Assembly: GCF_012972675.1 (NCBI RefSeq)
Contig: NZ_JABCRE010000002.1
Coordinates: forward strand, 1,167,001 to 1,231,000
Direction of reading: 5' to 3'
Length of the DNA stretch: 64,000 bases
Source: Pontixanthobacter rizhaonensis
GTDB lineage: Bacteria; Pseudomonadota; Alphaproteobacteria; Sphingomonadales; Sphingomonadaceae
The notes beneath the pieces were generated by a model. The model was not told where the DNA came from, ran no database searches, and saw nothing but the letters and a program-made list of their open reading frames with translations. A program made the translations under genes and the position numbers. Of this stretch, positions 1 to 64,000 are shown one piece after another. The stretch's first letter is position 1, and each line of letters starts with the position of its first letter.

Positions 1-204
1 CATCCGGTTCTGGGCTGATGGGCACAGACCCCCGGATCAAGTGTTGGATGCTTTGGTACGGTAAAACCTATTCCCGGCAGCACGGGGTAAAGACAACGAA
101 AGCCTTTATTCCACAGCCCCCTAGTATTTCACCGCCAGGTGAACGTGCTTGGGAATTGGATTAAGGACCTCATCGTACATAACTCAACGAACGAGCGCAG
201 CGGA
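1..204. other. Left edge, no assignable gene
   Basis: No complete gene is visible before the fabI stop codon. One plus-strand frame is open from base 2 to a TAA at 62-64 and another from base 3 to a TAA at 162-164. Either could be the last codons of a gene that starts outside the window and converges on fabI. Neither peptide resembles a family I know, so no product is claimed. Confidence 0.3.
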
Positions 205-993
205 TCAAAGGTTGTCGAATTGCGGCATCCCTAACACGTGGAAACCGCCATCCACATGAATGACCTCACCCGTCGTACAGGCACCGGCATTGCTGCACAG
301 ATATACCGCCGTACCGCCAACCGCCTCTAGCGTCGCATTGCTGCGTAGCGGGGCGTTAGCCTCCGTATGCCTGTAGGTGCTGCGTGCACCGCCAATGGCC
401 GACATCGCAAGTGTCTTCATTGGCCCGGGACTGATTGCGTTGACGCGAATACCCTCAGGCCCCAGATCATTGGCAAGATACCGCACAGCCCCTTCCAGGG
501 CGGCCTTCGCCACACCCATAACATTGTAATTCGGGGTCACCCGCTCTGCGCCAAGATAGCTTAGCGTCAAAACCGTACCGCCATTTTCAACCATCATCGG
601 ATGGGCACGGCGCGTGACTTCGATGAGGCTGTAAGCAGATATATCCATGCTCGTTTTGAAATTCTCGCGCGATGTATCGAGAATACGGCCGGACAGTTCC
701 GATTTATCGGCATAGGCAACTGCATGGATCACAAAATCCAGCGTGTCCCAGCGCGCTCTCAGCGCTTCGAACGCTGCATCGAGCGAGGCATCATCGGTAA
801 CATCGACATCCAGCATGATATCGGAACCAACACTGGTCGCTAGCGGCTCCAACCGCTTGCCAAAACTCTCACCCTGATATGTAAATGCCAGCTCGGCCCC
901 AGCTTCCGCACAGGCCTTGGCAATTCCCCAAGCTATTGATCGGTCATTGGCAACGCCCATCACCAGGCCCCGTTTTCCTGCGAGCAAACTCAT
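205..993 (-). CDS. fabI: Enoyl-[acyl-carrier-protein] reductase [NADH]
   Basis: This enzyme catalyses the last reduction of each fatty acid elongation cycle, converting trans-2-enoyl-ACP to acyl-ACP with NADH in the cytoplasm. The 262-residue protein has the usual length. The FabI-type nucleotide-binding start GVANDRSIAWGIA is at residues 13-25, and the catalytic Tyr156-x6-Lys163 pair lies in YNVMGVAK. The conserved Tyr146 is also present. The ATG is preceded by AAGGTG at a reasonable distance. It is the last gene of fabA-fabB-fabI and starts 30 bases after the fabB stop, so it is probably co-transcribed with them. Nothing in the sequence is unusual. Confidence 0.97.
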   Translation of the reverse strand: MSLLAGKRGLVMGVANDRSIAWGIAKACAEAGAELAFTYQGESFGKRLEPLATSVGSDIMLDVDVTDDASLDAAFEALRARWDTLDFVIHAVAYADKSELSGRILDTSRENFKTSMDISAYSLIEVTRRAHPMMVENGGTVLTLSYLGAERVTPNYNVMGVAKAALEGAVRYLANDLGPEGIRVNAISPGPMKTLAMSAIGGARSTYRHTEANAPLRSNATLEAVGGTAVYLCSNAGACTTGEVIHVDGGFHVLGMPQFDNL

Positions 994-1023
994 GCCTAAG
1001 TCACCTTACTCCAGCGCTGGAAC

Positions 1024-2253
1024 TCAACCACGAAACTTTGAAAGCAGCATCGAGCCATTGGTCCCGCCAAAACCGAATGAATTGGTCATCACGGTATCAA
1101 GCCCCGCATTCTCTACCAGCGACGTAGCAATCTCTTCCGGCTTCAGCGCCGGATCGAGGGTTTCCACATTGATCGAAGGAATAATGAAATCATGTTCTAG
1201 CGCCAGCAAGCAATAGATTGCTTCTTGCGCGCCAGTGGCCCCTTGGCTGTGCCCTGTCATCGACTTGGTTGAGCTGACCGGCGGCGTTGCGCCCTCCCCG
1301 AATACCCGGCGCACCGCCTCTATCTCGCCAACATCGCCAACCGGTGTCGACGTGCCATGAGCGTTAATATAACTCACTGTGCGGTCTTCACCAAGTGTCC
1401 TGATCGCACCGCGCATCGCCCGCTCGCCGCCTTCGCCCGACGGCGCAACCATATCAGCCCCATCAGAAGTTGCCGCAAAACCAGTGACTTCGGCGTAGAT
1501 CTTTGCCCCGCGTGCTTGCGCGTGCTCTAGGCTCTCCAGCACAACAATCGCGCCGCCGCCGCCGATCACAAACCCGTCACGGTCAGCGTCAAAGGCGCGC
1601 GATGCTTTTTCTGGCGTGTCATTATACTTGCTCGACATCGCGCCCATCGCGTCAAACAGGCAGGATAGCGTCCAGTCCAACTCCTCGCCGCCACCACCAA
1701 ACATGACATCTTGCTGGCCCAAAGCGATCTGCTGTGCCGCCATGCCAATGCAGTGCAGCGATGTGGAACACGCCGATGTGATCGAGAAATTCATCCCCTT
1801 GATCTGATAGGCTGTGGCGAGGTTCGCACTGACCGTGGAGGACATGGTTTTAGGTACTGCGAGCGGACCAATACGCTTGGTCGCGCCTGACTTCAGCACT
1901 ACTTGGTGCGCCGCAAGCATTGCCGATGTCGACGGGCCACCGGAACCGGCAATCACACCAGTCATCGGATTGATGACATCTTTTTCCTCTAAACCTGCAT
2001 CTTTGATAGCCTGCCCCATCGCGATATGCGCATAGGCAGCACCCGGCCCCATGAAGCGCAAAGTCCGCTTTTCGACATGGTCCTTAATATCAAGGTCCAC
2101 GGCACCCGCGATTTGGGAGCGGAAGCCATGTTCCGCCATGTCTTCATTGAAAGTAATGCCGGATTTGCCCGCTTTTAACGAGGCCAGCACTTCTGCTTGG
2201 TTGGTGCCGATTGAAGATACGATCCCCAATCCTGTTATGACGACGCGGCGCAT
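1024..2253 (-). CDS. fabB: Beta-ketoacyl-ACP synthase I
   Basis: This condensing enzyme elongates acyl-ACP with malonyl-ACP. In the FabA/FabB route it is needed to elongate the cis-3-decenoyl intermediate and so make unsaturated fatty acids. The thiolase-fold protein of 409 residues carries the Cys-His-His triad: Cys162 in SACSTS, His299 in [11 protein letters not shown] and His335 in [11 protein letters not shown], with the conserved Lys330 just before. The FabB assignment over FabF rests on the overall sequence and on its position directly after fabA. An AGGGG ribosome-binding site precedes the ATG. It lies 44 bases after fabA and 30 bases before fabI. Confidence 0.95.
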
Positions 2254-2297
2254 ATTATTCCCCTAACGCTTCTGAACCATTCGGCCTTGTGCCTGAC

Positions 2298-2807
2298 TTA
2301 TGCTTCTGAAAGCGCGACTTTCATATCTTTAACTTGATAAATGACTTCACCGTCCGCTTCCACGCGGCCATCGGCAACCCCCATCGTCAGACGCCGGGTT
2401 TGGATGGCTTTGGTAAAATCGACAAAATATGTGAGCTTTTTACGGTCAGGGCGAACCATCCCGGTTAACTTAACTTCGCCAACGCCCAAGGCATAACCAC
2501 GTCCCTGCCAACCGCGCCAACCAAGATTAAAACCTGTCAGCTGCCACAAACCGTCAAGGCCAAGGCAGCCGGGCATGATCGGATTGCCCGGAAAATGGCA
2601 ATCGAAAAACCACGCGTCGGGCTTGATATCAAATTCTGCAACCACATGACCTTTTTCATGCGGGCCGCCATCTGCCGAAATGTCGGTAATCCGGTCCATC
2701 ATCAGCATCGGCGGTTCGGGCAATTGCGCATTGCCGGGGCCAAACAATTCACCCCGTGCACACTTCAACAGATCATCACGGTCAAAGCTTGTTGGATAGT
2801 CGGTCAT
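2298..2807 (-). CDS. fabA: 3-hydroxydecanoyl-ACP dehydratase/isomerase
   Basis: This bifunctional enzyme dehydrates 3-hydroxydecanoyl-ACP and isomerises trans-2- to cis-3-decenoyl-ACP, the branch point to unsaturated fatty acids. The 169 residues match the single-hotdog FabA length. The active-site His71 lies in [11 protein letters not shown] and Asp85 follows in CLGLDGLWQ. It is the first gene of the fab operon, so the promoter should lie in the 141 bases upstream. I see no convincing -35/-10 pair there. In related bacteria an irr or fur-like gene often sits next to fabA; here the neighbour is an unrelated methyltransferase. Confidence 0.96.
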
Positions 2808-2948
2808 GCGTGGCGGTACCCCTAATTTTTATGCAATATCCTTTAGTCAGCGCCTAGCACCCTGAATTGGCGATAGAAAGGGTACAAGCGAGGACGGTTC
2901 ACAACTAGACGCGATTTCCGGGAATTGCTGGAAACGTCAGACGACGGT

Positions 2949-3719
2949 TCAATCGGCGTCTTTATCTTCTTGGCTCGAAACCTCAGAAGAGGACGCCCTG
3001 GTGTCGCTGCTCCGACATGGCTGAATATCGCTTGGTTTCGGCCTCGTTGCAGCCGCTTTGAACTGTGCGTAATAGCCAGCCAGTTCGGGCGCGTCTTTGA
3101 ACGTGACCAAATCGAAGCCGACTTGGCGGAACTCACAACTCAGCAAGAGCGGGTCTATTCCATTTTGATCGGTTGGCCGATCTACATCCACCACGATCAC
3201 TTCGCCGCCTTCCCTAAGCGCTGGCCATAACCGCCATAGAAAGGCGTAAGGCTCGCTCACTTCGTGGTACATATGCACGAGAAAAATGCGGTCAAAACTA
3301 TCTTCGGGCAACCGGGGATCATCACTGGCCCCCAATTTGATGGAGACATTGTCAAACCGCTCCTTCTCGACCCGGTTGCCAAGCCGCTCCAGTGCATCCC
3401 CATCAATATCCTGCGCCAAAACGCGGCCCTCCGCGCCGACGCGTTCCGCCAAACGAACGGTATAGTAGCCCTCGCCCGCACCAATATCGGCCACCGTCAT
3501 CCCGGGGGAGATTTCGGCGAGATCCATCACTCGTTCGGCTTCGCCACGCTCATCGCGCGCAGTTTCAGTGGAAAATGCATTGCTGCCAAGGTCAGAAACG
3601 GGCCGGTCTGGAAGAGGAAATTCCAGCGCTGTTTCAGGTCGATCGCTGCCGGCAGGTTTACATCCAGGCAGGGCGAAAACGGCCAAGGCGACAACAGAAG
3701 CGAAACGCGATCCAATCAT
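2949..3719 (-). CDS. Predicted lipoprotein with a class I SAM methyltransferase domain
   Basis: The 256-residue protein starts with a hydrophobic stretch and a lipobox-like LPGC (Cys20), which predicts export and lipid attachment. A class I methyltransferase domain follows, with the SAM-binding motif ADIGAGEGYYT at about residues 77-87 and an acidic post-I region (AQDIDGDA). The tail of about 40 residues is Ser/Asp/Lys-rich and looks disordered. The substrate is unknown. SAM is a cytoplasmic cofactor, so an exported methyltransferase is odd: either the signal is not used or the fold has another role. It follows the caspase-like gene by 87 bases on the same strand and may belong to that operon. 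The start is supported by TAAGG upstream of the ATG. Confidence 0.75.
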   Translation of the reverse strand: MIGSRFASVVALAVFALPGCKPAGSDRPETALEFPLPDRPVSDLGSNAFSTETARDERGEAERVMDLAEISPGMTVADIGAGEGYYTVRLAERVGAEGRVLAQDIDGDALERLGNRVEKERFDNVSIKLGASDDPRLPEDSFDRIFLVHMYHEVSEPYAFLWRLWPALREGGEVIVVDVDRPTDQNGIDPLLLSCEFRQVGFDLVTFKDAPELAGYYAQFKAAATRPKPSDIQPCRSSDTRASSSEVSSQEDKDAD

Positions 3720-3806
3720 ATTAAAAGGCCTTAGTCCTACACAGCCAAGCGTGCAAAGGGTGAAGCAAATTAAATTGGCGTTCGGCAGAGGAGCGACCGA
3801 TCCAGC

Positions 3807-4637
3807 CTATGGGATCGGCAAGCTGCGCATCCCAGCAATGAAGACATTAAAAGGCAAATCACCCTGCCGCCATGGTGACTGCCTGCCATCGGTGTCTTGG
3901 TTTACCTGAACAGCCGTACGGCGAAACGCTTCATCCAGCGATTGCCGCCGCTTAATCTCGCGCGCAAAAACTTTAGCAAACGGGCTGCCTTTACCAGGTG
4001 TTGCACCGTCTTCTGCTACGTTGCCAGGTTCGGTTGAAAAGAAGACAACCGCCGACAGCCCCCGCAGATTTCCAATCTGAGACAAACCGCGACCGGCATT
4101 GGCCAAATCAAACAGAGAAATAGGTTGGATTGCGCGCGTCGCATCTGCAATTTCAACCACTGAGAATTCTTCATCCTCGCCGACGGCGGCAATCGGGTTG
4201 TTCCGGCAGGCATCGACAATAACCACAGCGCCTTTGGCGCGTTCTGTCATTTGTTGGATAAGCGGATCCAAAGCAATCAGCGCGCCCCCGTCAGCAGATA
4301 AGAAATAATTGATCCCATCCACCTGAAAACCGTGCGCAGCCACATATAAGACGGCAATATCGTCACCTGAAAGCGAGTCAGCAAAATCCGTCACAGCGGA
4401 CCGCCAAGTATCGGCATCCGGCTCCTCTACGAGCGTGACTTCATCAATAGTCGTTCGGCGCATCGCTGCGCCAATCATGCGGATATCCGCGATCGGGTTG
4501 GCCAATCGAAGTTTCTCGTCAGTTGCTTTGGAATAGTTTGTTCCAACCAACAGGGCCTTGGTTTCCGCCAATACAGGCGGCGCAATCGCCAATAAAAGCA
4601 GCGAAGCCAACCCAAAGACCCAGTTTAGAAAGCGCAT
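3807..4637 (-). CDS. Secreted caspase-like (peptidase C14 family) protein
   Basis: The 276-residue protein has a clear signal peptide ending about residue 24 (VLA-E) and then a caspase/metacaspase p20-like domain. The predicted catalytic dyad is His102 in VAAHGFQVDG, followed by NYFL, and Cys144 in IVDACRNNP, which is the hallmark of bacterial caspase homologues. This family cleaves after Arg/Lys or Asp; the preference cannot be read here. No extra repeat or death-fold domain is present. The ATG at 4637 is preferred over a GTG three bases upstream because GAGG lies five bases before it and it forms a TGATG junction with the upstream beta-barrel gene. That coupling suggests the two proteins work together at the cell envelope. 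Confidence 0.85.
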   Translation of the reverse strand: MRFLNWVFGLASLLLLAIAPPVLAETKALLVGTNYSKATDEKLRLANPIADIRMIGAAMRRTTIDEVTLVEEPDADTWRSAVTDFADSLSGDDIAVLYVAAHGFQVDGINYFLSADGGALIALDPLIQQMTERAKGAVVIVDACRNNPIAAVGEDEEFSVVEIADATRAIQPISLFDLANAGRGLSQIGNLRGLSAVVFFSTEPGNVAEDGATPGKGSPFAKVFAREIKRRQSLDEAFRRTAVQVNQDTDGRQSPWRQGDLPFNVFIAGMRSLPIP

Positions 4638-5665
4638 CACAACCTCAATGACAATCCAAGATTAACTCCGTGGTTCACGCGCGAGTCGCCAAAGTCAAAT
4701 TCACCTGACAGAGGGAAGAATAAGATCGCGCGATAGCGGATGTCCAAAGCCAAATTTTCTGTCAGTACAAATTGCGAGCCAACCGCAAAATCCGGCCCTA
4801 CACTGAACTCGCCCGTATCTGTCCGAATTTCGGAGCGTACTTCCTCCCCATTCCGCCCGATAAAGGAGCTTCGAAATTCGCTGTCCGGTTGATAGCTACC
4901 CTGAACCATACCGCTGAAGAATGCGACGGCATTCTCTCCGAATGGAACGAACGCCGTAACGCCCATCCGCCCGCTAAATGTGTCTAGCGAGGTATTCGTA
5001 AATACTGTCTGCGGCGCTCTTTCGCCATCCAGGTTTCTGGTCGGCGCATTCTGCCCCAACGCATCAGCAACAAACTGACGTACTTCGTCAGTTTCTTGAA
5101 TGGTGACAACTCCTCGGCCGCTGGTATCGAGGCGTTCATATCGCACTCCGGCTAAAATCGCGAAGTTCTCGTTCAGCCGCCGTTGCCAAGTCAGCTCCAT
5201 GTCGATCCGGTCGATATCTTGGTCTGTCACAGTTTCGATTATTGAAATTTCCCGAAATCCGATATCGGCGACTTCAATTTCTGTCGTTCTTGACGACACC
5301 AACTCTGTCACAGTTGACGAACTGCCATACATCCCGATCAACGTTACGCGGTCGCGATCGTCACCAAAATTGACCATACCGCCCACCATTGGGAAGCCAA
5401 CCTGATCCGAATTGGAAGCTGATCCGTTGTTCTGCGTGGTGACAGTCAAATCATCAAAACCAGTAGCAGCTCGAAGATCCTCGGTCAGACTGCGATCGAC
5501 AACAGTGCGGGCATCTTGCAGCCCCTCAAGGTCGGATGTACGTAAATTTGAATTATCGAAGTAATAGGAAAACCGCGGACCGACCACGACTTCTGCCTTG
5601 ACAGAGGTAGACACACTCAGCGCCGCCGCGAACGGGGCTATCATCACTGCTGTTCGCATTTTCAT
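4637..5665 (-). CDS. Predicted outer-membrane beta-barrel protein of unknown function
   Basis: The 342-residue protein has a signal peptide (about residues 1-24, ending VKA). The rest is rich in alternating polar and hydrophobic strands with many Thr, Asp and Arg, ending LGLSLRL, as expected of an outer-membrane barrel. No known transporter family is recognised. The ATG at 5665 is chosen because AAGGA lies eight bases upstream and the signal peptide starts there. An upstream in-frame ATG would add 15 charged residues. Its stop codon overlaps the start of the caspase-like gene (TGATG), so translation is probably coupled. It could be a surface receptor or an anchor for the protease. Confidence 0.7.
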   Translation of the reverse strand: MKMRTAVMIAPFAAALSVSTSVKAEVVVGPRFSYYFDNSNLRTSDLEGLQDARTVVDRSLTEDLRAATGFDDLTVTTQNNGSASNSDQVGFPMVGGMVNFGDDRDRVTLIGMYGSSSTVTELVSSRTTEIEVADIGFREISIIETVTDQDIDRIDMELTWQRRLNENFAILAGVRYERLDTSGRGVVTIQETDEVRQFVADALGQNAPTRNLDGERAPQTVFTNTSLDTFSGRMGVTAFVPFGENAVAFFSGMVQGSYQPDSEFRSSFIGRNGEEVRSEIRTDTGEFSVGPDFAVGSQFVLTENLALDIRYRAILFFPLSGEFDFGDSRVNHGVNLGLSLRL

Positions 5666-5837
5666 GTCGCTATCCTTCAAGTCAAATCCGTTACGCCGGG
5701 CAAATCTCAAGCAAATAAATCGGAACTGTCGAAGTGATGAGGACTTTTGGGGTTATTGACCAAATCTGCGCATGCCTGGATGACGCTAGCGAATTTTACC
5801 GGGTTTGAACGGTATAAAGACGCGGGCGAGACCGTGG

Positions 5838-6965
5838 TCATTCGACATCCTCCACATCGACTGTCTCCCCGGTTACGCGCTGCGCCAATGCCGCGGAGAT
5901 AAATTCGTCTAACGCCCCATCTAACACCCCGTCAGGCGCTGTCGAAGTCGTGCCAGTCCGCAGGTCTTTGACCATCTGATAGGGTTGCAGGACATACGAC
6001 CGGATTTGGTGTCCCCAACCGATTTCCGTCTTGGCCTCATACTCGCTGCCGGCAGCCGCTTCCCGTTCCGCCATCTCTTTTTCGTACAAGCGCGCCTTGA
6101 GCATATTCATGGCCGTCGCCCGGTTTTTATGCTGGCTTCGATCATTCTGGCTGGCCACCACAATACCCGTAGGTTGGTGGGTAATACGGACCGCTGAATC
6201 GGTGGTGTTAACGTGCTGGCCACCAGCACCTGACGCACGATAAGTATCTATTTTGAGATCACCTTCGTTGATGTCGATCTCAAAGTCATCATCGATTACA
6301 GGATAGACCCAGACCGAACTAAAACTGGTGTGACGCCGTGCTGAACTATCATAGGGACTAATCCGGACAAGACGGTGCACGCCGCTTTCTGTCTTGGCAT
6401 AGCCGAACGCGTTTTCGCCTTTCACCAGCAATGTCGCTGATTTGATCCCGGCCTGTTCACCGGCATGGTAATCCACCAGTTCCACTTTGTAACCGCGACG
6501 CTCTGCCCAGCGGGAATACATGCGTTGCAGCATTTCAGCCCAGTCTTGGCTCTCGGTTCCGCCAGCTCCAGCATGAATTTCAATATAGGTATCGTTGCCG
6601 TCGGCTTCGCCTGACAACAGGGCCTGGACTTTATCGGCGTCAGCACGCTCCGCCAATTTGGCGAGTGATGCATGGCCATCATCCACTATCTCATCATCGC
6701 CTTCGGCTTCGCCCATTTCGATAAATTCAATCGCATCGGCCATTTCAGCCGAGATTTCGTTGACGGTGCCGATTGAGCTATCGAGTAGACGGCGCTCGCG
6801 CATGATCTTTTCCGCCTCTTTGGGATTATCCCACAGAGTTGGGTCTTCTACCCGCGCGTTGAGTTCATCGAGACGGCGCAGAGCCCGCTCCCAATCCAAT
6901 GATTGACGTACGAGCTGCAACGCAGCTTCGATCCGTTCGATGTGGGCCTGCCCCTCGGCACGCAT
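5838..6965 (-). CDS. prfB: Peptide chain release factor 2
   Basis: RF2 recognises UGA and UAA stop codons and triggers peptide release. The GGQ motif is at residues 248-250 in SGAGGQHVN. The anticodon-like loop reads SPYDSSARRHTS (203 onward) where E. coli has SPF; from memory SPY is common in alphaproteobacteria. The frame is open from ATG through the region where many species need a programmed +1 frameshift, with no in-frame UGA, so that autoregulation is absent here. GGAG lies nine bases before the ATG. It is downstream of the PBP1A gene on the same strand, a gene order typical of alphaproteobacteria. Confidence 0.96.
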   Translation of the reverse strand: MRAEGQAHIERIEAALQLVRQSLDWERALRRLDELNARVEDPTLWDNPKEAEKIMRERRLLDSSIGTVNEISAEMADAIEFIEMGEAEGDDEIVDDGHASLAKLAERADADKVQALLSGEADGNDTYIEIHAGAGGTESQDWAEMLQRMYSRWAERRGYKVELVDYHAGEQAGIKSATLLVKGENAFGYAKTESGVHRLVRISPYDSSARRHTSFSSVWVYPVIDDDFEIDINEGDLKIDTYRASGAGGQHVNTTDSAVRITHQPTGIVVASQNDRSQHKNRATAMNMLKARLYEKEMAEREAAAGSEYEAKTEIGWGHQIRSYVLQPYQMVKDLRTGTTSTAPDGVLDGALDEFISAALAQRVTGETVDVEDVE

Positions 6966-7071
6966 AATGTAATCTCCAGCAGTTGGAGGACCGCTTAACG
7001 CGCGGTCGATGTTTGTAAAGCTTCGCGCTTGCTAAGTTATGGCCACAATCAATCTGGCCAACCTAGCATTG

Positions 7072-9579
7072 CTAATACAAGCCGCCCTGTTCCTCGACGA
7101 AATCGTCTGGCGGCTGTTCACTTTCAGTTTGAGGCGCAGATTGTGCCGCTGCGGATGACCCCCGCCGGATCAGCGCGAGAATTTCCTTGCGCTTGGCTTC
7201 CACTTCATCGCGGCGTGTTTTCCGCGGCGGTTCAGTGTCGGGTTTAAATGCTTCCCAAATCACAGAGGCTTTAGGATCGCCGGTAGGCCACGCATCAAAT
7301 ACACGCTTGCCCGATGCACGATCAACGCGGACCATGCGCACCCCGGCAGGAGCGATGAAAGGATCACCGCTTTGCCGGTCTTTCGTTTCACGGAAGAATT
7401 GCTTGATAATCGGCGCTGCAATGGTTCCGCCTTGGGCGTAGCCCCCCATATTGCGCGGAGTATCAAACCCGATATAGGCGCCCGCGATCACGTCGGACGT
7501 TCCCCCTACAAACCAGACATCTTTTGGCCCGGTAGTAGTTCCGGTCTTGCCGAACAAAGGCAGCCCCAAATCGCGCAGCACTGTGCCGGTACCGCGCTGA
7601 ACAACGCCTTCCAACATATGCACGGTCTGGAACGCTGTACGGGCATCCATGGCTTGCGTCCCGCCCGGAGCGATGCGCGGCATTGGCTGCCCGTCCCACT
7701 CCGCCATATTGCACCCTTCACACGCGCGTTTATCCGCACGGTAGATCACCTTGCCCCGGCGATCCTGAACGTAATCAATCAGCGTCGGTTCATTCAGCCG
7801 CCCATGGTTAGCCAAAGCGGAGTAGGCATTGACCATTTTCATCACAGTGGTTTCACCAGCACCCAACGCGAAAGCCGGATAGGGCTCATAGCTGCCAATA
7901 CCCATTTTTTCGATCGTTTTGATAACTTTGGGCATGCCAGATTCCATCGCGACCTGAACGGTCATGATGTTTTGCGACTGTTCCAACCCATAGCGCATAG
8001 GGAAGCTGCCACCGCGCCCGCCCCTGAAACACTTTTCGCCATAACGGGAACCTTGGTAATAACAGTAGGTCCCGTTTTCGATTTCTGTCGCAGGCGTCAT
8101 GCCATTGTCGAGGCCTGTGGCATAGACAAACGGCTTTATCGTCGAACCCGGCTGGCGATTGGCCTGTGTTGCCCGGTTAAATGATCCCAATCGTGAATCA
8201 AAACCACCCTGCATGGCCAGCACTCGCCCGGTTTGCGGGTCCTGCGCCACAAACCCGCCCGACGCCTCAGGCAAAGTCCGAACGCTGTAACGATTGCCGG
8301 TTTTGAGCGCGGCGATAACATCCCCAGCTTTCAACTTGTTCGGCAGGTTTGTTAGCGGAAACTCTTCACCATCGGAGAAACCAACAGTGGCATTGCCGCC
8401 TTCACGAGCGGTAACAACACCAACCCGCCAGCCTTCATAATTGATACTAAGGTTGGAGCTCGCAAGCTGACGATCCCACGGACCGTCGTCAAAATTAATG
8501 GTCGCTATGGGGCCGCGCCAACCTTTACTGCCATGATATCTGATCATTCCCCGGCGTAGCGCGTTGCGCGCCGCCTCTTGCATTTCCGGATCAAGCGACG
8601 TGCGCACCCACAAGCCCCCACCGTAAACGCTGTTTTTGCCATCATCGGCAGTTTCGCCAAACTTATCGATCAGCTCCCGTCGGACTTCTTCCAGAAAATA
8701 CCCTGCATCCACACGGCGAGTTGATGATCGCTGAGTTGCGAGACCAAGATCCTTCGACTTGGCAACGCCGGCCTCGGCCAGTGTAATAAAATCGTTCTCG
8801 ACCATCTTATCCAAAACGAAATTGCGCCGTTCCATGGCGCGTTCGGCATTCTGTAAACGCCCATATACCTCGGGCGCTTTGGGGAGAATCGCCAGAAAAG
8901 CCATTTCCTGCAATTCCAGATCCGTGACATCCTTGTTAAAATACGCGCGAGCGGCAGCCTGGACACCAAAGCTCCGGCGGCCAAGTGGGATTTCGTTCAG
9001 ATAAAGCTCAAGAATTTCCTGCTTGGTCAAAACGCCTTCGATCCGGCGCGCCAGCATCATTTCTTTTACCTTGCGCGTTATGGAATATTCGTTGGTCAGC
9101 AGAATATTCTTCGCCACCTGCTGGGTAATTGTCGAACCGCCGACGGCGCGTTGGTCCGACCCCAGTTTGCTGACATAATCGATGACTGCGCCGGCAAGGC
9201 CACCTGCATCAATACCGCCATGACTGAAGAAGGTCTTATCTTCGGCAGCCAGATAGGCCTCAATCAAAGTTTGCGGGAAGTCTTTATATTGGAGCTGGAC
9301 TCTCCGATCGCGCGCATAAGAATGAACGATATCCCCCTCGATACCCCGCACAACCGTTGGCAAAGGCGGCTCATATTCCAACAGCATTTCTGCATCGGGC
9401 AGAGATCTTGCCAGCAAGGCCCATGCAATCAGCCAAACTGCCAAGAACACTCCAAGAGCGATCGCTCCCCAGCGAAACCAGCGCCGGTCCCGCCAATTGT
9501 TCTTGAACCAAGCCGCGGCGCCGCTTGCATCCCGGCGGATTCGGTAGCTCAGCGATTCAAATTTCGATGTTTCTGCCAT
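7072..9579 (-). CDS. mrcA: Penicillin-binding protein 1A (bifunctional class A PBP)
   Basis: This inner-membrane enzyme polymerises glycan strands and cross-links peptides in the periplasm. From the chosen start the order is a short cytoplasmic tail, one membrane helix (about residues 37-57), the GT51 glycosyltransferase domain with the catalytic Glu in EDKTFFSHGG (Glu113), a linker/OB region, and the transpeptidase domain with SxxK (Ser479, STIK), SQN and KTGTT. The protein is 835 residues. The ATG at 9579 is preferred over a TTG nine codons upstream. A Cys-containing loop (YCYYQGSRYGEKC, later CEGC) is present in the transpeptidase part. The C-terminal ~60 residues are polar and probably disordered. 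Confidence 0.95.
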   Translation of the reverse strand: MAETSKFESLSYRIRRDASGAAAWFKNNWRDRRWFRWGAIALGVFLAVWLIAWALLARSLPDAEMLLEYEPPLPTVVRGIEGDIVHSYARDRRVQLQYKDFPQTLIEAYLAAEDKTFFSHGGIDAGGLAGAVIDYVSKLGSDQRAVGGSTITQQVAKNILLTNEYSITRKVKEMMLARRIEGVLTKQEILELYLNEIPLGRRSFGVQAAARAYFNKDVTDLELQEMAFLAILPKAPEVYGRLQNAERAMERRNFVLDKMVENDFITLAEAGVAKSKDLGLATQRSSTRRVDAGYFLEEVRRELIDKFGETADDGKNSVYGGGLWVRTSLDPEMQEAARNALRRGMIRYHGSKGWRGPIATINFDDGPWDRQLASSNLSINYEGWRVGVVTAREGGNATVGFSDGEEFPLTNLPNKLKAGDVIAALKTGNRYSVRTLPEASGGFVAQDPQTGRVLAMQGGFDSRLGSFNRATQANRQPGSTIKPFVYATGLDNGMTPATEIENGTYCYYQGSRYGEKCFRGGRGGSFPMRYGLEQSQNIMTVQVAMESGMPKVIKTIEKMGIGSYEPYPAFALGAGETTVMKMVNAYSALANHGRLNEPTLIDYVQDRRGKVIYRADKRACEGCNMAEWDGQPMPRIAPGGTQAMDARTAFQTVHMLEGVVQRGTGTVLRDLGLPLFGKTGTTTGPKDVWFVGGTSDVIAGAYIGFDTPRNMGGYAQGGTIAAPIIKQFFRETKDRQSGDPFIAPAGVRMVRVDRASGKRVFDAWPTGDPKASVIWEAFKPDTEPPRKTRRDEVEAKRKEILALIRRGSSAAAQSAPQTESEQPPDDFVEEQGGLY

Positions 9580-9674
9580 AAGTCGTGAAGCCTTAGCACG
9601 GAGCAAAGCCAGGTTGCCAGATAGTTTAGTATTCGCCCCACATCTAGCTTAAGTTCACGGCGCGGACAGCCATG

Positions 9675-10544
9675 CTAGTTCCTCGTCTGCCGCGCGAAAT
9701 AGATCCGGATGGCACGGGCCATCACATCTGCAAATTCTTGTCGCCCTTCGGTCGATGTCAGCCGTGCGACATCTTGCGGGTTGGTGATGAAGCCAGCTTC
9801 ATACAAAACCGCCGGGACATCGGGCGCGCGCAACACCGCCAGCTCTGCAGATCGCCTCTCTTGCGGGTGGAACCGGATTGTGCCCCTTCCCTCGCGGGTA
9901 ATCAGTCCGGCAAATTCTGCGGAGTTTTCCTGAACTTTGCGCTGCGACAATTCCACCAAGATGTCATTCACCTGGGCGCTTTGCCCGGTTAATACCGCCC
10001 CGTTCACACCATCAGCCGCATTTTCCCTTGCAGCAAACCGGGCGGCCGCTTCGCTGGAGGCTTTGTCTGACAAGGTGTAAATACTTGCCCCCTGTACCCC
10101 AACGACATCCCCTGCCGAATCTGCGTGAATTGAGATAAACAAGTCAGCATCCAATCGGCGGGCAATTTCCGGACGTTCTTCAAGAACCAGAAAAGTGTCA
10201 TCATCGCGGGTAAGTGCAACCCGAACGCCGCCCTGATCGATCAATTCGTCTCGCAACGCCTTTGCCAGACCCAGAACGATGTCTTTCTCGCGCCGGCCAG
10301 CCCCGCTGGCGCCGGGATCTTTCCCGCCATGCCCGGCATCGATAACCACCAAAGGTCTGGTTTTGTCCTCAGGACCTAAAACTTCGGGCAGGTCAACTTG
10401 CTCCCCAGCAACAGGAAGGATCAACCGAACGACATAATCCCGCCCCAGATGTGGTACCGGAATAGTTAGCCCGAACGCATAGAGCCCCCCGACCAACAAG
10501 ACAGGCGCAAGAAAGATCAACCAAATTTGAACGCGTAATGACAT
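9675..10544 (-). CDS. N-acetylmuramoyl-L-alanine amidase (Amidase_3), membrane anchored
   Basis: This zinc amidase removes stem peptides from peptidoglycan, usually during daughter-cell separation. The 289-residue protein has one N-terminal hydrophobic segment (about residues 7-27) that anchors it or is cleaved. The amidase_3 domain follows: zinc ligands His72 in DAGHGGKDPGA, Glu86 in RREKD and His140 in SIHADS, and a catalytic Glu in LYEAGFITN. There is no AMIN domain. It resembles AmiC-type enzymes, but I give no symbol. It lies between PBP1A (95 bases downstream) and the divergent rne, a conserved alphaproteobacterial neighbourhood. Confidence 0.92.
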   Translation of the reverse strand: MSLRVQIWLIFLAPVLLVGGLYAFGLTIPVPHLGRDYVVRLILPVAGEQVDLPEVLGPEDKTRPLVVIDAGHGGKDPGASGAGRREKDIVLGLAKALRDELIDQGGVRVALTRDDDTFLVLEERPEIARRLDADLFISIHADSAGDVVGVQGASIYTLSDKASSEAAARFAARENAADGVNGAVLTGQSAQVNDILVELSQRKVQENSAEFAGLITREGRGTIRFHPQERRSAELAVLRAPDVPAVLYEAGFITNPQDVARLTSTEGRQEFADVMARAIRIYFARQTRN

Positions 10545-11019
10545 TGCGCGCCGTTGTTAGGGTGTTCTACACGACTTGCGCAATATGGTTGCAGTAGGAA
10601 ACCCACGGTGCTAGTTACATTTCACCGGAAGATGGCCGGATAAGTTGGTATAGCGATTGCAAAATCCTCGCCTCCCAGCCATTAAGGTCCGATCAGGCTG
10701 ATACAAACCGTATCAGCATTTCGACAGGTTGTTGCAGTAATGAGAAGTCTCTCCCCGCCCCATATGATGCCGCCGCAAGGCTGCGTCATGAGTTGGGCGG
10801 GCCGGGCAGCGCAAACAATGCGCAATCTCGATACAGCAGACACATCACTCCGGCACGGCGCTCCATTACATATGACAACGCGCCGCTGCCGGTCCGACAT
10901 TGCCGCCACTGTTAATTTGGCACGCGGCTATCACACAAAAATGCGCAACTCTTTGGCTGGTGAGGTTCCCGGTTTCGGCCGTTCGCTTCCTCCGCCCGGT
11001 TGCGCTTGGAGAAAATTCA
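10545..11019. other. 475-base intergenic region, probable rne leader and divergent promoters
   Basis: No credible coding sequence lies between the divergent amidase and rne genes; the short open frames here have no recognisable composition. RNase E genes in several groups carry long 5' untranslated regions through which the enzyme cleaves its own message, and this gap is long enough for such a leader. A perfect inverted repeat (10697-10717) and several G/C-rich potential stems near 10750-10810 support structure. A weak TTGCAA / CATTAA pair spaced by 17 lies near 10656-10684. No known riboswitch is recognised. Confidence 0.4.
10697..10717. repeat. Perfect inverted repeat upstream of rne
   Basis: The arms GCTGATAC and GTATCAGC are perfect complements separated by five bases (AAACC). 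As RNA this makes an eight-base-pair hairpin; as DNA it could be a dimer-binding operator. No T-run follows on either strand, so it is not a typical terminator. Confidence 0.55.
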
Positions 11020-13734
11020 ATGGCAACGCGCATGCTAATCGATGCGCGCCACTCGGAAGAAACCCGGGTGGCGGTACTCAAAGGAAATCGGATTGAGGAA
11101 TTCGACTTTGAATCTGCTGAACATAAGCAAATCAAAGGCAATATTTACCTAGCCAAAGTTACGCGGGTAGAACCATCCCTACAGGCGGCATTCGTCGATT
11201 TTGGCGGCAATCGTCATGGGTTCCTTGCGTTCAACGAGATCCACCCGGATTACTACCAGATACCAAAAGAAGATCGTGAGGCTCTGCTCGCTGAAGAAGC
11301 AGAAGCGGCTGACGAAGAAGCGCGTCTGCGGGCCGAGGAAGAGGAAGAAGGCAACCTCCCCGGTGATGAATATGACGCTGATGACGAATCAGCGGAAGCT
11401 CTCGCAGAAGATCTTGCCGAAGATGGCATGGAAGAAATCGACACTTCCGAAAAAGACAAAGTAGCAACTATCGAAGAAGGCCATGTAGATGGCGACGACG
11501 ATAGCGATGACGAGAATGACGACGACGATTCCTCCGAAAATGAAGAGGAAGACGAGAAGCCCAAAGGCCGCCGTGGACGCGGACGTAGGGGCCGCAATGG
11601 CCGTACTGGCAAAAGCGGCGGACGCCGGCAGGGCGGCGGCAATGGTCGCAGCAGAGCCAAAGAAGTAGACGAAGTACGCGCCAAACGGATGGCACTTCGC
11701 CGTCGTTACAAAATTCAAGACGTAATTCAGCGCCGCCAAGTGCTGCTGGTTCAGGTGGTAAAAGAGGAGCGCGGCAATAAAGGCGCGGCGCTCACATCCT
11801 ATCTTAGCCTCGCCGGCCGCTACACGGTATTGATGCCCAACAGCAGCCACGGCGGCGGCATTTCGCGTAAAATATCGAGCGCGCAGGATCGCAAACGTCT
11901 GAAACAAATTGTCGGCGACCTCAGCCTGCCAAAAACGATGGGACTGATCGTCCGGACTGCGGGATTGAGCCGCACAAAGACTGAAATTAAACGCGACTTT
12001 GATTATCTGGCCCGGCTGTGGAGCGAAATTCGCAACAATACGCTTGGGTCCAGCGCACCGTCACTGATCCACTCAGACAGCGATCTTATCAAGCGCGCGA
12101 TCCGCGACATCTACAATCGTGAGATTGAGGAAGTCATCGTTGAAGGTGAAGACGGATATAAATCCGCCAAAGCCTTCATGAAGATGCTGATGCCCAGCCA
12201 TGCACGCCGGGTAAAAGCCTATTCTGACCCGGTACCTCTGTTCCAACGCTACGGAGCGGAAGACCAATTGCGGGCAATGTATGACCCGGTGGTCCAGCTG
12301 AAATCCGGCGGATATCTGGTCATCAACCCCACAGAAGCTTTGGTGTCGATCGACATCAACTCCGGCCGGTCAACCAAAGAGCACGGCATCGAACAAACCG
12401 CGACGGCGACCAATGTAGAAGCTGCACGTGAAATCGCCCGTCAGTTGCGTTTGCGCGATATGGCTGGACTGGTTGTCATCGACTTTATCGACATGGAATA
12501 TAATTCCAACGTCCGGAAAGTTGAGCGTGCGATGAAAGATGCGCTCAAGAATGACCGGGCGCGTATTCAGGTCGGCCGCATTTCAGGCTTCGGCTTGATG
12601 GAAATGAGCCGTCAACGGCTTCGTACTGGCGTTTTGGAAGCATCAACCCGCCCTTGTCCGCATTGCGATGGCACTGGCCTCGTTCGTACAGCATCAAGCG
12701 CCGGCCTTTCTGCGCTTCGCCTGATCGAAGACGAAGCAGCAAAAGGCAAAGGCACCGTCATTTCGCTGTCAGCCAGCACAGAGGCAGCGGTGTACTTGCT
12801 CAACTCCAAACGATCAGACCTTACCGAAATTGAAGAACGGTATAATGTCGCGGTCGAAGTCATTCCCGAAGGCGAAGATGAAGGCGCCAAAATGGAAGTT
12901 GGTAGCTCAGGCCCTCGCCCGAGCGAGCCGCCGAAATTTGCTCCCATCATCGACGAGGATGACGATGATGATCTGCCCGAGGAAGAGGAAGCGTTCGAAG
13001 AAGAAGATCGCCCTCGCAAGAAGCGCCGCCGGCGTGGTGGCCGTGGCCGCAACCGGAACTCCGATGGCGCTACGGAAGACAACAATGACGACGATTCCGA
13101 AAACTCTAGCGACGATAATACGGGCGACGAACGTCCTGACCCTGAGCTAGATGAAGACGGCAATCCCAAGAAGAAACGCCGCCGCAGAGGCGGTCGTGGT
13201 CGCCGTGGTGGACGTGGACGGAACGATGCTGAGCAAAGTGACAATTCCGCTGACACCACGGATGAAACACAAACAGGTGATGATACACCAGTAGAGGCTG
13301 CAGCTCCTTCGGAAACAGAAGGATCGGCGGATACAGCGGCAGAGGAAAAACCAAAGCCGAAACGCACACGGCGGAAGAAAGCTGAACCGAAGGCTGACGC
13401 TGCGGCGGGTGGAGACGCTTCGGAAGCACCAGCAGAGGCTGAGGAGAAACCTAAGCCTAAGCGGACTCGCCGTAAGAAAGCGGACCCTAAGGCTGATGCT
13501 GCAACAGAGGCAGAAGCCGCACCGGAAGAGGCCGAAAAACCGAAGCCAAAGCGGACCCGCCGGAAAAAAGCGGAACCGAAAACTGACGACACGGCAAAGG
13601 CCGAAGCAACCGTTTCTGAGAAACCGGAATCCGCTGAAAAGGCTGCTCCCGCAGCCGAGGAAGCCCCGGCGCCCAAGGACGACAAGCCTGCCAAAAAGCG
13701 TGGTGGCTGGTGGCAGCGGACATTCGGCGAATAG
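11020..13734 (+). CDS. rne: Ribonuclease E
   Basis: This endonuclease processes rRNA and tRNA precursors and starts mRNA decay as the degradosome scaffold. From the ATG at 11020 (GGAG upstream) it is 904 residues. The S1 domain starts at once but is split at about residues 77-225 by an acidic run followed by an Arg/Gly-rich block. The S1 sequence then resumes (VLLVQVVKEERGNKG). The DNase I-like catalytic domain has VSIDINSGR and VVIDFIDM, and the zinc-link is CPHC at Cys546/Cys549. The last ~270 residues are low-complexity, alternating Asp/Glu-rich and Lys/Arg-rich blocks, with three copies of a KPKPKRTRRKKA motif. Such tails bind RNA and partner proteins. An in-frame extension of 40 codons upstream was rejected as non-conserved. 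Confidence 0.96.
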   Translation: MATRMLIDARHSEETRVAVLKGNRIEEFDFESAEHKQIKGNIYLAKVTRVEPSLQAAFVDFGGNRHGFLAFNEIHPDYYQIPKEDREALLAEEAEAADEEARLRAEEEEEGNLPGDEYDADDESAEALAEDLAEDGMEEIDTSEKDKVATIEEGHVDGDDDSDDENDDDDSSENEEEDEKPKGRRGRGRRGRNGRTGKSGGRRQGGGNGRSRAKEVDEVRAKRMALRRRYKIQDVIQRRQVLLVQVVKEERGNKGAALTSYLSLAGRYTVLMPNSSHGGGISRKISSAQDRKRLKQIVGDLSLPKTMGLIVRTAGLSRTKTEIKRDFDYLARLWSEIRNNTLGSSAPSLIHSDSDLIKRAIRDIYNREIEEVIVEGEDGYKSAKAFMKMLMPSHARRVKAYSDPVPLFQRYGAEDQLRAMYDPVVQLKSGGYLVINPTEALVSIDINSGRSTKEHGIEQTATATNVEAAREIARQLRLRDMAGLVVIDFIDMEYNSNVRKVERAMKDALKNDRARIQVGRISGFGLMEMSRQRLRTGVLEASTRPCPHCDGTGLVRTASSAGLSALRLIEDEAAKGKGTVISLSASTEAAVYLLNSKRSDLTEIEERYNVAVEVIPEGEDEGAKMEVGSSGPRPSEPPKFAPIIDEDDDDDLPEEEEAFEEEDRPRKKRRRRGGRGRNRNSDGATEDNNDDDSENSSDDNTGDERPDPELDEDGNPKKKRRRRGGRGRRGGRGRNDAEQSDNSADTTDETQTGDDTPVEAAAPSETEGSADTAAEEKPKPKRTRRKKAEPKADAAAGGDASEAPAEAEEKPKPKRTRRKKADPKADAATEAEAAPEEAEKPKPKRTRRKKAEPKTDDTAKAEATVSEKPESAEKAAPAAEEAPAPKDDKPAKKRGGWWQRTFGE
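13342..13590 (+). repeat. Three copies of a basic peptide repeat in the RNase E tail
   Basis: The unit E/A-E-K-P-K-P-K-R-T-R-R-K-K-A-(E/D)-P-K occurs three times, starting near 13342, 13441 and 13531. The copies keep the amino acids but differ in many synonymous codons, so the peptide is conserved by selection and the copies are not a recent DNA duplication. Confidence 0.85.
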
Positions 13735-13747
13735 ATAGAAAACTTGC

Positions 13748-13780
13748 CCCCTCCTTGCGCAATGGCGAGGAGGGGTTTCT
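13748..13780 (+). terminator. Rho-independent terminator after rne
   Basis: The arms CCCCTCCT (13748-13755) and AGGAGGGG (13768-13775) are perfect complements and are followed by TTTCT. It starts 14 bases after the rne stop and lies between rne and a convergent methyltransferase gene. Confidence 0.8.
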
Positions 13781-13789
13781 ATCCAGCGA

Positions 13790-14422
13790 CTAGCCGGCTT
13801 TCACACCAACGCCCCATTCCATCCAGCCAACCGGCTTGGGTGTCCCGGGCGTATAGCGTTCTCCCATAAGCTCAGCTTCAAACCCGCCATCCCTAACGGC
13901 GGATGTTATAGGACGGGTAAGATGGCAGCCCCCGGCAAGGGGTTTCCATATCGGCTCGATCCGGTCCTGCCATTTGGCGATATTGGCATCGGGCGCGCGG
14001 CCATGCTCCAGAAACAGCATTCTGCCACCGGGTTTCAGGATACGGCGCATTTCCCGCACAACTTGCGTCTGATCTTGAACCGAACACATAGTGTAAGTGC
14101 ATACGACGGTATCGAAACTATCATCCTCAAACGGGATATCCTCCCCGATCCCGTCTTTCACGTCTGCTTGCCATCCATTCTCTGCCGCCGCCGCGCGGGC
14201 ATAGTCGAGCAGCTTCCCTCCGGGATCAATTCCAGCATAACGATTGACAGCGGCCGTATTATAGAATTGCTGATTAATCCCGCCACCGCAGCCAATCTCA
14301 AACACATCTCCGGTGGCCAATGGCACCAGCTGAGACCGCAATTTCATGATTTGGGGAGCCCCGCAGGCAACTTTGATAAGGCGCGGCACACCATGCTCAT
14401 CCCACCAGCTTTGCAGCCCCAT
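13790..14422 (-). CDS. Class I SAM-dependent methyltransferase (UbiE/Methyltransf_11 type)
   Basis: The 210-residue protein is a small soluble methyltransferase. The SAM motif I reads VFEIGCGGGINQQ, the acidic post-I residue lies in YAGIDPGGK, and motif III is ILKPGGRMLFLEHG. The pattern resembles the family of phospholipid or quinone methyltransferases, but no substrate can be assigned. The ATG at 14422 is preferred because GGGAAGGGG precedes it; an upstream ATG would add 12 residues. It is divergent from the dehalogenase gene (61 bases between) and convergent with rne. Confidence 0.85.
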   Translation of the reverse strand: MGLQSWWDEHGVPRLIKVACGAPQIMKLRSQLVPLATGDVFEIGCGGGINQQFYNTAAVNRYAGIDPGGKLLDYARAAAAENGWQADVKDGIGEDIPFEDDSFDTVVCTYTMCSVQDQTQVVREMRRILKPGGRMLFLEHGRAPDANIAKWQDRIEPIWKPLAGGCHLTRPITSAVRDGGFEAELMGERYTPGTPKPVGWMEWGVGVKAG

Positions 14423-14483
14423 ACGTCGCCCCTTCCCAATTGCATTTTCCGAAGGCATGATACGTCTTAGGGAGACAAAATCT

Positions 14484-15377
14484 ATGGTGAAGTTTCATCG
14501 CACACCGGACGCTTGCTTTGCCAATGTGCCCGACTATCCGTTCGATCCGCGCTACCACATTTTGAAAAGCGGGCTTCGCCTCCACTACGTCGATGAAGGA
14601 CCGCGGGACGCAATACCGGTTCTAATGATGCATGGGGAACCCAGCTGGAGCTTCCTATACCGCAAGATGATCAGCCCGGTAGTGAATGCCGGTTACCGGG
14701 TTATTGCACCCGATCTGATCGGTTTTGGTAAGTCTGACAAACCAACCTCCAAAAGCGATTTCTCTTATGCCCAACACGTCGATTGGATGTTGGAATGGTT
14801 TGAGGCAATGGGGCTGAACCAAGTACTGCTCGCGTGTCAGGATTGGGGTTCTCTCATCGGATTACGGCTTGTTGCTGCGATGCCAGATAAGTTTGCCGGG
14901 GTTGTCTTGTCCAACGGAGGATTGCCAGCTGGCCAAGAGCCACCGCCGGCTTTTGTAAAGTGGAAGACATTTGCCAAATTCAGTCCGGTTTTCCCAATCG
15001 GAAAGATCATCCAGAAGGCCACCACCACTGACTTGGCTGATGATGTAGTGGCTGCCTATAACGCACCCTATGATACCCGCGCCAGCAAGGCTGGATCGCG
15101 AATATTTCCCGCTCTTGTCCCGTTGGGCGATAATGTAGAAGTGCCCGCTCAACGAGAGGCGTGGAAGGTGCTTGAACAATTCGATAAGCCATTCACGTGC
15201 TGCTTCAGTGATCGCGACCCTATCACAAAAGGAGGATTCCAAATCTTCCAGGATCAAGTTCCGGGTGCCAAACACGATCTCCATCGCACTCTCAGCGGCG
15301 GGCATTTCATTCAAGAGGACGACCCGGAAGGCTTCGTTAACGCGATCTTGGACACAGCAAAACTGGCTGGGGTTTAG
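14484..15377 (+). CDS. Haloalkane dehalogenase (subfamily I-like)
   Basis: This alpha/beta hydrolase splits carbon-halogen bonds of haloalkanes by water, via an alkyl-enzyme ester on Asp. In the 297-residue protein the oxyanion region is HGEPSWSFLYRKM (residues 50-62), close to the HGEPTWSYLYRKM I recall for DhlA. The nucleophile is Asp120 in CQDWGS, with the adjacent Trp121 as a halide-binding residue. Asp245 and His274 (GGHF) complete the triad. An Asp nucleophile also occurs in epoxide hydrolases, but the GEP..W pattern favours a dehalogenase. AGGGAG precedes the ATG. It is a single gene whose stop is two bases from that of the convergent nucleotidyltransferase. The natural substrate is unknown. 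Confidence 0.88.
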   Translation: MVKFHRTPDACFANVPDYPFDPRYHILKSGLRLHYVDEGPRDAIPVLMMHGEPSWSFLYRKMISPVVNAGYRVIAPDLIGFGKSDKPTSKSDFSYAQHVDWMLEWFEAMGLNQVLLACQDWGSLIGLRLVAAMPDKFAGVVLSNGGLPAGQEPPPAFVKWKTFAKFSPVFPIGKIIQKATTTDLADDVVAAYNAPYDTRASKAGSRIFPALVPLGDNVEVPAQREAWKVLEQFDKPFTCCFSDRDPITKGGFQIFQDQVPGAKHDLHRTLSGGHFIQEDDPEGFVNAILDTAKLAGV

Positions 15378-15378
15378 A

Positions 15379-16134
15379 TTATTGCTGCTGACGGTCGAGC
15401 AACGCTTTAACGTCCGCCAGATCCTCCGGTTTATCAATATCGACAGCAGCAAGCCCGTTACTTGCGGAAACTAGCATGGGCTTAACCCCAATGCTCTTTC
15501 CCAACCGGGACAATGCCTGCTGTAAGGTAAGTTTCCCCAAGAGGTAACGAAACAACGTCCCTACCCCCAAACGCCGGACAATCCGCAAGGGGCGTTTTCG
15601 GTCTGCTTCTATCTTTTGCCACAGAAGAATTGCTTCACGCGCACGGCCATTGCGCAAGAAAAACAGATTGCATCCTGACCAACTGCCATCTGCAAACCGC
15701 AAATAGGTTCTCTTGCTGCCTAGCATTGCCTGTTCGACCGCTTCTCTGTTGGCGAGCATTACCCCCAAATCAGCCTGCTCAGCCGTGCCGTCAATAATCT
15801 CTCTCACCCACGCAGCGCGCAGCAAGGCATGGTCGGCTGTCGTTACCAGCAGCGGTGTTCCCAAATGATCCAATGCATCAAGTACACTACCGCTCGGTCC
15901 GGTCGCAGGCGGTAACACCTCAAGCCCCAAGCCGCGCGCGCAATCGGCCACTGCGCCTTCGCTGCACGACACCGCGACAGTATCAGCGCCAGCTTCATGC
16001 AATGCGGCCGCCACGCGCGCCATCAATGGTTGGCCCTCAAGCTGGATCAGCGCCTTGTGGGAAGCGCCGCCAAAAGCATCTGTTCCCTCTTCGCCAGCGC
16101 GTGACCCCGCCAGAATGAGAGCCGAAAATTTCAT
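15379..16134 (-). CDS. Nucleotidyltransferase (MobA-like NTP transferase)
   Basis: The 251-residue protein starts with the nucleotide-binding signature SALILAGSRAG, followed by a Lys in SHKALIQL and the metal-site TTADHALL, as in GT-A-fold nucleotidyltransferases that activate sugars, polyols or molybdopterin. Late residues include AVDIDKPEDL, another family mark. Its ATG overlaps the stop of the flippase gene (ATGA), so the two are translationally coupled. With two TagF-like transferases nearby, activation of a polyol or sugar for a surface polymer is a reasonable inference; a molybdopterin role is less likely here. An upstream in-frame start inside the flippase gene was rejected. Confidence 0.8.
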   Translation of the reverse strand: MKFSALILAGSRAGEEGTDAFGGASHKALIQLEGQPLMARVAAALHEAGADTVAVSCSEGAVADCARGLGLEVLPPATGPSGSVLDALDHLGTPLLVTTADHALLRAAWVREIIDGTAEQADLGVMLANREAVEQAMLGSKRTYLRFADGSWSGCNLFFLRNGRAREAILLWQKIEADRKRPLRIVRRLGVGTLFRYLLGKLTLQQALSRLGKSIGVKPMLVSASNGLAAVDIDKPEDLADVKALLDRQQQ

Positions 16135-17465
16135 CCTTCGGCCGGCTGCACGTTCATGCCGCGTAGCACGAACCACACGGTGACACTCATCAGCACATAC
16201 CCTGTGGCAAACCCCAATGCGACCGCCCAAGCCACACCGATCGTACCGTAACTAACGAAAGACAGAATGCCGATCGTCAAGACAACAAGCGACAGCAACC
16301 TCACCATAAAGGAATATCGCGCATGACCGGTTGAATACAACACCGGTTCATAGGCGACACTTGCCAGCTCAAATGCCGCACCGATCGCAAGCGGGATCAG
16401 GACGATGTTGGCTGAAGAGAGCCCGTCTCCCCCGATAATCTGAATTGTCCATTCGCCCAGTAGCATGGCCAAAATCACAACCGAGATGCCGGATAAGATG
16501 ACCATGATATTGATCTGGCGGATCAACTTGCGGAATTCGTCCCCTGGCGAGAGGTGCTTCAACCGATTGATCTCTGGGAAAAGGGCCTGCGTTGAAAGGT
16601 TTGATAGCTTCGACATTCCTTTAGCCAGCTGATCAACCACGCGGTAAATCCCCGCTGCACTGGTTCCAAGGAAATAGCCCACTGCCAACAGCGGACCTTG
16701 CTGCAAAATCGCCATCAGGCTGTCATTGGCATACGTGATGCCCATAAACCGTTTGATGCCGACATTCTCATCAAGGGTAGTTTTCCACTGGTGAACCAGA
16801 CCAAATTTCAACGTTTCCGGCTTCTGGCGCCAAGCGGCGATCCACAAGAGCACTGCCGTGATAAGTTCGATCATGCCCCATGCAAACAAGAAGCGCTCCA
16901 CCGTCGGCCCTACCCACCAAATGAGGCAAGCTGCCAACAATCTGGAAGCGGGGGTCACAGCATTGACGTAAACCGCCAAGTCATATCGATCCAGCACACG
17001 CAAGATGCCCATGGCGGCGGACCCTCGCGCGAACAGCAGGGTACATACGAAAAGAAATGCTACGTCCACGTAGTTCGGATTTAATTCCAGCTCCGTCCCA
17101 AACCCGTAAATGATGGCAAATGCCATCAGGCAACCGATAACTGCCCCGAGGACATCAACGACCCCACCAAAGACCGCTAAGCGACCGAATCTTTGCCAAT
17201 CTCCGTTCAAAATATAGGGCGTGCCAAACTTCACGATTGCTTGCCAAACTTGAAAACCAGACAAGGCCACAAACGCTTGGGCAGTCGCAAATATCAAGGC
17301 AAAGTGACCAAAGTCCTTCACGCCAAGCGATCGCACAAGTATGGCAAGGTAAACCAAGCTGCATACCGCACCGAACACTTTTCCGCCCAGCAACCAACCT
17401 ATGTTCTTAAGAACACGACGGAATCCCGTTGCAGCATTTTGTTCGGATTCTACCGTCTTGGACAT
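16131..17465 (-). CDS. Polysaccharide flippase (Wzx/PST family membrane protein)
   Basis: The 444-residue protein has about 12-14 hydrophobic segments from residue 20 to the end and the layout of lipid-linked oligosaccharide translocases (MVF/PST superfamily). An early LGGKVFGAV segment and a conserved YAND / GTSAAGIY region sit in the middle. It would move undecaprenyl-linked repeat units across the inner membrane. The start ATG at 17465 is preferred to a TTG two codons earlier. It is divergent from the first TagF-like gene across 54 bases and coupled to the downstream nucleotidyltransferase. It is not adjacent to the XrtA locus and may serve a separate surface polymer. Confidence 0.85.
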   Translation of the reverse strand: MSKTVESEQNAATGFRRVLKNIGWLLGGKVFGAVCSLVYLAILVRSLGVKDFGHFALIFATAQAFVALSGFQVWQAIVKFGTPYILNGDWQRFGRLAVFGGVVDVLGAVIGCLMAFAIIYGFGTELELNPNYVDVAFLFVCTLLFARGSAAMGILRVLDRYDLAVYVNAVTPASRLLAACLIWWVGPTVERFLFAWGMIELITAVLLWIAAWRQKPETLKFGLVHQWKTTLDENVGIKRFMGITYANDSLMAILQQGPLLAVGYFLGTSAAGIYRVVDQLAKGMSKLSNLSTQALFPEINRLKHLSPGDEFRKLIRQINIMVILSGISVVILAMLLGEWTIQIIGGDGLSSANIVLIPLAIGAAFELASVAYEPVLYSTGHARYSFMVRLLSLVVLTIGILSFVSYGTIGVAWAVALGFATGYVLMSVTVWFVLRGMNVQPAEG

Positions 17466-17519
17466 TACCAAGCCTGTGGCTTAGAACAGCGTAAAGTTCA
17501 AGGATACCGATTCAGCCCT

Positions 17520-18653
17520 ATGAAACTCGCATTCATTTTTATTGCTGAAGCGTATCAGCTCTATCACGCTGCAGCCGTTTTATTTGAATTGGTGGATCGT
17601 GAAGACGTGACGGTTGATGTCTTTCATATTGACCCGGCAGTACCCCATCATTTGGAAAAGCTGCGTAAAGTCCACAACGCCAGTCCTGTACGCAGCGAAC
17701 ATCTAGAAGCAGGCCTTCTGGGCAAAGCAATCCAAGCGACGCGGTTGCTCGGCCTCGCAAAACCGCAGGTACTGGCAAAGAATGAAGCCCGCTTTGCCAG
17801 CTATGACGCAGTTATCTCAACTGAAGATGGAATTGTGTTCCTATTCAAAGGAATACCAGAACATCAGCGCCCTCAGCGTATTCTTATTACGCATGGGGTC
17901 GCTCAGCGGAGCTTCCCATCTATAAAATCATGGGTTGACTGTGACTTAATACTGGCAAATTCGGCCGCTGACATTGCAGCATATGGCAATGCCGGCTGTC
18001 AGCATCTTGATCGACTGGTATCGGCAGGGTACCCCAAATTTGTATCGACCCGGCTGTTGTCCAGCGCAACGAAGTCATTTTTCGATAATCCTAATCCAGT
18101 CGTTATGTACAATCCGCATAAAGAACCGAAAGAGCGCAGTTGGGATCGGTTTTTTGAGCCATTGATGGACGGATTTGCCAATGACCCATCAATGAATTTG
18201 ATTGTTGCGCCTCACGTAAAACTGTTTCGCCGAAGGTCTGAAAGGCTACGTTCCAAGCTCCGAGCCCGCTCAACCGCCAATGTCATCGTTGATCCCGGTT
18301 CTGAACAGTCACTCGACAACACATATAGCGAGGCTGCCGATATATATGTTGGCGATGTAAGCAGTCAGGTCTTTGAATTTATCTATCGCCCTCGCCCCTG
18401 TGTTTTCCTGAACGCCCACAATGTCGATTGGCAAGATAACCCGCAATACGCCTTCTGGCATTTAGGAGAGGTCGTTTCCGATCCGGCGGAAGTGATGGCG
18501 GCCATCAAACGCGCACCGGAACGCCATCATGAATTCAAAGATCGACAAGCCGCCACTGCGGCCTCTTCATTAGGAGACCCGAGTGAGGCTTCGGTCATAC
18601 GCAGCGCGGACCTCATCCAGAATTTCGTAAGAACACGTCAGAGGCCCCAATGA
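17520..18653 (+). CDS. TagF-like (CDP-glycerol glycerophosphotransferase-type) protein, copy 1
   Basis: The 377-residue protein has the two-part GT-B layout of glycerophosphotransferase-like enzymes. The middle carries YNPHKEPKERSW and APHVKLF; the C-terminal half has ADIYVGDVSSQVFEF, which corresponds to the TD.SS..FD motif of TagF-type polymerases. No membrane helix is evident. The substrate is unknown; polyol-phosphate or sugar transfer to a surface polymer is inferred. Its last four bases overlap the start of a paralogue (ATGA). The ATG at 17520 is chosen because upstream in-frame sequence lies inside the divergent flippase gene. The ribosome-binding site is weak. Confidence 0.72.
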   Translation: MKLAFIFIAEAYQLYHAAAVLFELVDREDVTVDVFHIDPAVPHHLEKLRKVHNASPVRSEHLEAGLLGKAIQATRLLGLAKPQVLAKNEARFASYDAVISTEDGIVFLFKGIPEHQRPQRILITHGVAQRSFPSIKSWVDCDLILANSAADIAAYGNAGCQHLDRLVSAGYPKFVSTRLLSSATKSFFDNPNPVVMYNPHKEPKERSWDRFFEPLMDGFANDPSMNLIVAPHVKLFRRRSERLRSKLRARSTANVIVDPGSEQSLDNTYSEAADIYVGDVSSQVFEFIYRPRPCVFLNAHNVDWQDNPQYAFWHLGEVVSDPAEVMAAIKRAPERHHEFKDRQAATAASSLGDPSEASVIRSADLIQNFVRTRQRPQ

Positions 18654-19828
18654 TCTCTCCTGCAAAACAGGTAATGTTTCTGTTCAATCATGATGCGGCC
18701 CACCAGGCTGCGCATACCGCTGGGATTATGGGCGAACTGGCGGCGAGCAAGCCGCAATTGGATGTTGTCGCAGCCACCGGCAATCCAGCCATAGAGCGGC
18801 AAATTCGTGATTTGATCCCGGCCAGTCAGGCACAGGCCGTCCGCTGGCTAGATCTTTCCTTGCCCCGCCTTTGGGATCAATTGCTTGCCTTACCCAACAA
18901 AATTGCGCCGGTTATCCGGCTGGCCCGGTTACACAGGAACATCGATGCTTTCAGCAAGGCAGACATCATCGTGTCACCGGAACGAACGTGTCTGCGCGTA
19001 AAGCGCAGGCTGGTGCGCAATTATGGTTCAAAAGCGACGCGGTTTGCCTATGTGCCGCATGGATCGGGTGATCGGAATGTCGCTTACAATCCTGAGTTGG
19101 TGCAATTCGACTATTACCTACTCAGTGGCCAGAAACTGATCGATGAAATGGTGGCTCACGGATTGGCCACAGCGGAAGATTGCCACCTGATTGGGTATGC
19201 TAAATTCGATGTTGCCGGTGATACGCCAAAGGCAAAATTGTTTGATAATGATCGGCCAACGATTGTTTATAATCCTCACTTCGATCCCAAGCTGTCATCA
19301 TGGTTTGATCATGGCCCTGAGTTCTTACGATGGGTTGCGGGCCAATCAGATCGCTTCAATTGCGTCTTTGCTCCCCACGTTATGCTGTTTCGCAAAAAGC
19401 TCCATATTTCACCCGAGTATAAGATTTCACGCAACCGGCCGGAAATTCCCGCAGCAGCATATGCAGCGGAGAATATTCTGATCGATACTGACAGCCCCAG
19501 ACTGTTTGACATGACCTATACAAATTCGGCGGATATCTATGTCGGAGACGTAAGCAGTCAGATTTACGAGTTCCTGAAACAAGCGCGCCCAGCCTATTTT
19601 ATCGATGCAGCAGAGCAAGGCCAAGATGCTTATCAATTCTGGCAAAATGGGCCGGTCGTGAAGGATATACCGCAATTAGAACACGTGCTTATCAATCACG
19701 CTGAAGTAGGTAAAACATATCGCACAACACAAGAGCGATTGTTCGATTACACTATTAATATCGATCCAGAACGCAGTGCGGCGCAGCGCGGCGCTGATGT
19801 GCTGGCTGGGTTAGTAAACGGGGAATGA
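18650..19828 (+). CDS. TagF-like protein, copy 2 (tandem paralogue)
   Basis: This 392-residue protein is a diverged paralogue of the preceding gene. It shares YNPHFDPKLSSW, APHVMLFRKK and ADIYVGDVSSQIYEF at equivalent positions. The N-terminal half differs more and contains FAYVPHGSGDR, a likely donor- or phosphate-binding loop. The ATGA overlap with copy 1 makes an operon certain. Two neighbouring copies may act in sequence, one priming and one extending, or on two substrates; this is inference. It ends two bases before the convergent SDR gene. Confidence 0.72.
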   Translation: MISPAKQVMFLFNHDAAHQAAHTAGIMGELAASKPQLDVVAATGNPAIERQIRDLIPASQAQAVRWLDLSLPRLWDQLLALPNKIAPVIRLARLHRNIDAFSKADIIVSPERTCLRVKRRLVRNYGSKATRFAYVPHGSGDRNVAYNPELVQFDYYLLSGQKLIDEMVAHGLATAEDCHLIGYAKFDVAGDTPKAKLFDNDRPTIVYNPHFDPKLSSWFDHGPEFLRWVAGQSDRFNCVFAPHVMLFRKKLHISPEYKISRNRPEIPAAAYAAENILIDTDSPRLFDMTYTNSADIYVGDVSSQIYEFLKQARPAYFIDAAEQGQDAYQFWQNGPVVKDIPQLEHVLINHAEVGKTYRTTQERLFDYTINIDPERSAAQRGADVLAGLVNGE

Positions 19829-19830
19829 CC

Positions 19831-20571
19831 TTACGGCGCGATCAGCTGACCGTCATAGGCAAAGACACTGCCGCGATCGTCAGCACTCAGACCGTTCAAT
19901 ACGGTCAGCAGGTTTGTTGCGGATTCCTTTGGTTCAGTCAGCTGTCCATCAGCCAAGTTTGATTGGAACGGCTTAGACAAATCGCTATCGACTGTGCCAG
20001 GATGCAGACCTGCAATTATTGCCTGTTTATGTGTCCGTGCCAGCTCGATTGCGAGGTTCTTTAACAGCATATTGAGCGCCGCTTTGGATGCGCGATACGA
20101 ATGCCATCCTCCCAAACCGTTATCGGTAATGGAGCCTACCCGGGCCGACAGCGCGGCCAGCACACTGCGCTCTTTTCGTGGCAATAGCGGCACCATATGC
20201 TTGGCTATGATTGCGGGACCGATTGTGTTCAGATGGAAAACTTCGGCCATTACCGCGGGGTCTAATTTGCGGTAGCTGCGTTCCGGACCGATACCTCCTG
20301 CCAGGGTGAGCACTCCAGTGGCGATGATAACAAGTTGCGGTGGGTTTTCGCCCATTGCTTCGGCGGCGTCTTGGACGCTCTGCTCATCAGTCAGGTCAAA
20401 TGCGAAAGGAGTGAGATGCGCTGACTGCTGGCCATTACCCGATCTTGATCCAGCCCAGACGTGAATGCCCCGCTCTACCAACAGATCTGTCAAAGCCTGA
20501 CCAATCCCCCCGCTAGCACCAAAAATAGCCGCCGAGCGAACTGAGGAAAGAAAATCATCACTGTCTGTCAT
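19831..20571 (-). CDS. Short-chain dehydrogenase/reductase (CsgA-like)
   Basis: The 246-residue classical SDR has the dinucleotide-binding GASGGIGQ near residues 18-25 and a catalytic YRASK (Tyr-x3-Lys). The Ser position is probably in LSARVGS. The substrate is not predictable. It resembles C-factor (CsgA)-type SDRs by overall sequence. It converges on the TagF-like pair and is divergent from sdhB, so it is probably a single transcription unit. Confidence 0.82.
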   Translation of the reverse strand: MTDSDDFLSSVRSAAIFGASGGIGQALTDLLVERGIHVWAGSRSGNGQQSAHLTPFAFDLTDEQSVQDAAEAMGENPPQLVIIATGVLTLAGGIGPERSYRKLDPAVMAEVFHLNTIGPAIIAKHMVPLLPRKERSVLAALSARVGSITDNGLGGWHSYRASKAALNMLLKNLAIELARTHKQAIIAGLHPGTVDSDLSKPFQSNLADGQLTEPKESATNLLTVLNGLSADDRGSVFAYDGQLIAP

Positions 20572-20748
20572 GCGTGTTAGACGGTTTTCGCTGCTGTTCT
20601 GTTCCCAAGTTCATAGGCTGCACAGACCAACCGGCTGAATTGATGCACATGTAGCAACACTGTCTGCGAACTCTTCAACACTCACTGCCTTGCTCTCACG
20701 CGCAGAAACGTTAGATAGAGCCAGCAAAGAAACAGGATTCACGCGACT

Positions 20749-21531
20749 ATGGCGACTTTCACTCTTCCGAAAAACTCCAAGATCAACGGCAAAGGCGTCA
20801 AGCACACCGCCGAAGGTGCTGGCCGAGTGAAATCATTCAAAATCTATCGCTATGATCCCGATACGGGCGAAAACCCCCGTTACGACACTTTCGAAGTGGA
20901 TCTGGACCAGTGCGGCCCGATGGTTCTTGACGCTCTGTTCAAGATCAAGAACGAGATCGACCCGACACTGACTTTCCGCCGGTCCTGCCGTGAAGGTATT
21001 TGCGGTTCCTGCGCGATGAATATGAACGGTAAGAACGGCCTTGCCTGCACATCGTCAATCGAAGACATGTCCGGCGAAGTCCAGATTACCCCGCTTCCCC
21101 ATATGGAAGTGATCAAAGATCTGGTCCCTGATTTCACGCATTTCTACGCGCAATATGCGTCTATCCGTCCTTGGTTGCAGGCTGTGACGCCGACACCAAG
21201 CGGCAAAGAACGGCTGCAAAGCCCGGAGCAGCGCGAGCAGCTTGACGGCCTGTATGAGTGCATTCTGTGCGCCTGTTGCTCGACCAGCTGCCCATCATAC
21301 TGGTGGAATAGCGACAAGTTCCTTGGCCCTGCCATCTTGTTGCAAGCCTATCGTTGGCTCGCTGATAGCCGTGATGAAATGACGGGTGAGCGCCTGAACG
21401 AGTTGGAAGATCCCTTCCGCCTCTATCGCTGCCACACCATCATGAACTGCGCCAATGTTTGCCCGAAAGGGTTGAGCCCCGCCAAAGCGATCGCAGAGAC
21501 CAAGAAAATGATGGCGGAGCGGACGATCTAA
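20749..21531 (+). CDS. sdhB: Succinate dehydrogenase iron-sulfur subunit
   Basis: This subunit passes electrons from the SdhA flavin to ubiquinone in complex II. The 260-residue protein has the [2Fe-2S] ligands Cys80, Cys85, Cys88 and Cys100 ([10 protein letters not shown]). A [4Fe-4S] group sits at [12 protein letters not shown] and the [3Fe-4S] group at [18 protein letters not shown] lies 11 bases before the ATG. sdhC, sdhD and sdhA are not in the window, so they must be elsewhere; normally sdhB follows sdhA directly. It heads a compact unit with a hotdog thioesterase and zapE. Confidence 0.97.
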
Positions 21532-21549
21532 GCCTTCGGATTTCAAACC

Positions 21550-22008
21550 GTGCGCGCGCCGCCTGATTTCTTTACCTACCATCCAATCCCTGACCAACCC
21601 GGCTGGTATTCTTGGGATATGAAAGACAATTCCCGGTTCAACACGCAAGTGATGGGCCCGATGATGGTGCGTCAAGAAGGCAATAAATGCCGGTTGCGGA
21701 TGATGCCTGAGCACAGGCATACTAATCTGCAAGATATGATCCACGGTGCCGTTACGCTGTCTCTCATCGATATCTCGTTATTTTCCGCAATGCATGTTTT
21801 GCGCGAGAGTGAGGCAGGCATGGCGGTAACTCTTGAACTTTCGACCCAGTTTATCGGAGCCGGAAAACCGACTGAACCTCTGGACGCAGTTGTTGAGGTG
21901 ATGCGGGAAACTGGCAAGTTGATGTTCATGCGCGGCGAAGTGGCGCAAGGCGATCATCTGGTGGCCGCTTTTTCAGGCTTAGTCCGCAAAGCTACAGCCA
22001 AGAAATGA
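21550..22008 (+). CDS. PaaI-like hotdog-fold thioesterase
   Basis: The 152-residue protein is a single hotdog domain. The central region HTNLQDMIHGAVTLSLIDISLF matches the HG..t..D pattern of PaaI/4HBT acyl-CoA thioesterases, with Asp in LID as a likely catalytic residue. Substrate is unknown. The start is a GTG at 21550, chosen because the PGWYSWDM region conserved in the family lies upstream of the next ATG. It begins 18 bases after sdhB and overlaps zapE by ATGA, so the three genes are co-transcribed. Confidence 0.8.
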   Translation: MRAPPDFFTYHPIPDQPGWYSWDMKDNSRFNTQVMGPMMVRQEGNKCRLRMMPEHRHTNLQDMIHGAVTLSLIDISLFSAMHVLRESEAGMAVTLELSTQFIGAGKPTEPLDAVVEVMRETGKLMFMRGEVAQGDHLVAAFSGLVRKATAKK

Positions 22009-23135
22009 CTGGTTCTCCAGTCTCTCGATATGAAGAGCTTGTCGCAGCTGGTGAGCTGAAGTCTGATCCAGAACAACAGACCGCTGCACGCCGGCTCGCC
22101 CAATTGCGGCATGAACTGGCAACCCAATCTCCAACTGGATTTCTCGGCAGGTTATTTGGGAAAGCCCCCCCTTCCCCCCGCGGTATCTATATGTGGGGCG
22201 GCGTGGGTCGGGGAAAATCCATGCTGATGGACCTATTTCACGAATCCTTGGCCATAGAACAGAAAAGACGCGTCCACTTTCATGCCTTCATGCTAGAGGT
22301 CCATGCACTGTTGCGGAAAGAACGGAAAAAGGAACAAGGCGATCCAATCCCGCCAGTTGCAGCCACGATTGCCCGAAATGTCCGATGTCTCGCCTTCGAT
22401 GAAATGGTGGTCAATAATTCCGCGGATGCGATGATCATGAGCCGTCTGTTCAAGGCTCTAATCGTGGATGAAGGCGTTACCGTGGTGAGCACTTCCAACC
22501 GCGCGCCAAGCGAACTTTATAAAGACGGTCTGAACCGTGAGCATTTCCTGCCTTTCATCGATCTGATTGAAGACAGGTTGGACGTAATGCCGCTCAACGG
22601 GCCAGTCGATTACCGGCTAGAGCGGCTCGCTGGTATTGATAGCTGGCACACCCCGCTGGGCGATGCAGCAACCGCACAAGTTCGTGAGGCGTTTTTTCGG
22701 CTGACGGATTACTCCCCCGACGATGCCGATAACGTACCTTCCGCTGATCTTGATCTGGGCGGCGGACGAAAGCTGCATGTTCCACGCGCGCTTAAAGGCG
22801 TGGCTGTATTCAGCTTTAGTCGTCTTTGCAAAGAGCCGCGCGGAGCGAGTGATTACCTAGCAATTGCAAGGACATATCACTCAGTCATCATAGTTGGAAT
22901 ACCCACGCTTGGCCCTGAGGACCGGAACGAGGCTGCGCGCTTTGTTACTCTGATTGATGCGCTTTACGAATACAGGGTGAAATTGTTCGTCACCGCAGCA
23001 GCAGAACCCGAAACGCTCTATCAAGCAGGCGATGGCAGTTTCGAGTTTGAACGCACAGTCAGCCGCTTGATGGAAATGCAAAGCGACGATTACATGGCGC
23101 TAGGCCATGGTGTTGAAGAAAATCCCAATATCTGA
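22005..23135 (+). CDS. zapE: Cell division protein ZapE (AFG1-like ATPase)
   Basis: ZapE is an ATPase that associates with the FtsZ ring under stress or low oxygen; mitochondrial AFG1 is related. The 376-residue protein has the Walker A GGVGRGKS at residues 65-72, a Walker B-like CLAFDE, and a sensor-like STSNRAPSELYKDGL, all marks of this family. It is co-translated with the hotdog thioesterase (ATGA overlap). Its 3' end is two bases from the convergent rpfF-like gene. Confidence 0.93.
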   Translation: MTGSPVSRYEELVAAGELKSDPEQQTAARRLAQLRHELATQSPTGFLGRLFGKAPPSPRGIYMWGGVGRGKSMLMDLFHESLAIEQKRRVHFHAFMLEVHALLRKERKKEQGDPIPPVAATIARNVRCLAFDEMVVNNSADAMIMSRLFKALIVDEGVTVVSTSNRAPSELYKDGLNREHFLPFIDLIEDRLDVMPLNGPVDYRLERLAGIDSWHTPLGDAATAQVREAFFRLTDYSPDDADNVPSADLDLGGGRKLHVPRALKGVAVFSFSRLCKEPRGASDYLAIARTYHSVIIVGIPTLGPEDRNEAARFVTLIDALYEYRVKLFVTAAAEPETLYQAGDGSFEFERTVSRLMEMQSDDYMALGHGVEENPNI

Positions 23136-23137
23136 AG

Positions 23138-24097
23138 TCAGGCTGCGTTAGCGAGCCGTTGCTGCGCGGATGCCAGACGAGTCATGACTTTCAAATCGCG
23201 TTCGCTAAGTTGCAGTGCGGCGTCAGCCCAAAGCTCCGTAATCCGGTTAAGCTCTTCCAGCTCCAAACCCCAGGAGACCTTCATTGCCTTCCGCGCATTG
23301 ACCATTCCTGCATGGCGACGGTCCGACTTTTTGATGAAGTCACGGCACACTGTCAGGCCTTCACCCTTTTCCGCTAGGTGGTGGACTATCCCCAGATCAT
23401 ACATCTGTTCGGCAGTGTATGTCTCATTGGAAACAATCAAACGATCAGCCATCGCGCTGCCTAGCTTGCGAGACAGGAACGCGTGCGCGCCCATACCCGG
23501 GAACAGGCCAAACATAATCTCTGGCAGGCCGAACGTGGCACCCCGTTCTGCAACAATGTAATCAAAAGATAGCAATGCCTCGAACCCGCCGCCCAATGCA
23601 GAGCCTTCGACCAGACCGATGGTAAGCATCGGAATATCAAGCGTATTCATATTACGGTGCAGTATCTCACAGCACCGGTGGCCATAGCGTTCAAGACCAG
23701 CCCGGTCGCGATCCCGGATCAGTTCGTGGAATAGCTTCAAATCACCGCCGAAACAAAAGACATCCGGCGCGCGACTGCCCAAAACTAAGAATTTGAGCGG
23801 AATTTTCCCTGGACCGAACTTCGTGCCAATCAATGACTGCCACTGTTCAAAATCGGCCAACATAGTGCGTGTAAAACTGGGTCTGCCACTGGGCCGCATA
23901 TAGGACCACAACGTTTGGGTGTCTTCTTGATAGAGGACATCCAGTTCTTTCAGAGACAGCAGCTCATCAGGAGTTACAGGCGATGCTCGCTCAGCAATGA
24001 GCGATTGATCGCTGTCCGCATCCATTGGCAGCGCACTATCTGTTCCGGAAGTCACGGTAACCGCACCCTCCGTTAATCTCGACGTCATCCGATCCAT
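23138..24097 (-). CDS. RpfF-like DSF synthase (crotonase superfamily)
   Basis: RpfF converts 3-hydroxyacyl-ACP to cis-2-unsaturated fatty acids that act as diffusible signal factors. The 319-residue protein carries the two catalytic glutamates of that group 20 residues apart, as in Xanthomonas RpfF (Glu141/Glu161): Glu173 in LGGGFEALL and Glu193 in GLPEIMFGLFPGMGA. Further RpfF-type segments are FGGDLKLFHELIRDRDRA and the C-terminal RITELW.DAALQLSERDL..M.RL..AQ. Ordinary enoyl-CoA hydratases lack these segments. The first ~45 residues are polar and extra. GAGGGGG precedes the ATG. It is the next gene after the XrtA amidotransferase on the same strand, 150 bases on, with its own possible promoter. 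No RpfC, RpfG or RpfR gene is in the window. Confidence 0.83.
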   Translation of the reverse strand: MDRMTSRLTEGAVTVTSGTDSALPMDADSDQSLIAERASPVTPDELLSLKELDVLYQEDTQTLWSYMRPSGRPSFTRTMLADFEQWQSLIGTKFGPGKIPLKFLVLGSRAPDVFCFGGDLKLFHELIRDRDRAGLERYGHRCCEILHRNMNTLDIPMLTIGLVEGSALGGGFEALLSFDYIVAERGATFGLPEIMFGLFPGMGAHAFLSRKLGSAMADRLIVSNETYTAEQMYDLGIVHHLAEKGEGLTVCRDFIKKSDRRHAGMVNARKAMKVSWGLELEELNRITELWADAALQLSERDLKVMTRLASAQQRLANAA

Positions 24098-24139
24098 TTG
24101 CGACCCCCTCGTGGGTGAATTCGGTTACTCGCTGTTACA

Positions 24140-24168
24140 AAGCTAGTCAGACACCACTTGCTTGGCAA
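24140..24168 (-). promoter_or_regulatory. Candidate promoter of the rpfF-like gene
   Basis: Read on the minus strand, TTGCCA (24163-24168) and TAGCTT (24140-24145) are spaced by 17 bases and would start a leader of about 36 bases. The -10 match is weak, so this is only a candidate. Confidence 0.3.
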
Positions 24169-24247
24169 ATGAATAATTTCCAGATTCGATTTGAGGACGT
24201 CCCGAAAAAGGGCAGTGGGCAAGTATTGATATCGCCGTTTCAGCGAT

Positions 24248-26146
24248 TTATCCCGCAATACTCAGATGATCTATTGATTTATCAAGCATCATTAGCTGCC
24301 AAAGAATTCGGCCATAGTCCGATTTACCCGAAATATGATCCTCGATGATCCCCGAAAGAACTTTGTTGTCGAACCAGCCGGTCCGAGCGAGCCCTGCACC
24401 GCTAACGATCCCGCGTGCTTCGGCTGCCAATGGCCCGCGAAACCATTCTGAAATCGGGGTCACAAAACCCTGCTTCGGACGGTAGAGAATATCTTGCGGC
24501 AAATACCGTTCCATGGTGTTTTTGATCAGCCACTTACCCTGCGTACCTTTTATACGCGCCTTGTGCGGCAGTGCTGCGCCAAACTCGATCAAGCGATGAT
24601 CAAGCAACGGTTCGCGGGCCTCAAGCCCGACAGACATGCTCGCCCGGTCGACCTTGGTGAGGATGTCCCCCTGCAACCAGAACTTAAGATCGGCATATTG
24701 CGCGCGGTCCAAACCGGATTGAGCGGGTGCATTACGCATCATCTCGATCAATGGTTGTTCGGCGCGGTAATCCCCCAATTGCCGTGTTAGTTTATCAGAG
24801 AACAAGTGCTCCCTGAGCTCAGGCGGTATCACAGAAAGCGATCGAGCGTATCCAACTGCACCATCCTCCGCGAGCGATAATAGCGTCGACTTCGCCCGGA
24901 GGGGACGCGGTGCCCAGTCCGCCTTTGGCCAGACAGCCCCAAGCGATCCGAATAGCGGTTTCCGCAGACCAGCAGGGATAATCCCCCTCGCCTGCTCCTC
25001 TCGGGCGTGGAAAACCTGCCTGCGATAACCGGCAAAGGCTTCATCAGCGCCATCGCCCGATAGTGCCACCGTGACATGTTCCCTAGCCAATTCACACACC
25101 CGAAGTGTGGGCAGCGCAGAAGCATCCGCGAACGGTTCGTCGTAAATTTGTACTAAGCGATCAATGGCATGAAAATCGTTAGGATCGACTATCCGGCTAT
25201 GGTGGCTTGTCCCAAACTGTTTCGCGACAGTTTCGGCATAGCCAGTCTCATCCAAAGCCGCGACGTCAAACCCGATTGAGCAGGTAGTGACAGGATCCTG
25301 TGTCGCTTCTGACATCAAGGCGACAACGCTGGATGAATCGACCCCGCCAGACAAGAACGCCCCAAGCGGCACATCGGCCTGCATCCGGGAGGTCACGCCG
25401 TCGCGCATATGATGCAGCAGTTCAGCAGACAGGTCCGCTACACTGCCCTGTTTTCTATTAGAAAAATCAACGTCCCACCATTGCCGCGGGGGTGCTGGCT
25501 GTGTGCCGTGCTTCAGCAGCCGAAAATGGCCGGCAGGCAGTTTCTCGACACCCTTCAGTATCGAACGATGATCGGGCACGTAGCCCCATGTCATATAGTC
25601 TTCGACCGCGCGCGGATCTGCTTCACGTCGCAGCAGCGGATGGACAAGCAGCCCTTTGAGCTCCGATGCAAAGGCAAGGCTGCCGTCGCTTAACTCCGCC
25701 ATAAATAGCGGTTTAACGCCCAACCGATCCCGCGCGAGCAGGAGCTCTTTACGTTTCAAATCATACAGCGCGAAGGCAAACATACCGTTCAGGCGATCAA
25801 GACAATCAACACCCCAACGTTGCCAGGCGGCAAGGATTACTTCCGTGTCGCCATCTGTCCGGAATACTGCCCCCTGTCCTTCCAGTTCGCGGCGCAGTTC
25901 GCGGAAATTGTATATCTCGCCATTAAAGACGATCACAGCATCACCATCCGCCGAATGCATCGGTTGGGGCGAGCCTTCTAAATCAATGATAGAAAGACGC
26001 CGGTGCCCAAGGCCAATACCGGCAGCGGTCCAAACCCCGGAGCCATCTGGCCCGCGATGGGCGATCGCGTCGCACATCCGAACGACCCGGCTGGGGTCAA
26101 CCGGCTTGGGTACACCGCAATGAAAAATTCCAGCAATTCCGCACAT
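24248..26146 (-). CDS. XrtA-associated amidotransferase 1 (asparagine synthase-like, TIGR03108 type)
   Basis: The 632-residue protein has an N-terminal class II glutamine amidotransferase domain whose nucleophile is Cys2 (MCGIAG). A C-terminal ATP-pyrophosphatase domain carries FLSGGVDSSSV. In exosortase A loci such proteins probably amidate an exopolysaccharide sugar acid and do not make free asparagine; this is inferred from context. It begins nine bases downstream of the exosortase gene and is the last gene of the XrtA run before the 150-base gap ahead of the rpfF-like gene. Confidence 0.9.
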   Translation of the reverse strand: MCGIAGIFHCGVPKPVDPSRVVRMCDAIAHRGPDGSGVWTAAGIGLGHRRLSIIDLEGSPQPMHSADGDAVIVFNGEIYNFRELRRELEGQGAVFRTDGDTEVILAAWQRWGVDCLDRLNGMFAFALYDLKRKELLLARDRLGVKPLFMAELSDGSLAFASELKGLLVHPLLRREADPRAVEDYMTWGYVPDHRSILKGVEKLPAGHFRLLKHGTQPAPPRQWWDVDFSNRKQGSVADLSAELLHHMRDGVTSRMQADVPLGAFLSGGVDSSSVVALMSEATQDPVTTCSIGFDVAALDETGYAETVAKQFGTSHHSRIVDPNDFHAIDRLVQIYDEPFADASALPTLRVCELAREHVTVALSGDGADEAFAGYRRQVFHAREEQARGIIPAGLRKPLFGSLGAVWPKADWAPRPLRAKSTLLSLAEDGAVGYARSLSVIPPELREHLFSDKLTRQLGDYRAEQPLIEMMRNAPAQSGLDRAQYADLKFWLQGDILTKVDRASMSVGLEAREPLLDHRLIEFGAALPHKARIKGTQGKWLIKNTMERYLPQDILYRPKQGFVTPISEWFRGPLAAEARGIVSGAGLARTGWFDNKVLSGIIEDHISGKSDYGRILWQLMMLDKSIDHLSIAG

Positions 26147-26155
26147 GGCCGCGCT

Positions 26156-27730
26156 CTAACGAAGACCAACGATGCGGTCTATCCATTCACCTTCATTGTC
26201 GATGGAGCGACGGAATGCCGCGATGGAGTCAGCCGGGACTTGCCCATCGCGCTCTTCGGCAGAGATGATCAGCAAAGTGGTCGGTTGAGCGTGCAAGAAC
26301 AAACGATCTCGCATATTGGACAGTTTGAGGCCAATCGCACGACCGGTTAGCAAATTGCCCGTGCGGTAGGATGTTTCCGCCCTCCGCTTCACACTGCCAT
26401 GAGCCAGCAGGTAATCGCCCTTGGCACTGCCATCAGTTTGCGCAGGCGCCAGCCACCGCCATGGGGTGTCCGGGATCAAAGCACCTTCGCCGTCTGCGCT
26501 GGCTTCTTTTCCGTCTTCTTGTGCGGAATATAGCGCAATGAACACGTCTACTTCTTGGCCTGCAGCATTGCGGTACCGGCCAAGTAGACGATGGTCAGCC
26601 CCGCTTGCTGTGGGTGCCCAGGGAACGACGGGTGCATAGTCAACTTGCGTCCATCCCTCTATCTGGGGAAGTTCTATGCTGTCTGGCAACTCCGCTTCAA
26701 GCTGTGACGCCACAACATTCCAAACGCCCATAACGACAATCAGTGCGAGCGCGCTCGCAATGGCAGCCTTGGGCGCGATAGTCCGCGCCTGTAGCCACTG
26801 AAACCAGCGATAGTCTTCTATCGTAGGTGTATCATCGCCCAGATCATCGGGATCGCGATCAAAGTACCGCCAAAACACAGCAAGCAATGCCGCCACCACC
26901 ACTGCAAAGAAAACCCAGCCATAGACAACATGGTCAAAACCTTCCGCGAAGGCGATACCCTGCGATTGAGCGATGTAGATCGTACCCCAAGCACGCACTC
27001 CGTTTGCAAGAATGGGCAGCGCAATAGCAGCAGTCATAAATGCGATACGGCGCTTCCAACTGCTGAAGCAGCTATAGGTTACCAGGGTTCCCAATGCGAT
27101 CATCGCGATCAGGAACTTTACGCCAGAACAGGCCTCAGCCACCTCGAACAGACCCGCAGGTGTATCGATAAACACACCATCAATAATCGCTGGAATACCG
27201 CTCCACTCGGTCAAAGCGATCACCAGTTTTGCGGTGATCATCTGTAACGCAGGAACCAATTCATCCCCGAAAGGCACCAGGAACAGCATATAGGCCAGCG
27301 GGAACAGATTTGCTGTGGCTACCCGCGGACCAAGCACCAACACGACCGCCGATTGAAGCGCAACCACGGCACCAAGCTGGCTAACCGTGTTTACTCCGGC
27401 CAGTGAACCGATCAGCCAAATGAATAGCGATCCACCGAGAGGCACTAGCGCTGGCCACCATGCCTGCGGCACCAGTTTCGCAAGGTCGCTCGCCCGGGAA
27501 TAGACAAGCCATCCGACAATGAACGGGACAAACAAGATGTGGTTATAAGTGGATATATTCCACCACTTATCGGCCATCACCCACCAATCACCAGCGGTTA
27601 AAGCCAGTATGGCAACCCAGACCACGCCCAGTTGCAACAAGGCTACGCGCCAGGCATCTGGCACCCCGTCAAGCCACCGAGTAAGCCATTCGCTTGATCG
27701 GAGCTGCCCGGCCGACACGTCAGGCTGCAT
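26156..27730 (-). CDS. xrtA: Exosortase A fused to an EpsI domain
   Basis: Exosortases are membrane transpeptidases that cleave proteins at PEP-CTERM tails and are tied to exopolysaccharide production. From the ATG at 27730 (AGGTGAG upstream) the protein is 524 residues. Roughly nine membrane helices fill residues 30-300. The catalytic triad is Cys201 in EACSGVKF, Arg246 in NGVRAWG and His267 in GFDHVVYGW. After another helix near 335-355 follows a soluble EpsI (DUF3485) domain to the C-terminus, which in some other species is a separate gene. The start overlaps the end of the glycosyltransferase gene by 11 bases. Confidence 0.93.
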   Translation of the reverse strand: MQPDVSAGQLRSSEWLTRWLDGVPDAWRVALLQLGVVWVAILALTAGDWWVMADKWWNISTYNHILFVPFIVGWLVYSRASDLAKLVPQAWWPALVPLGGSLFIWLIGSLAGVNTVSQLGAVVALQSAVVLVLGPRVATANLFPLAYMLFLVPFGDELVPALQMITAKLVIALTEWSGIPAIIDGVFIDTPAGLFEVAEACSGVKFLIAMIALGTLVTYSCFSSWKRRIAFMTAAIALPILANGVRAWGTIYIAQSQGIAFAEGFDHVVYGWVFFAVVVAALLAVFWRYFDRDPDDLGDDTPTIEDYRWFQWLQARTIAPKAAIASALALIVVMGVWNVVASQLEAELPDSIELPQIEGWTQVDYAPVVPWAPTASGADHRLLGRYRNAAGQEVDVFIALYSAQEDGKEASADGEGALIPDTPWRWLAPAQTDGSAKGDYLLAHGSVKRRAETSYRTGNLLTGRAIGLKLSNMRDRLFLHAQPTTLLIISAEERDGQVPADSIAAFRRSIDNEGEWIDRIVGLR

Positions 27731-28955
27731 TGCGCTCACCTGTAGACAGGTCGAAACCACAAATGCTCGCTAACGGGGAGAGCATCGCAGACCAACTTTG
27801 TTCTGTGGTCACATAACGCCGAGCGGCTGCGGCCATTTGCAGTGATTTAGGCCCGTCGGATAGAAGATCCAACGCAGCAGCGATGAGGTCTTGATCATCG
27901 TCACCAATCGCGAAGTGATCGCCATCGACTGCATCAATGCCGGTTGCCGCTTCGCTGGATAGCACAACTGGCCGCGCCATAGCCATGGCCTCCAGAACTT
28001 TGTTCTGGACACCCCGCGCAATCTCGAGCGGCGCCATGACGATATCCGCTCCGGCTAGAAACGGTCGGACATCAGGCACTTCGCCCCAAACGCGAATACC
28101 ATCCTGACCATCCCGCGCAGTCAATTTGCTAACGGGTGCACGGCCAACAAGGTGGAACGTAGCATCCGGATGAACCGCTCGGATGGCTGGAAGGATGCGA
28201 TCCATCACACGGATGGCAGCGCCGATATTGGGTGCGTAATCCATCTGGCCTGTAAACACGATGTTTGGCCCAGTGGATGCAGCAAGGTCCGGCTGTGGTG
28301 CGACTGTTGATGGATTGAAGAAGTCGAAATCAATGCCGTTGCGAATAGCGGCTACCTGATGCGCCGCCGGATCAGATATTCGGGAACGGAATAGCTCCGC
28401 CTCGACATCACTGATCAAAACGGTTGTATCCGCTCTGTCAGATAGTGCCTCTTCAACGCCAGACAGTAGCTTGCCTTCACGGGCATCAATCCAGCGTCTG
28501 GGCCAAGAACCGTCTTTGGCATATGCTTCAAATTTTGCGGAATCCACATCGCACAGATCAACAACAACACGGCCTTTGAATGAAGCCGGGATATACTGAC
28601 CCATCTGGCCGGAAAATACGACAATGGTTTGGATGGTTTGTTGGCGCAATGTGCGTCCAACCCAATCATGAATATCCCGATGTCCGAAGGCCGTCAGGCT
28701 TACCGGGTTGCCCGAAGCCAATGCTTCCAGACCTGCTCGAACCATCGATTTTGATCGGCGCACAAGGCAATGGCTTGATGCCACCGCCGCCAGCTCGTGC
28801 TCATGGGTAAAGTCAGCGTCTGTATCACCAAAACACGCCACGTGGACGGCCGCGATGTCAGCCAGAGACTTTAGCAAATGATGAGACCGGATTTTGTCAC
28901 CACGATCAGGCGGAAATGGCATCCGGTGTGCCAAAAACAGAATGTCACCCATCAT
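27720..28955 (-). CDS. XrtA-associated glycosyltransferase (TIGR03087 type)
   Basis: The 411-residue GT4-like glycosyltransferase starts DILFLAHRMPFPPDRGDKIR, a stretch highly typical of the group linked to PEP-CTERM/XrtA loci. The C-terminal GT-B domain carries IVFTGQMDYAPN, HLVGRAP and a donor-site APLEIARGVQNKVLEAMAM. It would add a sugar to the lipid-linked exopolysaccharide unit at the inner membrane. The start at 28955 overlaps the FemAB-like gene by four bases (ATGATG on its TGA); the second ATG at 28952 is an alternative. Upstream in-frame codons were rejected. Confidence 0.9.
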   Translation of the reverse strand: MMGDILFLAHRMPFPPDRGDKIRSHHLLKSLADIAAVHVACFGDTDADFTHEHELAAVASSHCLVRRSKSMVRAGLEALASGNPVSLTAFGHRDIHDWVGRTLRQQTIQTIVVFSGQMGQYIPASFKGRVVVDLCDVDSAKFEAYAKDGSWPRRWIDAREGKLLSGVEEALSDRADTTVLISDVEAELFRSRISDPAAHQVAAIRNGIDFDFFNPSTVAPQPDLAASTGPNIVFTGQMDYAPNIGAAIRVMDRILPAIRAVHPDATFHLVGRAPVSKLTARDGQDGIRVWGEVPDVRPFLAGADIVMAPLEIARGVQNKVLEAMAMARPVVLSSEAATGIDAVDGDHFAIGDDDQDLIAAALDLLSDGPKSLQMAAAARRYVTTEQSWSAMLSPLASICGFDLSTGERNAA

Positions 28956-30016
28956 GCCAATCCCTTGGCAATCATGGGTCCTATCAAATTGGCAACTGGC
29001 AGAGGGAGCTTCTTCCACAAAGCGATCTTCGCGGAATATGCTTCATTATTCGGATTGATATCGCGGCGCTGGTGCCCTGCGGCGGTCCAGCTTGCATAGG
29101 CAAGCGGTTCTGGCTCGAAACCCCAGTTCTTCTTGTAAGAATACGGCCCACTGCCAGTTTTGGATCGACCAAAGTCAAACCGGTCACAGCCCCGTTTCCG
29201 GGCGTGGCACATAAGCTCGTAATACATCCGCTCATTTGCGCGCAGATGGCGGGCGGCAAAGGTACCCCCACCCCAATATGGATATACTGTATTTTGGTGA
29301 TAGAGGGACAATACGCTCGCCACAGGAATGTTGTTATTCCAGACCGTCAAAATATCCGCCTGTTTACCAAACGTGCAAAGCACCGCATTGAACAGGCTGC
29401 GCGGAAACACCGGCGTACCCAGATTATGCACGCTTTGGGCATATACTGAGTAATGCGCGGCACGGTCGCGCTCTAAAGTTCCGACGGTAACTTTGAGATC
29501 GTTCTTAAGGCTCTTACGTACTTCAGCGCGCTGTTTACGCGGTACGGCGAGCAACTGAGCCTCATCATCATCGGCCAAATCACTGACAAAGCCGCAGTGG
29601 CTATCGTTCCACGAATTCCAATCCGCCGGGGCATGGCCGCCGCGCAGTTCGACTGTCGGGCAAGATGACCGGATCGCGAGTTCCTCAGCCATGCGGCACA
29701 AATTTTCAGCGGTTTCCGGTGTCTCTGCGAGTGGTCCGCCATCCACCCCGAACCCGCTCGATACTAGAGCGCGACCGAAGATCGGCGAATGGGCCTCTGT
29801 CAATGGCAACCAACCCGTCAGCTGGCCACATTTCTCGGCCACGATCCCAGTTGCTTTCTGGCCTGTACCCTTGGCAATGGCTTGTAACCATGCAGGACGG
29901 TGGAAAGGTGTCCCGCGCATCTCTGCGACAAAGCCCTCCAGCCGCGCCAGTTCACCTGGGTCGCGAAGATCAACGAGGGAAACGCTTTCAGTGCTCAAGG
30001 GGAATGGCGCATTCAT
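28952..30016 (-). CDS. XrtA-associated FemAB-like protein (TIGR03019 type)
   Basis: The 354-residue protein has the double-GNAT fold expected of FemAB-type peptidyltransferases. Visible marks are VPRKQRAEVRKSLKNDL in the middle and the C-terminal RFDFGRSKTGSGPYSYKKNWG, the most conserved part of the XrtA-linked subgroup. FemAB relatives move aminoacyl groups from charged tRNA, but the acceptor here is not known; transfer onto the exopolysaccharide or its lipid carrier is inferred. It overlaps both neighbours by four bases. Confidence 0.88.
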   Translation of the reverse strand: MNAPFPLSTESVSLVDLRDPGELARLEGFVAEMRGTPFHRPAWLQAIAKGTGQKATGIVAEKCGQLTGWLPLTEAHSPIFGRALVSSGFGVDGGPLAETPETAENLCRMAEELAIRSSCPTVELRGGHAPADWNSWNDSHCGFVSDLADDDEAQLLAVPRKQRAEVRKSLKNDLKVTVGTLERDRAAHYSVYAQSVHNLGTPVFPRSLFNAVLCTFGKQADILTVWNNNIPVASVLSLYHQNTVYPYWGGGTFAARHLRANERMYYELMCHARKRGCDRFDFGRSKTGSGPYSYKKNWGFEPEPLAYASWTAAGHQRRDINPNNEAYSAKIALWKKLPLPVANLIGPMIAKGLA

Positions 30017-30936
30017 GCTGGTTCGACTTGTACCGTTTTTAGGAATGCACGGCTATCCAGCTCGGTCGCCAATGCAGCTTCACGGAAGGCAATCAGATCC
30101 ATTCTGCCCCATGCAAAGTCTTCCACCAGTTTCGTTAGCTTGGGCGCCATCTTGTCCAGATTGGTATAATGCCGCAGCCGTGATTTTACCGGTGCTCCTG
30201 GTACACGCGGTTGATCGGGATCAACCTCCCAAGGGTGAAAATAGAATATTGCCGGACGCTGGTCTTGGGTATTCACTTGCCGAATAGCCCAACGCGAAAA
30301 TGCATATGGCAGGACGCGGAAGAAACCTCCGCCGCCGGCTGCAACGCGCTTACCGCCTAATATGGCCGTCGTTACCGGTATTTCGATCAGGTCAGACGTT
30401 GATAGCGGCTTAAATGCAAAGCGCGGCGCATCACGCCAACCGTAATGGTCATGAACGATCGGAGCGACACTGGAAGAATAGCTATATCCCTGCTCGGCCA
30501 GTTCTTCATAGGCCCAAGGAGTACGCTGATCGATAGAAAAGCTTGGCGCACGGTAACCGCTGACACGCTGGCCAGTGGTGTCTTCCAATATCTTGCGAGC
30601 CTTTAGGATGTCTTCCCCAAAAGCTTTGCGGTCAAAATTGAACACGCGCGCGTGATCATAGCCGTGACTGGCGATTTCATGGCCTGATTGCGCAATGCGC
30701 CGCATAATTGGTGCTGCGCGCTCCGCCACCCAGCCGAGTGTAAAGAAGGTAGCCTTGACGCCGGCAGCATCAAAAAGGTCAAGAATACGCGCCACATTAT
30801 CTTCAACGCGTAACGCCAGATTATCCCAGTCATCACGGGCAATCACATCTTCAAATGCCCCGACTTGAAACCAGTCTTCAACATCAACCGACAAGCCGTT
30901 GACGATCGGTGCAGGCGTAATTTCCGAATGTTCCAT
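30013..30936 (-). CDS. XrtA-associated polysaccharide deacetylase (DUF3473, TIGR03006 type)
   Basis: The 307-residue protein has a NodB-type deacetylase domain with the metal/base residues in SVDVEDWFQ (Asp18, Asp20) and SHGYDH, and the substrate loop GYRAPSFSI. A C-terminal DUF3473 extension contains FYFHPWE. It has no signal peptide, so it probably acts on lipid-linked intermediates in the cytoplasm, removing N-acetyl groups. It overlaps the FemAB-like gene by four bases and follows the ATPase gene by 12. Confidence 0.91.
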   Translation of the reverse strand: MEHSEITPAPIVNGLSVDVEDWFQVGAFEDVIARDDWDNLALRVEDNVARILDLFDAAGVKATFFTLGWVAERAAPIMRRIAQSGHEIASHGYDHARVFNFDRKAFGEDILKARKILEDTTGQRVSGYRAPSFSIDQRTPWAYEELAEQGYSYSSSVAPIVHDHYGWRDAPRFAFKPLSTSDLIEIPVTTAILGGKRVAAGGGGFFRVLPYAFSRWAIRQVNTQDQRPAIFYFHPWEVDPDQPRVPGAPVKSRLRHYTNLDKMAPKLTKLVEDFAWGRMDLIAFREAALATELDSRAFLKTVQVEPA

Positions 30937-30948
30937 CGGCCCTACCCC

Positions 30949-32106
30949 CTACGCCGCGACGCGAGGAGGAGTACCGCTTTCGACCCACTCGATCAGCATT
31001 GTCAGAATATGGCGAACCATACGCTCTTGCTCCTCAAGTCGGGCTTCAAGGGTAGCGATTTTTTCAACGGTTTCAGCTGGGACATTGCTACCGCCACTTT
31101 CTTCCACCTTGCGTGAAAGCTCGACAACAGCCTGCTGTAGCTCGACAATCTGGGCATCGCGCTCTGCCAAAGCGCCAGCAAGATCTGCCGGTGCGGCTGC
31201 GGCGACCTGCGGTGCCCCCATATGCTTGACCGGGCCCGGTGCTGGCGCAGGCGCCAGTTTCTGCATCGGCTTAGGCGCAGCTTCAGGAAACGTGTTGTCG
31301 CTCTGCATCTCTTTGAGAACAGAACTCAACATTGCATTATCAATACGGGTGCGTTGTTCGACAGCGCCGAGCAACAGCAAACGCGTGACAACTTGGTTGA
31401 CCCGGCGCGGGATACCATCAGTTGCTTCATAGAGGCCCGCGAAGACACGTTGATCGAAATCGGGATTGCCTTCCCAACCAACACATTCAAGACGGTGCTT
31501 GATGTAGGGTTCTATTTCGCCTGGCTCCATTGAGCCGAGGTGATGCGCAGCAATAACCCGCTGACGGAGTTGCTCCAATTCGCTATGTTCAGCCAGAACT
31601 TGTTTGAACTCTGGTTGCCCCAGCAGCAGCACCTGCAGCAGCGGGTGTGAACCGAGTTGGAAGTTCGACAGCATCCGCAGCTCTTCCAGCGCTTCCACAG
31701 AAAGGTTCTGGGATTCGTCGACAACAAGCATCGTCCGGCGGCCTTCACGCGCTTCCTCGTGCAAGAAGTTCTCGATTGCACCGAGCGCAGTCGCCTTGTC
31801 ATGACCTTCGACTTCCAGACCGAAGCTTTGGGCAGCAATATGGACAAGTTCATCGCCATCAAGATTGCTGGTCACAACTTGACCGACAGTCATCTGATTG
31901 CGGTCAATCTTCTGCATCAAGTGAGCAACGAGAGTTGATTTACCCGCACCGACTTCACCGGTGATGACAATGAAGCCCTCGCTCTGCGCCATGCCATAGC
32001 CCAAGTATGACAGCGCCTTGCGGTGCGTCGCACTCTCGAAATAAAAATTCGGATCTGGGGTCAGCTGGAACGGGCGCGCCGTCAAACCATAAAAATCGTC
32101 AAACAT
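30949..32106 (-). CDS. XrtA-associated AAA ATPase (ExeA-like, TIGR03015 type)
   Basis: The 385-residue protein begins FYGLTARPFQLTPDPNFYF, the standard opening of this family. Walker A is GEVGAGKS (residues 50-57) and Walker B is MLVVDESQNL. Residues 290-385 are Ala/Pro-rich and then predict a coiled coil (AERDAQIVELQQAVVELSRK). It resembles ExeA, which helps assemble a secretin; here it probably assists assembly or gating of the export complex. The order beta-barrel, ATPase, deacetylase is typical of XrtA loci. Confidence 0.92.
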   Translation of the reverse strand: MFDDFYGLTARPFQLTPDPNFYFESATHRKALSYLGYGMAQSEGFIVITGEVGAGKSTLVAHLMQKIDRNQMTVGQVVTSNLDGDELVHIAAQSFGLEVEGHDKATALGAIENFLHEEAREGRRTMLVVDESQNLSVEALEELRMLSNFQLGSHPLLQVLLLGQPEFKQVLAEHSELEQLRQRVIAAHHLGSMEPGEIEPYIKHRLECVGWEGNPDFDQRVFAGLYEATDGIPRRVNQVVTRLLLLGAVEQRTRIDNAMLSSVLKEMQSDNTFPEAAPKPMQKLAPAPAPGPVKHMGAPQVAAAAPADLAGALAERDAQIVELQQAVVELSRKVEESGGSNVPAETVEKIATLEARLEEQERMVRHILTMLIEWVESGTPPRVAA

Positions 32107-32124
32107 TCTGAATTATCCCCTGGA

Positions 32125-33807
32125 TCAGAAATCGTACCGCAGGCCAAGCAAGGCCGACGCAGTGGTGAAGTCTTCGCTCGCGATGTCGCTATCGAGATGA
32201 TCAACAGAAATCGCTGCGCGCGCTGACAAACGAGAAGTTAGGTTCCGGCGATAAGCAGCAGAAGCGCCAACGGCCAAGACGTCACCCGACAAGTCAAACC
32301 CGCTCTGGATCAATGTCGCATACGCATTGGTTGAGAAGCTTGAATTGCGGTCGATCTGGCCGTTCAGGAAGACTGTTCCGTAGTAGCTTTCATCAACGGT
32401 GCCATTTGCAGCTGCCAGAACAGTATTGTTGCCAGCAATGAACTCACGTTCATCATATCCGGCGCCTACACCTGCTGTTAGCCCCCCGACAGTTGCCTGG
32501 TAACCAAGACCTACACCGCGGGACCGGAATACCGATGACCGGACAGAGCCAAACGCACTACCAAGGTTGGCTGTGCCGTCTGCACCGGTAACGCTGCCGG
32601 TAAAGTCACCCGTCAATGGATTACGATTGGCGGCAAATTGCGTCGGGAGATTCGCGAGCGCGTTGTTGAGCTGTGAACCGAAGCCTGAAACTGTGTCGTA
32701 CACGTTGACGCTGAACGAACTGCGGCTGTCAGGAGCCCAAGCGAAATTGCCGTAATACGTCGTTGAGTCATAGCGGCGGCCAACGGTTGCTTCCAAGCTT
32801 GTTCGCGCACTTGGACGCCAAGCTACACCGACATCCCAGATGAGGCCGGAAACGTCATATGCCAACTGGCGCGGCTGCGATGTGTCAGTGACCAAACGGC
32901 CATCATCACCCACAACAGGGTCTCCGTTGACGTCAAGCAGCGCGTCCCGGCTGGACACTCCAACATCTTCATAGCCGACCCCGCCAACAACGGCGAAGGT
33001 GGTCGTAATTGGAACGGTCACGTCGCCGCGGACGTAAACATCGCGCACACGCTGATCGAGGTTGGAGATATCTTCTTGGTCCCAACCCGCTTCAACGCCG
33101 ACGCCGACTGGTAAAGCACGCCCTGCGGGTGTTTCCAAACGCAATGCGGCGCTCTGGTTGATACTGTCATCAAATACGTCGAGCGCTTGAGCACCCGGCG
33201 CTGCGACAATTGCATCGGGTTGTTCGACGCGGGTATAGCCGATGCGGTAGTTTGCATCGATGTTTACCGGTCCAGCTTCGGTGCTAAGCGTCGGCCCGGC
33301 ATAAGCAGAATATGTCCGTGTTTCTGTATTGTCGCCGTTCAGAGCGTTGAACGTGGCGCCGCCATTGCCATCAACCCGTGTACGGGCGGCCAAAGCGCCA
33401 GCTTCGACGGTCAGTGCGCCGGGGACAACCGAGGCATAACCGCGGGCAATACCGGTAAGAGTGTCACTATCGAGAGCGTCATCATCATACCCGATGTTGC
33501 GCTCGTATCGAAGCGAGACCGAACCGCCATTGTTGCGGCCTGTAACAGAGGCATCAACCCCGGCAGCGATCTGCGTGTAGGTCACGACATCATCGCCAGG
33601 AGACAGCTCCGCAACACCGATCTGCGAGACCTCAATGTAGGGGTCGATCCGCACACGGCTGGAGCGCTGGCCTTGGCTGCCGGACTGGCTTTCTTCGCCG
33701 CCGGTCACGCCGTCTCCGAAATCTCCGCCGAAATCCTGCGCGACGGTTGGCGCTGAAAAGCCGATGGCTGCGATGGCGCCTAGCGCCAGAATGGTGTATT
33801 TAGTCAT
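32125..33807 (-). CDS. XrtA/EPS-associated outer-membrane beta-barrel (TIGR03016-like)
   Basis: The 560-residue protein has a signal peptide ending TVAQ (about residue 23), a Gly/Ser/Gln-rich linker to residue 50, then strand-rich sequence with many Thr, Asp and Tyr. It ends in LLGLRYDF, with the terminal Phe used for barrel insertion by BamA. The position between the tyrosine kinase and the ATPase matches the family of PEP-CTERM-system outer-membrane proteins. It probably serves export or anchoring of exopolysaccharide. Family membership is argued from position and character, less from motifs. Confidence 0.8.
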   Translation of the reverse strand: MTKYTILALGAIAAIGFSAPTVAQDFGGDFGDGVTGGEESQSGSQGQRSSRVRIDPYIEVSQIGVAELSPGDDVVTYTQIAAGVDASVTGRNNGGSVSLRYERNIGYDDDALDSDTLTGIARGYASVVPGALTVEAGALAARTRVDGNGGATFNALNGDNTETRTYSAYAGPTLSTEAGPVNIDANYRIGYTRVEQPDAIVAAPGAQALDVFDDSINQSAALRLETPAGRALPVGVGVEAGWDQEDISNLDQRVRDVYVRGDVTVPITTTFAVVGGVGYEDVGVSSRDALLDVNGDPVVGDDGRLVTDTSQPRQLAYDVSGLIWDVGVAWRPSARTSLEATVGRRYDSTTYYGNFAWAPDSRSSFSVNVYDTVSGFGSQLNNALANLPTQFAANRNPLTGDFTGSVTGADGTANLGSAFGSVRSSVFRSRGVGLGYQATVGGLTAGVGAGYDEREFIAGNNTVLAAANGTVDESYYGTVFLNGQIDRNSSFSTNAYATLIQSGFDLSGDVLAVGASAAYRRNLTSRLSARAAISVDHLDSDIASEDFTTASALLGLRYDF

Positions 33808-33813
33808 GGCGGG

Positions 33814-34947
33814 TTATTCCCCATATCCATAGTAGGAGCCGAATTTACGGCCGCTTGGGCTGAACTGCGCCGCGTTAAGGAGCAGCTTGATATCCGGACA
33901 GGCAGAGAGGAGCTGACACGCATCCTCCAATGCAGATTGTCCGGTCTTGTCTGCACGGGCGACCAACAGCGCTTGTCCAACATGTTGGGCAAGCTCTGCT
34001 GCTGGTGATGCAGCCAGTGCAGGTGGAGTGTCGAAAATGACCATTCGGTTAGGTGCACCCATCGTAAACCGATCAAGCACTTCAGCCGTCCGGTCCGCAG
34101 CGAGATATTCGCTGTCCGAATTGGTCTGATTGCCAGCGGGTAGAACCCACAGACCCGGAATATCCGTACCGATCACAAGGTCTTCCGGTTTGATGGACGA
34201 ATCTGCGAGGCAATCCATGAACCCAGCGCCTTTTGGTAAGCCGAGCGTTGACAGAATTGACGGCTTGGCAAAATCGGCATCAACGAGCAGCACTTCGCTG
34301 TCACGTTCCGCAGCCATCGCAATCGCCAGGTTCGTCGAACAGAATGTCTTACCTTCGCCTGGATGCGGCGAGCAAACCAGAACACGGCGCGATTCCGCAG
34401 TCCCGCGTTCTCTGGCAGCGCTGAGTATCTTACGCTTCACAATCCGGAATTCTTCGATCAGCGCAGTGGTCGCGGCCTCGGGCACGATCATCCCCTGATC
34501 GCGCAAATGTTCGCGGTCGATCGGGAACTTTTTACCTGTCAGGGCAATCGGGCCGATCGACTGTTCGACCACCAAATCGGTAGATCCGCGCGGCACCGGC
34601 AGGTTTACTACGGGTGCAGCGGCATCGGCCACTGGTTCATACTCGGCAGGGACAGCCGGAACACGGGCTTCAGAAGAAGAACTCGCAGCAGGCTCTGCTG
34701 CAGGTTCGGCCTTCTGCTCTGGCGTTTCCACCGGAGCCGCAGTGCGTGCAGCAAGCTCTTCCTGCTTGTCTTGATCAGCCTTTTTGCGCGCTTTCGCCCG
34801 CTTCATTTCCCGCTCGGGGAGCTTCCCTTTGATCGGAGTTGCCTTGAACGGGTCAAAGCCAAACGCGCCACTTGCGCGCTCGAACAATGAGCTGTCCTTT
34901 GGCTCGTCACCGTCTTCAGGAAGAGGAATATTGCGATGTTCAGTCAT
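33814..34947 (-). CDS. XrtA-associated tyrosine autokinase (BY-kinase, TIGR03018 type)
   Basis: The 377-residue BY-kinase controls exopolysaccharide chain length with its membrane partner, encoded directly upstream. The catalytic domain has Walker A PHPGEGKT (residues 194-201, Lys200), Walker A' LLVDADF (Asp223, Asp225) and Walker B VIFDTPP. The C-terminus carries the Tyr cluster YYGYG for autophosphorylation. The first ~130 residues are charged and Ala/Pro/Glu-rich, likely disordered. The ATG at 34947 is chosen because GAGGAAA precedes it; an upstream in-frame extension overlaps the chain-length gene. Confidence 0.92.
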   Translation of the reverse strand: MTEHRNIPLPEDGDEPKDSSLFERASGAFGFDPFKATPIKGKLPEREMKRAKARKKADQDKQEELAARTAAPVETPEQKAEPAAEPAASSSSEARVPAVPAEYEPVADAAAPVVNLPVPRGSTDLVVEQSIGPIALTGKKFPIDREHLRDQGMIVPEAATTALIEEFRIVKRKILSAARERGTAESRRVLVCSPHPGEGKTFCSTNLAIAMAAERDSEVLLVDADFAKPSILSTLGLPKGAGFMDCLADSSIKPEDLVIGTDIPGLWVLPAGNQTNSDSEYLAADRTAEVLDRFTMGAPNRMVIFDTPPALAASPAAELAQHVGQALLVARADKTGQSALEDACQLLSACPDIKLLLNAAQFSPSGRKFGSYYGYGE

Positions 34948-34957
34948 AGCTGTTTCC

Positions 34958-36478
34958 TCACGCCACCATGCCGCGTTGGAGGAACTCCACCGCAAGAAGT
35001 AAGATGCAAAGCCCGCCCAAAGCGGCAGAGCCTGCGACGAAGTAGCGCATACGTTTGGCCCGTAACGCACGAGCAGAATCGGTCATCGTTTGTGAAATTG
35101 ATCCAAGTACCGGCAGGTCCAGTGACCGTTCCAACTTAGACGTTGTTGCGAACGTTGAGCGCAGTTGACCGATAGCAAAGGCGGCACCGACACCAGCGGC
35201 AATACCTGCAAACAGGACGCCAATCAGCAACAATGGCCGGTTGGGTGCCGAAGGTGACCGAGGCGTTGTTGGCGGATCAATCACTTCGAATTTGAACGAG
35301 CTCCGCTCATTCTCGACCTGGCCGCGCAGCTTCATTTCTTCACGATCTTGAAGCAGTTCGTCATATTTCTTTTTCAGAACTTCATAGTCGCGCCCGATCC
35401 GGTTCGCTTCTGCAGCAACTGCCGGTTCGTTAGATTGGCTGGCCATCAATCCAGACAGTTCTGAATTCAATGCCGCTTTACGCGATGCCAAAGCTTGCAC
35501 ATTGGCTTGACGCTCTGCCTTAATGGCAATCAGCGAACTATAAGCTGGGTTGGTTGACCCGACATTGTTCGGATTTTCATTGGCTGCTTGCGTTCTCAAT
35601 AGGCCAATCTGTTTTTCAAGAGCGACAACATCGGGATGGCTTGATGTCAAACCGCGTGCTTGAAGGGTTGCCATTTGGCCTTGCGCCTGTGCCAGCGCTG
35701 CACGCGCACCGCCTTGCGGACCAGCGGTGACCAATGTTCGCGGTGTACCCGCCAATTGACCGTTGATCGCAGCCAGAGCACTTTGCGCGGCTGCTAGATC
35801 AGCATCCACATCCCGCACATCCTTACGCAGTATTTGGACGCGGCTGGACAATGTAGTCGTACCGCCAATGAGGTCTGGATTTTCTGCTTCGAACGCCAGA
35901 CGGCGCGCTTCTGCAGCTTCCAGCTCCAATTTCCGTTCTTCCAATTGCTGGTCCAGGAAAACAATCGTTTCGGCAACGTCACCGCGATTACCTGCAAGGT
36001 TTTCTTCGCGGAAAATGTCGATCAATTTTTGAACAACACTTTGCGCCAGTTTGGCGTTGTCAGCATCAGACAGATCGCTCTGTCCGATCTCAGCCTTCAA
36101 TTCGAAAAGGTTGTCCTCTTCGCTTTTGACGGTGACCTTTTTGGTCAAACCCTCGATGGCGTTCTCCATCTCGAGCTGCGTAGTCACGCCGTCGCCGAGC
36201 CGGGTCGAACGAATCACTTTCTCAAGGTTGACGGAGCTCGCCAATGTCTGGCGGATACGCGTGATTTCACGCTCGGTCCCGCCAGCAATCTTCAATTGCT
36301 CCGCCAGGACATCATCCAATTGCACGTAAATGCGTGCTTCGGATTCGTACGCGTTGGGAATCAGTGCGACAATCAGCCACCCTAGAACACACACGCCCCA
36401 GGCGACCGCCAAAGCAAGCCAACGGCGTTGCCAGACAGTAAAAATCGCTGCGCGAAGATCTTCAAAGACTTCATTCAT
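34958..36478 (-). CDS. XrtA-associated chain-length determinant (Wzz/GNVR family, TIGR03007 type)
   Basis: The 506-residue inner-membrane protein has a helix at about residues 18-38, a long periplasmic region with coiled-coil stretches (about 170-210 and 320-390), and a second helix near 420-440 preceded by the Pro-rich PPTTPRSPSAPNRP motif of Wzz proteins. A third hydrophobic segment near 480-500 is typical of the XrtA subgroup. It sets polymer length and activates the kinase encoded ten bases downstream. Confidence 0.91.
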   Translation of the reverse strand: MNEVFEDLRAAIFTVWQRRWLALAVAWGVCVLGWLIVALIPNAYESEARIYVQLDDVLAEQLKIAGGTEREITRIRQTLASSVNLEKVIRSTRLGDGVTTQLEMENAIEGLTKKVTVKSEEDNLFELKAEIGQSDLSDADNAKLAQSVVQKLIDIFREENLAGNRGDVAETIVFLDQQLEERKLELEAAEARRLAFEAENPDLIGGTTTLSSRVQILRKDVRDVDADLAAAQSALAAINGQLAGTPRTLVTAGPQGGARAALAQAQGQMATLQARGLTSSHPDVVALEKQIGLLRTQAANENPNNVGSTNPAYSSLIAIKAERQANVQALASRKAALNSELSGLMASQSNEPAVAAEANRIGRDYEVLKKKYDELLQDREEMKLRGQVENERSSFKFEVIDPPTTPRSPSAPNRPLLLIGVLFAGIAAGVGAAFAIGQLRSTFATTSKLERSLDLPVLGSISQTMTDSARALRAKRMRYFVAGSAALGGLCILLLAVEFLQRGMVA

Positions 36479-36494
36479 AGGTCTAGCCGATCCC

Positions 36495-37136
36495 TCAGAA
36501 CATGCTTTCCGGGATAATGATCACATCACCCGGTTGGAGGAGAACATTGGCGCGTACATCGCCTTTGCGGAGCAAATCATTGAGCCGCAGCTTGTATTCT
36601 TCTTGGCGTGATGTGCCCTTGTTGAAGCGCACCAACTTTGCCTTATTGCCCGAAGCAAATTCTGACAGACCGCCAACGGCAATCATCGCGTCCAACACAG
36701 TCATATTCGCACGATATGGCAGAGAAGCAGGTTTGCTGGTCGCGCCGATGATGCGGATTTGCTGGCTGATCGCGCCTTTGGATTCGTTGACGATTACGGA
36801 GACCAGCGGCTCTTCAATATACTGGGACAGTTGAAGGCGAATGTCTTGCGCCAGCATCGTCGGTGTTTTTCCGACCGCTGGCATATCCGTAATAAGCGGT
36901 GTTGTGATCCGTCCATCGGGCCGGACCTGAATTTCCTCTGCACCAAGTTCCGGGTTACGCCACACGTGGATCGTGATGGTATCCAGCGCACCAATAATAT
37001 ATTCAGAGCTTGGCCCTTCTTGCATAGCAACAAAGGACGCTGGCGGCAGCTGCGTCCCACCACTGGCACAACCCGCCAGAGTCATTGCAGCCAACGCGCT
37101 GCCTGCGAGCAATTTCGGAAATCGGTTACTAATCAT
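36495..37136 (-). CDS. XrtA-associated polysaccharide export lipoprotein (Wza-like, TIGR03027 type)
   Basis: The 213-residue protein has a lipoprotein signal with LAGC (Cys23). The polysaccharide export domain follows (EYIIGALDTITIHVWRNPEL, VRPDGRITTPLI), then SLBB-type repeats (IRIIGATSKP). It is shorter than E. coli Wza and lacks the C-terminal membrane-spanning helix, as usual for this subgroup; the beta-barrel encoded downstream may supply the pore. It is the first gene of the EPS run, with AAGGA before the ATG and a 203-base gap upstream. Confidence 0.92.
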   Translation of the reverse strand: MISNRFPKLLAGSALAAMTLAGCASGGTQLPPASFVAMQEGPSSEYIIGALDTITIHVWRNPELGAEEIQVRPDGRITTPLITDMPAVGKTPTMLAQDIRLQLSQYIEEPLVSVIVNESKGAISQQIRIIGATSKPASLPYRANMTVLDAMIAVGGLSEFASGNKAKLVRFNKGTSRQEEYKLRLNDLLRKGDVRANVLLQPGDVIIIPESMF

Positions 37137-37297
37137 CTATGCGCATCCTTCCCAGTTAAGGGTCCCCTTGCGGGTCTTGGTGCGGGCTATTTTGTACAGA
37201 ATGGGAGCTACCCAGTTTCCATACACCCGCGATCTAGGATGCGTTTTCGTCAAAAAGGGTGAATATACCGTTAGCCTTTTTGTGTTTACCGGCGTTT

Positions 37298-37325
37298 AGT
37301 ATGGCACGGTCCCAAAGCGGGACAA
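37298..37325 (-). promoter_or_regulatory. Candidate EPS promoter with an inverted repeat in the -35/spacer
   Basis: Read on the minus strand, TTGTCC (37320-37325) and CATACT (37298-37303) are spaced by 16 bases. The inverted repeat GTCCC-x5-GGGAC (37309-37323) overlaps the -35 box and spacer, as an operator would. It would leave a leader of about 155 bases before the export gene. The same repeat could instead be a weak terminator stem of the PLP decarboxylase gene, but no T-run follows. Confidence 0.3.
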
Positions 37326-37339
37326 TTCTTGTTGAATGG

Positions 37340-38572
37340 TTAAACCAGAATCTCGGCGGCAGGACCGTGGCCAAGGAAGTTGGCTGGTGATGATGTCGCG
37401 CCATAAGCACCGGCACAAAACACAGCGACCAAATCACCTACATCTGCTCTGGGTAGCTCGGCATTATCTGCCAAACGATCGAGCGGGGTACATAGGCAGC
37501 CCACAATGTTGGCTATTTCTTCGGGCTCTGCATTAAATTTTGTAGCGATCGCAGCGGGATAGTTACGCCGCACGACTGTCCCGAAATTTCCCGATGCGGC
37601 CAATTGATGGTGCAATCCGCCATCTGTGACGAGGTAAATCACCCCGTGACTTTCCTTACGATCAACAATCTCAGCAAGATAAACGCCCGCTTCGCCGACC
37701 AAATGCCGGCCCAGCTCTATGCAAAAATACGTATTGGCCAAGTTGGCAGGCAAATTTGCCATACGCTTTTCCAACGCCGCACCGATGGCGGCAGTATCAA
37801 CCGGTTGATCACCGTGGAAATAGGGAATTCCGAAACCGCCGCCCATATTGAGCTTGGGAAGCGGCAAACCAATTTGTGTAGAGAGCTCATCTGCCAGGTC
37901 GAGGACATTGCCCTGTGCTTCAATCAATGCATCGGCACTCAATGCCTGGCTACCGGTAAAGATGTGCAGCCCGCTCCATTCCGCGCCAGACGCAATGATA
38001 TGCTTCGCCAATGCAGGAACGCGATCTTGGTCTATCCCGAATGGCTTAGCGCCGCCGCCCATTTTCATCCCTGAACCGCGCAGCTCGAAATCCGGGTTTA
38101 CCCGAATAGCTAACCGGGGCGTTACCCCCAGACGATCACCAATTGCCAAAGCCCGTCTGGCTTCATTTTCTGATTCGAGATTAAGGGTGACACCCGCAAT
38201 GATGGCAGCTTCCAATTCCGCATCACGTTTTCCCGGTCCAGCGAAGCTAATACGCACTGGATCAAGCCCGGCGTCTTGGGCCATTTTCAACTCACCGGCA
38301 GAGGCGATATCAAATCCATCGACCAGCCCGGCCATATGCTGCAGCACCGGCGCAAACGGGTTGGCTTTGATAGCGTAATTCAAATGAACATTGCCCGGCA
38401 AAGCCGCCCGTAGATCGGCCACACGTTGGGTCAAGTGACCCTTGGAATAGACAAAGGCAGGTGTTGCACCGGCCTTAGCCACCAGCTCACGCGCTGTCAG
38501 ACCGCCGATGGCCAACTGCCCGTCTTTGGCATTGTATCCAGCGGGGATGGGGCCAAGAGGTTTTGCCTTCAT
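37340..38572 (-). CDS. PLP-dependent decarboxylase, exosortase A system-associated (TIGR03099 type)
   Basis: The 410-residue fold III enzyme belongs to the group of diaminopimelate/ornithine decarboxylases. PLP would bind Lys69 in YAIKANP. Other marks are IFTGSQ, the phosphate loop GGGFGIPY, ELGRH, the catalytic Cys in GCLCTPLD, and the GAYG near the end. The amino-acid substrate is unknown. It overlaps the acyl-CoA ligase gene by four bases (ATGA). True DAP decarboxylase (LysA) is the main alternative, but the shared operon with the ligase favours the exosortase-linked group. Confidence 0.9.
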   Translation of the reverse strand: MKAKPLGPIPAGYNAKDGQLAIGGLTARELVAKAGATPAFVYSKGHLTQRVADLRAALPGNVHLNYAIKANPFAPVLQHMAGLVDGFDIASAGELKMAQDAGLDPVRISFAGPGKRDAELEAAIIAGVTLNLESENEARRALAIGDRLGVTPRLAIRVNPDFELRGSGMKMGGGAKPFGIDQDRVPALAKHIIASGAEWSGLHIFTGSQALSADALIEAQGNVLDLADELSTQIGLPLPKLNMGGGFGIPYFHGDQPVDTAAIGAALEKRMANLPANLANTYFCIELGRHLVGEAGVYLAEIVDRKESHGVIYLVTDGGLHHQLAASGNFGTVVRRNYPAAIATKFNAEPEEIANIVGCLCTPLDRLADNAELPRADVGDLVAVFCAGAYGATSSPANFLGHGPAAEILV

Positions 38573-40131
38573 TGCTTTGCCTCTACCATATTTTTCGTCT
38601 CAACTTCTTGCTGGATCTGTTTGCCGATAGTCGTGCGGTCCAATTTGCCATTCGGATTGGTCGGCATTGTATCCCGCCAGTGGATGGCGTGCGGCTGCAT
38701 GAAATTGGGTAGCTCTTTGGCCAGCGCTTTGGGCAGATGCAATTCGGCCTCATCGCTGCCCGCTGCGGCGCGTACGACCAGATGGATCGCGTGACCCAAT
38801 CGCGGGTCGGGAACGCCCAATGCCACTGCTTCGGCCACCAGCCCGGTAGCAACCGCTGCCTCTTCAATATCTTGCGGGCTAATGCGGTTACCGGCGCTTT
38901 TGATCATCGAATCGCGCCGGCCAACGAAATATAAAAGTCCGTCTGCATCCCGTTTGACGCGGTCCCCAGACCATACCGCCATGCCGCCGTACCGTGACCC
39001 TTCTGGCGCGGCCTTGAATCGTTCTGCGGTACGTTTGGCATCCTGCCAATAACCTTGAGCCACCAGCGGGCCGCAATGGACTAGCTCACCTTCTTCATCC
39101 GGTGCCGTGATCGCGCCCTGATCGTTAATCACCATTATCTCAGCGAATGGTATCGCAGTGCCCATCGAAGTCGGGTGGCTTTCGGCCAATTGCGGCTTGA
39201 GATAGGTCGATCGGAATGCCTCGGTCAGGCCATACATCGGGAAAAGGTCCGCTTCGGGAAAAATATCGCGAAGATTGCCAACCAATTCTTCAGTCAACGC
39301 GCCGCCACTATTCGTCAATCTGCGCAAAGGTTTGACCGATTCCGCAGGCCACTCAAGCTCGGTCAATTGCACCCATAAAGGCGGCACCGCCGCCAACGTG
39401 GTAATACCGTATTTTTGGCAAGCCCGGACGACATCCTTGGCGAACAGATAATCGAGCGGAACAACGCTGCCACCTGCATACCAAGTGCTAAGCAGTTGGT
39501 TTTGCCCGTAATCAAAAGATAGTGGCAAGACCCCCAAAGTCACATCACCCGCTGCCATCCCTAGATAATGAGCCACGCTAACCGCACCAAGCCAGAGATT
39601 GGCATGGCTCAACATAACCCCTTTCGGGCGTCCGGTAGAGCCGCTGGTGTAAAGGATGGCACATAAATCATTCGGATCGTTTGAAGAAATTCCAAGAGGC
39701 GCTTCAATCTCGGCCAGAGAACCGAGTATCAAATCTTCATCAATGCACTCTACGCCGACCGGAATATCCTCCGCATCCAAAGTGGCCAGCCGCGCCTTGG
39801 TCCCCAGTAGCAATGATGCGCCGCTATCCGCCAATATATGCGCAACTTGGCCGTGTTTGAGCAATGGATTGATCGGTACATGGACCAGCCCCGCGCGCGC
39901 AGCAGCAAGCGGCATCAAACACGTCAGTTCATTTTTTGCGGCCCATGTCGCAACCCGGGCACCATTCTGCGGCAGCCGATCTCTTAACCAGCCACTAAGA
40001 CGACTGACACGGTCCTTTAAGTCCTTGTAGCTAAAGGTTCGGTCACGCAAAACCAACGCTGGGCTATCATCATGACCACATTCAGTCAGATGATCGAGCG
40101 GTTTTGGTTCTGGATTTGGTAAGTCGGGCAT
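38569..40131 (-). CDS. Acyl-CoA ligase (AMP-forming), exosortase A system-associated (TIGR03098 type)
   Basis: The 520-residue adenylate-forming enzyme has the P-loop YTSGSTGRPKG at residues 161-171, a YGLTE motif, GDRVKRDADG, the hinge and the C-terminal NPNGKLDR, whose Lys completes adenylation. It activates a carboxylate as acyl-AMP and loads it on CoA or a carrier protein; the ACP encoded 1.1 kb away on the other strand is an obvious candidate acceptor. Its ATG is 28 bases from the divergent GNAT-type gene, so both may share a control region. Confidence 0.91.
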   Translation of the reverse strand: MPDLPNPEPKPLDHLTECGHDDSPALVLRDRTFSYKDLKDRVSRLSGWLRDRLPQNGARVATWAAKNELTCLMPLAAARAGLVHVPINPLLKHGQVAHILADSGASLLLGTKARLATLDAEDIPVGVECIDEDLILGSLAEIEAPLGISSNDPNDLCAILYTSGSTGRPKGVMLSHANLWLGAVSVAHYLGMAAGDVTLGVLPLSFDYGQNQLLSTWYAGGSVVPLDYLFAKDVVRACQKYGITTLAAVPPLWVQLTELEWPAESVKPLRRLTNSGGALTEELVGNLRDIFPEADLFPMYGLTEAFRSTYLKPQLAESHPTSMGTAIPFAEIMVINDQGAITAPDEEGELVHCGPLVAQGYWQDAKRTAERFKAAPEGSRYGGMAVWSGDRVKRDADGLLYFVGRRDSMIKSAGNRISPQDIEEAAVATGLVAEAVALGVPDPRLGHAIHLVVRAAAGSDEAELHLPKALAKELPNFMQPHAIHWRDTMPTNPNGKLDRTTIGKQIQQEVETKNMVEAKQ

Positions 40132-40159
40132 TCAGGCTCCGCAAAAGGAAGTGTAACCA

Positions 40160-41134
40160 TTGGTCAGCGTCAGCTATCACAACACAGTTAACGTCTTGCA
40201 AGGGATGAGTAAAAAACTCTCTCGTCCTGATAGCATTGCCGTGACCCCGTTCGACAAACCCGAATGGCTCGCATTGATTGCCGCCTCTGGCTGTGAACCA
40301 TTCATAGCCGTCGCTGCCAATGTTCAGGAAGCCGCGGCGCTACCGATGACGCGCGAAAACGGGCGGTTGGAACCCCTAGCCAACTGGTACAATTTCATTT
40401 GGCGGACATTGGGCTCTGCTGACCCCGCTATTATGCGTGAGCTGGCACAGGCGCTCAAATCGCAAACACACCGCGTCACTTTGTGGCCTATACCAGACGA
40501 AGATGGTTCGGCTTCTGCGTTAGAGGCGGCCTTTCATGCCGCGGGTTGGTCTGTGCGGAAAACAGCGTGCGATCATAATCACGTCCTCGAAGTAAATGGT
40601 CGCTGTTTTGCGGATTACTGGGCGACACGGTCAGGCAGGATGCGCACCACCTTGAAGCGTAAGGCGAAGAAAGTGGAAGTGGCCATCTACGATCACTTCG
40701 ATCCTGCGGCTTGGTCCGCCTATGAAGATATCTACCGCCAAAGCTGGAAGCCGGAAGAAGGCGACCCCGATATGCTCCGCGCCTTCGCTGAACAGGAAGG
40801 TAGGGCGGGCCGGATCAGGCTTGCAATCGCGACGCATGGAAACAATCCAGTTGCCGCTCAGTTTTGGACCGTCGAAAATGGCACCGCTTACATCCACAAG
40901 CTCGCCCATCTGGAAGAGCACAAGAACCTCTCTGCAGGTACCACATTGACCGCCGCGTTGTTCCAACGCGTAATTGATGATGACGCAGTCAGTCTGGTCG
41001 ATTTTGGCACGGGTAACGATGGCTATAAGCAAGATTGGATGGAACTTGACCGCCCGCGCTATCAGCTTGATTGCCTTGATCCGAAACAACTGAAGGCGTG
41101 GCCTGCGCTGCTAAAACGCACAATTCGCCCTTAA
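40160..41134 (+). CDS. GNAT/FemAB-like acyltransferase
   Basis: The 324-residue protein has a C-terminal GNAT-type domain (about 160-300): SGRMRTTLKRKAKKVE, AAQFWTVENGTAYIHKLAH, GTTLTAALFQR and LVDFGTGNDGYKQDWM. This pattern is shared with BcsL/CelD and FemAB-type transferases. The N-terminal half is a degenerate copy of the same fold. The acyl donor may be the ACP encoded next. The chosen start is a TTG with AGGAAG ten bases upstream; an ATG 15 codons later is possible but lacks a spaced site. It is divergent from the ligase gene. Confidence 0.78.
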   Translation: MVSVSYHNTVNVLQGMSKKLSRPDSIAVTPFDKPEWLALIAASGCEPFIAVAANVQEAAALPMTRENGRLEPLANWYNFIWRTLGSADPAIMRELAQALKSQTHRVTLWPIPDEDGSASALEAAFHAAGWSVRKTACDHNHVLEVNGRCFADYWATRSGRMRTTLKRKAKKVEVAIYDHFDPAAWSAYEDIYRQSWKPEEGDPDMLRAFAEQEGRAGRIRLAIATHGNNPVAAQFWTVENGTAYIHKLAHLEEHKNLSAGTTLTAALFQRVIDDDAVSLVDFGTGNDGYKQDWMELDRPRYQLDCLDPKQLKAWPALLKRTIRP

Positions 41135-41202
41135 ACCGCCGGGTTGCGTCATTTCTGCGGCAAAGCTAAGGGCGGCGCCACAGTTCAGGGGAATACAAAC
41201 AA

Positions 41203-41529
41203 ATGAACGGGAAGCGCGTGACAGAAGCACCTGAAAACGCAGAGCGCAAGAGCGGCCTTGCCCCTTCGCGCCAGGCCATCGATACCCAACTCCGCTCGAT
41301 CTTGTGCGATGTGCTTGGTCTAGATGCTGACGATGTCGAGACGTTTGATGGCGACACAGGCCTTTTCGGGCATTTGCCAGAGCTTGATTCCATGGCCGTG
41401 GCCGGTCTTCTGACTGAAATGGAAGACCGGATGGACATCATTATCGATGATGATGATGTGGACGGTGAGATGCTAGAGACGTTCGGCGGGCTATTGGCCT
41501 TTGCTGAAGCCAAAGCCATTGAAGGCTGA
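41203..41529 (+). CDS. Acyl carrier protein
   Basis: The 108-residue protein has a carrier domain from about residue 26. The phosphopantetheine attachment site is Ser63 in LPELDSMAVAGLL (DSM in place of the usual DSL). The domain is acidic, with an Asp-rich stretch IIIDDDDVDGE after the site. The first 25 residues are polar and charged. A dedicated carrier protein next to a ligase and two hydrolases suggests covalently tethered intermediates. AGGGG lies upstream of the ATG. It starts an operon with the two hydrolases, two bases before the next ATG. Confidence 0.9.
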   Translation: MNGKRVTEAPENAERKSGLAPSRQAIDTQLRSILCDVLGLDADDVETFDGDTGLFGHLPELDSMAVAGLLTEMEDRMDIIIDDDDVDGEMLETFGGLLAFAEAKAIEG

Positions 41530-41531
41530 TC

Positions 41532-42218
41532 ATGCGCAGCTTCACCTACTGGACCGCGCCTTTGCCGGGCGGCGGAACCTCTGAGGAAACTGCGCTTACC
41601 TTCGATCAGGATCGTGAATGTCGCCTGTTGGTGCTGCCAAGCCTGTTCGACGAGGCAAACAAACTTCGCCGCCAAACGGTAGAAGTGATGCACCGGCTGG
41701 ATCTGTCCGGCATTGATAGCATCCTGCCTGACCTGCCCGGCTGCAATGATAGCCCCCAGCCTAGTGGTACGCAAACCTTGGAAGACTGGCGATTTGCAGC
41801 CGAAACAGCAGCACTCCATTTTAAAGCAACCCATCTGCTAACCATCCGCTGCGGCGCATTGCTTGCCCCCGATGATTTGCCAGGTTGGCGATATGCCCCC
41901 GTCAATGGGCGCAGCATCGTGCGATCTATGATCCGCGCGCGCACGATTGCCGCTAAAGAAGCTGGTGCTGACGAGAGCTCCTCAGAGCTGGAAAAAATCG
42001 CCAGGCAGCAAGGCATAGAACTGGCTGGCTGGGGCATTGGCAAAGATCTTTTTGCGTCGCTGTATGATGCTAAAATCCCCGAAAACGACATGTTGATCGA
42101 CATAGAACAAGGTATTGTGGGCGGCCCCGGACTATGGATGCGCGCCGAACCGGATGAAGACCCGGAACAAGCAGATGCTTTGGCAGCCATCATCGCAATT
42201 GGCTTGGCAGATCAATGA
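41532..42218 (+). CDS. Alpha/beta hydrolase-like protein (exosortase A 'hydrolase 2' type), nucleophile absent
   Basis: The 228-residue protein has the start and spacing of an alpha/beta hydrolase (LLVLPSLFDEANKLRRQ, DLPGCNDSP), but the position of the nucleophile elbow reads IRCGALLA with no GxSxG. No obvious acid-His pair is seen at the end. It may therefore be non-catalytic or use Cys107. Similar proteins stand next to 'hydrolase 1' in sphingomonad exosortase A loci, which is the basis for the name. It overlaps hydrolase 1 by four bases (ATGA). Confidence 0.7.
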   Translation: MRSFTYWTAPLPGGGTSEETALTFDQDRECRLLVLPSLFDEANKLRRQTVEVMHRLDLSGIDSILPDLPGCNDSPQPSGTQTLEDWRFAAETAALHFKATHLLTIRCGALLAPDDLPGWRYAPVNGRSIVRSMIRARTIAAKEAGADESSSELEKIARQQGIELAGWGIGKDLFASLYDAKIPENDMLIDIEQGIVGGPGLWMRAEPDEDPEQADALAAIIAIGLADQ

Positions 42219-42991
42219 AACGTCTTAGTCTCACATTCGGATGCCAAGGACATCAGCTCGCTGGAACGCTGGATATGGCACCTGGCACAGTTGGCCTTTT
42301 GATCGTCAGCGGCGGCAATGAAATCCGCTCTGGAACATTCTCCGGACAGTCAAAATTGGCGGCTCGTATTGCCGCCGCAGGCTTTCCCGTTTTTCGATTC
42401 GACAGACGGGGTATAGGTGACAGCGACGGGGAAAATCGCGGCTTCCGCAATAGTCGCAAAGATATTGCAGCGGCCATCGAAGCCTTCAAGGCCCTCGCTC
42501 CTCAGTTGGAGCGCGTGATAGCCTTCGGCAATTGCGACGCAGCTAGTGCGCTTATGTTGTCAGAAGGCGACGATTTGGATGGGCTGATACTGTCCAACCC
42601 TTGGACGATCGAAGACGATTCGGATGACACCCCGCCACCCGCCGCAGTACGTTCACGCTACTTAGAAAAGCTGAAAAATCCCAAAGAGTTGTGGCGATTA
42701 ATTACAGGCGGTGTGAATCTCCGCAAGCTGGCGGCGGGTCTCAAGCAAGCCTCGACCACCCGTGATGAAATTACCGAGCTAGCCATCAATATGCGCGATG
42801 GGATCGCCCACTTTAACGGCCCTGTGCGCTTCTTGCTGGCGAGCACAGATCGAACCGCGCAAGCATTTGAAGCCAACTGGCCGTCTCAGGATGATCGCAT
42901 CTATCGCTGCAATGGCGCAAGCCATGCTTATGTCGAGCCCGAGGCGCGTGAGTGGCTGGAGCAGCAAATTTTGGAAGTGCTCAGAACATAA
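42215..42991 (+). CDS. Alpha/beta hydrolase, exosortase A system-associated (hydrolase 1, TIGR03100 type)
   Basis: The 258-residue protein has an alpha/beta hydrolase fold. GGNEIRSG forms the oxyanion region, and FDRRGIGDSDG lies on strand 4. The nucleophile elbow GNCDA has Cys107 in place of Ser, as in dienelactone hydrolase. A C-terminal His is in NGASHAY. A thioesterase-like release of ACP-bound product would suit the context; this is inference. It ends three bases before the convergent rRNA methyltransferase gene. Confidence 0.86.
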   Translation: MKRLSLTFGCQGHQLAGTLDMAPGTVGLLIVSGGNEIRSGTFSGQSKLAARIAAAGFPVFRFDRRGIGDSDGENRGFRNSRKDIAAAIEAFKALAPQLERVIAFGNCDAASALMLSEGDDLDGLILSNPWTIEDDSDDTPPPAAVRSRYLEKLKNPKELWRLITGGVNLRKLAAGLKQASTTRDEITELAINMRDGIAHFNGPVRFLLASTDRTAQAFEANWPSQDDRIYRCNGASHAYVEPEAREWLEQQILEVLRT

Positions 42992-42993
42992 GC

Positions 42994-44202
42994 CTATTCG
43001 GCCACATTCCGAACAAAAAGACTGGTCAACTCGACATGAGTTGACCAGCGGAATTGCCCAACTGCCCGCAATTTTTCCAAGCGATACCCACCATCAACCA
43101 GTTTCTTCGCGTCCCGCGCCCAACTGGACGGATTACAACTGACATAGACAACACGTTCAACGGTGCTTTGTGCTAGCAGGTCGACCTGATCCCGCGCACC
43201 GGCACGCGGCGGATCCAGCAACACCGCGCTAAACCTGTTCAATTCGTCCAATTGCAACGGGTTACGAAACAGATCACGGTGGATGGAATGCACTGGCTTG
43301 CGAAATATGCCTGCAGCCGATTTACAGGCGAAATGGGCGTCTCTGGCCGCTTCGGCTGCCAACACTTTCGTCTTTCCCGCCAATGCAAAAGCAAAGGTCC
43401 CTAGCCCGGAAAACAAATCTGCAACCGTTGCCGCTTCAGCCAGCCAGGCTCGCGCATCGTTGACCAGTATTTCTTCCCCATCAGAGGTCGCTTGCAAAAA
43501 CGCTCCGCTAGGGAAGGATACAGGGGTTCCCGATAGCGTAATCGTGGCAGGTTCAGGTTCCCACAAAGTCTCCGGTCCATAGCCCTGATCCAGTGTCAGC
43601 CGGGCCAAACCTAGCTCGCGCGCGAAGTCGAGAATACCCTCGGTCTGCTCCAGCCCTTCGATAGGTAAGTTTTTGAGCGAACAATCCACGCCCTGATCGA
43701 CTAAGGTCAGTTCGATATCGACAGCATATTTGCCGCGTCTTCTGGCGAGCAACTGTCTTAACGCAGTGATGGTATCAAACAGCTCAGGGGCCAGAATATG
43801 GCATTCGGTTAAACCGACCACTTTGTGGGATCCGCCCTCTCGAAAACCGATTAAGGGTTTCCCGCCGCTGCTAATGGCATGAAGCGTTGCCCTACGACGG
43901 CTCCGTGGCGGCGAAAGATGGGTTGGGAGCAGTTCACCTACCGCGATGCCCTGCCCTTCAGCAGCATTTGCCACACGCGAAGTGACAAAGTCAGCCAGTG
44001 ACTGCTCATCGGCATTTTGCAATTGGCACCCGCCGCACTTTCCGAAATGGCGACACGGCGCTTCAACATAGCGCGGGCCACGTTGCAGCGTTCCATCATC
44101 CTGCATGATATCGCCCGGGACGGCGCCCGCGACATGGCGGCCATCAGCAGTGATTCCGTCGCCCTTGGCGGCGATACGGAGTATTTCAGAAGCTTTACTC
44201 AT
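42994..44202 (-). CDS. 23S rRNA m5U methyltransferase-type enzyme (RlmD/TrmA family)
   Basis: The 402-residue SAM-dependent enzyme has an iron-sulfur cluster site at Cys50, Cys56, Cys59 (CRHFGKCGGC) with a fourth Cys in TECHIL. The SAM motif is ADLFSGLGTFAF, followed by DPPRAGARDQV and the catalytic YVSCNP. The N-terminal TRAM-like part is shortened to about 45 residues. RlmD and RlmC cannot be separated from sequence alone, nor a tRNA target excluded. It converges on hydrolase 1. Confidence 0.88.
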   Translation of the reverse strand: MSKASEILRIAAKGDGITADGRHVAGAVPGDIMQDDGTLQRGPRYVEAPCRHFGKCGGCQLQNADEQSLADFVTSRVANAAEGQGIAVGELLPTHLSPPRSRRRATLHAISSGGKPLIGFREGGSHKVVGLTECHILAPELFDTITALRQLLARRRGKYAVDIELTLVDQGVDCSLKNLPIEGLEQTEGILDFARELGLARLTLDQGYGPETLWEPEPATITLSGTPVSFPSGAFLQATSDGEEILVNDARAWLAEAATVADLFSGLGTFAFALAGKTKVLAAEAARDAHFACKSAAGIFRKPVHSIHRDLFRNPLQLDELNRFSAVLLDPPRAGARDQVDLLAQSTVERVVYVSCNPSSWARDAKKLVDGGYRLEKLRAVGQFRWSTHVELTSLFVRNVAE

Positions 44203-44252
44203 ACTGCCGCCGGTAAGCGTCAGTCACCGGTCATACAAGCCCTAGCAGAAGC

Positions 44253-44687
44253 CTATTCGCCTTCATCGGCCTGTGCTGGTGTGTCTTCTGGCGGCGCTTC
44301 TTGCGTTTCGGCAGGCGGAGTGTCGGTCTTTACGGCCGCTGGGAAACGATAACGGTCTGCGCCAATTGTGATGAGCAAAGTTCCATCCTCCAAAGCACGG
44401 CTGACTTGGTCAGCGCCATCGACTTCTACCAGGCCCCTGCCATCATCCAATTGCTGAAAGCGGCGAAAACCCCCGTCGGGATGCCGAATGGTGAGCAGCG
44501 TCTGGCCATCGACCTCTTCACGCTCGACCAGACAATCCGCACCAAACGTGCTGCCATCACCAAGCGCACATTCAATAGCTTCAGAGCCTTCTTCCGCCTG
44601 CGGTTGCTCCGCTGGTGGCTCAGAACACGCCGCCAGGACTAGAGACCCGGCGATCACAGAACCGAGAGTTACATTAGATATCCGCAT
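44253..44687 (-). CDS. Predicted lipoprotein of unknown function
   Basis: The 144-residue protein has a lipoprotein signal with LAAC (Cys21). A small middle domain holds two Cys ([13 protein letters not shown]) and strand-like segments ([26 protein letters not shown]). The last 25 residues are a Pro/Glu/Thr-rich tail. No family is recognised. Its start lies 14 bases inside the 3' end of ilvD, so it is translated from the same message. Confidence 0.7.
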
Positions 44688-46395
44688 AGACGTGCTTTTC
44701 TGCTTTTGCGCCTGGATGGGTCAGCGCGCCCTTGCTGGCCGGACCAACATTTTGGGCATAGCGCCACAATGCACCCGATTGGTAATCATTTTCGCGTGGT
44801 TCCCATTTGGCACGGCGAGCTTCTAAGGTTTGTTCATCGACCTGTAGATCGATTGTGCCAGCAACGGCGTCGATCGCGATGATGTCCCCGTCTTCCACCA
44901 GACCAATAGGGCCGCCTTCAGCCGCTTCTGGACCGACATGGCCAATGCAAAAACCGCGGGTAGCTCCGGAAAACCGTCCATCAGTAATCAACGCCACTTT
45001 TTCGCCCATCCCTTGGCCATATAATGCGGCAGTCGTCGATAGCATCTCTCGCATACCCGGGCCGCCTTTGGGTCCTTCATACCGGATAACCACAACGCTG
45101 CCCTCATGAATTTCTTTGTTACCAACGGCGGCAAAGGCATCTTCCTCGCAATCAAATACTTGCGCTGGACCGGTGAATTGCAGCCGATCCATGCCAGCCA
45201 CTTTCACAATCGCCCCCTCGGGTGCGAGAGAACCCTTCAGACCAACAACACCGCCGGTTGGCGTGATTGGGGCCTTGACGTCATAAATGACCTTCTGATC
45301 AGGGTTCCAGGTAATCTCTTCGATATTCTCGCCCAGAGTTTTACCGGTGACAGTCATCGGTTCGGGGTCGAGAAAACCTCCATCGAGCAGGGTTTTCATC
45401 AGCATGTAAACACCGCCGGCATCATGCATATCTCTCGCAACATACTGACCGCCGGGTTTGAGATCTGCGATGTAAGGCGTTGATTTGAATATCTCTGCCA
45501 CGTCGAACAAATCGAAATCGATACCGCATTCGCTCGCCATTGCAGGCAGATGCAGCGCGGCATTGGTGGAACCGCCAGTTGCGGCGACAACACGCGCGGC
45601 ATTCTCGAACGCGGCTTTGGTACAGATGTCGCGCGGCCGGATATTGTGTTCCAGCAAATACATGATTTGCTTACCCGCTCCGATGGCTACTTCCTCACGC
45701 GACCGATAGGGTGCTGGCGCCATATTACTGTTCGGCAAAGACAGGCCGATCGCCTCGCCCACACAGGCCATGGTATTGGCGGTAAATTGCCCGCCGCAGG
45801 CCCCGTGACCGGGGCAAGCGACCCGTTCCAGTGCTGTCAGATCTTTCAGCGGGCAATTACCAGCCGCGTGCTGCCCCACTGCCTCAAACACATCGACAAC
45901 GGTCACATCTTTATCATGGAACCGGCCCGGCAAGATCGATCCGCCATAGACGAAAATTGATGGAACGTTGAGCCGCACCATCGACATCATCATACCCGGC
46001 AGACTTTTGTCACAGCCAGCAAAACCGATCAGCGCGTCATAGCAATGGCCGCGGACAGAAAGCTCGACCGAATCTGCGATCACTTCCCGGCTGACGAGCG
46101 AGCTTTTCATGCCTTGATGGCCCATCGCGATACCATCTGTGACAGTAATCGTGTTAAACCGCCGCGGGGTACCGCCCGCTGCAATCACACCCTCGCGGCA
46201 GATATTGGCCTGCGCATCCAAGGCGGTGTTACAAGGCGCGCTATCATTTCCGGCAGAAGCAACCGCCACAAATGGCTGATTGATCTCTTCCTCCGTCATA
46301 CCCATCGCGTAATAGTATGAACGGTGCGGTGCGCGTTCTGGGCCAACCGAAACATGGCGGCTAGGCAATTTGGTTTTGTCGAATGTGTGAGTCAC
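44674..46395 (-). CDS. ilvD: Dihydroxy-acid dehydratase
   Basis: IlvD dehydrates 2,3-dihydroxy acids in valine, leucine and isoleucine synthesis using an iron-sulfur cluster. The 573-residue protein has the cluster and active-site segments GCDKSLPGM and [14 protein letters not shown], and the C-terminal [14 protein letters not shown]. The start is a GTG with GGAGGAA at the right distance. The gene stands alone, away from other ilv genes, and shares 14 bases with a downstream lipoprotein gene. Confidence 0.97.
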
Positions 46396-46473
46396 GCTGG
46401 TACTTCCTCCATCAGACGTCCGCTTTCGCTGGGATGGGACAGATTTACAAGACCAACCGATCTTTAGATGGCC

Positions 46474-47202
46474 CTAGCTGCCCTTCAGAGCCAAGGCGGT
46501 CTGGTTGGCGACATCTGTTACCAATGCGGCCCAGCGCGCTTGCTCAGCCTTGGTCGCAATCAGATCCTGCCTGATTTCTATAGTCAAATATGGCCTGCCA
46601 TGTGCCTCTGCATGACGGTCCATCGTCGCATTCAGCAATTTGCCTGAATAGGGTTGATTGTCGCCTACAGTAAGCCCGTGATCCCCGAACAACCGAATGG
46701 CATGACGTGCCGCCCGATCATCCTGATTATACAGTAGCGCGACTTCCCACGGGCGGTCCTCTGCTTTGGATTGCAGTTCGGGCGTAAAACTATGGAGCGC
46801 GACGATCAATTCAGGATCAGCCGCTGCCAGCCATTCAGCCATTGCCGTATGATATGGCCGGTGGAAGCGGGTGAGACGGTGTTCGATATCCGCCCCGATA
46901 TTTCCGGGTATCACATGGCCATCGCTCTCGGTCGGCACCAATCCCGGCGCATCCTCGGTCCGGTGAAGGTCGCACACTAGGCGGCTTATAGTGGCGATAT
47001 GAGCCGCGATCCCGTGTCGTCGCGCCAATCGATCCGCGATACCTTCGGTCCCGATATCGATCGCGATGTGATTGTCCAGTAGATGCTCTGGAATACCCAA
47101 TGGGACATCTTCCGGTACGAAATTGGATGCGTGATCGGCCACACAGACGATACCGCCTTTCTGTGGTTCGCCGACTTGGCGATAGGGACGATCGTCTGTC
47201 AT
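46474..47202 (-). CDS. N-formylglutamate amidohydrolase family protein
   Basis: The 242-residue protein belongs to the FGase family (HutG-like). Visible family marks are VCVADHASNFVPED near the start, HIAIDIGTEGIAD, SRLVCDLHR, VALHSFTP and the late TIEIRQDLI. No hut genes are nearby, so the substrate may be another N-formyl or related amide. The ATG at 47202 overlaps the last base of the ispE stop (TAATG), so the two are coupled. In-frame sequence further upstream lies within ispE and was rejected. Confidence 0.85.
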   Translation of the reverse strand: MTDDRPYRQVGEPQKGGIVCVADHASNFVPEDVPLGIPEHLLDNHIAIDIGTEGIADRLARRHGIAAHIATISRLVCDLHRTEDAPGLVPTESDGHVIPGNIGADIEHRLTRFHRPYHTAMAEWLAAADPELIVALHSFTPELQSKAEDRPWEVALLYNQDDRAARHAIRLFGDHGLTVGDNQPYSGKLLNATMDRHAEAHGRPYLTIEIRQDLIATKAEQARWAALVTDVANQTALALKGS

Positions 47203-48011
47203 TATCTTAGCTTGCCTTGCATCTGCCACCATTCTGGCTGGTGATGAGCAATTTCTTCCGAGGCAGCACGCATCGAAGCGTCCTCCTTGAACAAAGCAAA
47301 GCACGTCGCGCCAGATCCTGACATCCGCACCAAGAATGCATCAGAGGTTTTCAGCGCCTTCAACACGTCACCAATTTGCGGACACAAGGAAAGGGCCGGC
47401 CCTTCCAAATCGTTGCGGCCGTTCATGGCAATTTCGGACACTGAACCAGTTGGCATAGGTCCGCGGTCGTTGCCGTCCCACGCAGTGAACACTGGGCCGG
47501 TTGCCAAGGGCACGCGCGGATTGACCAACAAGACCGGCGTGCCCGTCAAATCACTGTCGATAGCTTCGAGCTCGGTTCCCGTTCCGCGTCCGATGCAGGT
47601 CAGACTGTCCACGCAGGCCGGTACATCCGCTCCGAGCTTTGCCGCGCGGTCCTGCCAATCATCGGGCAGCCGGTACAATTCACGCACAATCCGAAACACG
47701 GCGCCCGCATCAGCGGAGCCACCACCCAGACCAGCAGCAACCGGCAGGTTCTTCTCCATGACAATCTCGAGCCCTTGCGAACGCGGCAAAACGCTCAACG
47801 TTTTGGCTACAATGTTGTCCATTGGATCAGCGAGTTGCCCGCCAAACTCGCCAACGGTTTTAAGCTGATCGATATCGGCTGAGGACGCGCTTAACAGATC
47901 GCCCTGATCCACAAACGCAAACAGCGTCTCCAGCTCATGATAGCCATCATCCCGCCGCGCACGAACGTGCAGCGCAAGGTTGATTTTGGCGTAGGCTGTT
48001 TCGGTCGGCAC
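47202..48011 (-). CDS. ispE: 4-diphosphocytidyl-2-C-methyl-D-erythritol kinase
   Basis: IspE phosphorylates CDP-methylerythritol in the MEP pathway to isoprenoids (quinones, carotenoids). The 269-residue GHMP kinase starts AYAKINLAL, has the ATP loop PVAAGLGGGSADAGA and the C-terminal RMSGSGATCF. The start codon is GTG with GGGGAG upstream, and that site lies in a possible hairpin. It is translationally coupled to the FGase-family gene. Confidence 0.95.
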   Translation of the reverse strand: MPTETAYAKINLALHVRARRDDGYHELETLFAFVDQGDLLSASSADIDQLKTVGEFGGQLADPMDNIVAKTLSVLPRSQGLEIVMEKNLPVAAGLGGGSADAGAVFRIVRELYRLPDDWQDRAAKLGADVPACVDSLTCIGRGTGTELEAIDSDLTGTPVLLVNPRVPLATGPVFTAWDGNDRGPMPTGSVSEIAMNGRNDLEGPALSLCPQIGDVLKALKTSDAFLVRMSGSGATCFALFKEDASMRAASEEIAHHQPEWWQMQGKLR

Positions 48012-48017
48012 TTAATT

Positions 48018-48034
48018 CTCCCCAAAACAGGGAG
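48018..48034 (-). promoter_or_regulatory. Hairpin covering the ispE ribosome-binding site
   Basis: On the minus strand CTCCC (48030-48034) can pair with GGGAG (48018-48022) around a seven-base loop. The second arm is the Shine-Dalgarno sequence of ispE, so the stem could limit translation. The stem is short and its effect is only inferred. Confidence 0.3.
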
Positions 48035-48076
48035 TATTGTTGGCAATAATCCAATCGGCTTTGCTCACCAATCACA

Positions 48077-49747
48077 TCACATATTCGGATAATTCGGCCC
48101 GCCGCCGCCTTCGGGCGTGGTCCAGTTGATGTTCTGGTTCGGGTCTTTGATATCGCAGGTTTTGCAATGGACGCAGTTTTGCGAGTTGATTTGGAATTTC
48201 ATCTCGCCATCTTCCTGCTCCAGCCATTCATACACACCGGCAGGGCAATAGCGCGTTGATGGTCCGCCATATACGCCCAGCTCGCTTTGCTTTTGCAGGT
48301 CCCAATCCTTGACCTTCAGATGGACCGGCTGGTCCTCTGCATGGTTGGTATAGCTGAACGCGACCGACGTCAGGCGGTCAAAGCTGATCACGCCATCCGG
48401 TTTCGGATAGTCGATCGGACGGAACAGATCGGCGCGGCCCGTATGGGTATAATCCGGCTCATGCTTCATCGAAATCGGCAGGCCGATCCGCAATTGCCGC
48501 ATCCACATATCAATACCCGCAACCACAGTACCGATATCGCCGCCAAATTTGGCCACCGCAGGCTGCGCGTTTTGAACCAGTTTCAGCTCTTTTGCGATCC
48601 AGCTTTCGCGGAGGTTCGCGTCGTAGTCAGCCAGTTCGGTCTTCTCATGTCCTGCTGCGACTGCCGCTGCTGCAGCTTCGGCGGCGAGCATGCCGCTCTT
48701 CATCGCAGTGTGGCTGCCCTTAATGCGCGGAACGTTTACGAAGCCCGCCGCGCAGCCAATCAATGCGCCACCCGGAAATGCGAGCTTCGGCACAGATTGC
48801 CAGCCACCTTCATTGATGGCGCGTGCACCATACGCCACGCGCTTACCGCCTTCGAGATATTCCTTGATTGCGGGATGCGTTTTCCAGCGTTGGAATTCCT
48901 GGAACGGAGAAACATAGGGATTTTGATAATCAAGCGCCGTCACGAAGCCGAGCGCAACTTGGCCGTTGGCTTGGTGATATAGGAAACCGCCACCCCAACT
49001 ATCGCTTTCAGACAAAGGCCAGCCTTGCGTGTGGATCACGCGGCCCGGTACGTGCTTGTCGGGATCAATGTCCCACAATTCTTTGATGCCAAGGCCGTAA
49101 ACCTGCGGTTGGCAATCCGCCTCTAGGTTGAACTTGGCCTTCATTTCCTTGGTCAGATTACCGCGAACACCCTCTGCAAACAGAGTATATTTCGCCTCGA
49201 TTTCCATGCCCGGTTGGAAGTCTGGCTTGTGCGATCCGTCTTCGGCAATACCCATATCTTGGGTAATCACACCGCTGACGGCGCCCGCATCATCAAACAT
49301 CACTTCTGCCGCAGGGAAGCCCGGGAATACCATTACGCCCAATGCTTCTGCCTGATCACCGAGCCAGCGGGTCAAACTGCCCAGCGAGCCGGTGTAGCAC
49401 CCATTGTTCGACATGAATGGAGGCATCGCGATGTGCGGCATATTGTAGCTTTTGTTTTTGGACAAAACCCAATGCAAATTGTCCGTCACCGGCGTTTCCG
49501 CCATCGGGCAATCCATGTCGCGCCATTCCGGAATCAACTCATCCAATGACTTGGGATCGACCACCGCGCCTGAAAGGATATGCGCGCCGATTTCAGATCC
49601 TTTTTCAAGAACCACGACTTCCAGCTCATCATTGATTTGCTTGAGCCGGATCGCCGCTGCGAGGCCAGCAACCCCGCCGCCAACAATCACGACATCGCAA
49701 GGCATCGATTCCCGCTCAATGGTTTCGGCGATAGGTTCGGCGCTCAT
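48077..49747 (-). CDS. Electron transfer flavoprotein-ubiquinone oxidoreductase
   Basis: ETF-QO carries electrons from acyl-CoA and other dehydrogenases, via ETF, to ubiquinone in the inner membrane. The 556-residue protein has the FAD motif VVIVGGGVAGLAAA near residue 19 and the membrane/quinone region in the middle. The C-terminal [4Fe-4S] site is CPAGVYEW with NCVHCKTCDIKDPNQNINW. Length and order match the family. It is followed after 65 bases by ispE and is divergent from the UDG-like gene. No etfAB genes are in the window. Confidence 0.96.
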   Translation of the reverse strand: MSAEPIAETIERESMPCDVVIVGGGVAGLAAAIRLKQINDELEVVVLEKGSEIGAHILSGAVVDPKSLDELIPEWRDMDCPMAETPVTDNLHWVLSKNKSYNMPHIAMPPFMSNNGCYTGSLGSLTRWLGDQAEALGVMVFPGFPAAEVMFDDAGAVSGVITQDMGIAEDGSHKPDFQPGMEIEAKYTLFAEGVRGNLTKEMKAKFNLEADCQPQVYGLGIKELWDIDPDKHVPGRVIHTQGWPLSESDSWGGGFLYHQANGQVALGFVTALDYQNPYVSPFQEFQRWKTHPAIKEYLEGGKRVAYGARAINEGGWQSVPKLAFPGGALIGCAAGFVNVPRIKGSHTAMKSGMLAAEAAAAAVAAGHEKTELADYDANLRESWIAKELKLVQNAQPAVAKFGGDIGTVVAGIDMWMRQLRIGLPISMKHEPDYTHTGRADLFRPIDYPKPDGVISFDRLTSVAFSYTNHAEDQPVHLKVKDWDLQKQSELGVYGGPSTRYCPAGVYEWLEQEDGEMKFQINSQNCVHCKTCDIKDPNQNINWTTPEGGGGPNYPNM

Positions 49748-49831
49748 CCGGTCTGTCCTTCAGGTAAACTGCATTAGAATATGGCGGAAACCCTTGAATA
49801 GTACAGCGCAGCAGGTCAAGACCTGTCCATC

Positions 49832-50599
49832 ATGACCGGTCCCTCCGCCACCCCTACTGACGGCAATCTTGTCGAAGAATTTGAAGCCGCTTTGGCGTGG
49901 TGGAATGCGGCGGGTGTCGATCAGGATTTCTCCGATGACGCTACGGACTGGCTGGCAGAACCCGAACCTGCATCAGCGCCTTCTGCCAATGCTGCTCCGC
50001 CCGCGATCAAGAAGAAAGTCGCCCCGCCCCCTCCGCCGCCTCCCAAAATTGGTGGCGAAAAAGATTCATGGCCGACCGATCTTGCCGGATTTCAGCATTG
50101 GTGGGTGAACAATTCATCCATCGACGAAGGCGGCGCTTTTCCGGTGATTGGGCCGGCAGGTGATGCGGGTGCACAACTGATGGTGATCGTAGCTGAACCG
50201 GAGGAGAGCGATGTTGAAACCCTGCTGAGCGGGCCACACGGCAATCTGCTGGCCGGAATGATGCGGGCTGCGAATATTAGCGCAGGTGAAATATACACAG
50301 CGTCCGTTTTGCGCCGCCATACGCCGATGCCCGATTGGCAAGCACTAACCTCGTCCGGGATTGGCGATTTAACGCTGCATCATGTCAAACTTGCCGCGCC
50401 AAAACGGATTCTTACCTTCGGACGCAACATTCCGCCGCTTTTTGGGAACGATACGGCGCAAGGTGGTGCAATTTTACAAAATGTTAACCATGAAGGTCGA
50501 AGCACACCATCAATGGGTGTCGGATCACTGTCAGACTTACTGCGTTCGGCAGGAAGACGGCAAAGGTTCTGGCAGCGCTGGCTCGAATGGACGGAATAG
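49832..50599 (+). CDS. Uracil-DNA glycosylase superfamily-like protein, probably degenerate
   Basis: The 255-residue protein has an N-terminal Ala/Pro-rich part with a run of seven prolines at residues 66-72. The C-terminal domain resembles family 4 uracil-DNA glycosylases: SGPHGNLLAGMMRAANI and EIYTASVLRRHTP match the GxxGxLLD..L and vYItNvvk blocks. The usual catalytic GEAPG motif is replaced by VAEPEES and the late H-P-S/A-x motif by NHEGRSTPS. It may have lost glycosylase activity. The last 13 bases overlap the transglycosylase gene. Confidence 0.6.
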   Translation: MTGPSATPTDGNLVEEFEAALAWWNAAGVDQDFSDDATDWLAEPEPASAPSANAAPPAIKKKVAPPPPPPPKIGGEKDSWPTDLAGFQHWWVNNSSIDEGGAFPVIGPAGDAGAQLMVIVAEPEESDVETLLSGPHGNLLAGMMRAANISAGEIYTASVLRRHTPMPDWQALTSSGIGDLTLHHVKLAAPKRILTFGRNIPPLFGNDTAQGGAILQNVNHEGRSTPSMGVGSLSDLLRSAGRRQRFWQRWLEWTE

Positions 50600-52395
50600 T
50601 TGGTTTGAAAAACTCTCGCGGAATTTATGGTACGCTGGCAATTGCGCTGAGTGCGTTTGTGGGTGGCTCGTTTGCGTATTCAGCACCGGCTGCGGCCAAT
50701 CCTGTAGTATCCAACAGCAGTGCGGCGGAATATTTCCGGGCCCGCACCCAAACCAGCCAAGTCCCCACTCTGCTAAGCCGCAGTGACAAGAATTTTTACC
50801 GGACGTTGTTTGACGCGATTGACGATCAGAATTGGTCGCGCGTTGAAACGATGCTGGCGAGCCGTGCTGACGGGCCTTTGCATCAAGTCGCCCGCGCCGA
50901 ATATTACTTGCACGCCAACAGTCCCCGTGTGGAAGGCAACCAAATTCAGAACTGGCTCAGCGCCAGTCGGGAACTCCCGCAAGCCAGTCAGCTCAGCCGG
51001 CTTGGCGAACGCCGCGGTCTGGAGCAGGTGTTTTCACTGCCGCGCGAGCAGGCATTTGTCCGGCAGCCTTATGCCTCGAAGCGCATTCGTCCTTCTTCGG
51101 TAAAAGACGGCACAATGCCGGGCTCTGTCCGCAGCGCCATTCTGGACCGGATCAAAAACGATGATCCCGACGGCGCAAAACAATTGCTAGACGGGATTGA
51201 TGCGAGCCTGAGCGGAGCCGCGCGCGCCGAATGGCGCCAACGCGTGGCATTTAGCTATTACATAGAAAATAATGATCCAGCCGCTTTCGCGGTCGCGCGG
51301 ACTGTTAACGAAGCAAGCGGCGCATGGGTTGCCGAAGGCAATTGGGTTGCAGGCCTCGCCGCATGGCGGATGCAAGATTGCGGCAGCGCAGCTGTGTATT
51401 TTGAACAAGCTGCGATGGGTTCCACCAATAACGAACTCACCGCCGCGGCCCGCTATTGGGCAAGCCGGTCCTACATCCGGTGCCGCGCTCCAGAACGCTC
51501 TGCGGAGCAATTGCGCGCAGCCGCGTTGATGGACGAAACACTTTACGGCATGCTCGCCCGCGAACAATTGGGGCAGTCGCTGCCACAAACCCATTCCAGC
51601 GCTGATTTCGATCTAACCGATTGGAACAGTTTGCGCGGCGAAGAAAACGTCCGCACAGCAGTCGCGCTGGCAGAGATTGGCCGGGATAATCTGGCAGACG
51701 AAGTCCTTCGTCATCAGGCCAAGATTGGTGACGCATCGCAGTATAATGCGCTGTCACGATTGGCCCGCGAATTGGGTGTTCCTTCTACGCAATTATGGAT
51801 GGCGCATAATGCACCGCGCGGTGCACAGTCAGAGCCAGCACTCCGCTTCCCTGCACCGCGGTGGGAGCCCGTCAATGGCTGGAAAGTCGATCCGGCGCTG
51901 GCCTATGCCCACACTCTGCAAGAATCGAATTTCCGCCCGGCTGTGGTTAGTCCCGCTGGCGCGCGCGGTTTAATGCAAATCATGCCTGCTGCGGCCATTG
52001 ATCATCGCGCAAAGTTGGGCGTGCGCGGTGATGCACGCGATTTGTCCAAGCCTGAAATCAATCTCGCTTTTGGGCAGGAACATCTGAACATGCTGCGCGA
52101 CAGCCAAGCGACGCAAGGCAAATTGCCGAAGATCATGGCGGCTTACAACGCTGGCCTGCGACCGGTAGGCCGTTGGAACAGCGAAATCCGCGATCAAGGC
52201 GATGCGCTTCTGTATATGGAAAGCATTCCGTATTGGGAAACACGCGGCTATGTCGCCATCGTAATGCGCAATTACTGGATGTATGAACGGCAAGCAGGCG
52301 GCGCATCTGAAAGCCGCAAAGCCTTGGCCGAAGGACAATGGCCCGGCTTCCCCGAACTATCCGGCAGCAGAGTCCGGTTTAGCTCAGCCAACTAA
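50587..52395 (+). CDS. slt: Soluble lytic murein transglycosylase
   Basis: This periplasmic enzyme cleaves glycan strands to 1,6-anhydromuramic products. The 602-residue protein has a signal peptide (ending AAANP, about residue 38), a long helical region of the Slt70 doughnut type (60-420), and a C-terminal SLT domain. The catalytic Glu is in TLQESNFRP, followed by SPAGARGLMQIMP and AAYNAG. The start overlaps the UDG-like gene by 13 bases, so the two are co-transcribed. moaB follows 12 bases later. Confidence 0.92.
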   Translation: MDGIVGLKNSRGIYGTLAIALSAFVGGSFAYSAPAAANPVVSNSSAAEYFRARTQTSQVPTLLSRSDKNFYRTLFDAIDDQNWSRVETMLASRADGPLHQVARAEYYLHANSPRVEGNQIQNWLSASRELPQASQLSRLGERRGLEQVFSLPREQAFVRQPYASKRIRPSSVKDGTMPGSVRSAILDRIKNDDPDGAKQLLDGIDASLSGAARAEWRQRVAFSYYIENNDPAAFAVARTVNEASGAWVAEGNWVAGLAAWRMQDCGSAAVYFEQAAMGSTNNELTAAARYWASRSYIRCRAPERSAEQLRAAALMDETLYGMLAREQLGQSLPQTHSSADFDLTDWNSLRGEENVRTAVALAEIGRDNLADEVLRHQAKIGDASQYNALSRLARELGVPSTQLWMAHNAPRGAQSEPALRFPAPRWEPVNGWKVDPALAYAHTLQESNFRPAVVSPAGARGLMQIMPAAAIDHRAKLGVRGDARDLSKPEINLAFGQEHLNMLRDSQATQGKLPKIMAAYNAGLRPVGRWNSEIRDQGDALLYMESIPYWETRGYVAIVMRNYWMYERQAGGASESRKALAEGQWPGFPELSGSRVRFSSAN

Positions 52396-52407
52396 CAGGC
52401 GTTCCAA

Positions 52408-52935
52408 ATGGCAATTGATGAAAGTCTGACCTTCAAACCGATCAACATTGCCGTTTTAACCGTATCCGATACCCGCACGATTGAGGATGACACTTCGGGC
52501 AACATCCTGATTGATCGGCTGACCGGCGCGGGACACAGCCTGGCAGAACGGGCGATCGTCACAGACGATGCCGTTCTGGTCGCACAGCAGCTCACGCAAT
52601 GGATCGATAGCGACACGGTCGACGCCATTATCACCACCGGAGGCACTGGCCTAACCGGGCGAGACGTGACCCCCGAGGCTCTCGACATGGTGAAAGAAAA
52701 AGACATCCCCGGTTTCGGCGAAGTGTTTCGCTATCTCAGCCTAAAAACCATCGGCACCAGCACCGTACAAAGCCGCGCCTGTGCTGTGGTAACACGCAGC
52801 ACATATATCTTCGCGTTACCCGGATCGAATGGTGCAGTGAAAGATGGCTGGGACGGTATTCTGGCAGAACAATTGGACAGCCGGAACCGGCCCTGCAATT
52901 TTGTGGATTTGATTCCCAGACTGCGCGAGGTTTAG
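52408..52935 (+). CDS. moaB: Molybdenum cofactor biosynthesis protein B
   Basis: MoaB/MogA-fold proteins adenylate molybdopterin before molybdenum insertion. The 175-residue protein has the conserved TTGGTGLTGRDVTPEAL and the late ALPGSNGAVKDGW. The assignment to MoaB and not MogA follows length and composition. No other moa or mob gene is adjacent. It overlaps the convergent YcxB-like gene by four bases. Confidence 0.92.
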   Translation: MAIDESLTFKPINIAVLTVSDTRTIEDDTSGNILIDRLTGAGHSLAERAIVTDDAVLVAQQLTQWIDSDTVDAIITTGGTGLTGRDVTPEALDMVKEKDIPGFGEVFRYLSLKTIGTSTVQSRACAVVTRSTYIFALPGSNGAVKDGWDGILAEQLDSRNRPCNFVDLIPRLREV

Positions 52936-53456
52936 GCCCGCTGCGGTCCCTTGCTTTCAAGGCAGCTTCGAACAGCAACCACCTGTTCTTCCGACATATC
53001 TCGCTTTGGCAGAATATTGTACAGCATCGCTGACTGGTACAGCATAAAATAGTCTTCAGTTTCGTGCCAGCGATGGAACTCGTCCCATGCAAATCGGGCA
53101 TGAGAGCGCTCATTTCCCAATTCAATCTGATCCTCGTCAAAACTGAATGTCACAGGTTCACCCAGCGATACAGATTGACGAAATTGCCGCCGTGCAGACA
53201 ATGGTACCGATACCCAACGGAGCAACCCGATCATCAGCCCTAGTGTTACAAATCCAGATCCTGCCATGATGAGCAGCACGTCCAGAAACTCGCCGTCGCG
53301 TGCCAGCAACCATGCCACCGCTGTAATGACCACGACTATCACGCTCACAAAAATTGCGAACGGCCGCCGCTTCAAAGCCAGTCGCTGAAACGCCAGTGCG
53401 GCGGCAACAACATCCTGTTCTGTATGGGTGGTTTGGAAGCTACTGCTGTTTGGCAT
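52932..53456 (-). CDS. YcxB-like membrane protein
   Basis: The 174-residue protein has two hydrophobic helices (about residues 33-51 and 58-80) in its N-terminal half. A soluble C-terminal domain contains FDEDQIELGNERSHARFAWDEFHRWHETEDYFMLY, in which the W-x-x-F/I-x-x-W and Y/F-rich pattern is typical of YcxB domains. Function is unknown. AAGG precedes the ATG. Confidence 0.68.
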   Translation of the reverse strand: MPNSSSFQTTHTEQDVVAAALAFQRLALKRRPFAIFVSVIVVVITAVAWLLARDGEFLDVLLIMAGSGFVTLGLMIGLLRWVSVPLSARRQFRQSVSLGEPVTFSFDEDQIELGNERSHARFAWDEFHRWHETEDYFMLYQSAMLYNILPKRDMSEEQVVAVRSCLESKGPQRA

Positions 53457-53542
53457 GGCTTACCTTTATCCGACACGACCGGGATTTTCTATAGACGCTA
53501 CAAAGGCCAGACAGGCAGGAAACCTCTCGCTATGGAGCACGA

Positions 53543-53971
53543 ATGGCCGGTTATCTTACACTATTCATGTCAGCCCTTATCGCTGCGACGATCCTGCCTA
53601 TGCAATCAGAAGCTATTTTGGTGGGGTTACTGGTTGCAGACGGATATTCCGTCATATTGCTGCTCGCGGTAGCGACGGTGGGAAACGTATTGGGATCAGT
53701 CATCAATTGGTACTTGGGGCGGCATTTGCTGCGGTACAAAGACAAACGCTGGTTCCCCGCCTCAACGCAGCAATTGGAGCGCGCGCAAGAATGGTACGGA
53801 CGGTACGGCCGGTGGTCATTATTAGGGAGCTGGCTACCATTCGTGGGTGACCCGCTTACCTTGGCCGCAGGTGTATTGCGGGAGCCGATCAGCTCATTTC
53901 TGATACTGGTAACGATTGCCAAGGCGGGGCGGTATATAGTGCTGGCCGCGATAACTTTAGCCTGGTTCTAG
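53543..53971 (+). CDS. YqaA-family DedA-like membrane protein
   Basis: The 142-residue protein has about four hydrophobic segments and the SNARE-associated/VTT pattern: NVLGSVINWYLGR, then a soluble loop, then GRWSLLGSWLPFVGDPLTLAAGVLR. Family members are thought to move or flip lipids in the inner membrane. GGAG lies five bases before the ATG. It is divergent from the YcxB-like gene. Confidence 0.82.
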   Translation: MAGYLTLFMSALIAATILPMQSEAILVGLLVADGYSVILLLAVATVGNVLGSVINWYLGRHLLRYKDKRWFPASTQQLERAQEWYGRYGRWSLLGSWLPFVGDPLTLAAGVLREPISSFLILVTIAKAGRYIVLAAITLAWF

Positions 53972-54014
53972 CGCGAAAGGAATTTTACCCTAGCTGACGA
54001 CATCCGCCAGGGGT

Positions 54015-54449
54015 TCACCCAAACCCTCCGCCGGTTTCGCCCGGTTCGAACCGCATCAGGCGGCTATCGACCAATGCAGCGGTGCGGTTCACAACAGCCA
54101 GCTGATAGTTCGCATCCGTGATCATTTCAAAGAAGGCCCCCGCATTGGGATAATGCGCGACAAAGCCGCTATGCCATTGTTTGGCATCGGGGCCCGTCAC
54201 CATCGTTTGAAATGCACCGCGCCATACGATGCTGCCGCCAACGCGCTCAAAAATGGGCCCGCTGGTTTTGCCGTATTCCACATAGGCCCGCCGTCCGCTC
54301 CAACCCTTATCCGCGTGCTCATGCCCTGCTGGATATTCCGCTTGATCGCGAAATTGCAGCAGGTTGAGCATCTGGATAGGCTCGTCGCGCGGCAGGTCTT
54401 TGAAGGCCTGAAAGTTGGCCGGGCTTGGATCAATATAGGTTTGCGACAT
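54015..54449 (-). CDS. DUF1330 family protein
   Basis: The 144-residue protein is a small ferredoxin-like fold of the DUF1330/antibiotic-monooxygenase type. Recognisable parts are MLNLLQFRDQAEYP near the start, YGKTSGPIFERVGG in the middle and FFEMITDANYQLAVVNRTAALVDSRLM. Function unknown. It follows the acyl-CoA ligase gene by two bases and is probably co-transcribed with it. Confidence 0.75.
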   Translation of the reverse strand: MSQTYIDPSPANFQAFKDLPRDEPIQMLNLLQFRDQAEYPAGHEHADKGWSGRRAYVEYGKTSGPIFERVGGSIVWRGAFQTMVTGPDAKQWHSGFVAHYPNAGAFFEMITDANYQLAVVNRTAALVDSRLMRFEPGETGGGFG

Positions 54450-54451
54450 AT

Positions 54452-56074
54452 CTACCCCGCCAACGTATAATCGCTGAACCGCTCGCGCAGATCTTTTTTG
54501 CTGATCTTGCCCGTTGCAGTGTGCGGGATGTCATCCACAAATTCGATTGCATCGGGCATCCACCATTTGGCAATCAATGGGGCAAGGTGCGCATTAATAT
54601 CATCAGCCGTCACGCTGGAACCTGGATTGCGAACTACGAAAAGTACCGGGCGCTCATCCCATTTGGGGTGCGGCATCCCGATACAGGCGGCTTCTGCCAC
54701 TTCAGCATGACCGACAGCGGCATTTTCGAGCTCCACCGAACTGATCCATTCACCGCCAGATTTGATCACGTCTTTGGTCCGGTCGGTCAGCTGCAAGGTG
54801 CCATCAGGGTGGATGATGCCAACATCGCCTGTATCGAACCAGCCGTTCTCGTCGGCGCAGTCCTCCTCCGCTTTGTAATATCGCTTAATGATCCAGGGCC
54901 CACGAATTTGTAGTGCGCCGGATGTCTTGCCATCACGCGGCAGTTCGATGCTTGGATCATCCAGATCAATCGTGCGTAGTTCGACGCCGAAGATCGGACG
55001 TCCTTGCATCGCGGTTTTATCGACCTTTTGCTCAAAAGTCAGATCGTCCCAATCATGGGTTGGCCCGCCAACCGTGCCAATCGGGCTGGTTTCCGTCATG
55101 CCCCAAGCGTGTTGAACACGTGTGCCGTTCTTCATCAGCCGTTCGATCATAAAGCGCGGACAGGCCGAGCCGCCGATTGTGGCAGCTTTCAACTTCGGCA
55201 GATCAAGCCCTTGGGCGTCGCAATACTGGAAATGGGCGAGCCACACTGTCGGCACCCCTGCACTATCCGTCACGCCTTCGCGTTCCATCAACTCATGCAG
55301 AACGGCGGGGTCGTTTACGGCGGAGAATACGAATTTGATACCCGCCATCGCACCTGCATAGGGCAGACCCCAGCTTGCCGCGTGGAACATCGGCACAACC
55401 GGCAACATCACGCTGGAGGCACTGAAATTGAAGGTCGAGGGTTGAAGGCCGGATATGGCATGGAGCACTGTTGAACGGTGCTCATATTGCACGCCCTTGG
55501 GGTTACCTGTCGTACCACTGGTGTAACAGATCATGCATGGGTCACGCTCATCACCGGTTACCCACTCAAAATTGCCGTCCTGCTCGCCGATCCAATCTTC
55601 AAAAGCCAGCCCATCAAAACCATCTGCCGGATCGTAGCAGATATAGTGCTCAATCGTGGTCCATTTGGACTTCATTTTATCAATAATCGGCTGAAACGCG
55701 GCGTCGTAAATCAGCGCTTTGTCTTCAGCGTGATTGGCAATGTACTCCAGCTGGTCTTCGAACAATCGCGGGTTAATTGTGTGGAGCACGCCGCCCATCC
55801 CGGCAACGCCGTACCAGCTGACCAAATGGCGGGAATGGTTCATCGCCAGGCTAGCAACTTTATCGCCTTTCTTTAGGCCCAGCGCCTGCAGCGCCTGCGC
55901 CATCTTCAAGGCATCGCTGCGAATACCCGCCCAGTTGGTCCGGGTTTCTGTACCATCAGCCCAGCGGGATACGATCTCGCGATCACCCGCCTCCCGTGCG
56001 GCGTGATCGATCACATGAGTCACCCGCATGGTCCAATCCTGCATCGCTCCTAAAGCTACAGTTCCCATCAGCAT
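54452..56074 (-). CDS. Fatty acid-CoA ligase (AMP-forming)
   Basis: The 540-residue adenylate-forming enzyme activates a medium- or long-chain fatty acid to acyl-CoA for degradation or lipid synthesis. It has the P-loop [26 protein letters not shown], the adenine-site [24 protein letters not shown] and the C-terminal [13 protein letters not shown] with the catalytic Lys. An ATG at 56074 or 56068 may be used; GGAG lies upstream of both. It is unrelated to the exosortase-linked ligase except at superfamily level. Confidence 0.92.
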
Positions 56075-56154
56075 TCTCTCCGAAATTTATATTGTTGTTG
56101 TACGCACCATGCCTTTGCTTGCCAGTCAAGGCAATCACTCTAAGAACCGAATGT

Positions 56155-56511
56155 ATGGAAGCGGTAATTCAAATGAAAGTGGCACTAACCGAATGGTCGG
56201 GCCTCGCACGCGACGCGATGCACATCTATGTCGCCTTGATTATCTTTATGCTCGCTTGTTTGCGCTGGCGGGCGTGGCAATGGAAACCGTGGTTTTTGGT
56301 TTTGCTGGCTGCACTTATCGGTGAAGCGATTGATATCAGGGAATCGCTCAGGCTCGATAATAGAGCGTATTTGGCCGGAAACTGGCATGACCTTTGGAAC
56401 ACCATGCTGCTGCCGACCGTTTTGATGCTCACAGCACGTTACACCACCATTCTTGCCCCGCGCAGCTGCAATCAGTCTGATAAGGAGAGCTGCTCAGGCG
56501 ACGAGCCGTAA
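56155..56511 (+). CDS. Small predicted membrane protein
   Basis: The 118-residue protein has two or three hydrophobic helices (about residues 20-36, 44-60 and 84-100) separated by polar loops, including a conserved-looking AIDIRESL. No family is recognised. The ATG at 56155 or the one at 56173 could be used; neither has a strong ribosome-binding site. It overlaps the 3' end of the convergent dnaE by 18 bases. Confidence 0.55.
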   Translation: MEAVIQMKVALTEWSGLARDAMHIYVALIIFMLACLRWRAWQWKPWFLVLLAALIGEAIDIRESLRLDNRAYLAGNWHDLWNTMLLPTVLMLTARYTTILAPRSCNQSDKESCSGDEP

Positions 56512-59500
56512 ATGAGACGCGCCGCGCCTCGTCGTCAAAGCAACTTTGTCGACACCTTCAATCAAAGCGAGTCGTTCAGCCAATTCTCCGTCGAGAGCAA
56601 AATCCCGCCCCAGCCGCATCATCGGCTCGGTTTCAGTACCCGTTTTCAACTTTACCAATACTTCGCCGTGGCCCGCTGTTCCGGGCACCAGTTCGAGCTT
56701 GAGATCCTGTAATGCCGCTGCGTCAGTCAGCTCCAAATTGAGCACCATACGTGAGCTTCCGGTTATGTCTTCCAGTGGCCGCCCCCCTCTAATGGTAACG
56801 CGCGGCGGTTCGTCTGGGCTTGGCGAATCCAGTTCTACGTTGAGCAAAATGCACGTGCTTTCCGCTGCCCATTTTTGAAAGTCTTCTACCAGTGTTTCTT
56901 CAAAACACGCTGCGCTGAATTGCCCGGTCGCATCGGAAAAATCGGCACGGATGAAGTCTTTACCGCGCTTGGTTTTACCCTTGTTGACGCTTTCCACCAT
57001 GGCAGCCATCACGGCTTGCTGGCGGCCGCCGGGCGGCGCGCCAGATTCCATCAGACTTTGATACGTGCGCGCGCCATTGGCGGAGGCCACGGCCCAGTGC
57101 TGCTGGACCGGATGAGCGGAGAAATAGAACCCGAAATTTTCGCGCTCTTTTGCCATACGTTCCGGGCGGGGCCAGTCGTCCGCCGGCTTTAGCCGCAGAT
57201 CATCGCTGCCATCTTCTTCTCCGGCAAAAAGCCCGACCTGCCCGCTCTCACGTTCGCGAATTGCAGCATCCGCAGTTGCCAGTAGCAACTCCACATTGGC
57301 GAACAACATCCCGCGATTGGGTTCAAAACAATCAAGAGCTCCTGCGCAAATCAAGCCTTCCAATTGCCGCCTGTTCATCGAACCGGGCGGCAAGCGTTCA
57401 AACAAGTCTTTCATGCCAGTGAAAGGACCATTCGCCTCGCGTTCTTGGACAATTGCATCCATCGCTTTTTCACCAACATTGCGAATGCCCGCCAACGCAT
57501 AGCGAACGGCGTAACCATCGTCGGTTTGTTCGACCGAATATTCGGCCTCAGACGCATTCAAATCCGGCGGAGCAATTTCGATCCCGTGCCTGCGGGCATC
57601 GTCAACAAACAGCGCCAGCTTTTCCGATTGATGCATATCGAAACACATCGATGCAGCGTAAAATTCTTCGGGATAATGCGCTTTCAGCCACGCAGTTTGA
57701 TAGGCAAGCAGAGCATATGCAGCCGCGTGAGATTTGTTGAAGCCATAGCCTGCAAACTTGTCGATCAAGTCAAACAGCTCATTCGCCGCTTGTTTCTCGA
57801 TATTAGAATTGATCTTGCACCCATCGACAAAACGTTCGCGCTGGGCATCCATTTCCGCCTGGACTTTTTTACCCATTGCCCGGCGCAGAAGATCCGCATC
57901 ACCCAGTGAATAGCCCGCCAAAATCTGGGCGGCCTGCATCACTTGTTCTTGATAGACAAAAATGCCGTAAGTTTCGGCCAGAATACCTTCCAGCTTCGGG
58001 TGCGGATATTCGATGGGAACATCGCCAGCCTTACGCTTCCCGAATAGCGGAATATTGTCCATCGGACCCGGTCGATAGAGCGATACAAGGGCAATAATAT
58101 CTTCAAACTTGCTTGGCTTCACGGCCGTCAGCGTGCGGCGCATACCTTCAGATTCCAGCTGGAATACACCAACCGTATTGCCTGATTTCAGCAAGTCAAA
58201 GACCGCCGGATCATCCCAAGCAAGCGCGCCCAGATCAATGGTGATGCCGCGCTTTTCCATCAGATCGGTGGCTTTGCGCAGCACAGACAATGTTTTCAGA
58301 CCAAGGAAATCGAATTTTACCAACCCGCTCGATTCAACATGCTTCATGTCAAATTGAGTTACCGGCATGTCAGAGCGCGGATCACGGTAGAGCGGTACCA
58401 ATTGCGCCAGTGGACGGTCGCCAATGACAACGCCTGCCGCATGGGTGGAACTATTGCGAGGAAAGCCTTCCAGCTGCATGGCCAAATCGACCAGCCGCTT
58501 TACTTCATTGTCGTTCTGATATTCACGCTTGAAATCTGCCGCACCGTTCAAAGCGCGCGGCAGCGTCCACGGATCGGTCGGATGGTTGGGCACCATCTTG
58601 CACAGCCGGTCAACTTGGCCGTAACTCATTTGCAAAATACGGCCGCAATCGCGCAGCACCGCACGCGCTTTCAGCTTACCAAAAGTGATAATCTGGGCGA
58701 CATGATCATCGCCATATTTCTTTTGAACATACCGGATCACCTCACCGCGCCGCGTCTCGCAAAAATCGATGTCGAAATCGGGCATCGACACACGTTCCGG
58801 GTTGAGAAACCGTTCAAACAGCAGGCCAAGTTTTAGCGGATCAAGATCGGTAATGGTCAGCGCCCAAGCGACCACAGACCCCGCACCAGACCCCCGCCCC
58901 GGCCCGACCGGAATGCCATTGTCCTTGGCCCATTTGATAAAGTCGGCAACGATCAGGAAGTAACCGGGAAACCCCATATTGACGATAACTTCAATCTCGA
59001 AATCAAGCCGGTCAAAATAGGCTTTGCGGTCTTCATCAGACATTGGACCATACGGCTCAAGCCGGGCTTCCAGGCCTTTGCGAGCATCCTGTGCCAAAGC
59101 CTTTGCCTCGCCCTCCAGATCGCCAGCCAAACTGGGCAGGATCGGATCGCGATAGGGCGGCGCATAGGCGCAGCGCTGCGCAATGGTGAGAGTGTTCGCC
59201 AAAGCCTCTGGCAGATCACCAAACAATTCTTCCATCAGCAAATGCGACTTTACGAACGCATCACGATTGGAACGGGGCCGCTCCTCCGCCTCAACATGGG
59301 TTGAATGGGCAATGCACAGCATGGCATCGTGCGCGGAGTTCATATGCGGTTCGGCAAAATTGGCCGGGTTTGTCGCAGCCAAAGGCAAGTCGCGTGCATA
59401 GGCCACGGCGATCAAACCCTCTTCCGCGGCATCCTGCACATCAGCATTGTTGCGGGCCAGCTCAATATACAACCTATCAGGAAATAGCGTTTGCAACCGG

Positions 59501-59967
59501 TCAAGATAGGCCTCGCCATGCTCGACCTGCCCTTCCCCAAGCAAACGCGAAACAGCCCCCTCGCCGGAGCCTGTCAACGCGATCAACCCGTCGGAATAGC
59601 CTTCTAGATCGGACAGCCGGACATGGGGTTCAAACTCTAACGGGCGATCCAGATGCGCCTTGCTCACCAGATGACACAGATTTTCATACCCGCGCTCGTC
59701 CTGCGCGTAGAGCGGCAAGTAGTCGACCTGCTTACCTTCTTTGTCCCGCGCGATGCCAAGCAAGGTTCCGATGATCGGCTGAATGCCCTCATCAAAACAC
59801 GCCTTGGCAAACATCACCGCGCCATACAGCCCGTTCCGGTCGCAAATCGCGATGGCCGGGAAACCGCGTTCCTTGGCCAGCTTGGCGATCTGTTTGGGAT
59901 CAATCGCCGCTTCCAACATGGAATAGGAAGACAAAACACGCAGCGGGACAAAGGGAGCAAATGGCAT
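56494..59967 (-). CDS. dnaE: DNA polymerase III alpha subunit
   Basis: DnaE is the replicative polymerase. The 1157-residue protein has an N-terminal PHP domain (1-270), the polymerase beta-NT fold with the catalytic MPDFDIDF and a further Asp downstream, a tandem HhH region, and an OB domain near 1000-1080 (VTIRGGRPLED). The PHP domain opens LRVLSSYSMLEAA, lacking the metal-binding His residues of active PHP enzymes, so proofreading is expected from a separate epsilon subunit. The ribosome-binding site is weak. It lies downstream of lolC-lolD, a common alphaproteobacterial arrangement, with a terminator in between. Confidence 0.97.
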   Translation of the reverse strand: MPFAPFVPLRVLSSYSMLEAAIDPKQIAKLAKERGFPAIAICDRNGLYGAVMFAKACFDEGIQPIIGTLLGIARDKEGKQVDYLPLYAQDERGYENLCHLVSKAHLDRPLEFEPHVRLSDLEGYSDGLIALTGSGEGAVSRLLGEGQVEHGEAYLDRLQTLFPDRLYIELARNNADVQDAAEEGLIAVAYARDLPLAATNPANFAEPHMNSAHDAMLCIAHSTHVEAEERPRSNRDAFVKSHLLMEELFGDLPEALANTLTIAQRCAYAPPYRDPILPSLAGDLEGEAKALAQDARKGLEARLEPYGPMSDEDRKAYFDRLDFEIEVIVNMGFPGYFLIVADFIKWAKDNGIPVGPGRGSGAGSVVAWALTITDLDPLKLGLLFERFLNPERVSMPDFDIDFCETRRGEVIRYVQKKYGDDHVAQIITFGKLKARAVLRDCGRILQMSYGQVDRLCKMVPNHPTDPWTLPRALNGAADFKREYQNDNEVKRLVDLAMQLEGFPRNSSTHAAGVVIGDRPLAQLVPLYRDPRSDMPVTQFDMKHVESSGLVKFDFLGLKTLSVLRKATDLMEKRGITIDLGALAWDDPAVFDLLKSGNTVGVFQLESEGMRRTLTAVKPSKFEDIIALVSLYRPGPMDNIPLFGKRKAGDVPIEYPHPKLEGILAETYGIFVYQEQVMQAAQILAGYSLGDADLLRRAMGKKVQAEMDAQRERFVDGCKINSNIEKQAANELFDLIDKFAGYGFNKSHAAAYALLAYQTAWLKAHYPEEFYAASMCFDMHQSEKLALFVDDARRHGIEIAPPDLNASEAEYSVEQTDDGYAVRYALAGIRNVGEKAMDAIVQEREANGPFTGMKDLFERLPPGSMNRRQLEGLICAGALDCFEPNRGMLFANVELLLATADAAIRERESGQVGLFAGEEDGSDDLRLKPADDWPRPERMAKERENFGFYFSAHPVQQHWAVASANGARTYQSLMESGAPPGGRQQAVMAAMVESVNKGKTKRGKDFIRADFSDATGQFSAACFEETLVEDFQKWAAESTCILLNVELDSPSPDEPPRVTIRGGRPLEDITGSSRMVLNLELTDAAALQDLKLELVPGTAGHGEVLVKLKTGTETEPMMRLGRDFALDGELAERLALIEGVDKVALTTRRGASHLRLVA

Positions 59968-60024
59968 CGCCAGAGAGTAGGAATTTATCCGGGCTTGGGA
60001 AGCCTACACCCGTTCAAGCAGCCT

Positions 60025-60046
60025 AAAAAGCAGAGGAAAACTCTGC
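60025..60046 (-). terminator. Rho-independent terminator upstream of dnaE
   Basis: On the minus strand GCAGAG (60041-60046), a loop of five bases and CTCTGC (60030-60035) form a perfect stem, followed by TTTTT (60025-60029). It lies 11 bases after the stop of the small membrane protein gene and would separate its transcript from dnaE. Confidence 0.78.
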
Positions 60047-60056
60047 CGAGAAGAAG

Positions 60057-60404
60057 TTAGGAGGCTTCTTCTATCGCCTCTGCCTTGGCGGCGGCGATTT
60101 TCTTGCGGGTATCGCGAATGCTCGACCATGCGCCATAGACAATCAATGCACCCAGGAAGAACCACACCCAGACCGGGATATTATTGCCGACAATGGCTAG
60201 GTAAATATACGCAGAAACGAAGAAGAAACCGGCGCTCATTGTCGGAAGAACGGTCGATTTCCCTCGCTTGGCGTTCCGCACCAACCAACCGATCGACAGA
60301 ATGAAAAACGGGATCGCGCCGATATAAATCGCACCGAAAATGTACGGATTAACCCCATATTCCGCGCCGAGGGACAGAAACCATGTATTGAATGTTTCGA
60401 GCAT
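60057..60404 (-). CDS. Small predicted membrane protein
   Basis: The 115-residue protein has three clear membrane helices (about 22-41, 54-74 and 78-94) and a short Lys/Ala-rich cytoplasmic tail. The N-terminal segment FNTWFLSLGAEYGVNPYIFGAIYIGAIPFF looks conserved, but I do not know the family. A perfect AGGAGG precedes the ATG, so it is probably well translated. It lies between the glutathione peroxidase gene and a terminator. Confidence 0.72.
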   Translation of the reverse strand: MLETFNTWFLSLGAEYGVNPYIFGAIYIGAIPFFILSIGWLVRNAKRGKSTVLPTMSAGFFFVSAYIYLAIVGNNIPVWVWFFLGALIVYGAWSSIRDTRKKIAAAKAEAIEEAS

Positions 60405-60454
60405 AGTGCCCTCCTAAAATATCTGCCCTGTCATTCGTTCGTGCGCAACAATTG

Positions 60455-60934
60455 TTACAGCAACGCGGCGATATCCTTCTCGATTTTGGCAGGCGTGTCT
60501 TGCGGGGCGTAGCGGCGGATAACTTTGCCGTCGCGGCCGATCAGGAATTTGGTAAAATTCCATTTCACCGCTTTGCTACCCATCAGGCCGGGTGCCTCGC
60601 CCTTCATCCAATCGAACAACGGACTGGCATTGTCGCCATTTACGTCAATCTTTTGCATCAACGGAAACGTCAGGCCGAAATTGACTTTGCAAAACTGGTC
60701 AATCTCTTCCGCATCGCCCGGTTCCTGACCGCCAAATTGGTTGCAGGGAAAGGCGAGAACTTCAAATCCTTGATCGCCAAACTTCTGATGCAATTCCTCA
60801 AGCCCGTCATATTGCGGCGTAAACCCGCACTTGCTGGCGGTGTTGACCACCAGCAGCACTGTGCCCAGCTTTTCGGACAGGTCTAGATCGCTGCCATCCG
60901 GCTTCTTCACGGTAAATTCTGCTATCGTGGTCAT
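60455..60934 (-). CDS. Glutathione peroxidase family protein
   Basis: This thioredoxin-fold peroxidase reduces hydroperoxides. The 159-residue protein has the catalytic Cys in NTASKCGFTPQY, the FPCNQFGGQEPG segment and KWNFTKFLI, covering the Cys-Gln-Trp-Asn active-site set. It has Cys and not selenocysteine, so it may use thioredoxin as donor. The ATG at 60934 is preferred over a GTG eight codons upstream. Confidence 0.93.
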   Translation of the reverse strand: MTTIAEFTVKKPDGSDLDLSEKLGTVLLVVNTASKCGFTPQYDGLEELHQKFGDQGFEVLAFPCNQFGGQEPGDAEEIDQFCKVNFGLTFPLMQKIDVNGDNASPLFDWMKGEAPGLMGSKAVKWNFTKFLIGRDGKVIRRYAPQDTPAKIEKDIAALL

Positions 60935-60995
60935 AAATTGGTACTCTTGAAACAACACGGACGGCGTCCGGTTTTATGGCTTGGCTTGGGATAAG

Positions 60996-61670
60996 TTACC
61001 CTAGCACACCCTCATGCAACCTGACCACTCGGTCCATACGGGCAGCCAAACGTTCATTGTGGGTTGCCACCAACGCTGCGCTGCCTTGACCGCGCACAAG
61101 ACTGAGGAACTCTTCAAAGACTTTGTCAGCCGTGGCTTCGTCAAGATTGCCGGTCGGCTCGTCTGCCAGCACCAATTGCGGCTCGTTCGCCAAAGCCCGC
61201 GCAACGGCAACCCGTTGCTGTTCACCACCGGACAATTGACTTGGCCGGTGCGTCAGGCGGTGAGACAGACCCAGCGACGTCAGCAGGCTGATCGCGCGTT
61301 CGTCAGCATCGGCGCGCGCAACGCCAGACACCAGTTGCGGCAGGACCACGTTTTCCTGTGCGTTAAAGTCCGGCAGCAAGTGGTGGAATTGATAGATAAA
61401 GCCCATTTTTGACCGGCGAAGCTCCGTGCGGCCATCAGACGGCAGCTGACTGGCGTCGACACCGCCTATTGCAATAGATCCGCCAAAGCCGCCCTCAAGC
61501 AATCCGACCGCTTGCAGCATTGTCGATTTACCCGAGCCTGACGGCCCCAATAGCGCTACGATCTCGCCAGGCTGAATCTCCAGATCGACACCGCGCAGCA
61601 CGTCAATACGAACGCCGCCTTGTTCAAAAGACCGAGTCAGCCCTGCAAGTTTGACCACCGGATTATTCAT
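60996..61670 (-). CDS. lolD: Lipoprotein-releasing ABC transporter, ATP-binding protein
   Basis: LolD powers the release of outer-membrane lipoproteins from the inner membrane to LolA. The 224-residue ATPase has Walker A GPSGSGKS, the signature [15 protein letters not shown] and Walker [14 protein letters not shown], all in MacB/LolD style. Its ATG lies eight bases inside the 3' end of the permease gene, so the pair is coupled. Confidence 0.93.
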
Positions 61671-62922
61671 AACGCAGCACCTGAACTGGATCGGTATTGG
61701 CCGCCTTAAAAGCGGGGTACAGCGTGGCTAGGAAACTCAGCCCCATTGCGAGCACGCAGATGCCAATCACTTCTGCGGGGTCAACGCGCGATGGCAAATC
61801 GGTCAGGATGCGAACATCCGGGTTCCATAGCGCCTGCCCCGTAACAATCTCGAAAAAGCGGACGATGCCTTGGCGAAAATACAGGATGATGAACCCCAGA
61901 ACCAGCCCGCTCGCGGTGCCAATTGCGCCGATCACCGTACCCGTTGTCACAAACACTTTCAGAATGTTTCGCCGGGTCGCACCCATAGTCCGCAAGATGG
62001 CGATATCTCTTGTTTTTGCCCGCACCAGCATGACAAGCGATGATAGGATGTTGAAAGCGGCCACCAGAACAATAAACGACAATGCAAAGAACATCGCGGC
62101 CCGTTCGACTTCCAAAGCTTCAAAAATGCTGGCGTTGATGGTCCGCCAATCGCTGATGATTGCAACCCCCTGCAATTTTGGCTGTAGCGGTTGCAGGATC
62201 CGGCCAACGTTCTCCGCATCGGTTGTCGTCACCTCGATCAGTCCGATCTGATCCCCGGTAAGCATCAAAGTCTGCGCGTCCTTAATCGGCATCACGACGA
62301 AAATCTGATCGAAGTCATAGACGCCTGTTTCGATCAGAGCAGACACTTGATAGCCAACCTGACGCGGCACAGTTCCAAACGGCGTTGATCGCCCGGCCGG
62401 ATTCACAATAGTAATCGTGTCCCCGATCCGGGCACCCAAATTCATCGCGAGCCTGGATCCGATGGCAACCTTCCCTGCATCGGGCTTCAGTTCCGACAGA
62501 TTGCCCTGGATCAAGTTCTCGCTCAGCTCGCCAATGTCGCTCTGGGTGTTGCCGCGCACGCTGATGCCAGCGACCCTGCCATTGAACGTCGCCATTAAAG
62601 GTTGCTCAATGAGCGGAGACGCGCTGACAACATCGGGCGTGGCTTGCACTTCTTCGAGAATATCTTCCCAATTATCCAGTCGGCCGTTGAAACCCTGAAT
62701 AATCGCGTGGCCGTTCAAATTGACGAACCGATCAAGCAGCTCGCCGCGAAATCCGTTCATCACGCTCATCACAACAATCAGCAAAGCGACGCTGAGCATG
62801 ACCACGCCGATACTTATCCCGGCGACAAGAGCGATAAAGCCCTCCCCCTTGCCGGGCATCATATAGCGCCGGGTAACAGTCCATTCGAAAGGTGTTAAAA
62901 GCACGGGAGTTTTGGTTTCCAA
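61663..62922 (-). CDS. Lipoprotein-releasing ABC transporter permease (LolC/E family)
   Basis: The 419-residue permease has the four-helix MacB/LolE layout: one helix near residues 28-52, a large periplasmic domain (about 55-275), then three helices to the C-terminus. The opening [21 protein letters not shown] is characteristic. Only one permease gene is present beside lolD, so it probably forms a homodimer and replaces LolC plus LolE; hence no symbol is given. The apparent start is TTG at 62922 and remains uncertain; a GTG six codons later is another option. Confidence 0.9.
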
Positions 62923-63129
62923 TTGCTAAGCCGAGTTCAGTTGCACAGCGTTTAGGGGGGCTTTCCTTTCGCTGCAATGAAATCCAACCAGAAGCCGGTA
63001 GAACTACAGGCAGCTTAATTCCCAAACTCCGTGCATTTCGCCGTTTCTGGCCTTGTAATTAAACTGCAACACCGCCATTGAGCCTCGCGTAGCTGACATC
63101 CCACGCAAACACTCCGGGCGGGCCAATTT

Positions 63130-64000
63130 ATGAACCTTTCTCATCCGTTTTACGATGATAATGGAGACAAGCTTCGCGAAGAGTGCGGCGTATTTGGCGC
63201 GATTGGCGCAGATGAAGCTTCTACAGTCACCGCATTGGGGCTGCACGCATTACAACATCGCGGGCAAGAAGCCGCTGGCATCACCAGCTATGACGGCGAC
63301 ATGTTCTACTCACGCCGCGGCAACGGGCACGTGGCGGAAAACTTTTCTACCGCAGAAGCACTGGCTGAATTGCCCGGACATATGGCAGCTGGCCACGTCC
63401 GGTATTCCACCACTGGCGGCGCGGGCCTTAGAAACGTGCAGCCTCTCTATGCCGATTTGGCCAGCGGCGGCTTTGCCGTCGCCCATAATGGCAACATCTC
63501 GAATGCCCAGAAGCTGCGTGATGAATTGGTCGGACGCGGAGCAATTTTTCAATCGACTTCGGACACAGAGGTCATCATCCATCTTGTGGCCACCAGCCGT
63601 TATCCAACGATGGTCGACCGCCTGGTGGATGCCTTACGCATGGTCGAAGGGGCATATTCCCTGATTGTCATGACGCCGGAGGGGATGATCGCCTGCCGTG
63701 ACCCGCTGGGCATTCGCCCTCTGGTAATGGGTAAAATCGGCGAAGCGACCGTATTCGCTAGCGAAAGCGTGGCTTTTGATGTGATCGGGGCCGAATTCGT
63801 CCGCCAAGTGGAACCCGGTGAACTGATCAAAGTCGGCTTTGACGGGCAGATCGAAACACTCCGTCCATTCGGCAACCATAAAGCACGGCCTTGCATCTTT
63901 GAGCATGTCTATTTCAGTCGGCCAGATTCCATCTTTGATGGCCGCTCCGTTTACGCCGCCCGTAAAGCGATTGGCGAACAGCTCGCCATCGAAAATCCGT
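63130..64000 (+). CDS. purF: Amidophosphoribosyltransferase, 3' end outside the window
   Basis: PurF makes 5-phosphoribosylamine from PRPP and glutamine, the first step of purine synthesis. The frame is open from the ATG at 63130 to the window edge, giving 290 codons. A propeptide of 18 residues precedes the nucleophile Cys19 (EECGVFGAIG), then come the glutaminase-domain motifs LQHRGQEAAGI, GHVRYSTTGG and AHNGNISNA. The last visible segment CRDPLGIRPLV / ASESVAFD is also typical. The phosphoribosyltransferase half lies beyond the edge. The ribosome-binding site is weak (GGGCGGG). Confidence 0.95.
   Translation, partial: MNLSHPFYDDNGDKLREECGVFGAIGADEASTVTALGLHALQHRGQEAAGITSYDGDMFYSRRGNGHVAENFSTAEALAELPGHMAAGHVRYSTTGGAGLRNVQPLYADLASGGFAVAHNGNISNAQKLRDELVGRGAIFQSTSDTEVIIHLVATSRYPTMVDRLVDALRMVEGAYSLIVMTPEGMIACRDPLGIRPLVMGKIGEATVFASESVAFDVIGAEFVRQVEPGELIKVGFDGQIETLRPFGNHKARPCIFEHVYFSRPDSIFDGRSVYAARKAIGEQLAIENP

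Follow-up and report, generated by a model that had tools for sequence, protein, structure and literature searches.

A ligase, acyl carrier protein and decarboxylase beside the exosortase A locus of a sphingomonad: a candidate carrier-bound route to beta-alanine

The 64,000-nucleotide stretch of Pontixanthobacter rizhaonensis DNA analyzed here (the window) carries, at positions 37340-42991, six genes in two divergent, tightly packed units, as a first-pass annotation of the letters had described; open frames were found for all of them. On the minus strand, the genes of a PLP decarboxylase (37340-38572) and an AMP-forming ligase (38569-40131) overlap by 4 bp. The plus strand encodes a FemX-fold aminoacyl/acyl transferase with a TTG start (40160-41134), a dedicated acyl carrier protein (ACP; 41203-41529), an alpha/beta-hydrolase-like protein (hydrolase 2; 41532-42218) and an alpha/beta-hydrolase (hydrolase 1; 42215-42991), the last two again overlapping by 4 bp. 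A promoter scan around the unit returned one site against 4.6 expected and was uninformative. The adjoining polymer locus begins with the gene of an XrtA-system polysaccharide export protein (36495-37136, minus strand). Also in the window are exosortase A (XrtA) fused to an EpsI domain (26156-27760, minus strand), a TIGR03019 gene ('FemAB, XrtA-associated'; 28952-30016) and, at the far flank of the XrtA locus, genes for a 4HBT-type thioesterase and an AFG1-type ATPase (21550-23135, plus strand). The other side is bordered by housekeeping genes on the minus strand, namely an RlmD-type rRNA methyltransferase (42994-44202) and then ilvD (44674-46395), whose position is conserved.

The families TIGR03098 to TIGR03101 bear no more than the label 'exosortase A system-associated' and have no assigned function; the first-pass annotation likewise described such families as exosortase-associated by name only. 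The main text of Haft 2006 (PMC1569441) makes no mention of a ligase, decarboxylase, FemAB, hydrolase or acyl carrier, and the only one of these gene functions mentioned in the Aquincola floc paper (PMC9850573) is 'T4 DNA ligase'. Against NCBIfam, the decarboxylase (576.6 bits for TIGR03099, cut-off 478.45), the ligase (631 bits for TIGR03098, cut-off 592.35) and hydrolase 1 (237.2 bits for TIGR03100, cut-off 168.45) all pass. Hydrolase 2 reaches 43.8 bits for TIGR03101 against a cut-off of 202.75 and is therefore no clean member of that family. The ACP is a weak pass of PF00550 (27.3 bits, cut-off 20.8).

The ligase, the ACP and the decarboxylase constitute a core trio. Among the 80 nearest decarboxylase loci, all found through the decarboxylase, 60 are of full length (at least 21 kb); since the ligase is present in 60/60 of these and the ACP likewise in 60/60 (58 separate, two fused to the transferase), the arrangement is not due to chance. 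The phosphopantetheine serine of the ACP (Ser63, in PELDSMAV) is invariant in 69/69 sequences, window included. D207 and R307 of the ligase are invariant in 74/74 sequences and also in 24/24 more diverse ligases, the window being counted in both sets. On the usual pocket numbering, we take D207 to correspond to GrsA D235, an Asp characteristic of enzymes that adenylate amino acids, and Arg307, with its pocket position read from an ungapped alignment, would fit an acidic side chain. Judged by sequence, activation of a carboxylate and its tethering to the ACP, as suggested by the first-pass annotation, are supported, with ligase, Ser63 ACP and decarboxylase as a co-encoded trio.

An alternative is that ligase and ACP work together in fatty-acyl loading, as AasR/AcpR do in sphingolipid synthesis, and that the decarboxylase would be unrelated to both. 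AasR/AcpR occur in Sphingomonas according to the available part of PMC9386255, in NCBIfam the ligase goes under the name of acyl-CoA ligase, and among general families it matches a subfamily of long-chain fatty acid ligases best (250.5 bits, below cut-off). However, among solved structures it is closest to amino acid adenylation domains, and it carries the Asp of amino-acid enzymes. TIGR03098 is the only family that it passes among the 25 matches listed, with 239.9 bits for amino acid adenylation domains (TIGR01733, cut-off 317.4) and 166.6 bits for DltA (TIGR01734, cut-off 559.85). The 4-bp overlap with the decarboxylase gene and the adjacency of the two genes in 60/60 full loci also argue against such a pair, and spt, which usually follows AcpR in the same source (PMC9386255, in part), is missing from this unit. 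We consequently set the AasR/AcpR identity aside as highly improbable. An amino-acid ligase, a carrier protein and envelope decoration are shared features of D-alanylation by DltA/DltC, to which the present locus adds a decarboxylase and a FemX-fold transferase.

The nearest solved relative of the decarboxylase is BtrK (7ru7/2j66, about 1e-63), the best LysA following at 5e-43. The motifs DGG-HH-AAS, CTPxD and SP..FLGH are common to the decarboxylase and BtrK, their LysA counterparts being DAAMND.RP, CE[ST]GD and YN.R, and C361-T362-P363-L364-D365 is invariant in 9/9 sequences. In an unrooted maximum-likelihood tree of 32 sequences, from which four in a wrong reading frame were omitted, LysA is separated at bootstrap 100; BtrK falls on the side of the decarboxylase, yet is not its sister. 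BtrK acts on glutamyl-BtrI, a glutamyl-ACP (PMC7857480, in part). Nearest structure, motifs and tree agree with the first-pass proposal of decarboxylation on the carrier, and we regard a carrier-bound aminoacyl group as very probably the substrate form, a well-supported reading of the sequence. That the enzyme is instead a second LysA (diaminopimelate decarboxylase) might be suggested by its 229 bits for TIGR01048, but this lies below the cut-off of 297.9, CE[ST]GD is absent, and the genome holds two further, weaker matches to the decarboxylase family model, one of them presumably the true LysA. Scores, motifs and tree led us to reject this paralogy, whose chance of being right is negligible.

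The trio shares its ligase-ACP-PLP decarboxylase logic with BtrJ/BtrI/BtrK of butirosin biosynthesis. Unlike the butirosin set, its ligase is an AMP-forming TIGR03098 protein (our sequence comparison with this set covered BtrK), its genes lie beside polymer or housekeeping genes, and its substrate is inferred. A second likeness, by description rather than by sequence, is to VinN/VinL/VinO of vicenistatin and the FlvN set of fluvirucin B2, as portrayed in the available part of PMC11284099. There an adenylating enzyme loads 3-methylaspartate or, in the case of FlvN, Asp for a beta-alanine starter onto a lone ACP, and decarboxylation (by VinO) then yields a beta-aminoacyl-ACP, as we propose here. 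In contrast to the trio, however, these sets feed polyketide synthases (PMC11284099, in part).

The first-pass annotation had assigned the whole set to exosortase A and made co-occurrence with xrtA a point on which this would stand or fall. We compared 149 genomes of the family (at least 95% complete), 100 of them with XrtA and 49 without a match above the TIGR03109 cut-off. Hydrolase 1 follows XrtA closely (97/100 versus 1/49), whereas the decarboxylase is found in 100/100 XrtA-positive genomes and is retained by 32/49 XrtA-negative ones. In 20 of these 32 that were examined, the ligase adjoins the decarboxylase in 20/20 and the ACP is present in 17/20; in the other three, no ACP gene accompanies those of the ligase and decarboxylase at the locus, which counts against the beta-alanine reading developed below. 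Polymer-system genes persist beside the trio in 4/20 (seven genes in one, three and a weak fourth in another, an amidotransferase in two). Among the 60 full-length loci, the transferase and both hydrolase-like genes are jointly present in 51 and jointly absent in nine. The attribution to exosortase A therefore holds for the transferase and the hydrolase-like genes and is rejected for the trio, which persists in XrtA-negative genomes; the six genes are two modules, a ligase/ACP/decarboxylase trio and a transferase plus hydrolase-like proteins that travel with XrtA.

Loci that carry the trio only show the same division: 10/10 lie in genomes without XrtA above the cut-off, four of which carry another exosortase (114-145 bits), a check that drew on 18 genomes with completeness not shown. 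Housekeeping flanks were compared in the window and in all trio-only loci. RlmD borders the trio also where the XrtA locus is gone, and the 4HBT-type thioesterase/AFG1-type ATPase flank lies near the trio where that locus is missing. In six loci that have lost the transferase, the hydrolases and all or most polymer genes (L056, L057, L060, L063, L070 and L080), the trio is kept between ispE-ilvD-rlmD and AFG1-sdhB. A dedicated exosortase A module that modifies sorted proteins or their anchor is what the family names point to, and the distribution of hydrolase 1 and the presence of the decarboxylase in every XrtA-positive family genome would fit it. Yet the XrtA-negative genomes with the decarboxylase, the confinement of trio-only loci to genomes of this kind, and two XrtA-positive genomes out of 13 (G007 and G015, phylum sample) without a full-score decarboxylase make it very unlikely.

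The transferase passes PF13480 and has a confidently predicted structure (pLDDT 92.5) with the tandem GNAT fold of FemX (7e-13, TM 0.67). MprF-type and Sba18/Sbb17 aminoacyl transferases are also similar in fold, E for all these relatives together with FemX being about 1e-13 to 1e-10 and the identity 8-15%, and the TTG start is backed by a conserved Y6-H7. The earlier description as a GNAT/FemAB-like transferase holds as regards fold; the family 'FemAB, XrtA-associated' belongs to the separate gene at 28952-30016, and at E 0.001 the transferase has no NCBIfam match, TIGR03019 included. Because transferase and ACP are joined in one frame at two loci (L083 and L122), the donor is likely the ACP rather than an aminoacyl-tRNA, which would set the enzyme apart from FemX, MprF and Sba18/Sbb17. 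We consider it probable that the trio's ACP feeds the transferase, and fold and fusions are in keeping with the transfer step of the first-pass annotation. Its two alpha/beta hydrolases fared less well. Hydrolase 1 has an invariant Cys107-Asp212-His237 triad, but hydrolase 2 is without a conserved nucleophile and both are missing from trio-only loci, so that release by this pair is doubtful. The trio itself encodes no release enzyme and no thioesterase was identified for the ACP, a point against a role in CoA supply.

PanD is the usual source of beta-alanine. In the family sample, panD occurs in 0/132 decarboxylase-positive genomes versus 5/17 decarboxylase-negative ones (p 1e-5, relatedness ignored), while panC occurs in 132/132 and 12/17, respectively. 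Genomes that have panD or lack panC number 0/132 versus 10/17 (p 2e-11, relatedness ignored), and 0/32 versus 10/17 within XrtA-negative genomes (p 2e-6, relatedness ignored). The genome of P. rizhaonensis has no match to the panD product (TIGR00223) at E 1e-10. These genomes come from a single family and so are not independent samples. Both states occur within one genus (G258, decarboxylase without panD; G328, panD without decarboxylase), and in a PanC tree built from 80 genomes we count at least four changes for panD and at least seven for the decarboxylase. This tree, a proxy for the species tree only, covers 80 of 144 panC genomes (12/12 decarboxylase-negative, 32/32 XrtA-negative with decarboxylase and 36/100 XrtA-positive), five panC-less genomes lying outside it. 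In the phylum sample, panD is found in 0/13 genomes with a full-score decarboxylase and 109/186 without; only four of the former lie outside the family (panD 0/4, p 0.03).

Further observations count against a replacement of PanD. Four of the 12 next-best decarboxylases coexist with panD (G010, G022, G117 and G127), and panC occurs without panD in 7/17 decarboxylase-negative genomes (G231, G234, G271, G308, G319, G335 and G337), which may have another source of beta-alanine or be auxotrophic. Among the 17, the only weak homologues are LysA-like matches of 184-220 bits and weaker ones. A need for pantothenate is known from Zymomonas. In the available part of its main text, a fitness study of S. 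koreensis does not mention pantothenate (PMC5764234). Erythrobacter sp. SD-21 (locus L070), which keeps the trio and has no XrtA above the cut-off, is listed with PanC and PYD1 and with 0 for PYD3, PYD2, ADC, GAD, AAM and GabT (PMC7142369 Table A2, in part). Across 22 Sphingomonadales/Erythrobacter rows seen of that table, ADC is 0 in 22, PYD3 is 0 in 20 and PanC is present in 21.

We propose that the ligase activates an alpha-amino acid as its adenylate, L-aspartate being the likeliest candidate, and charges the dedicated ACP with it, and that the PLP decarboxylase would then strip the alpha-carboxylate to give beta-alanyl-ACP. Once released, beta-alanine could pass through PanC to pantothenate and CoA in the sphingomonad family, in place of the missing PanD. 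In XrtA-positive strains, the ACP would also serve the FemX-fold transferase as acyl donor, with the XrtA polymer or the carrier of that polymer as acceptor and the Cys-type hydrolase perhaps acting as a shuttle. We lean modestly toward this two-part scheme, and to the same degree toward CoA as the use of the trio's beta-alanine; the polymer as acceptor is a more tentative suggestion. The proposal would explain why the trio is kept after XrtA loss, since panD is absent from decarboxylase-positive genomes. PanD makes the product proposed for the trio, and PanD and the decarboxylase are mutually exclusive in the family, but PanD is an unrelated pyruvoyl enzyme acting on free aspartate, whereas an ACP-bound amino acid is proposed here. 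In Rhizobium etli, AmaB of uracil degradation substitutes for PanD (PMC7142369, in part), likewise a non-PanD source although its chemistry and genes differ from those of the trio.

Alternatively, the trio might make an omega-aminoacyl-ACP (GABA, beta-alanine or the like) whose sole purpose is to decorate surface polysaccharide, the panD pattern being a coincidence of shared ancestry. The trio lies in polysaccharide loci of rhizobia (G107, S. meliloti pSymB and Aureimonas AU20), with glycosyltransferases and a deacetylase and no exosortase in the stretch examined, and there decoration alone would suffice. The XrtA export gene in 44/60 full loci and the two transferase-ACP fusions are also consistent with it. 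It is harder to square with the six loci that keep the trio after losing all or most polymer genes and with the restriction of panD-positive or panC-negative genomes to those without the decarboxylase, and we regard it as rather unlikely.

We found no paper that describes ACP-bound aspartate decarboxylation in place of PanD in sphingomonads, and we know of no earlier carrier-protein route to a CoA precursor; the trio would be the first. If it does make beta-alanine, the route would be peculiar in that its carrier depends on phosphopantetheine derived from CoA, the ADC/PYD3 gap recorded for Sphingomonadales (PMC7142369 Table A2, in part) would be closed, and exosortase research would gain a candidate chemistry, a beta-alanyl amine, to seek on the polymer. 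A bolder extension, which we consider improbable, has beta-alanine synthesis on the ACP, a device of secondary metabolism, turned into the housekeeping replacement of PanD across the sphingomonads and adds that, in XrtA-positive strains, the beta-alanyl group passes from the ACP to a glycan or lipid, where its primary amine is the acceptor to which exosortase A joins cleaved PEP-CTERM proteins. Its role would resemble that of the pentaglycine made by Fem enzymes, which serves sortase A.

The six open reading frames lie where the first-pass annotation had placed them and are packed in the two divergent units it described: a decarboxylase (37340-38572, minus strand) and a ligase (38569-40131, minus strand) in one, and a transferase (40160-41134), an acyl carrier protein (ACP, 41203-41529), hydrolase 2 (41532-42218) and hydrolase 1 (42215-42991), all on the plus strand, in the other. 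Gene content and profile matches also bear out its claim that they adjoin an exosortase A (XrtA) polymer locus, which comprises an amidotransferase, an XrtA-EpsI fusion, a glycosyltransferase, a TIGR03019 FemAB protein, a deacetylase, an ATPase, a chain-length gene and an export gene, together with an outer-membrane protein (TIGR03016) and a tyrosine autokinase that both score below cut-off. The whole is flanked on one side by rlmD, ilvD, an FGase-type gene and ispE, and on the opposite side by an AFG1-type ATPase, the adjacent 4HBT thioesterase gene (21550-22008) and sdhB. A crotonase related to the diffusible signal factor synthase RpfF (23138-24097) directly adjoins the XrtA locus, and it is possible that polymer synthesis is under signal control. 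The same neighbourhood encodes two distinct Fem/GNAT-type transferases, the TIGR03019 protein (28952-30016) and the unnamed FemX-fold protein at 40160-41134.

The first-pass annotation treated all six genes as one pathway attached to the exosortase A locus. We took counts in 149 genomes of the window's own family, all with a completeness of 95% or more, which were not selected through the decarboxylase. XrtA (TIGR03109) exceeded its cut-off in 100 and the decarboxylase its own in 132, and hydrolase 1 was matched in 98 (97 over cut-off). The decarboxylase occurred in 100/100 XrtA-positive but also in 32/49 XrtA-negative genomes, the latter 32 spanning 22 genera, whereas hydrolase 1 was found in 97/100 and 1/49, respectively. 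Since the decarboxylase is often kept and hydrolase 1 lost without XrtA, the failure of co-occurrence that the annotation named as telling against its reading applies to the decarboxylase, ligase and ACP (the trio) and spares the rest. Among the 32 XrtA-negative loci, 20 were read; all contained the ligase and 17 the ACP. Polymer-system genes still adjoin the trio in four of the 20, one (L135) having a nearly full set, which makes it probable that a related polymer system served by a different exosortase operates in some XrtA-negative genomes. Across the phylum, a sample of 199 genomes gave XrtA and the decarboxylase over their cut-offs in 13 each and both in 11, with the decarboxylase alone in G107 and G146 and XrtA alone in G007 and G015; the ligase exceeded its cut-off in 12.

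The arrangement of related loci shows the same division. The nearest 80 named loci listed were all recovered through the decarboxylase, and their labels are almost all Erythrobacter-like genera, Novosphingobium, Sphingorhabdus, Blastomonas or Sphingomonadales, which very probably places the window in this group as well. In the 60 of these decarboxylase-selected loci that span at least 21 kb, ligase and ACP are each present in 60/60, the transferase and both hydrolases occur all together in 51 or not at all in nine, and the polymer export gene is present in 44. The nine trio-only loci (L057, L060, L063, L070, L080, L108, L124, L125 and L126) are joined by a tenth of 17.7 kb, L056. In L056, L057, L060, L063, L070 and L080 the trio is flanked by ispE-FGase-ilvD-yjeF-rlmD and AFG1-(4HBT)-sdhB, the same genes that in the window enclose the XrtA locus as a whole; in this comparison yjeF was not found in the window flank, nor 4HBT in that of L063. 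L124-L126 have only the AFG1 side in common with the window, and L108 neither side. L070 and L080 retain an ATPase resembling the one in XrtA loci (TIGR03015 score in L070, 314.6 bits; cut-off 324.5), and L063 retains an XrtA-type ATPase and a deacetylase; these genes are relics of a lost XrtA locus and mark its deletion. None of the ten trio-only genomes has XrtA over cut-off; four have another exosortase (114-145 bits) and six have none at E 0.001. When the full six-gene set lies away from polymer genes, XrtA is present in 5/6 genomes; both of two control genomes also have XrtA.

The decarboxylase belongs to TIGR03099, and its nearest solved structures are of BtrK (7ru7, 2j66; ~1e-63), followed by LysA (5e-43). 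It shares with BtrK the motifs CTPxD, DGG-HH-AAS and SP..FLGH, whose LysA counterparts are CE[ST]GD, DAAMND.RP and YN.R; we take these distinguishing motifs to lie at the active site. In a maximum-likelihood tree of 32 sequences, ten LysA split off with bootstrap 100 and BtrK falls on the decarboxylase side, where it is not the sister of the window decarboxylase and several deeper nodes are weak. The ligase is TIGR03098; after that family it scores best in NCBIfam against a long-chain fatty acid ligase subfamily (250.5 bits), followed by amino acid adenylation domains (239.9), each time below cut-off, so family scores do not decide its substrate. Among solved structures, the nearest to it are the amino acid adenylation domains found in peptide synthetases. 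Ligase residues D207 and R307 are invariant in 74/74 sequences (window plus named loci) and in 24/24 more diverse ligases, window counted, and the ACP serine is kept in 69/69. BtrK decarboxylates glutamyl-ACP (PMC7857480) and VinO 3-methylaspartyl-ACP, each to the corresponding acyl-ACP, while FlvN of the fluvirucin B2 pathway recognises aspartate, with beta-alanine as the starter (PMC11284099). We propose that the ligase would convert aspartate and ATP through aspartyl-AMP to aspartyl-S-ACP, that the decarboxylase would yield beta-alanyl-S-ACP, and that a putative release from the ACP could provide beta-alanine for PanC.

Because aspartate decarboxylation would yield beta-alanine, the amine half of pantothenate, we looked for panD. 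It is present in 5/149 own-family genomes, all five among the 17 without the decarboxylase (p 1e-5, relatedness ignored). panC is present in 144/149, and the five genomes lacking it are all among the same 17; decarboxylase-positive genomes have panC in 132/132 and panD in 0/132. Presence of panD or absence of panC thus marks 10/17 decarboxylase-negative versus 0/132 decarboxylase-positive genomes (p 2e-11), and the contrast persists within XrtA-negative genomes alone (p 2e-6; relatedness ignored in both). panD lies ~0.1-1 kb from panC in three of its five genomes (G238, G237, G254), and the decarboxylase without panD (G258) and panD without the decarboxylase (G328) both occur within one genus, g162. 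Across 80 genomes placed on a PanC tree, the minimum number of state changes is 7 for the decarboxylase, 4 for panD and 22 for XrtA. In the phylum sample, panD occurs in 0/13 genomes with a full-score decarboxylase versus 109/186 without, its score exceeding the cut-off in 107 of these 109; nine of the 13 are own-family genomes, and the other four alone give p 0.03. Four of 12 next-best decarboxylases coexist with panD, so the exclusion holds for TIGR03099 proper and not for the whole clade.

The beta-alanine gap in sphingomonads is shown independently by a published survey (PMC7142369, Table A2): in 22 Sphingomonadales/Erythrobacter rows, ADC is 0 in 22, PYD3 in 20 and GAD in 20, while 21 of the rows have PanC. 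The strain of our trio-only locus L070, Erythrobacter sp. SD-21, is listed there with PanC and PYD1 present and PYD3, PYD2, ADC, GAD, AAM and GabT all 0; Novosphingobium capsulatum NBRC 12533, our L130, has PYD3, PYD2, ADC and GAD 0, AAM 2 and GabT 1. Pantothenate from vitamin mixes may mask a need for beta-alanine; the media of published fitness assays contained vitamin mixes (PMC5764234). Most of these enzymes are in curated families and do not form a new one. We found neither the BtrK-type assignment, nor the split between trio and XrtA-linked set, nor the panD exclusion described in the open-licence literature, searched in part by title and abstract, nor any connection there of an exosortase with pantothenate and beta-alanine.

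Several points argue against the beta-alanine reading. In seven own-family genomes (G231, G234, G271, G308, G319, G335, G337) panC is present while panD and the decarboxylase are both missing, and a search for weaker homologues found no diverged decarboxylase copy in them; they have either another beta-alanine source or are auxotrophs. The substrate of PanC is free beta-alanine, and there is no thioesterase among the trio genes. In 3/20 XrtA-negative loci no ACP adjoins the ligase-decarboxylase pair. At L134, L137 and L150, where a local ACP was not detected, the pair adjoins a Der-type GTPase gene.

In XrtA-positive strains, the transferase is proposed to take the beta-alanyl group off the ACP and pass it to a polymer-system acceptor bearing an amino or hydroxyl group. 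Its predicted structure (pLDDT 92.5) resembles FemX, MprF-type aminoacyl-phospholipid synthases and the streptothricin peptide synthases Sba18/Sbb17. In two of 65 transferase-bearing loci, from two genera, a single open frame encodes the transferase followed by the ACP (L083, 7158-8453; L122, 7119-8498), which indicates that they act as a pair. The fold of hydrolase 1 is that of an esterase; the protein has a Cys-Asp-His triad, invariant in 59/59 sequences and, in another comparison, in 19/19, two of these at 26-29% identity, and could act as an acyl shuttle alongside the transferase. In 61 sequences of hydrolase 2, Arg106 is invariant and the nucleophile is not conserved (G, A, S, T or C at that position); judged from this variability, the protein is probably no hydrolase and instead a pseudoenzyme or binding partner. 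In the boldest extension of the proposal, the beta-alanyl amine would be a candidate acceptor for exosortase transpeptidation.

Also weighing against the beta-alanine reading, the trio occurs outside the own family in surface-polysaccharide loci, in stretches without an exosortase, in G107 (with glycosyltransferases, a deacetylase and a UDP-GlcNAc dehydrogenase-like gene), S. meliloti pSymB (one region read) and Aureimonas AU20; Sinorhizobium accounts for 27/45 plasmid records bearing the decarboxylase. Judged from these loci, the same acyl-ACP is likely to serve in polymer decoration, which may even have been its original use. For S. meliloti, PMC7142369 reports growth without beta-alanine and AmaB activity in vitro. 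Three ligase-decarboxylase pairs in rhizobial polysaccharide loci (L264, S. meliloti pSymB, CP140955.1, 6498-12184; L032, 6969-12676; L266, 5530-9230) all follow a gene for one shared uncharacterised protein (~290 aa; pairwise identity 57-60%), which is a candidate partner enzyme.
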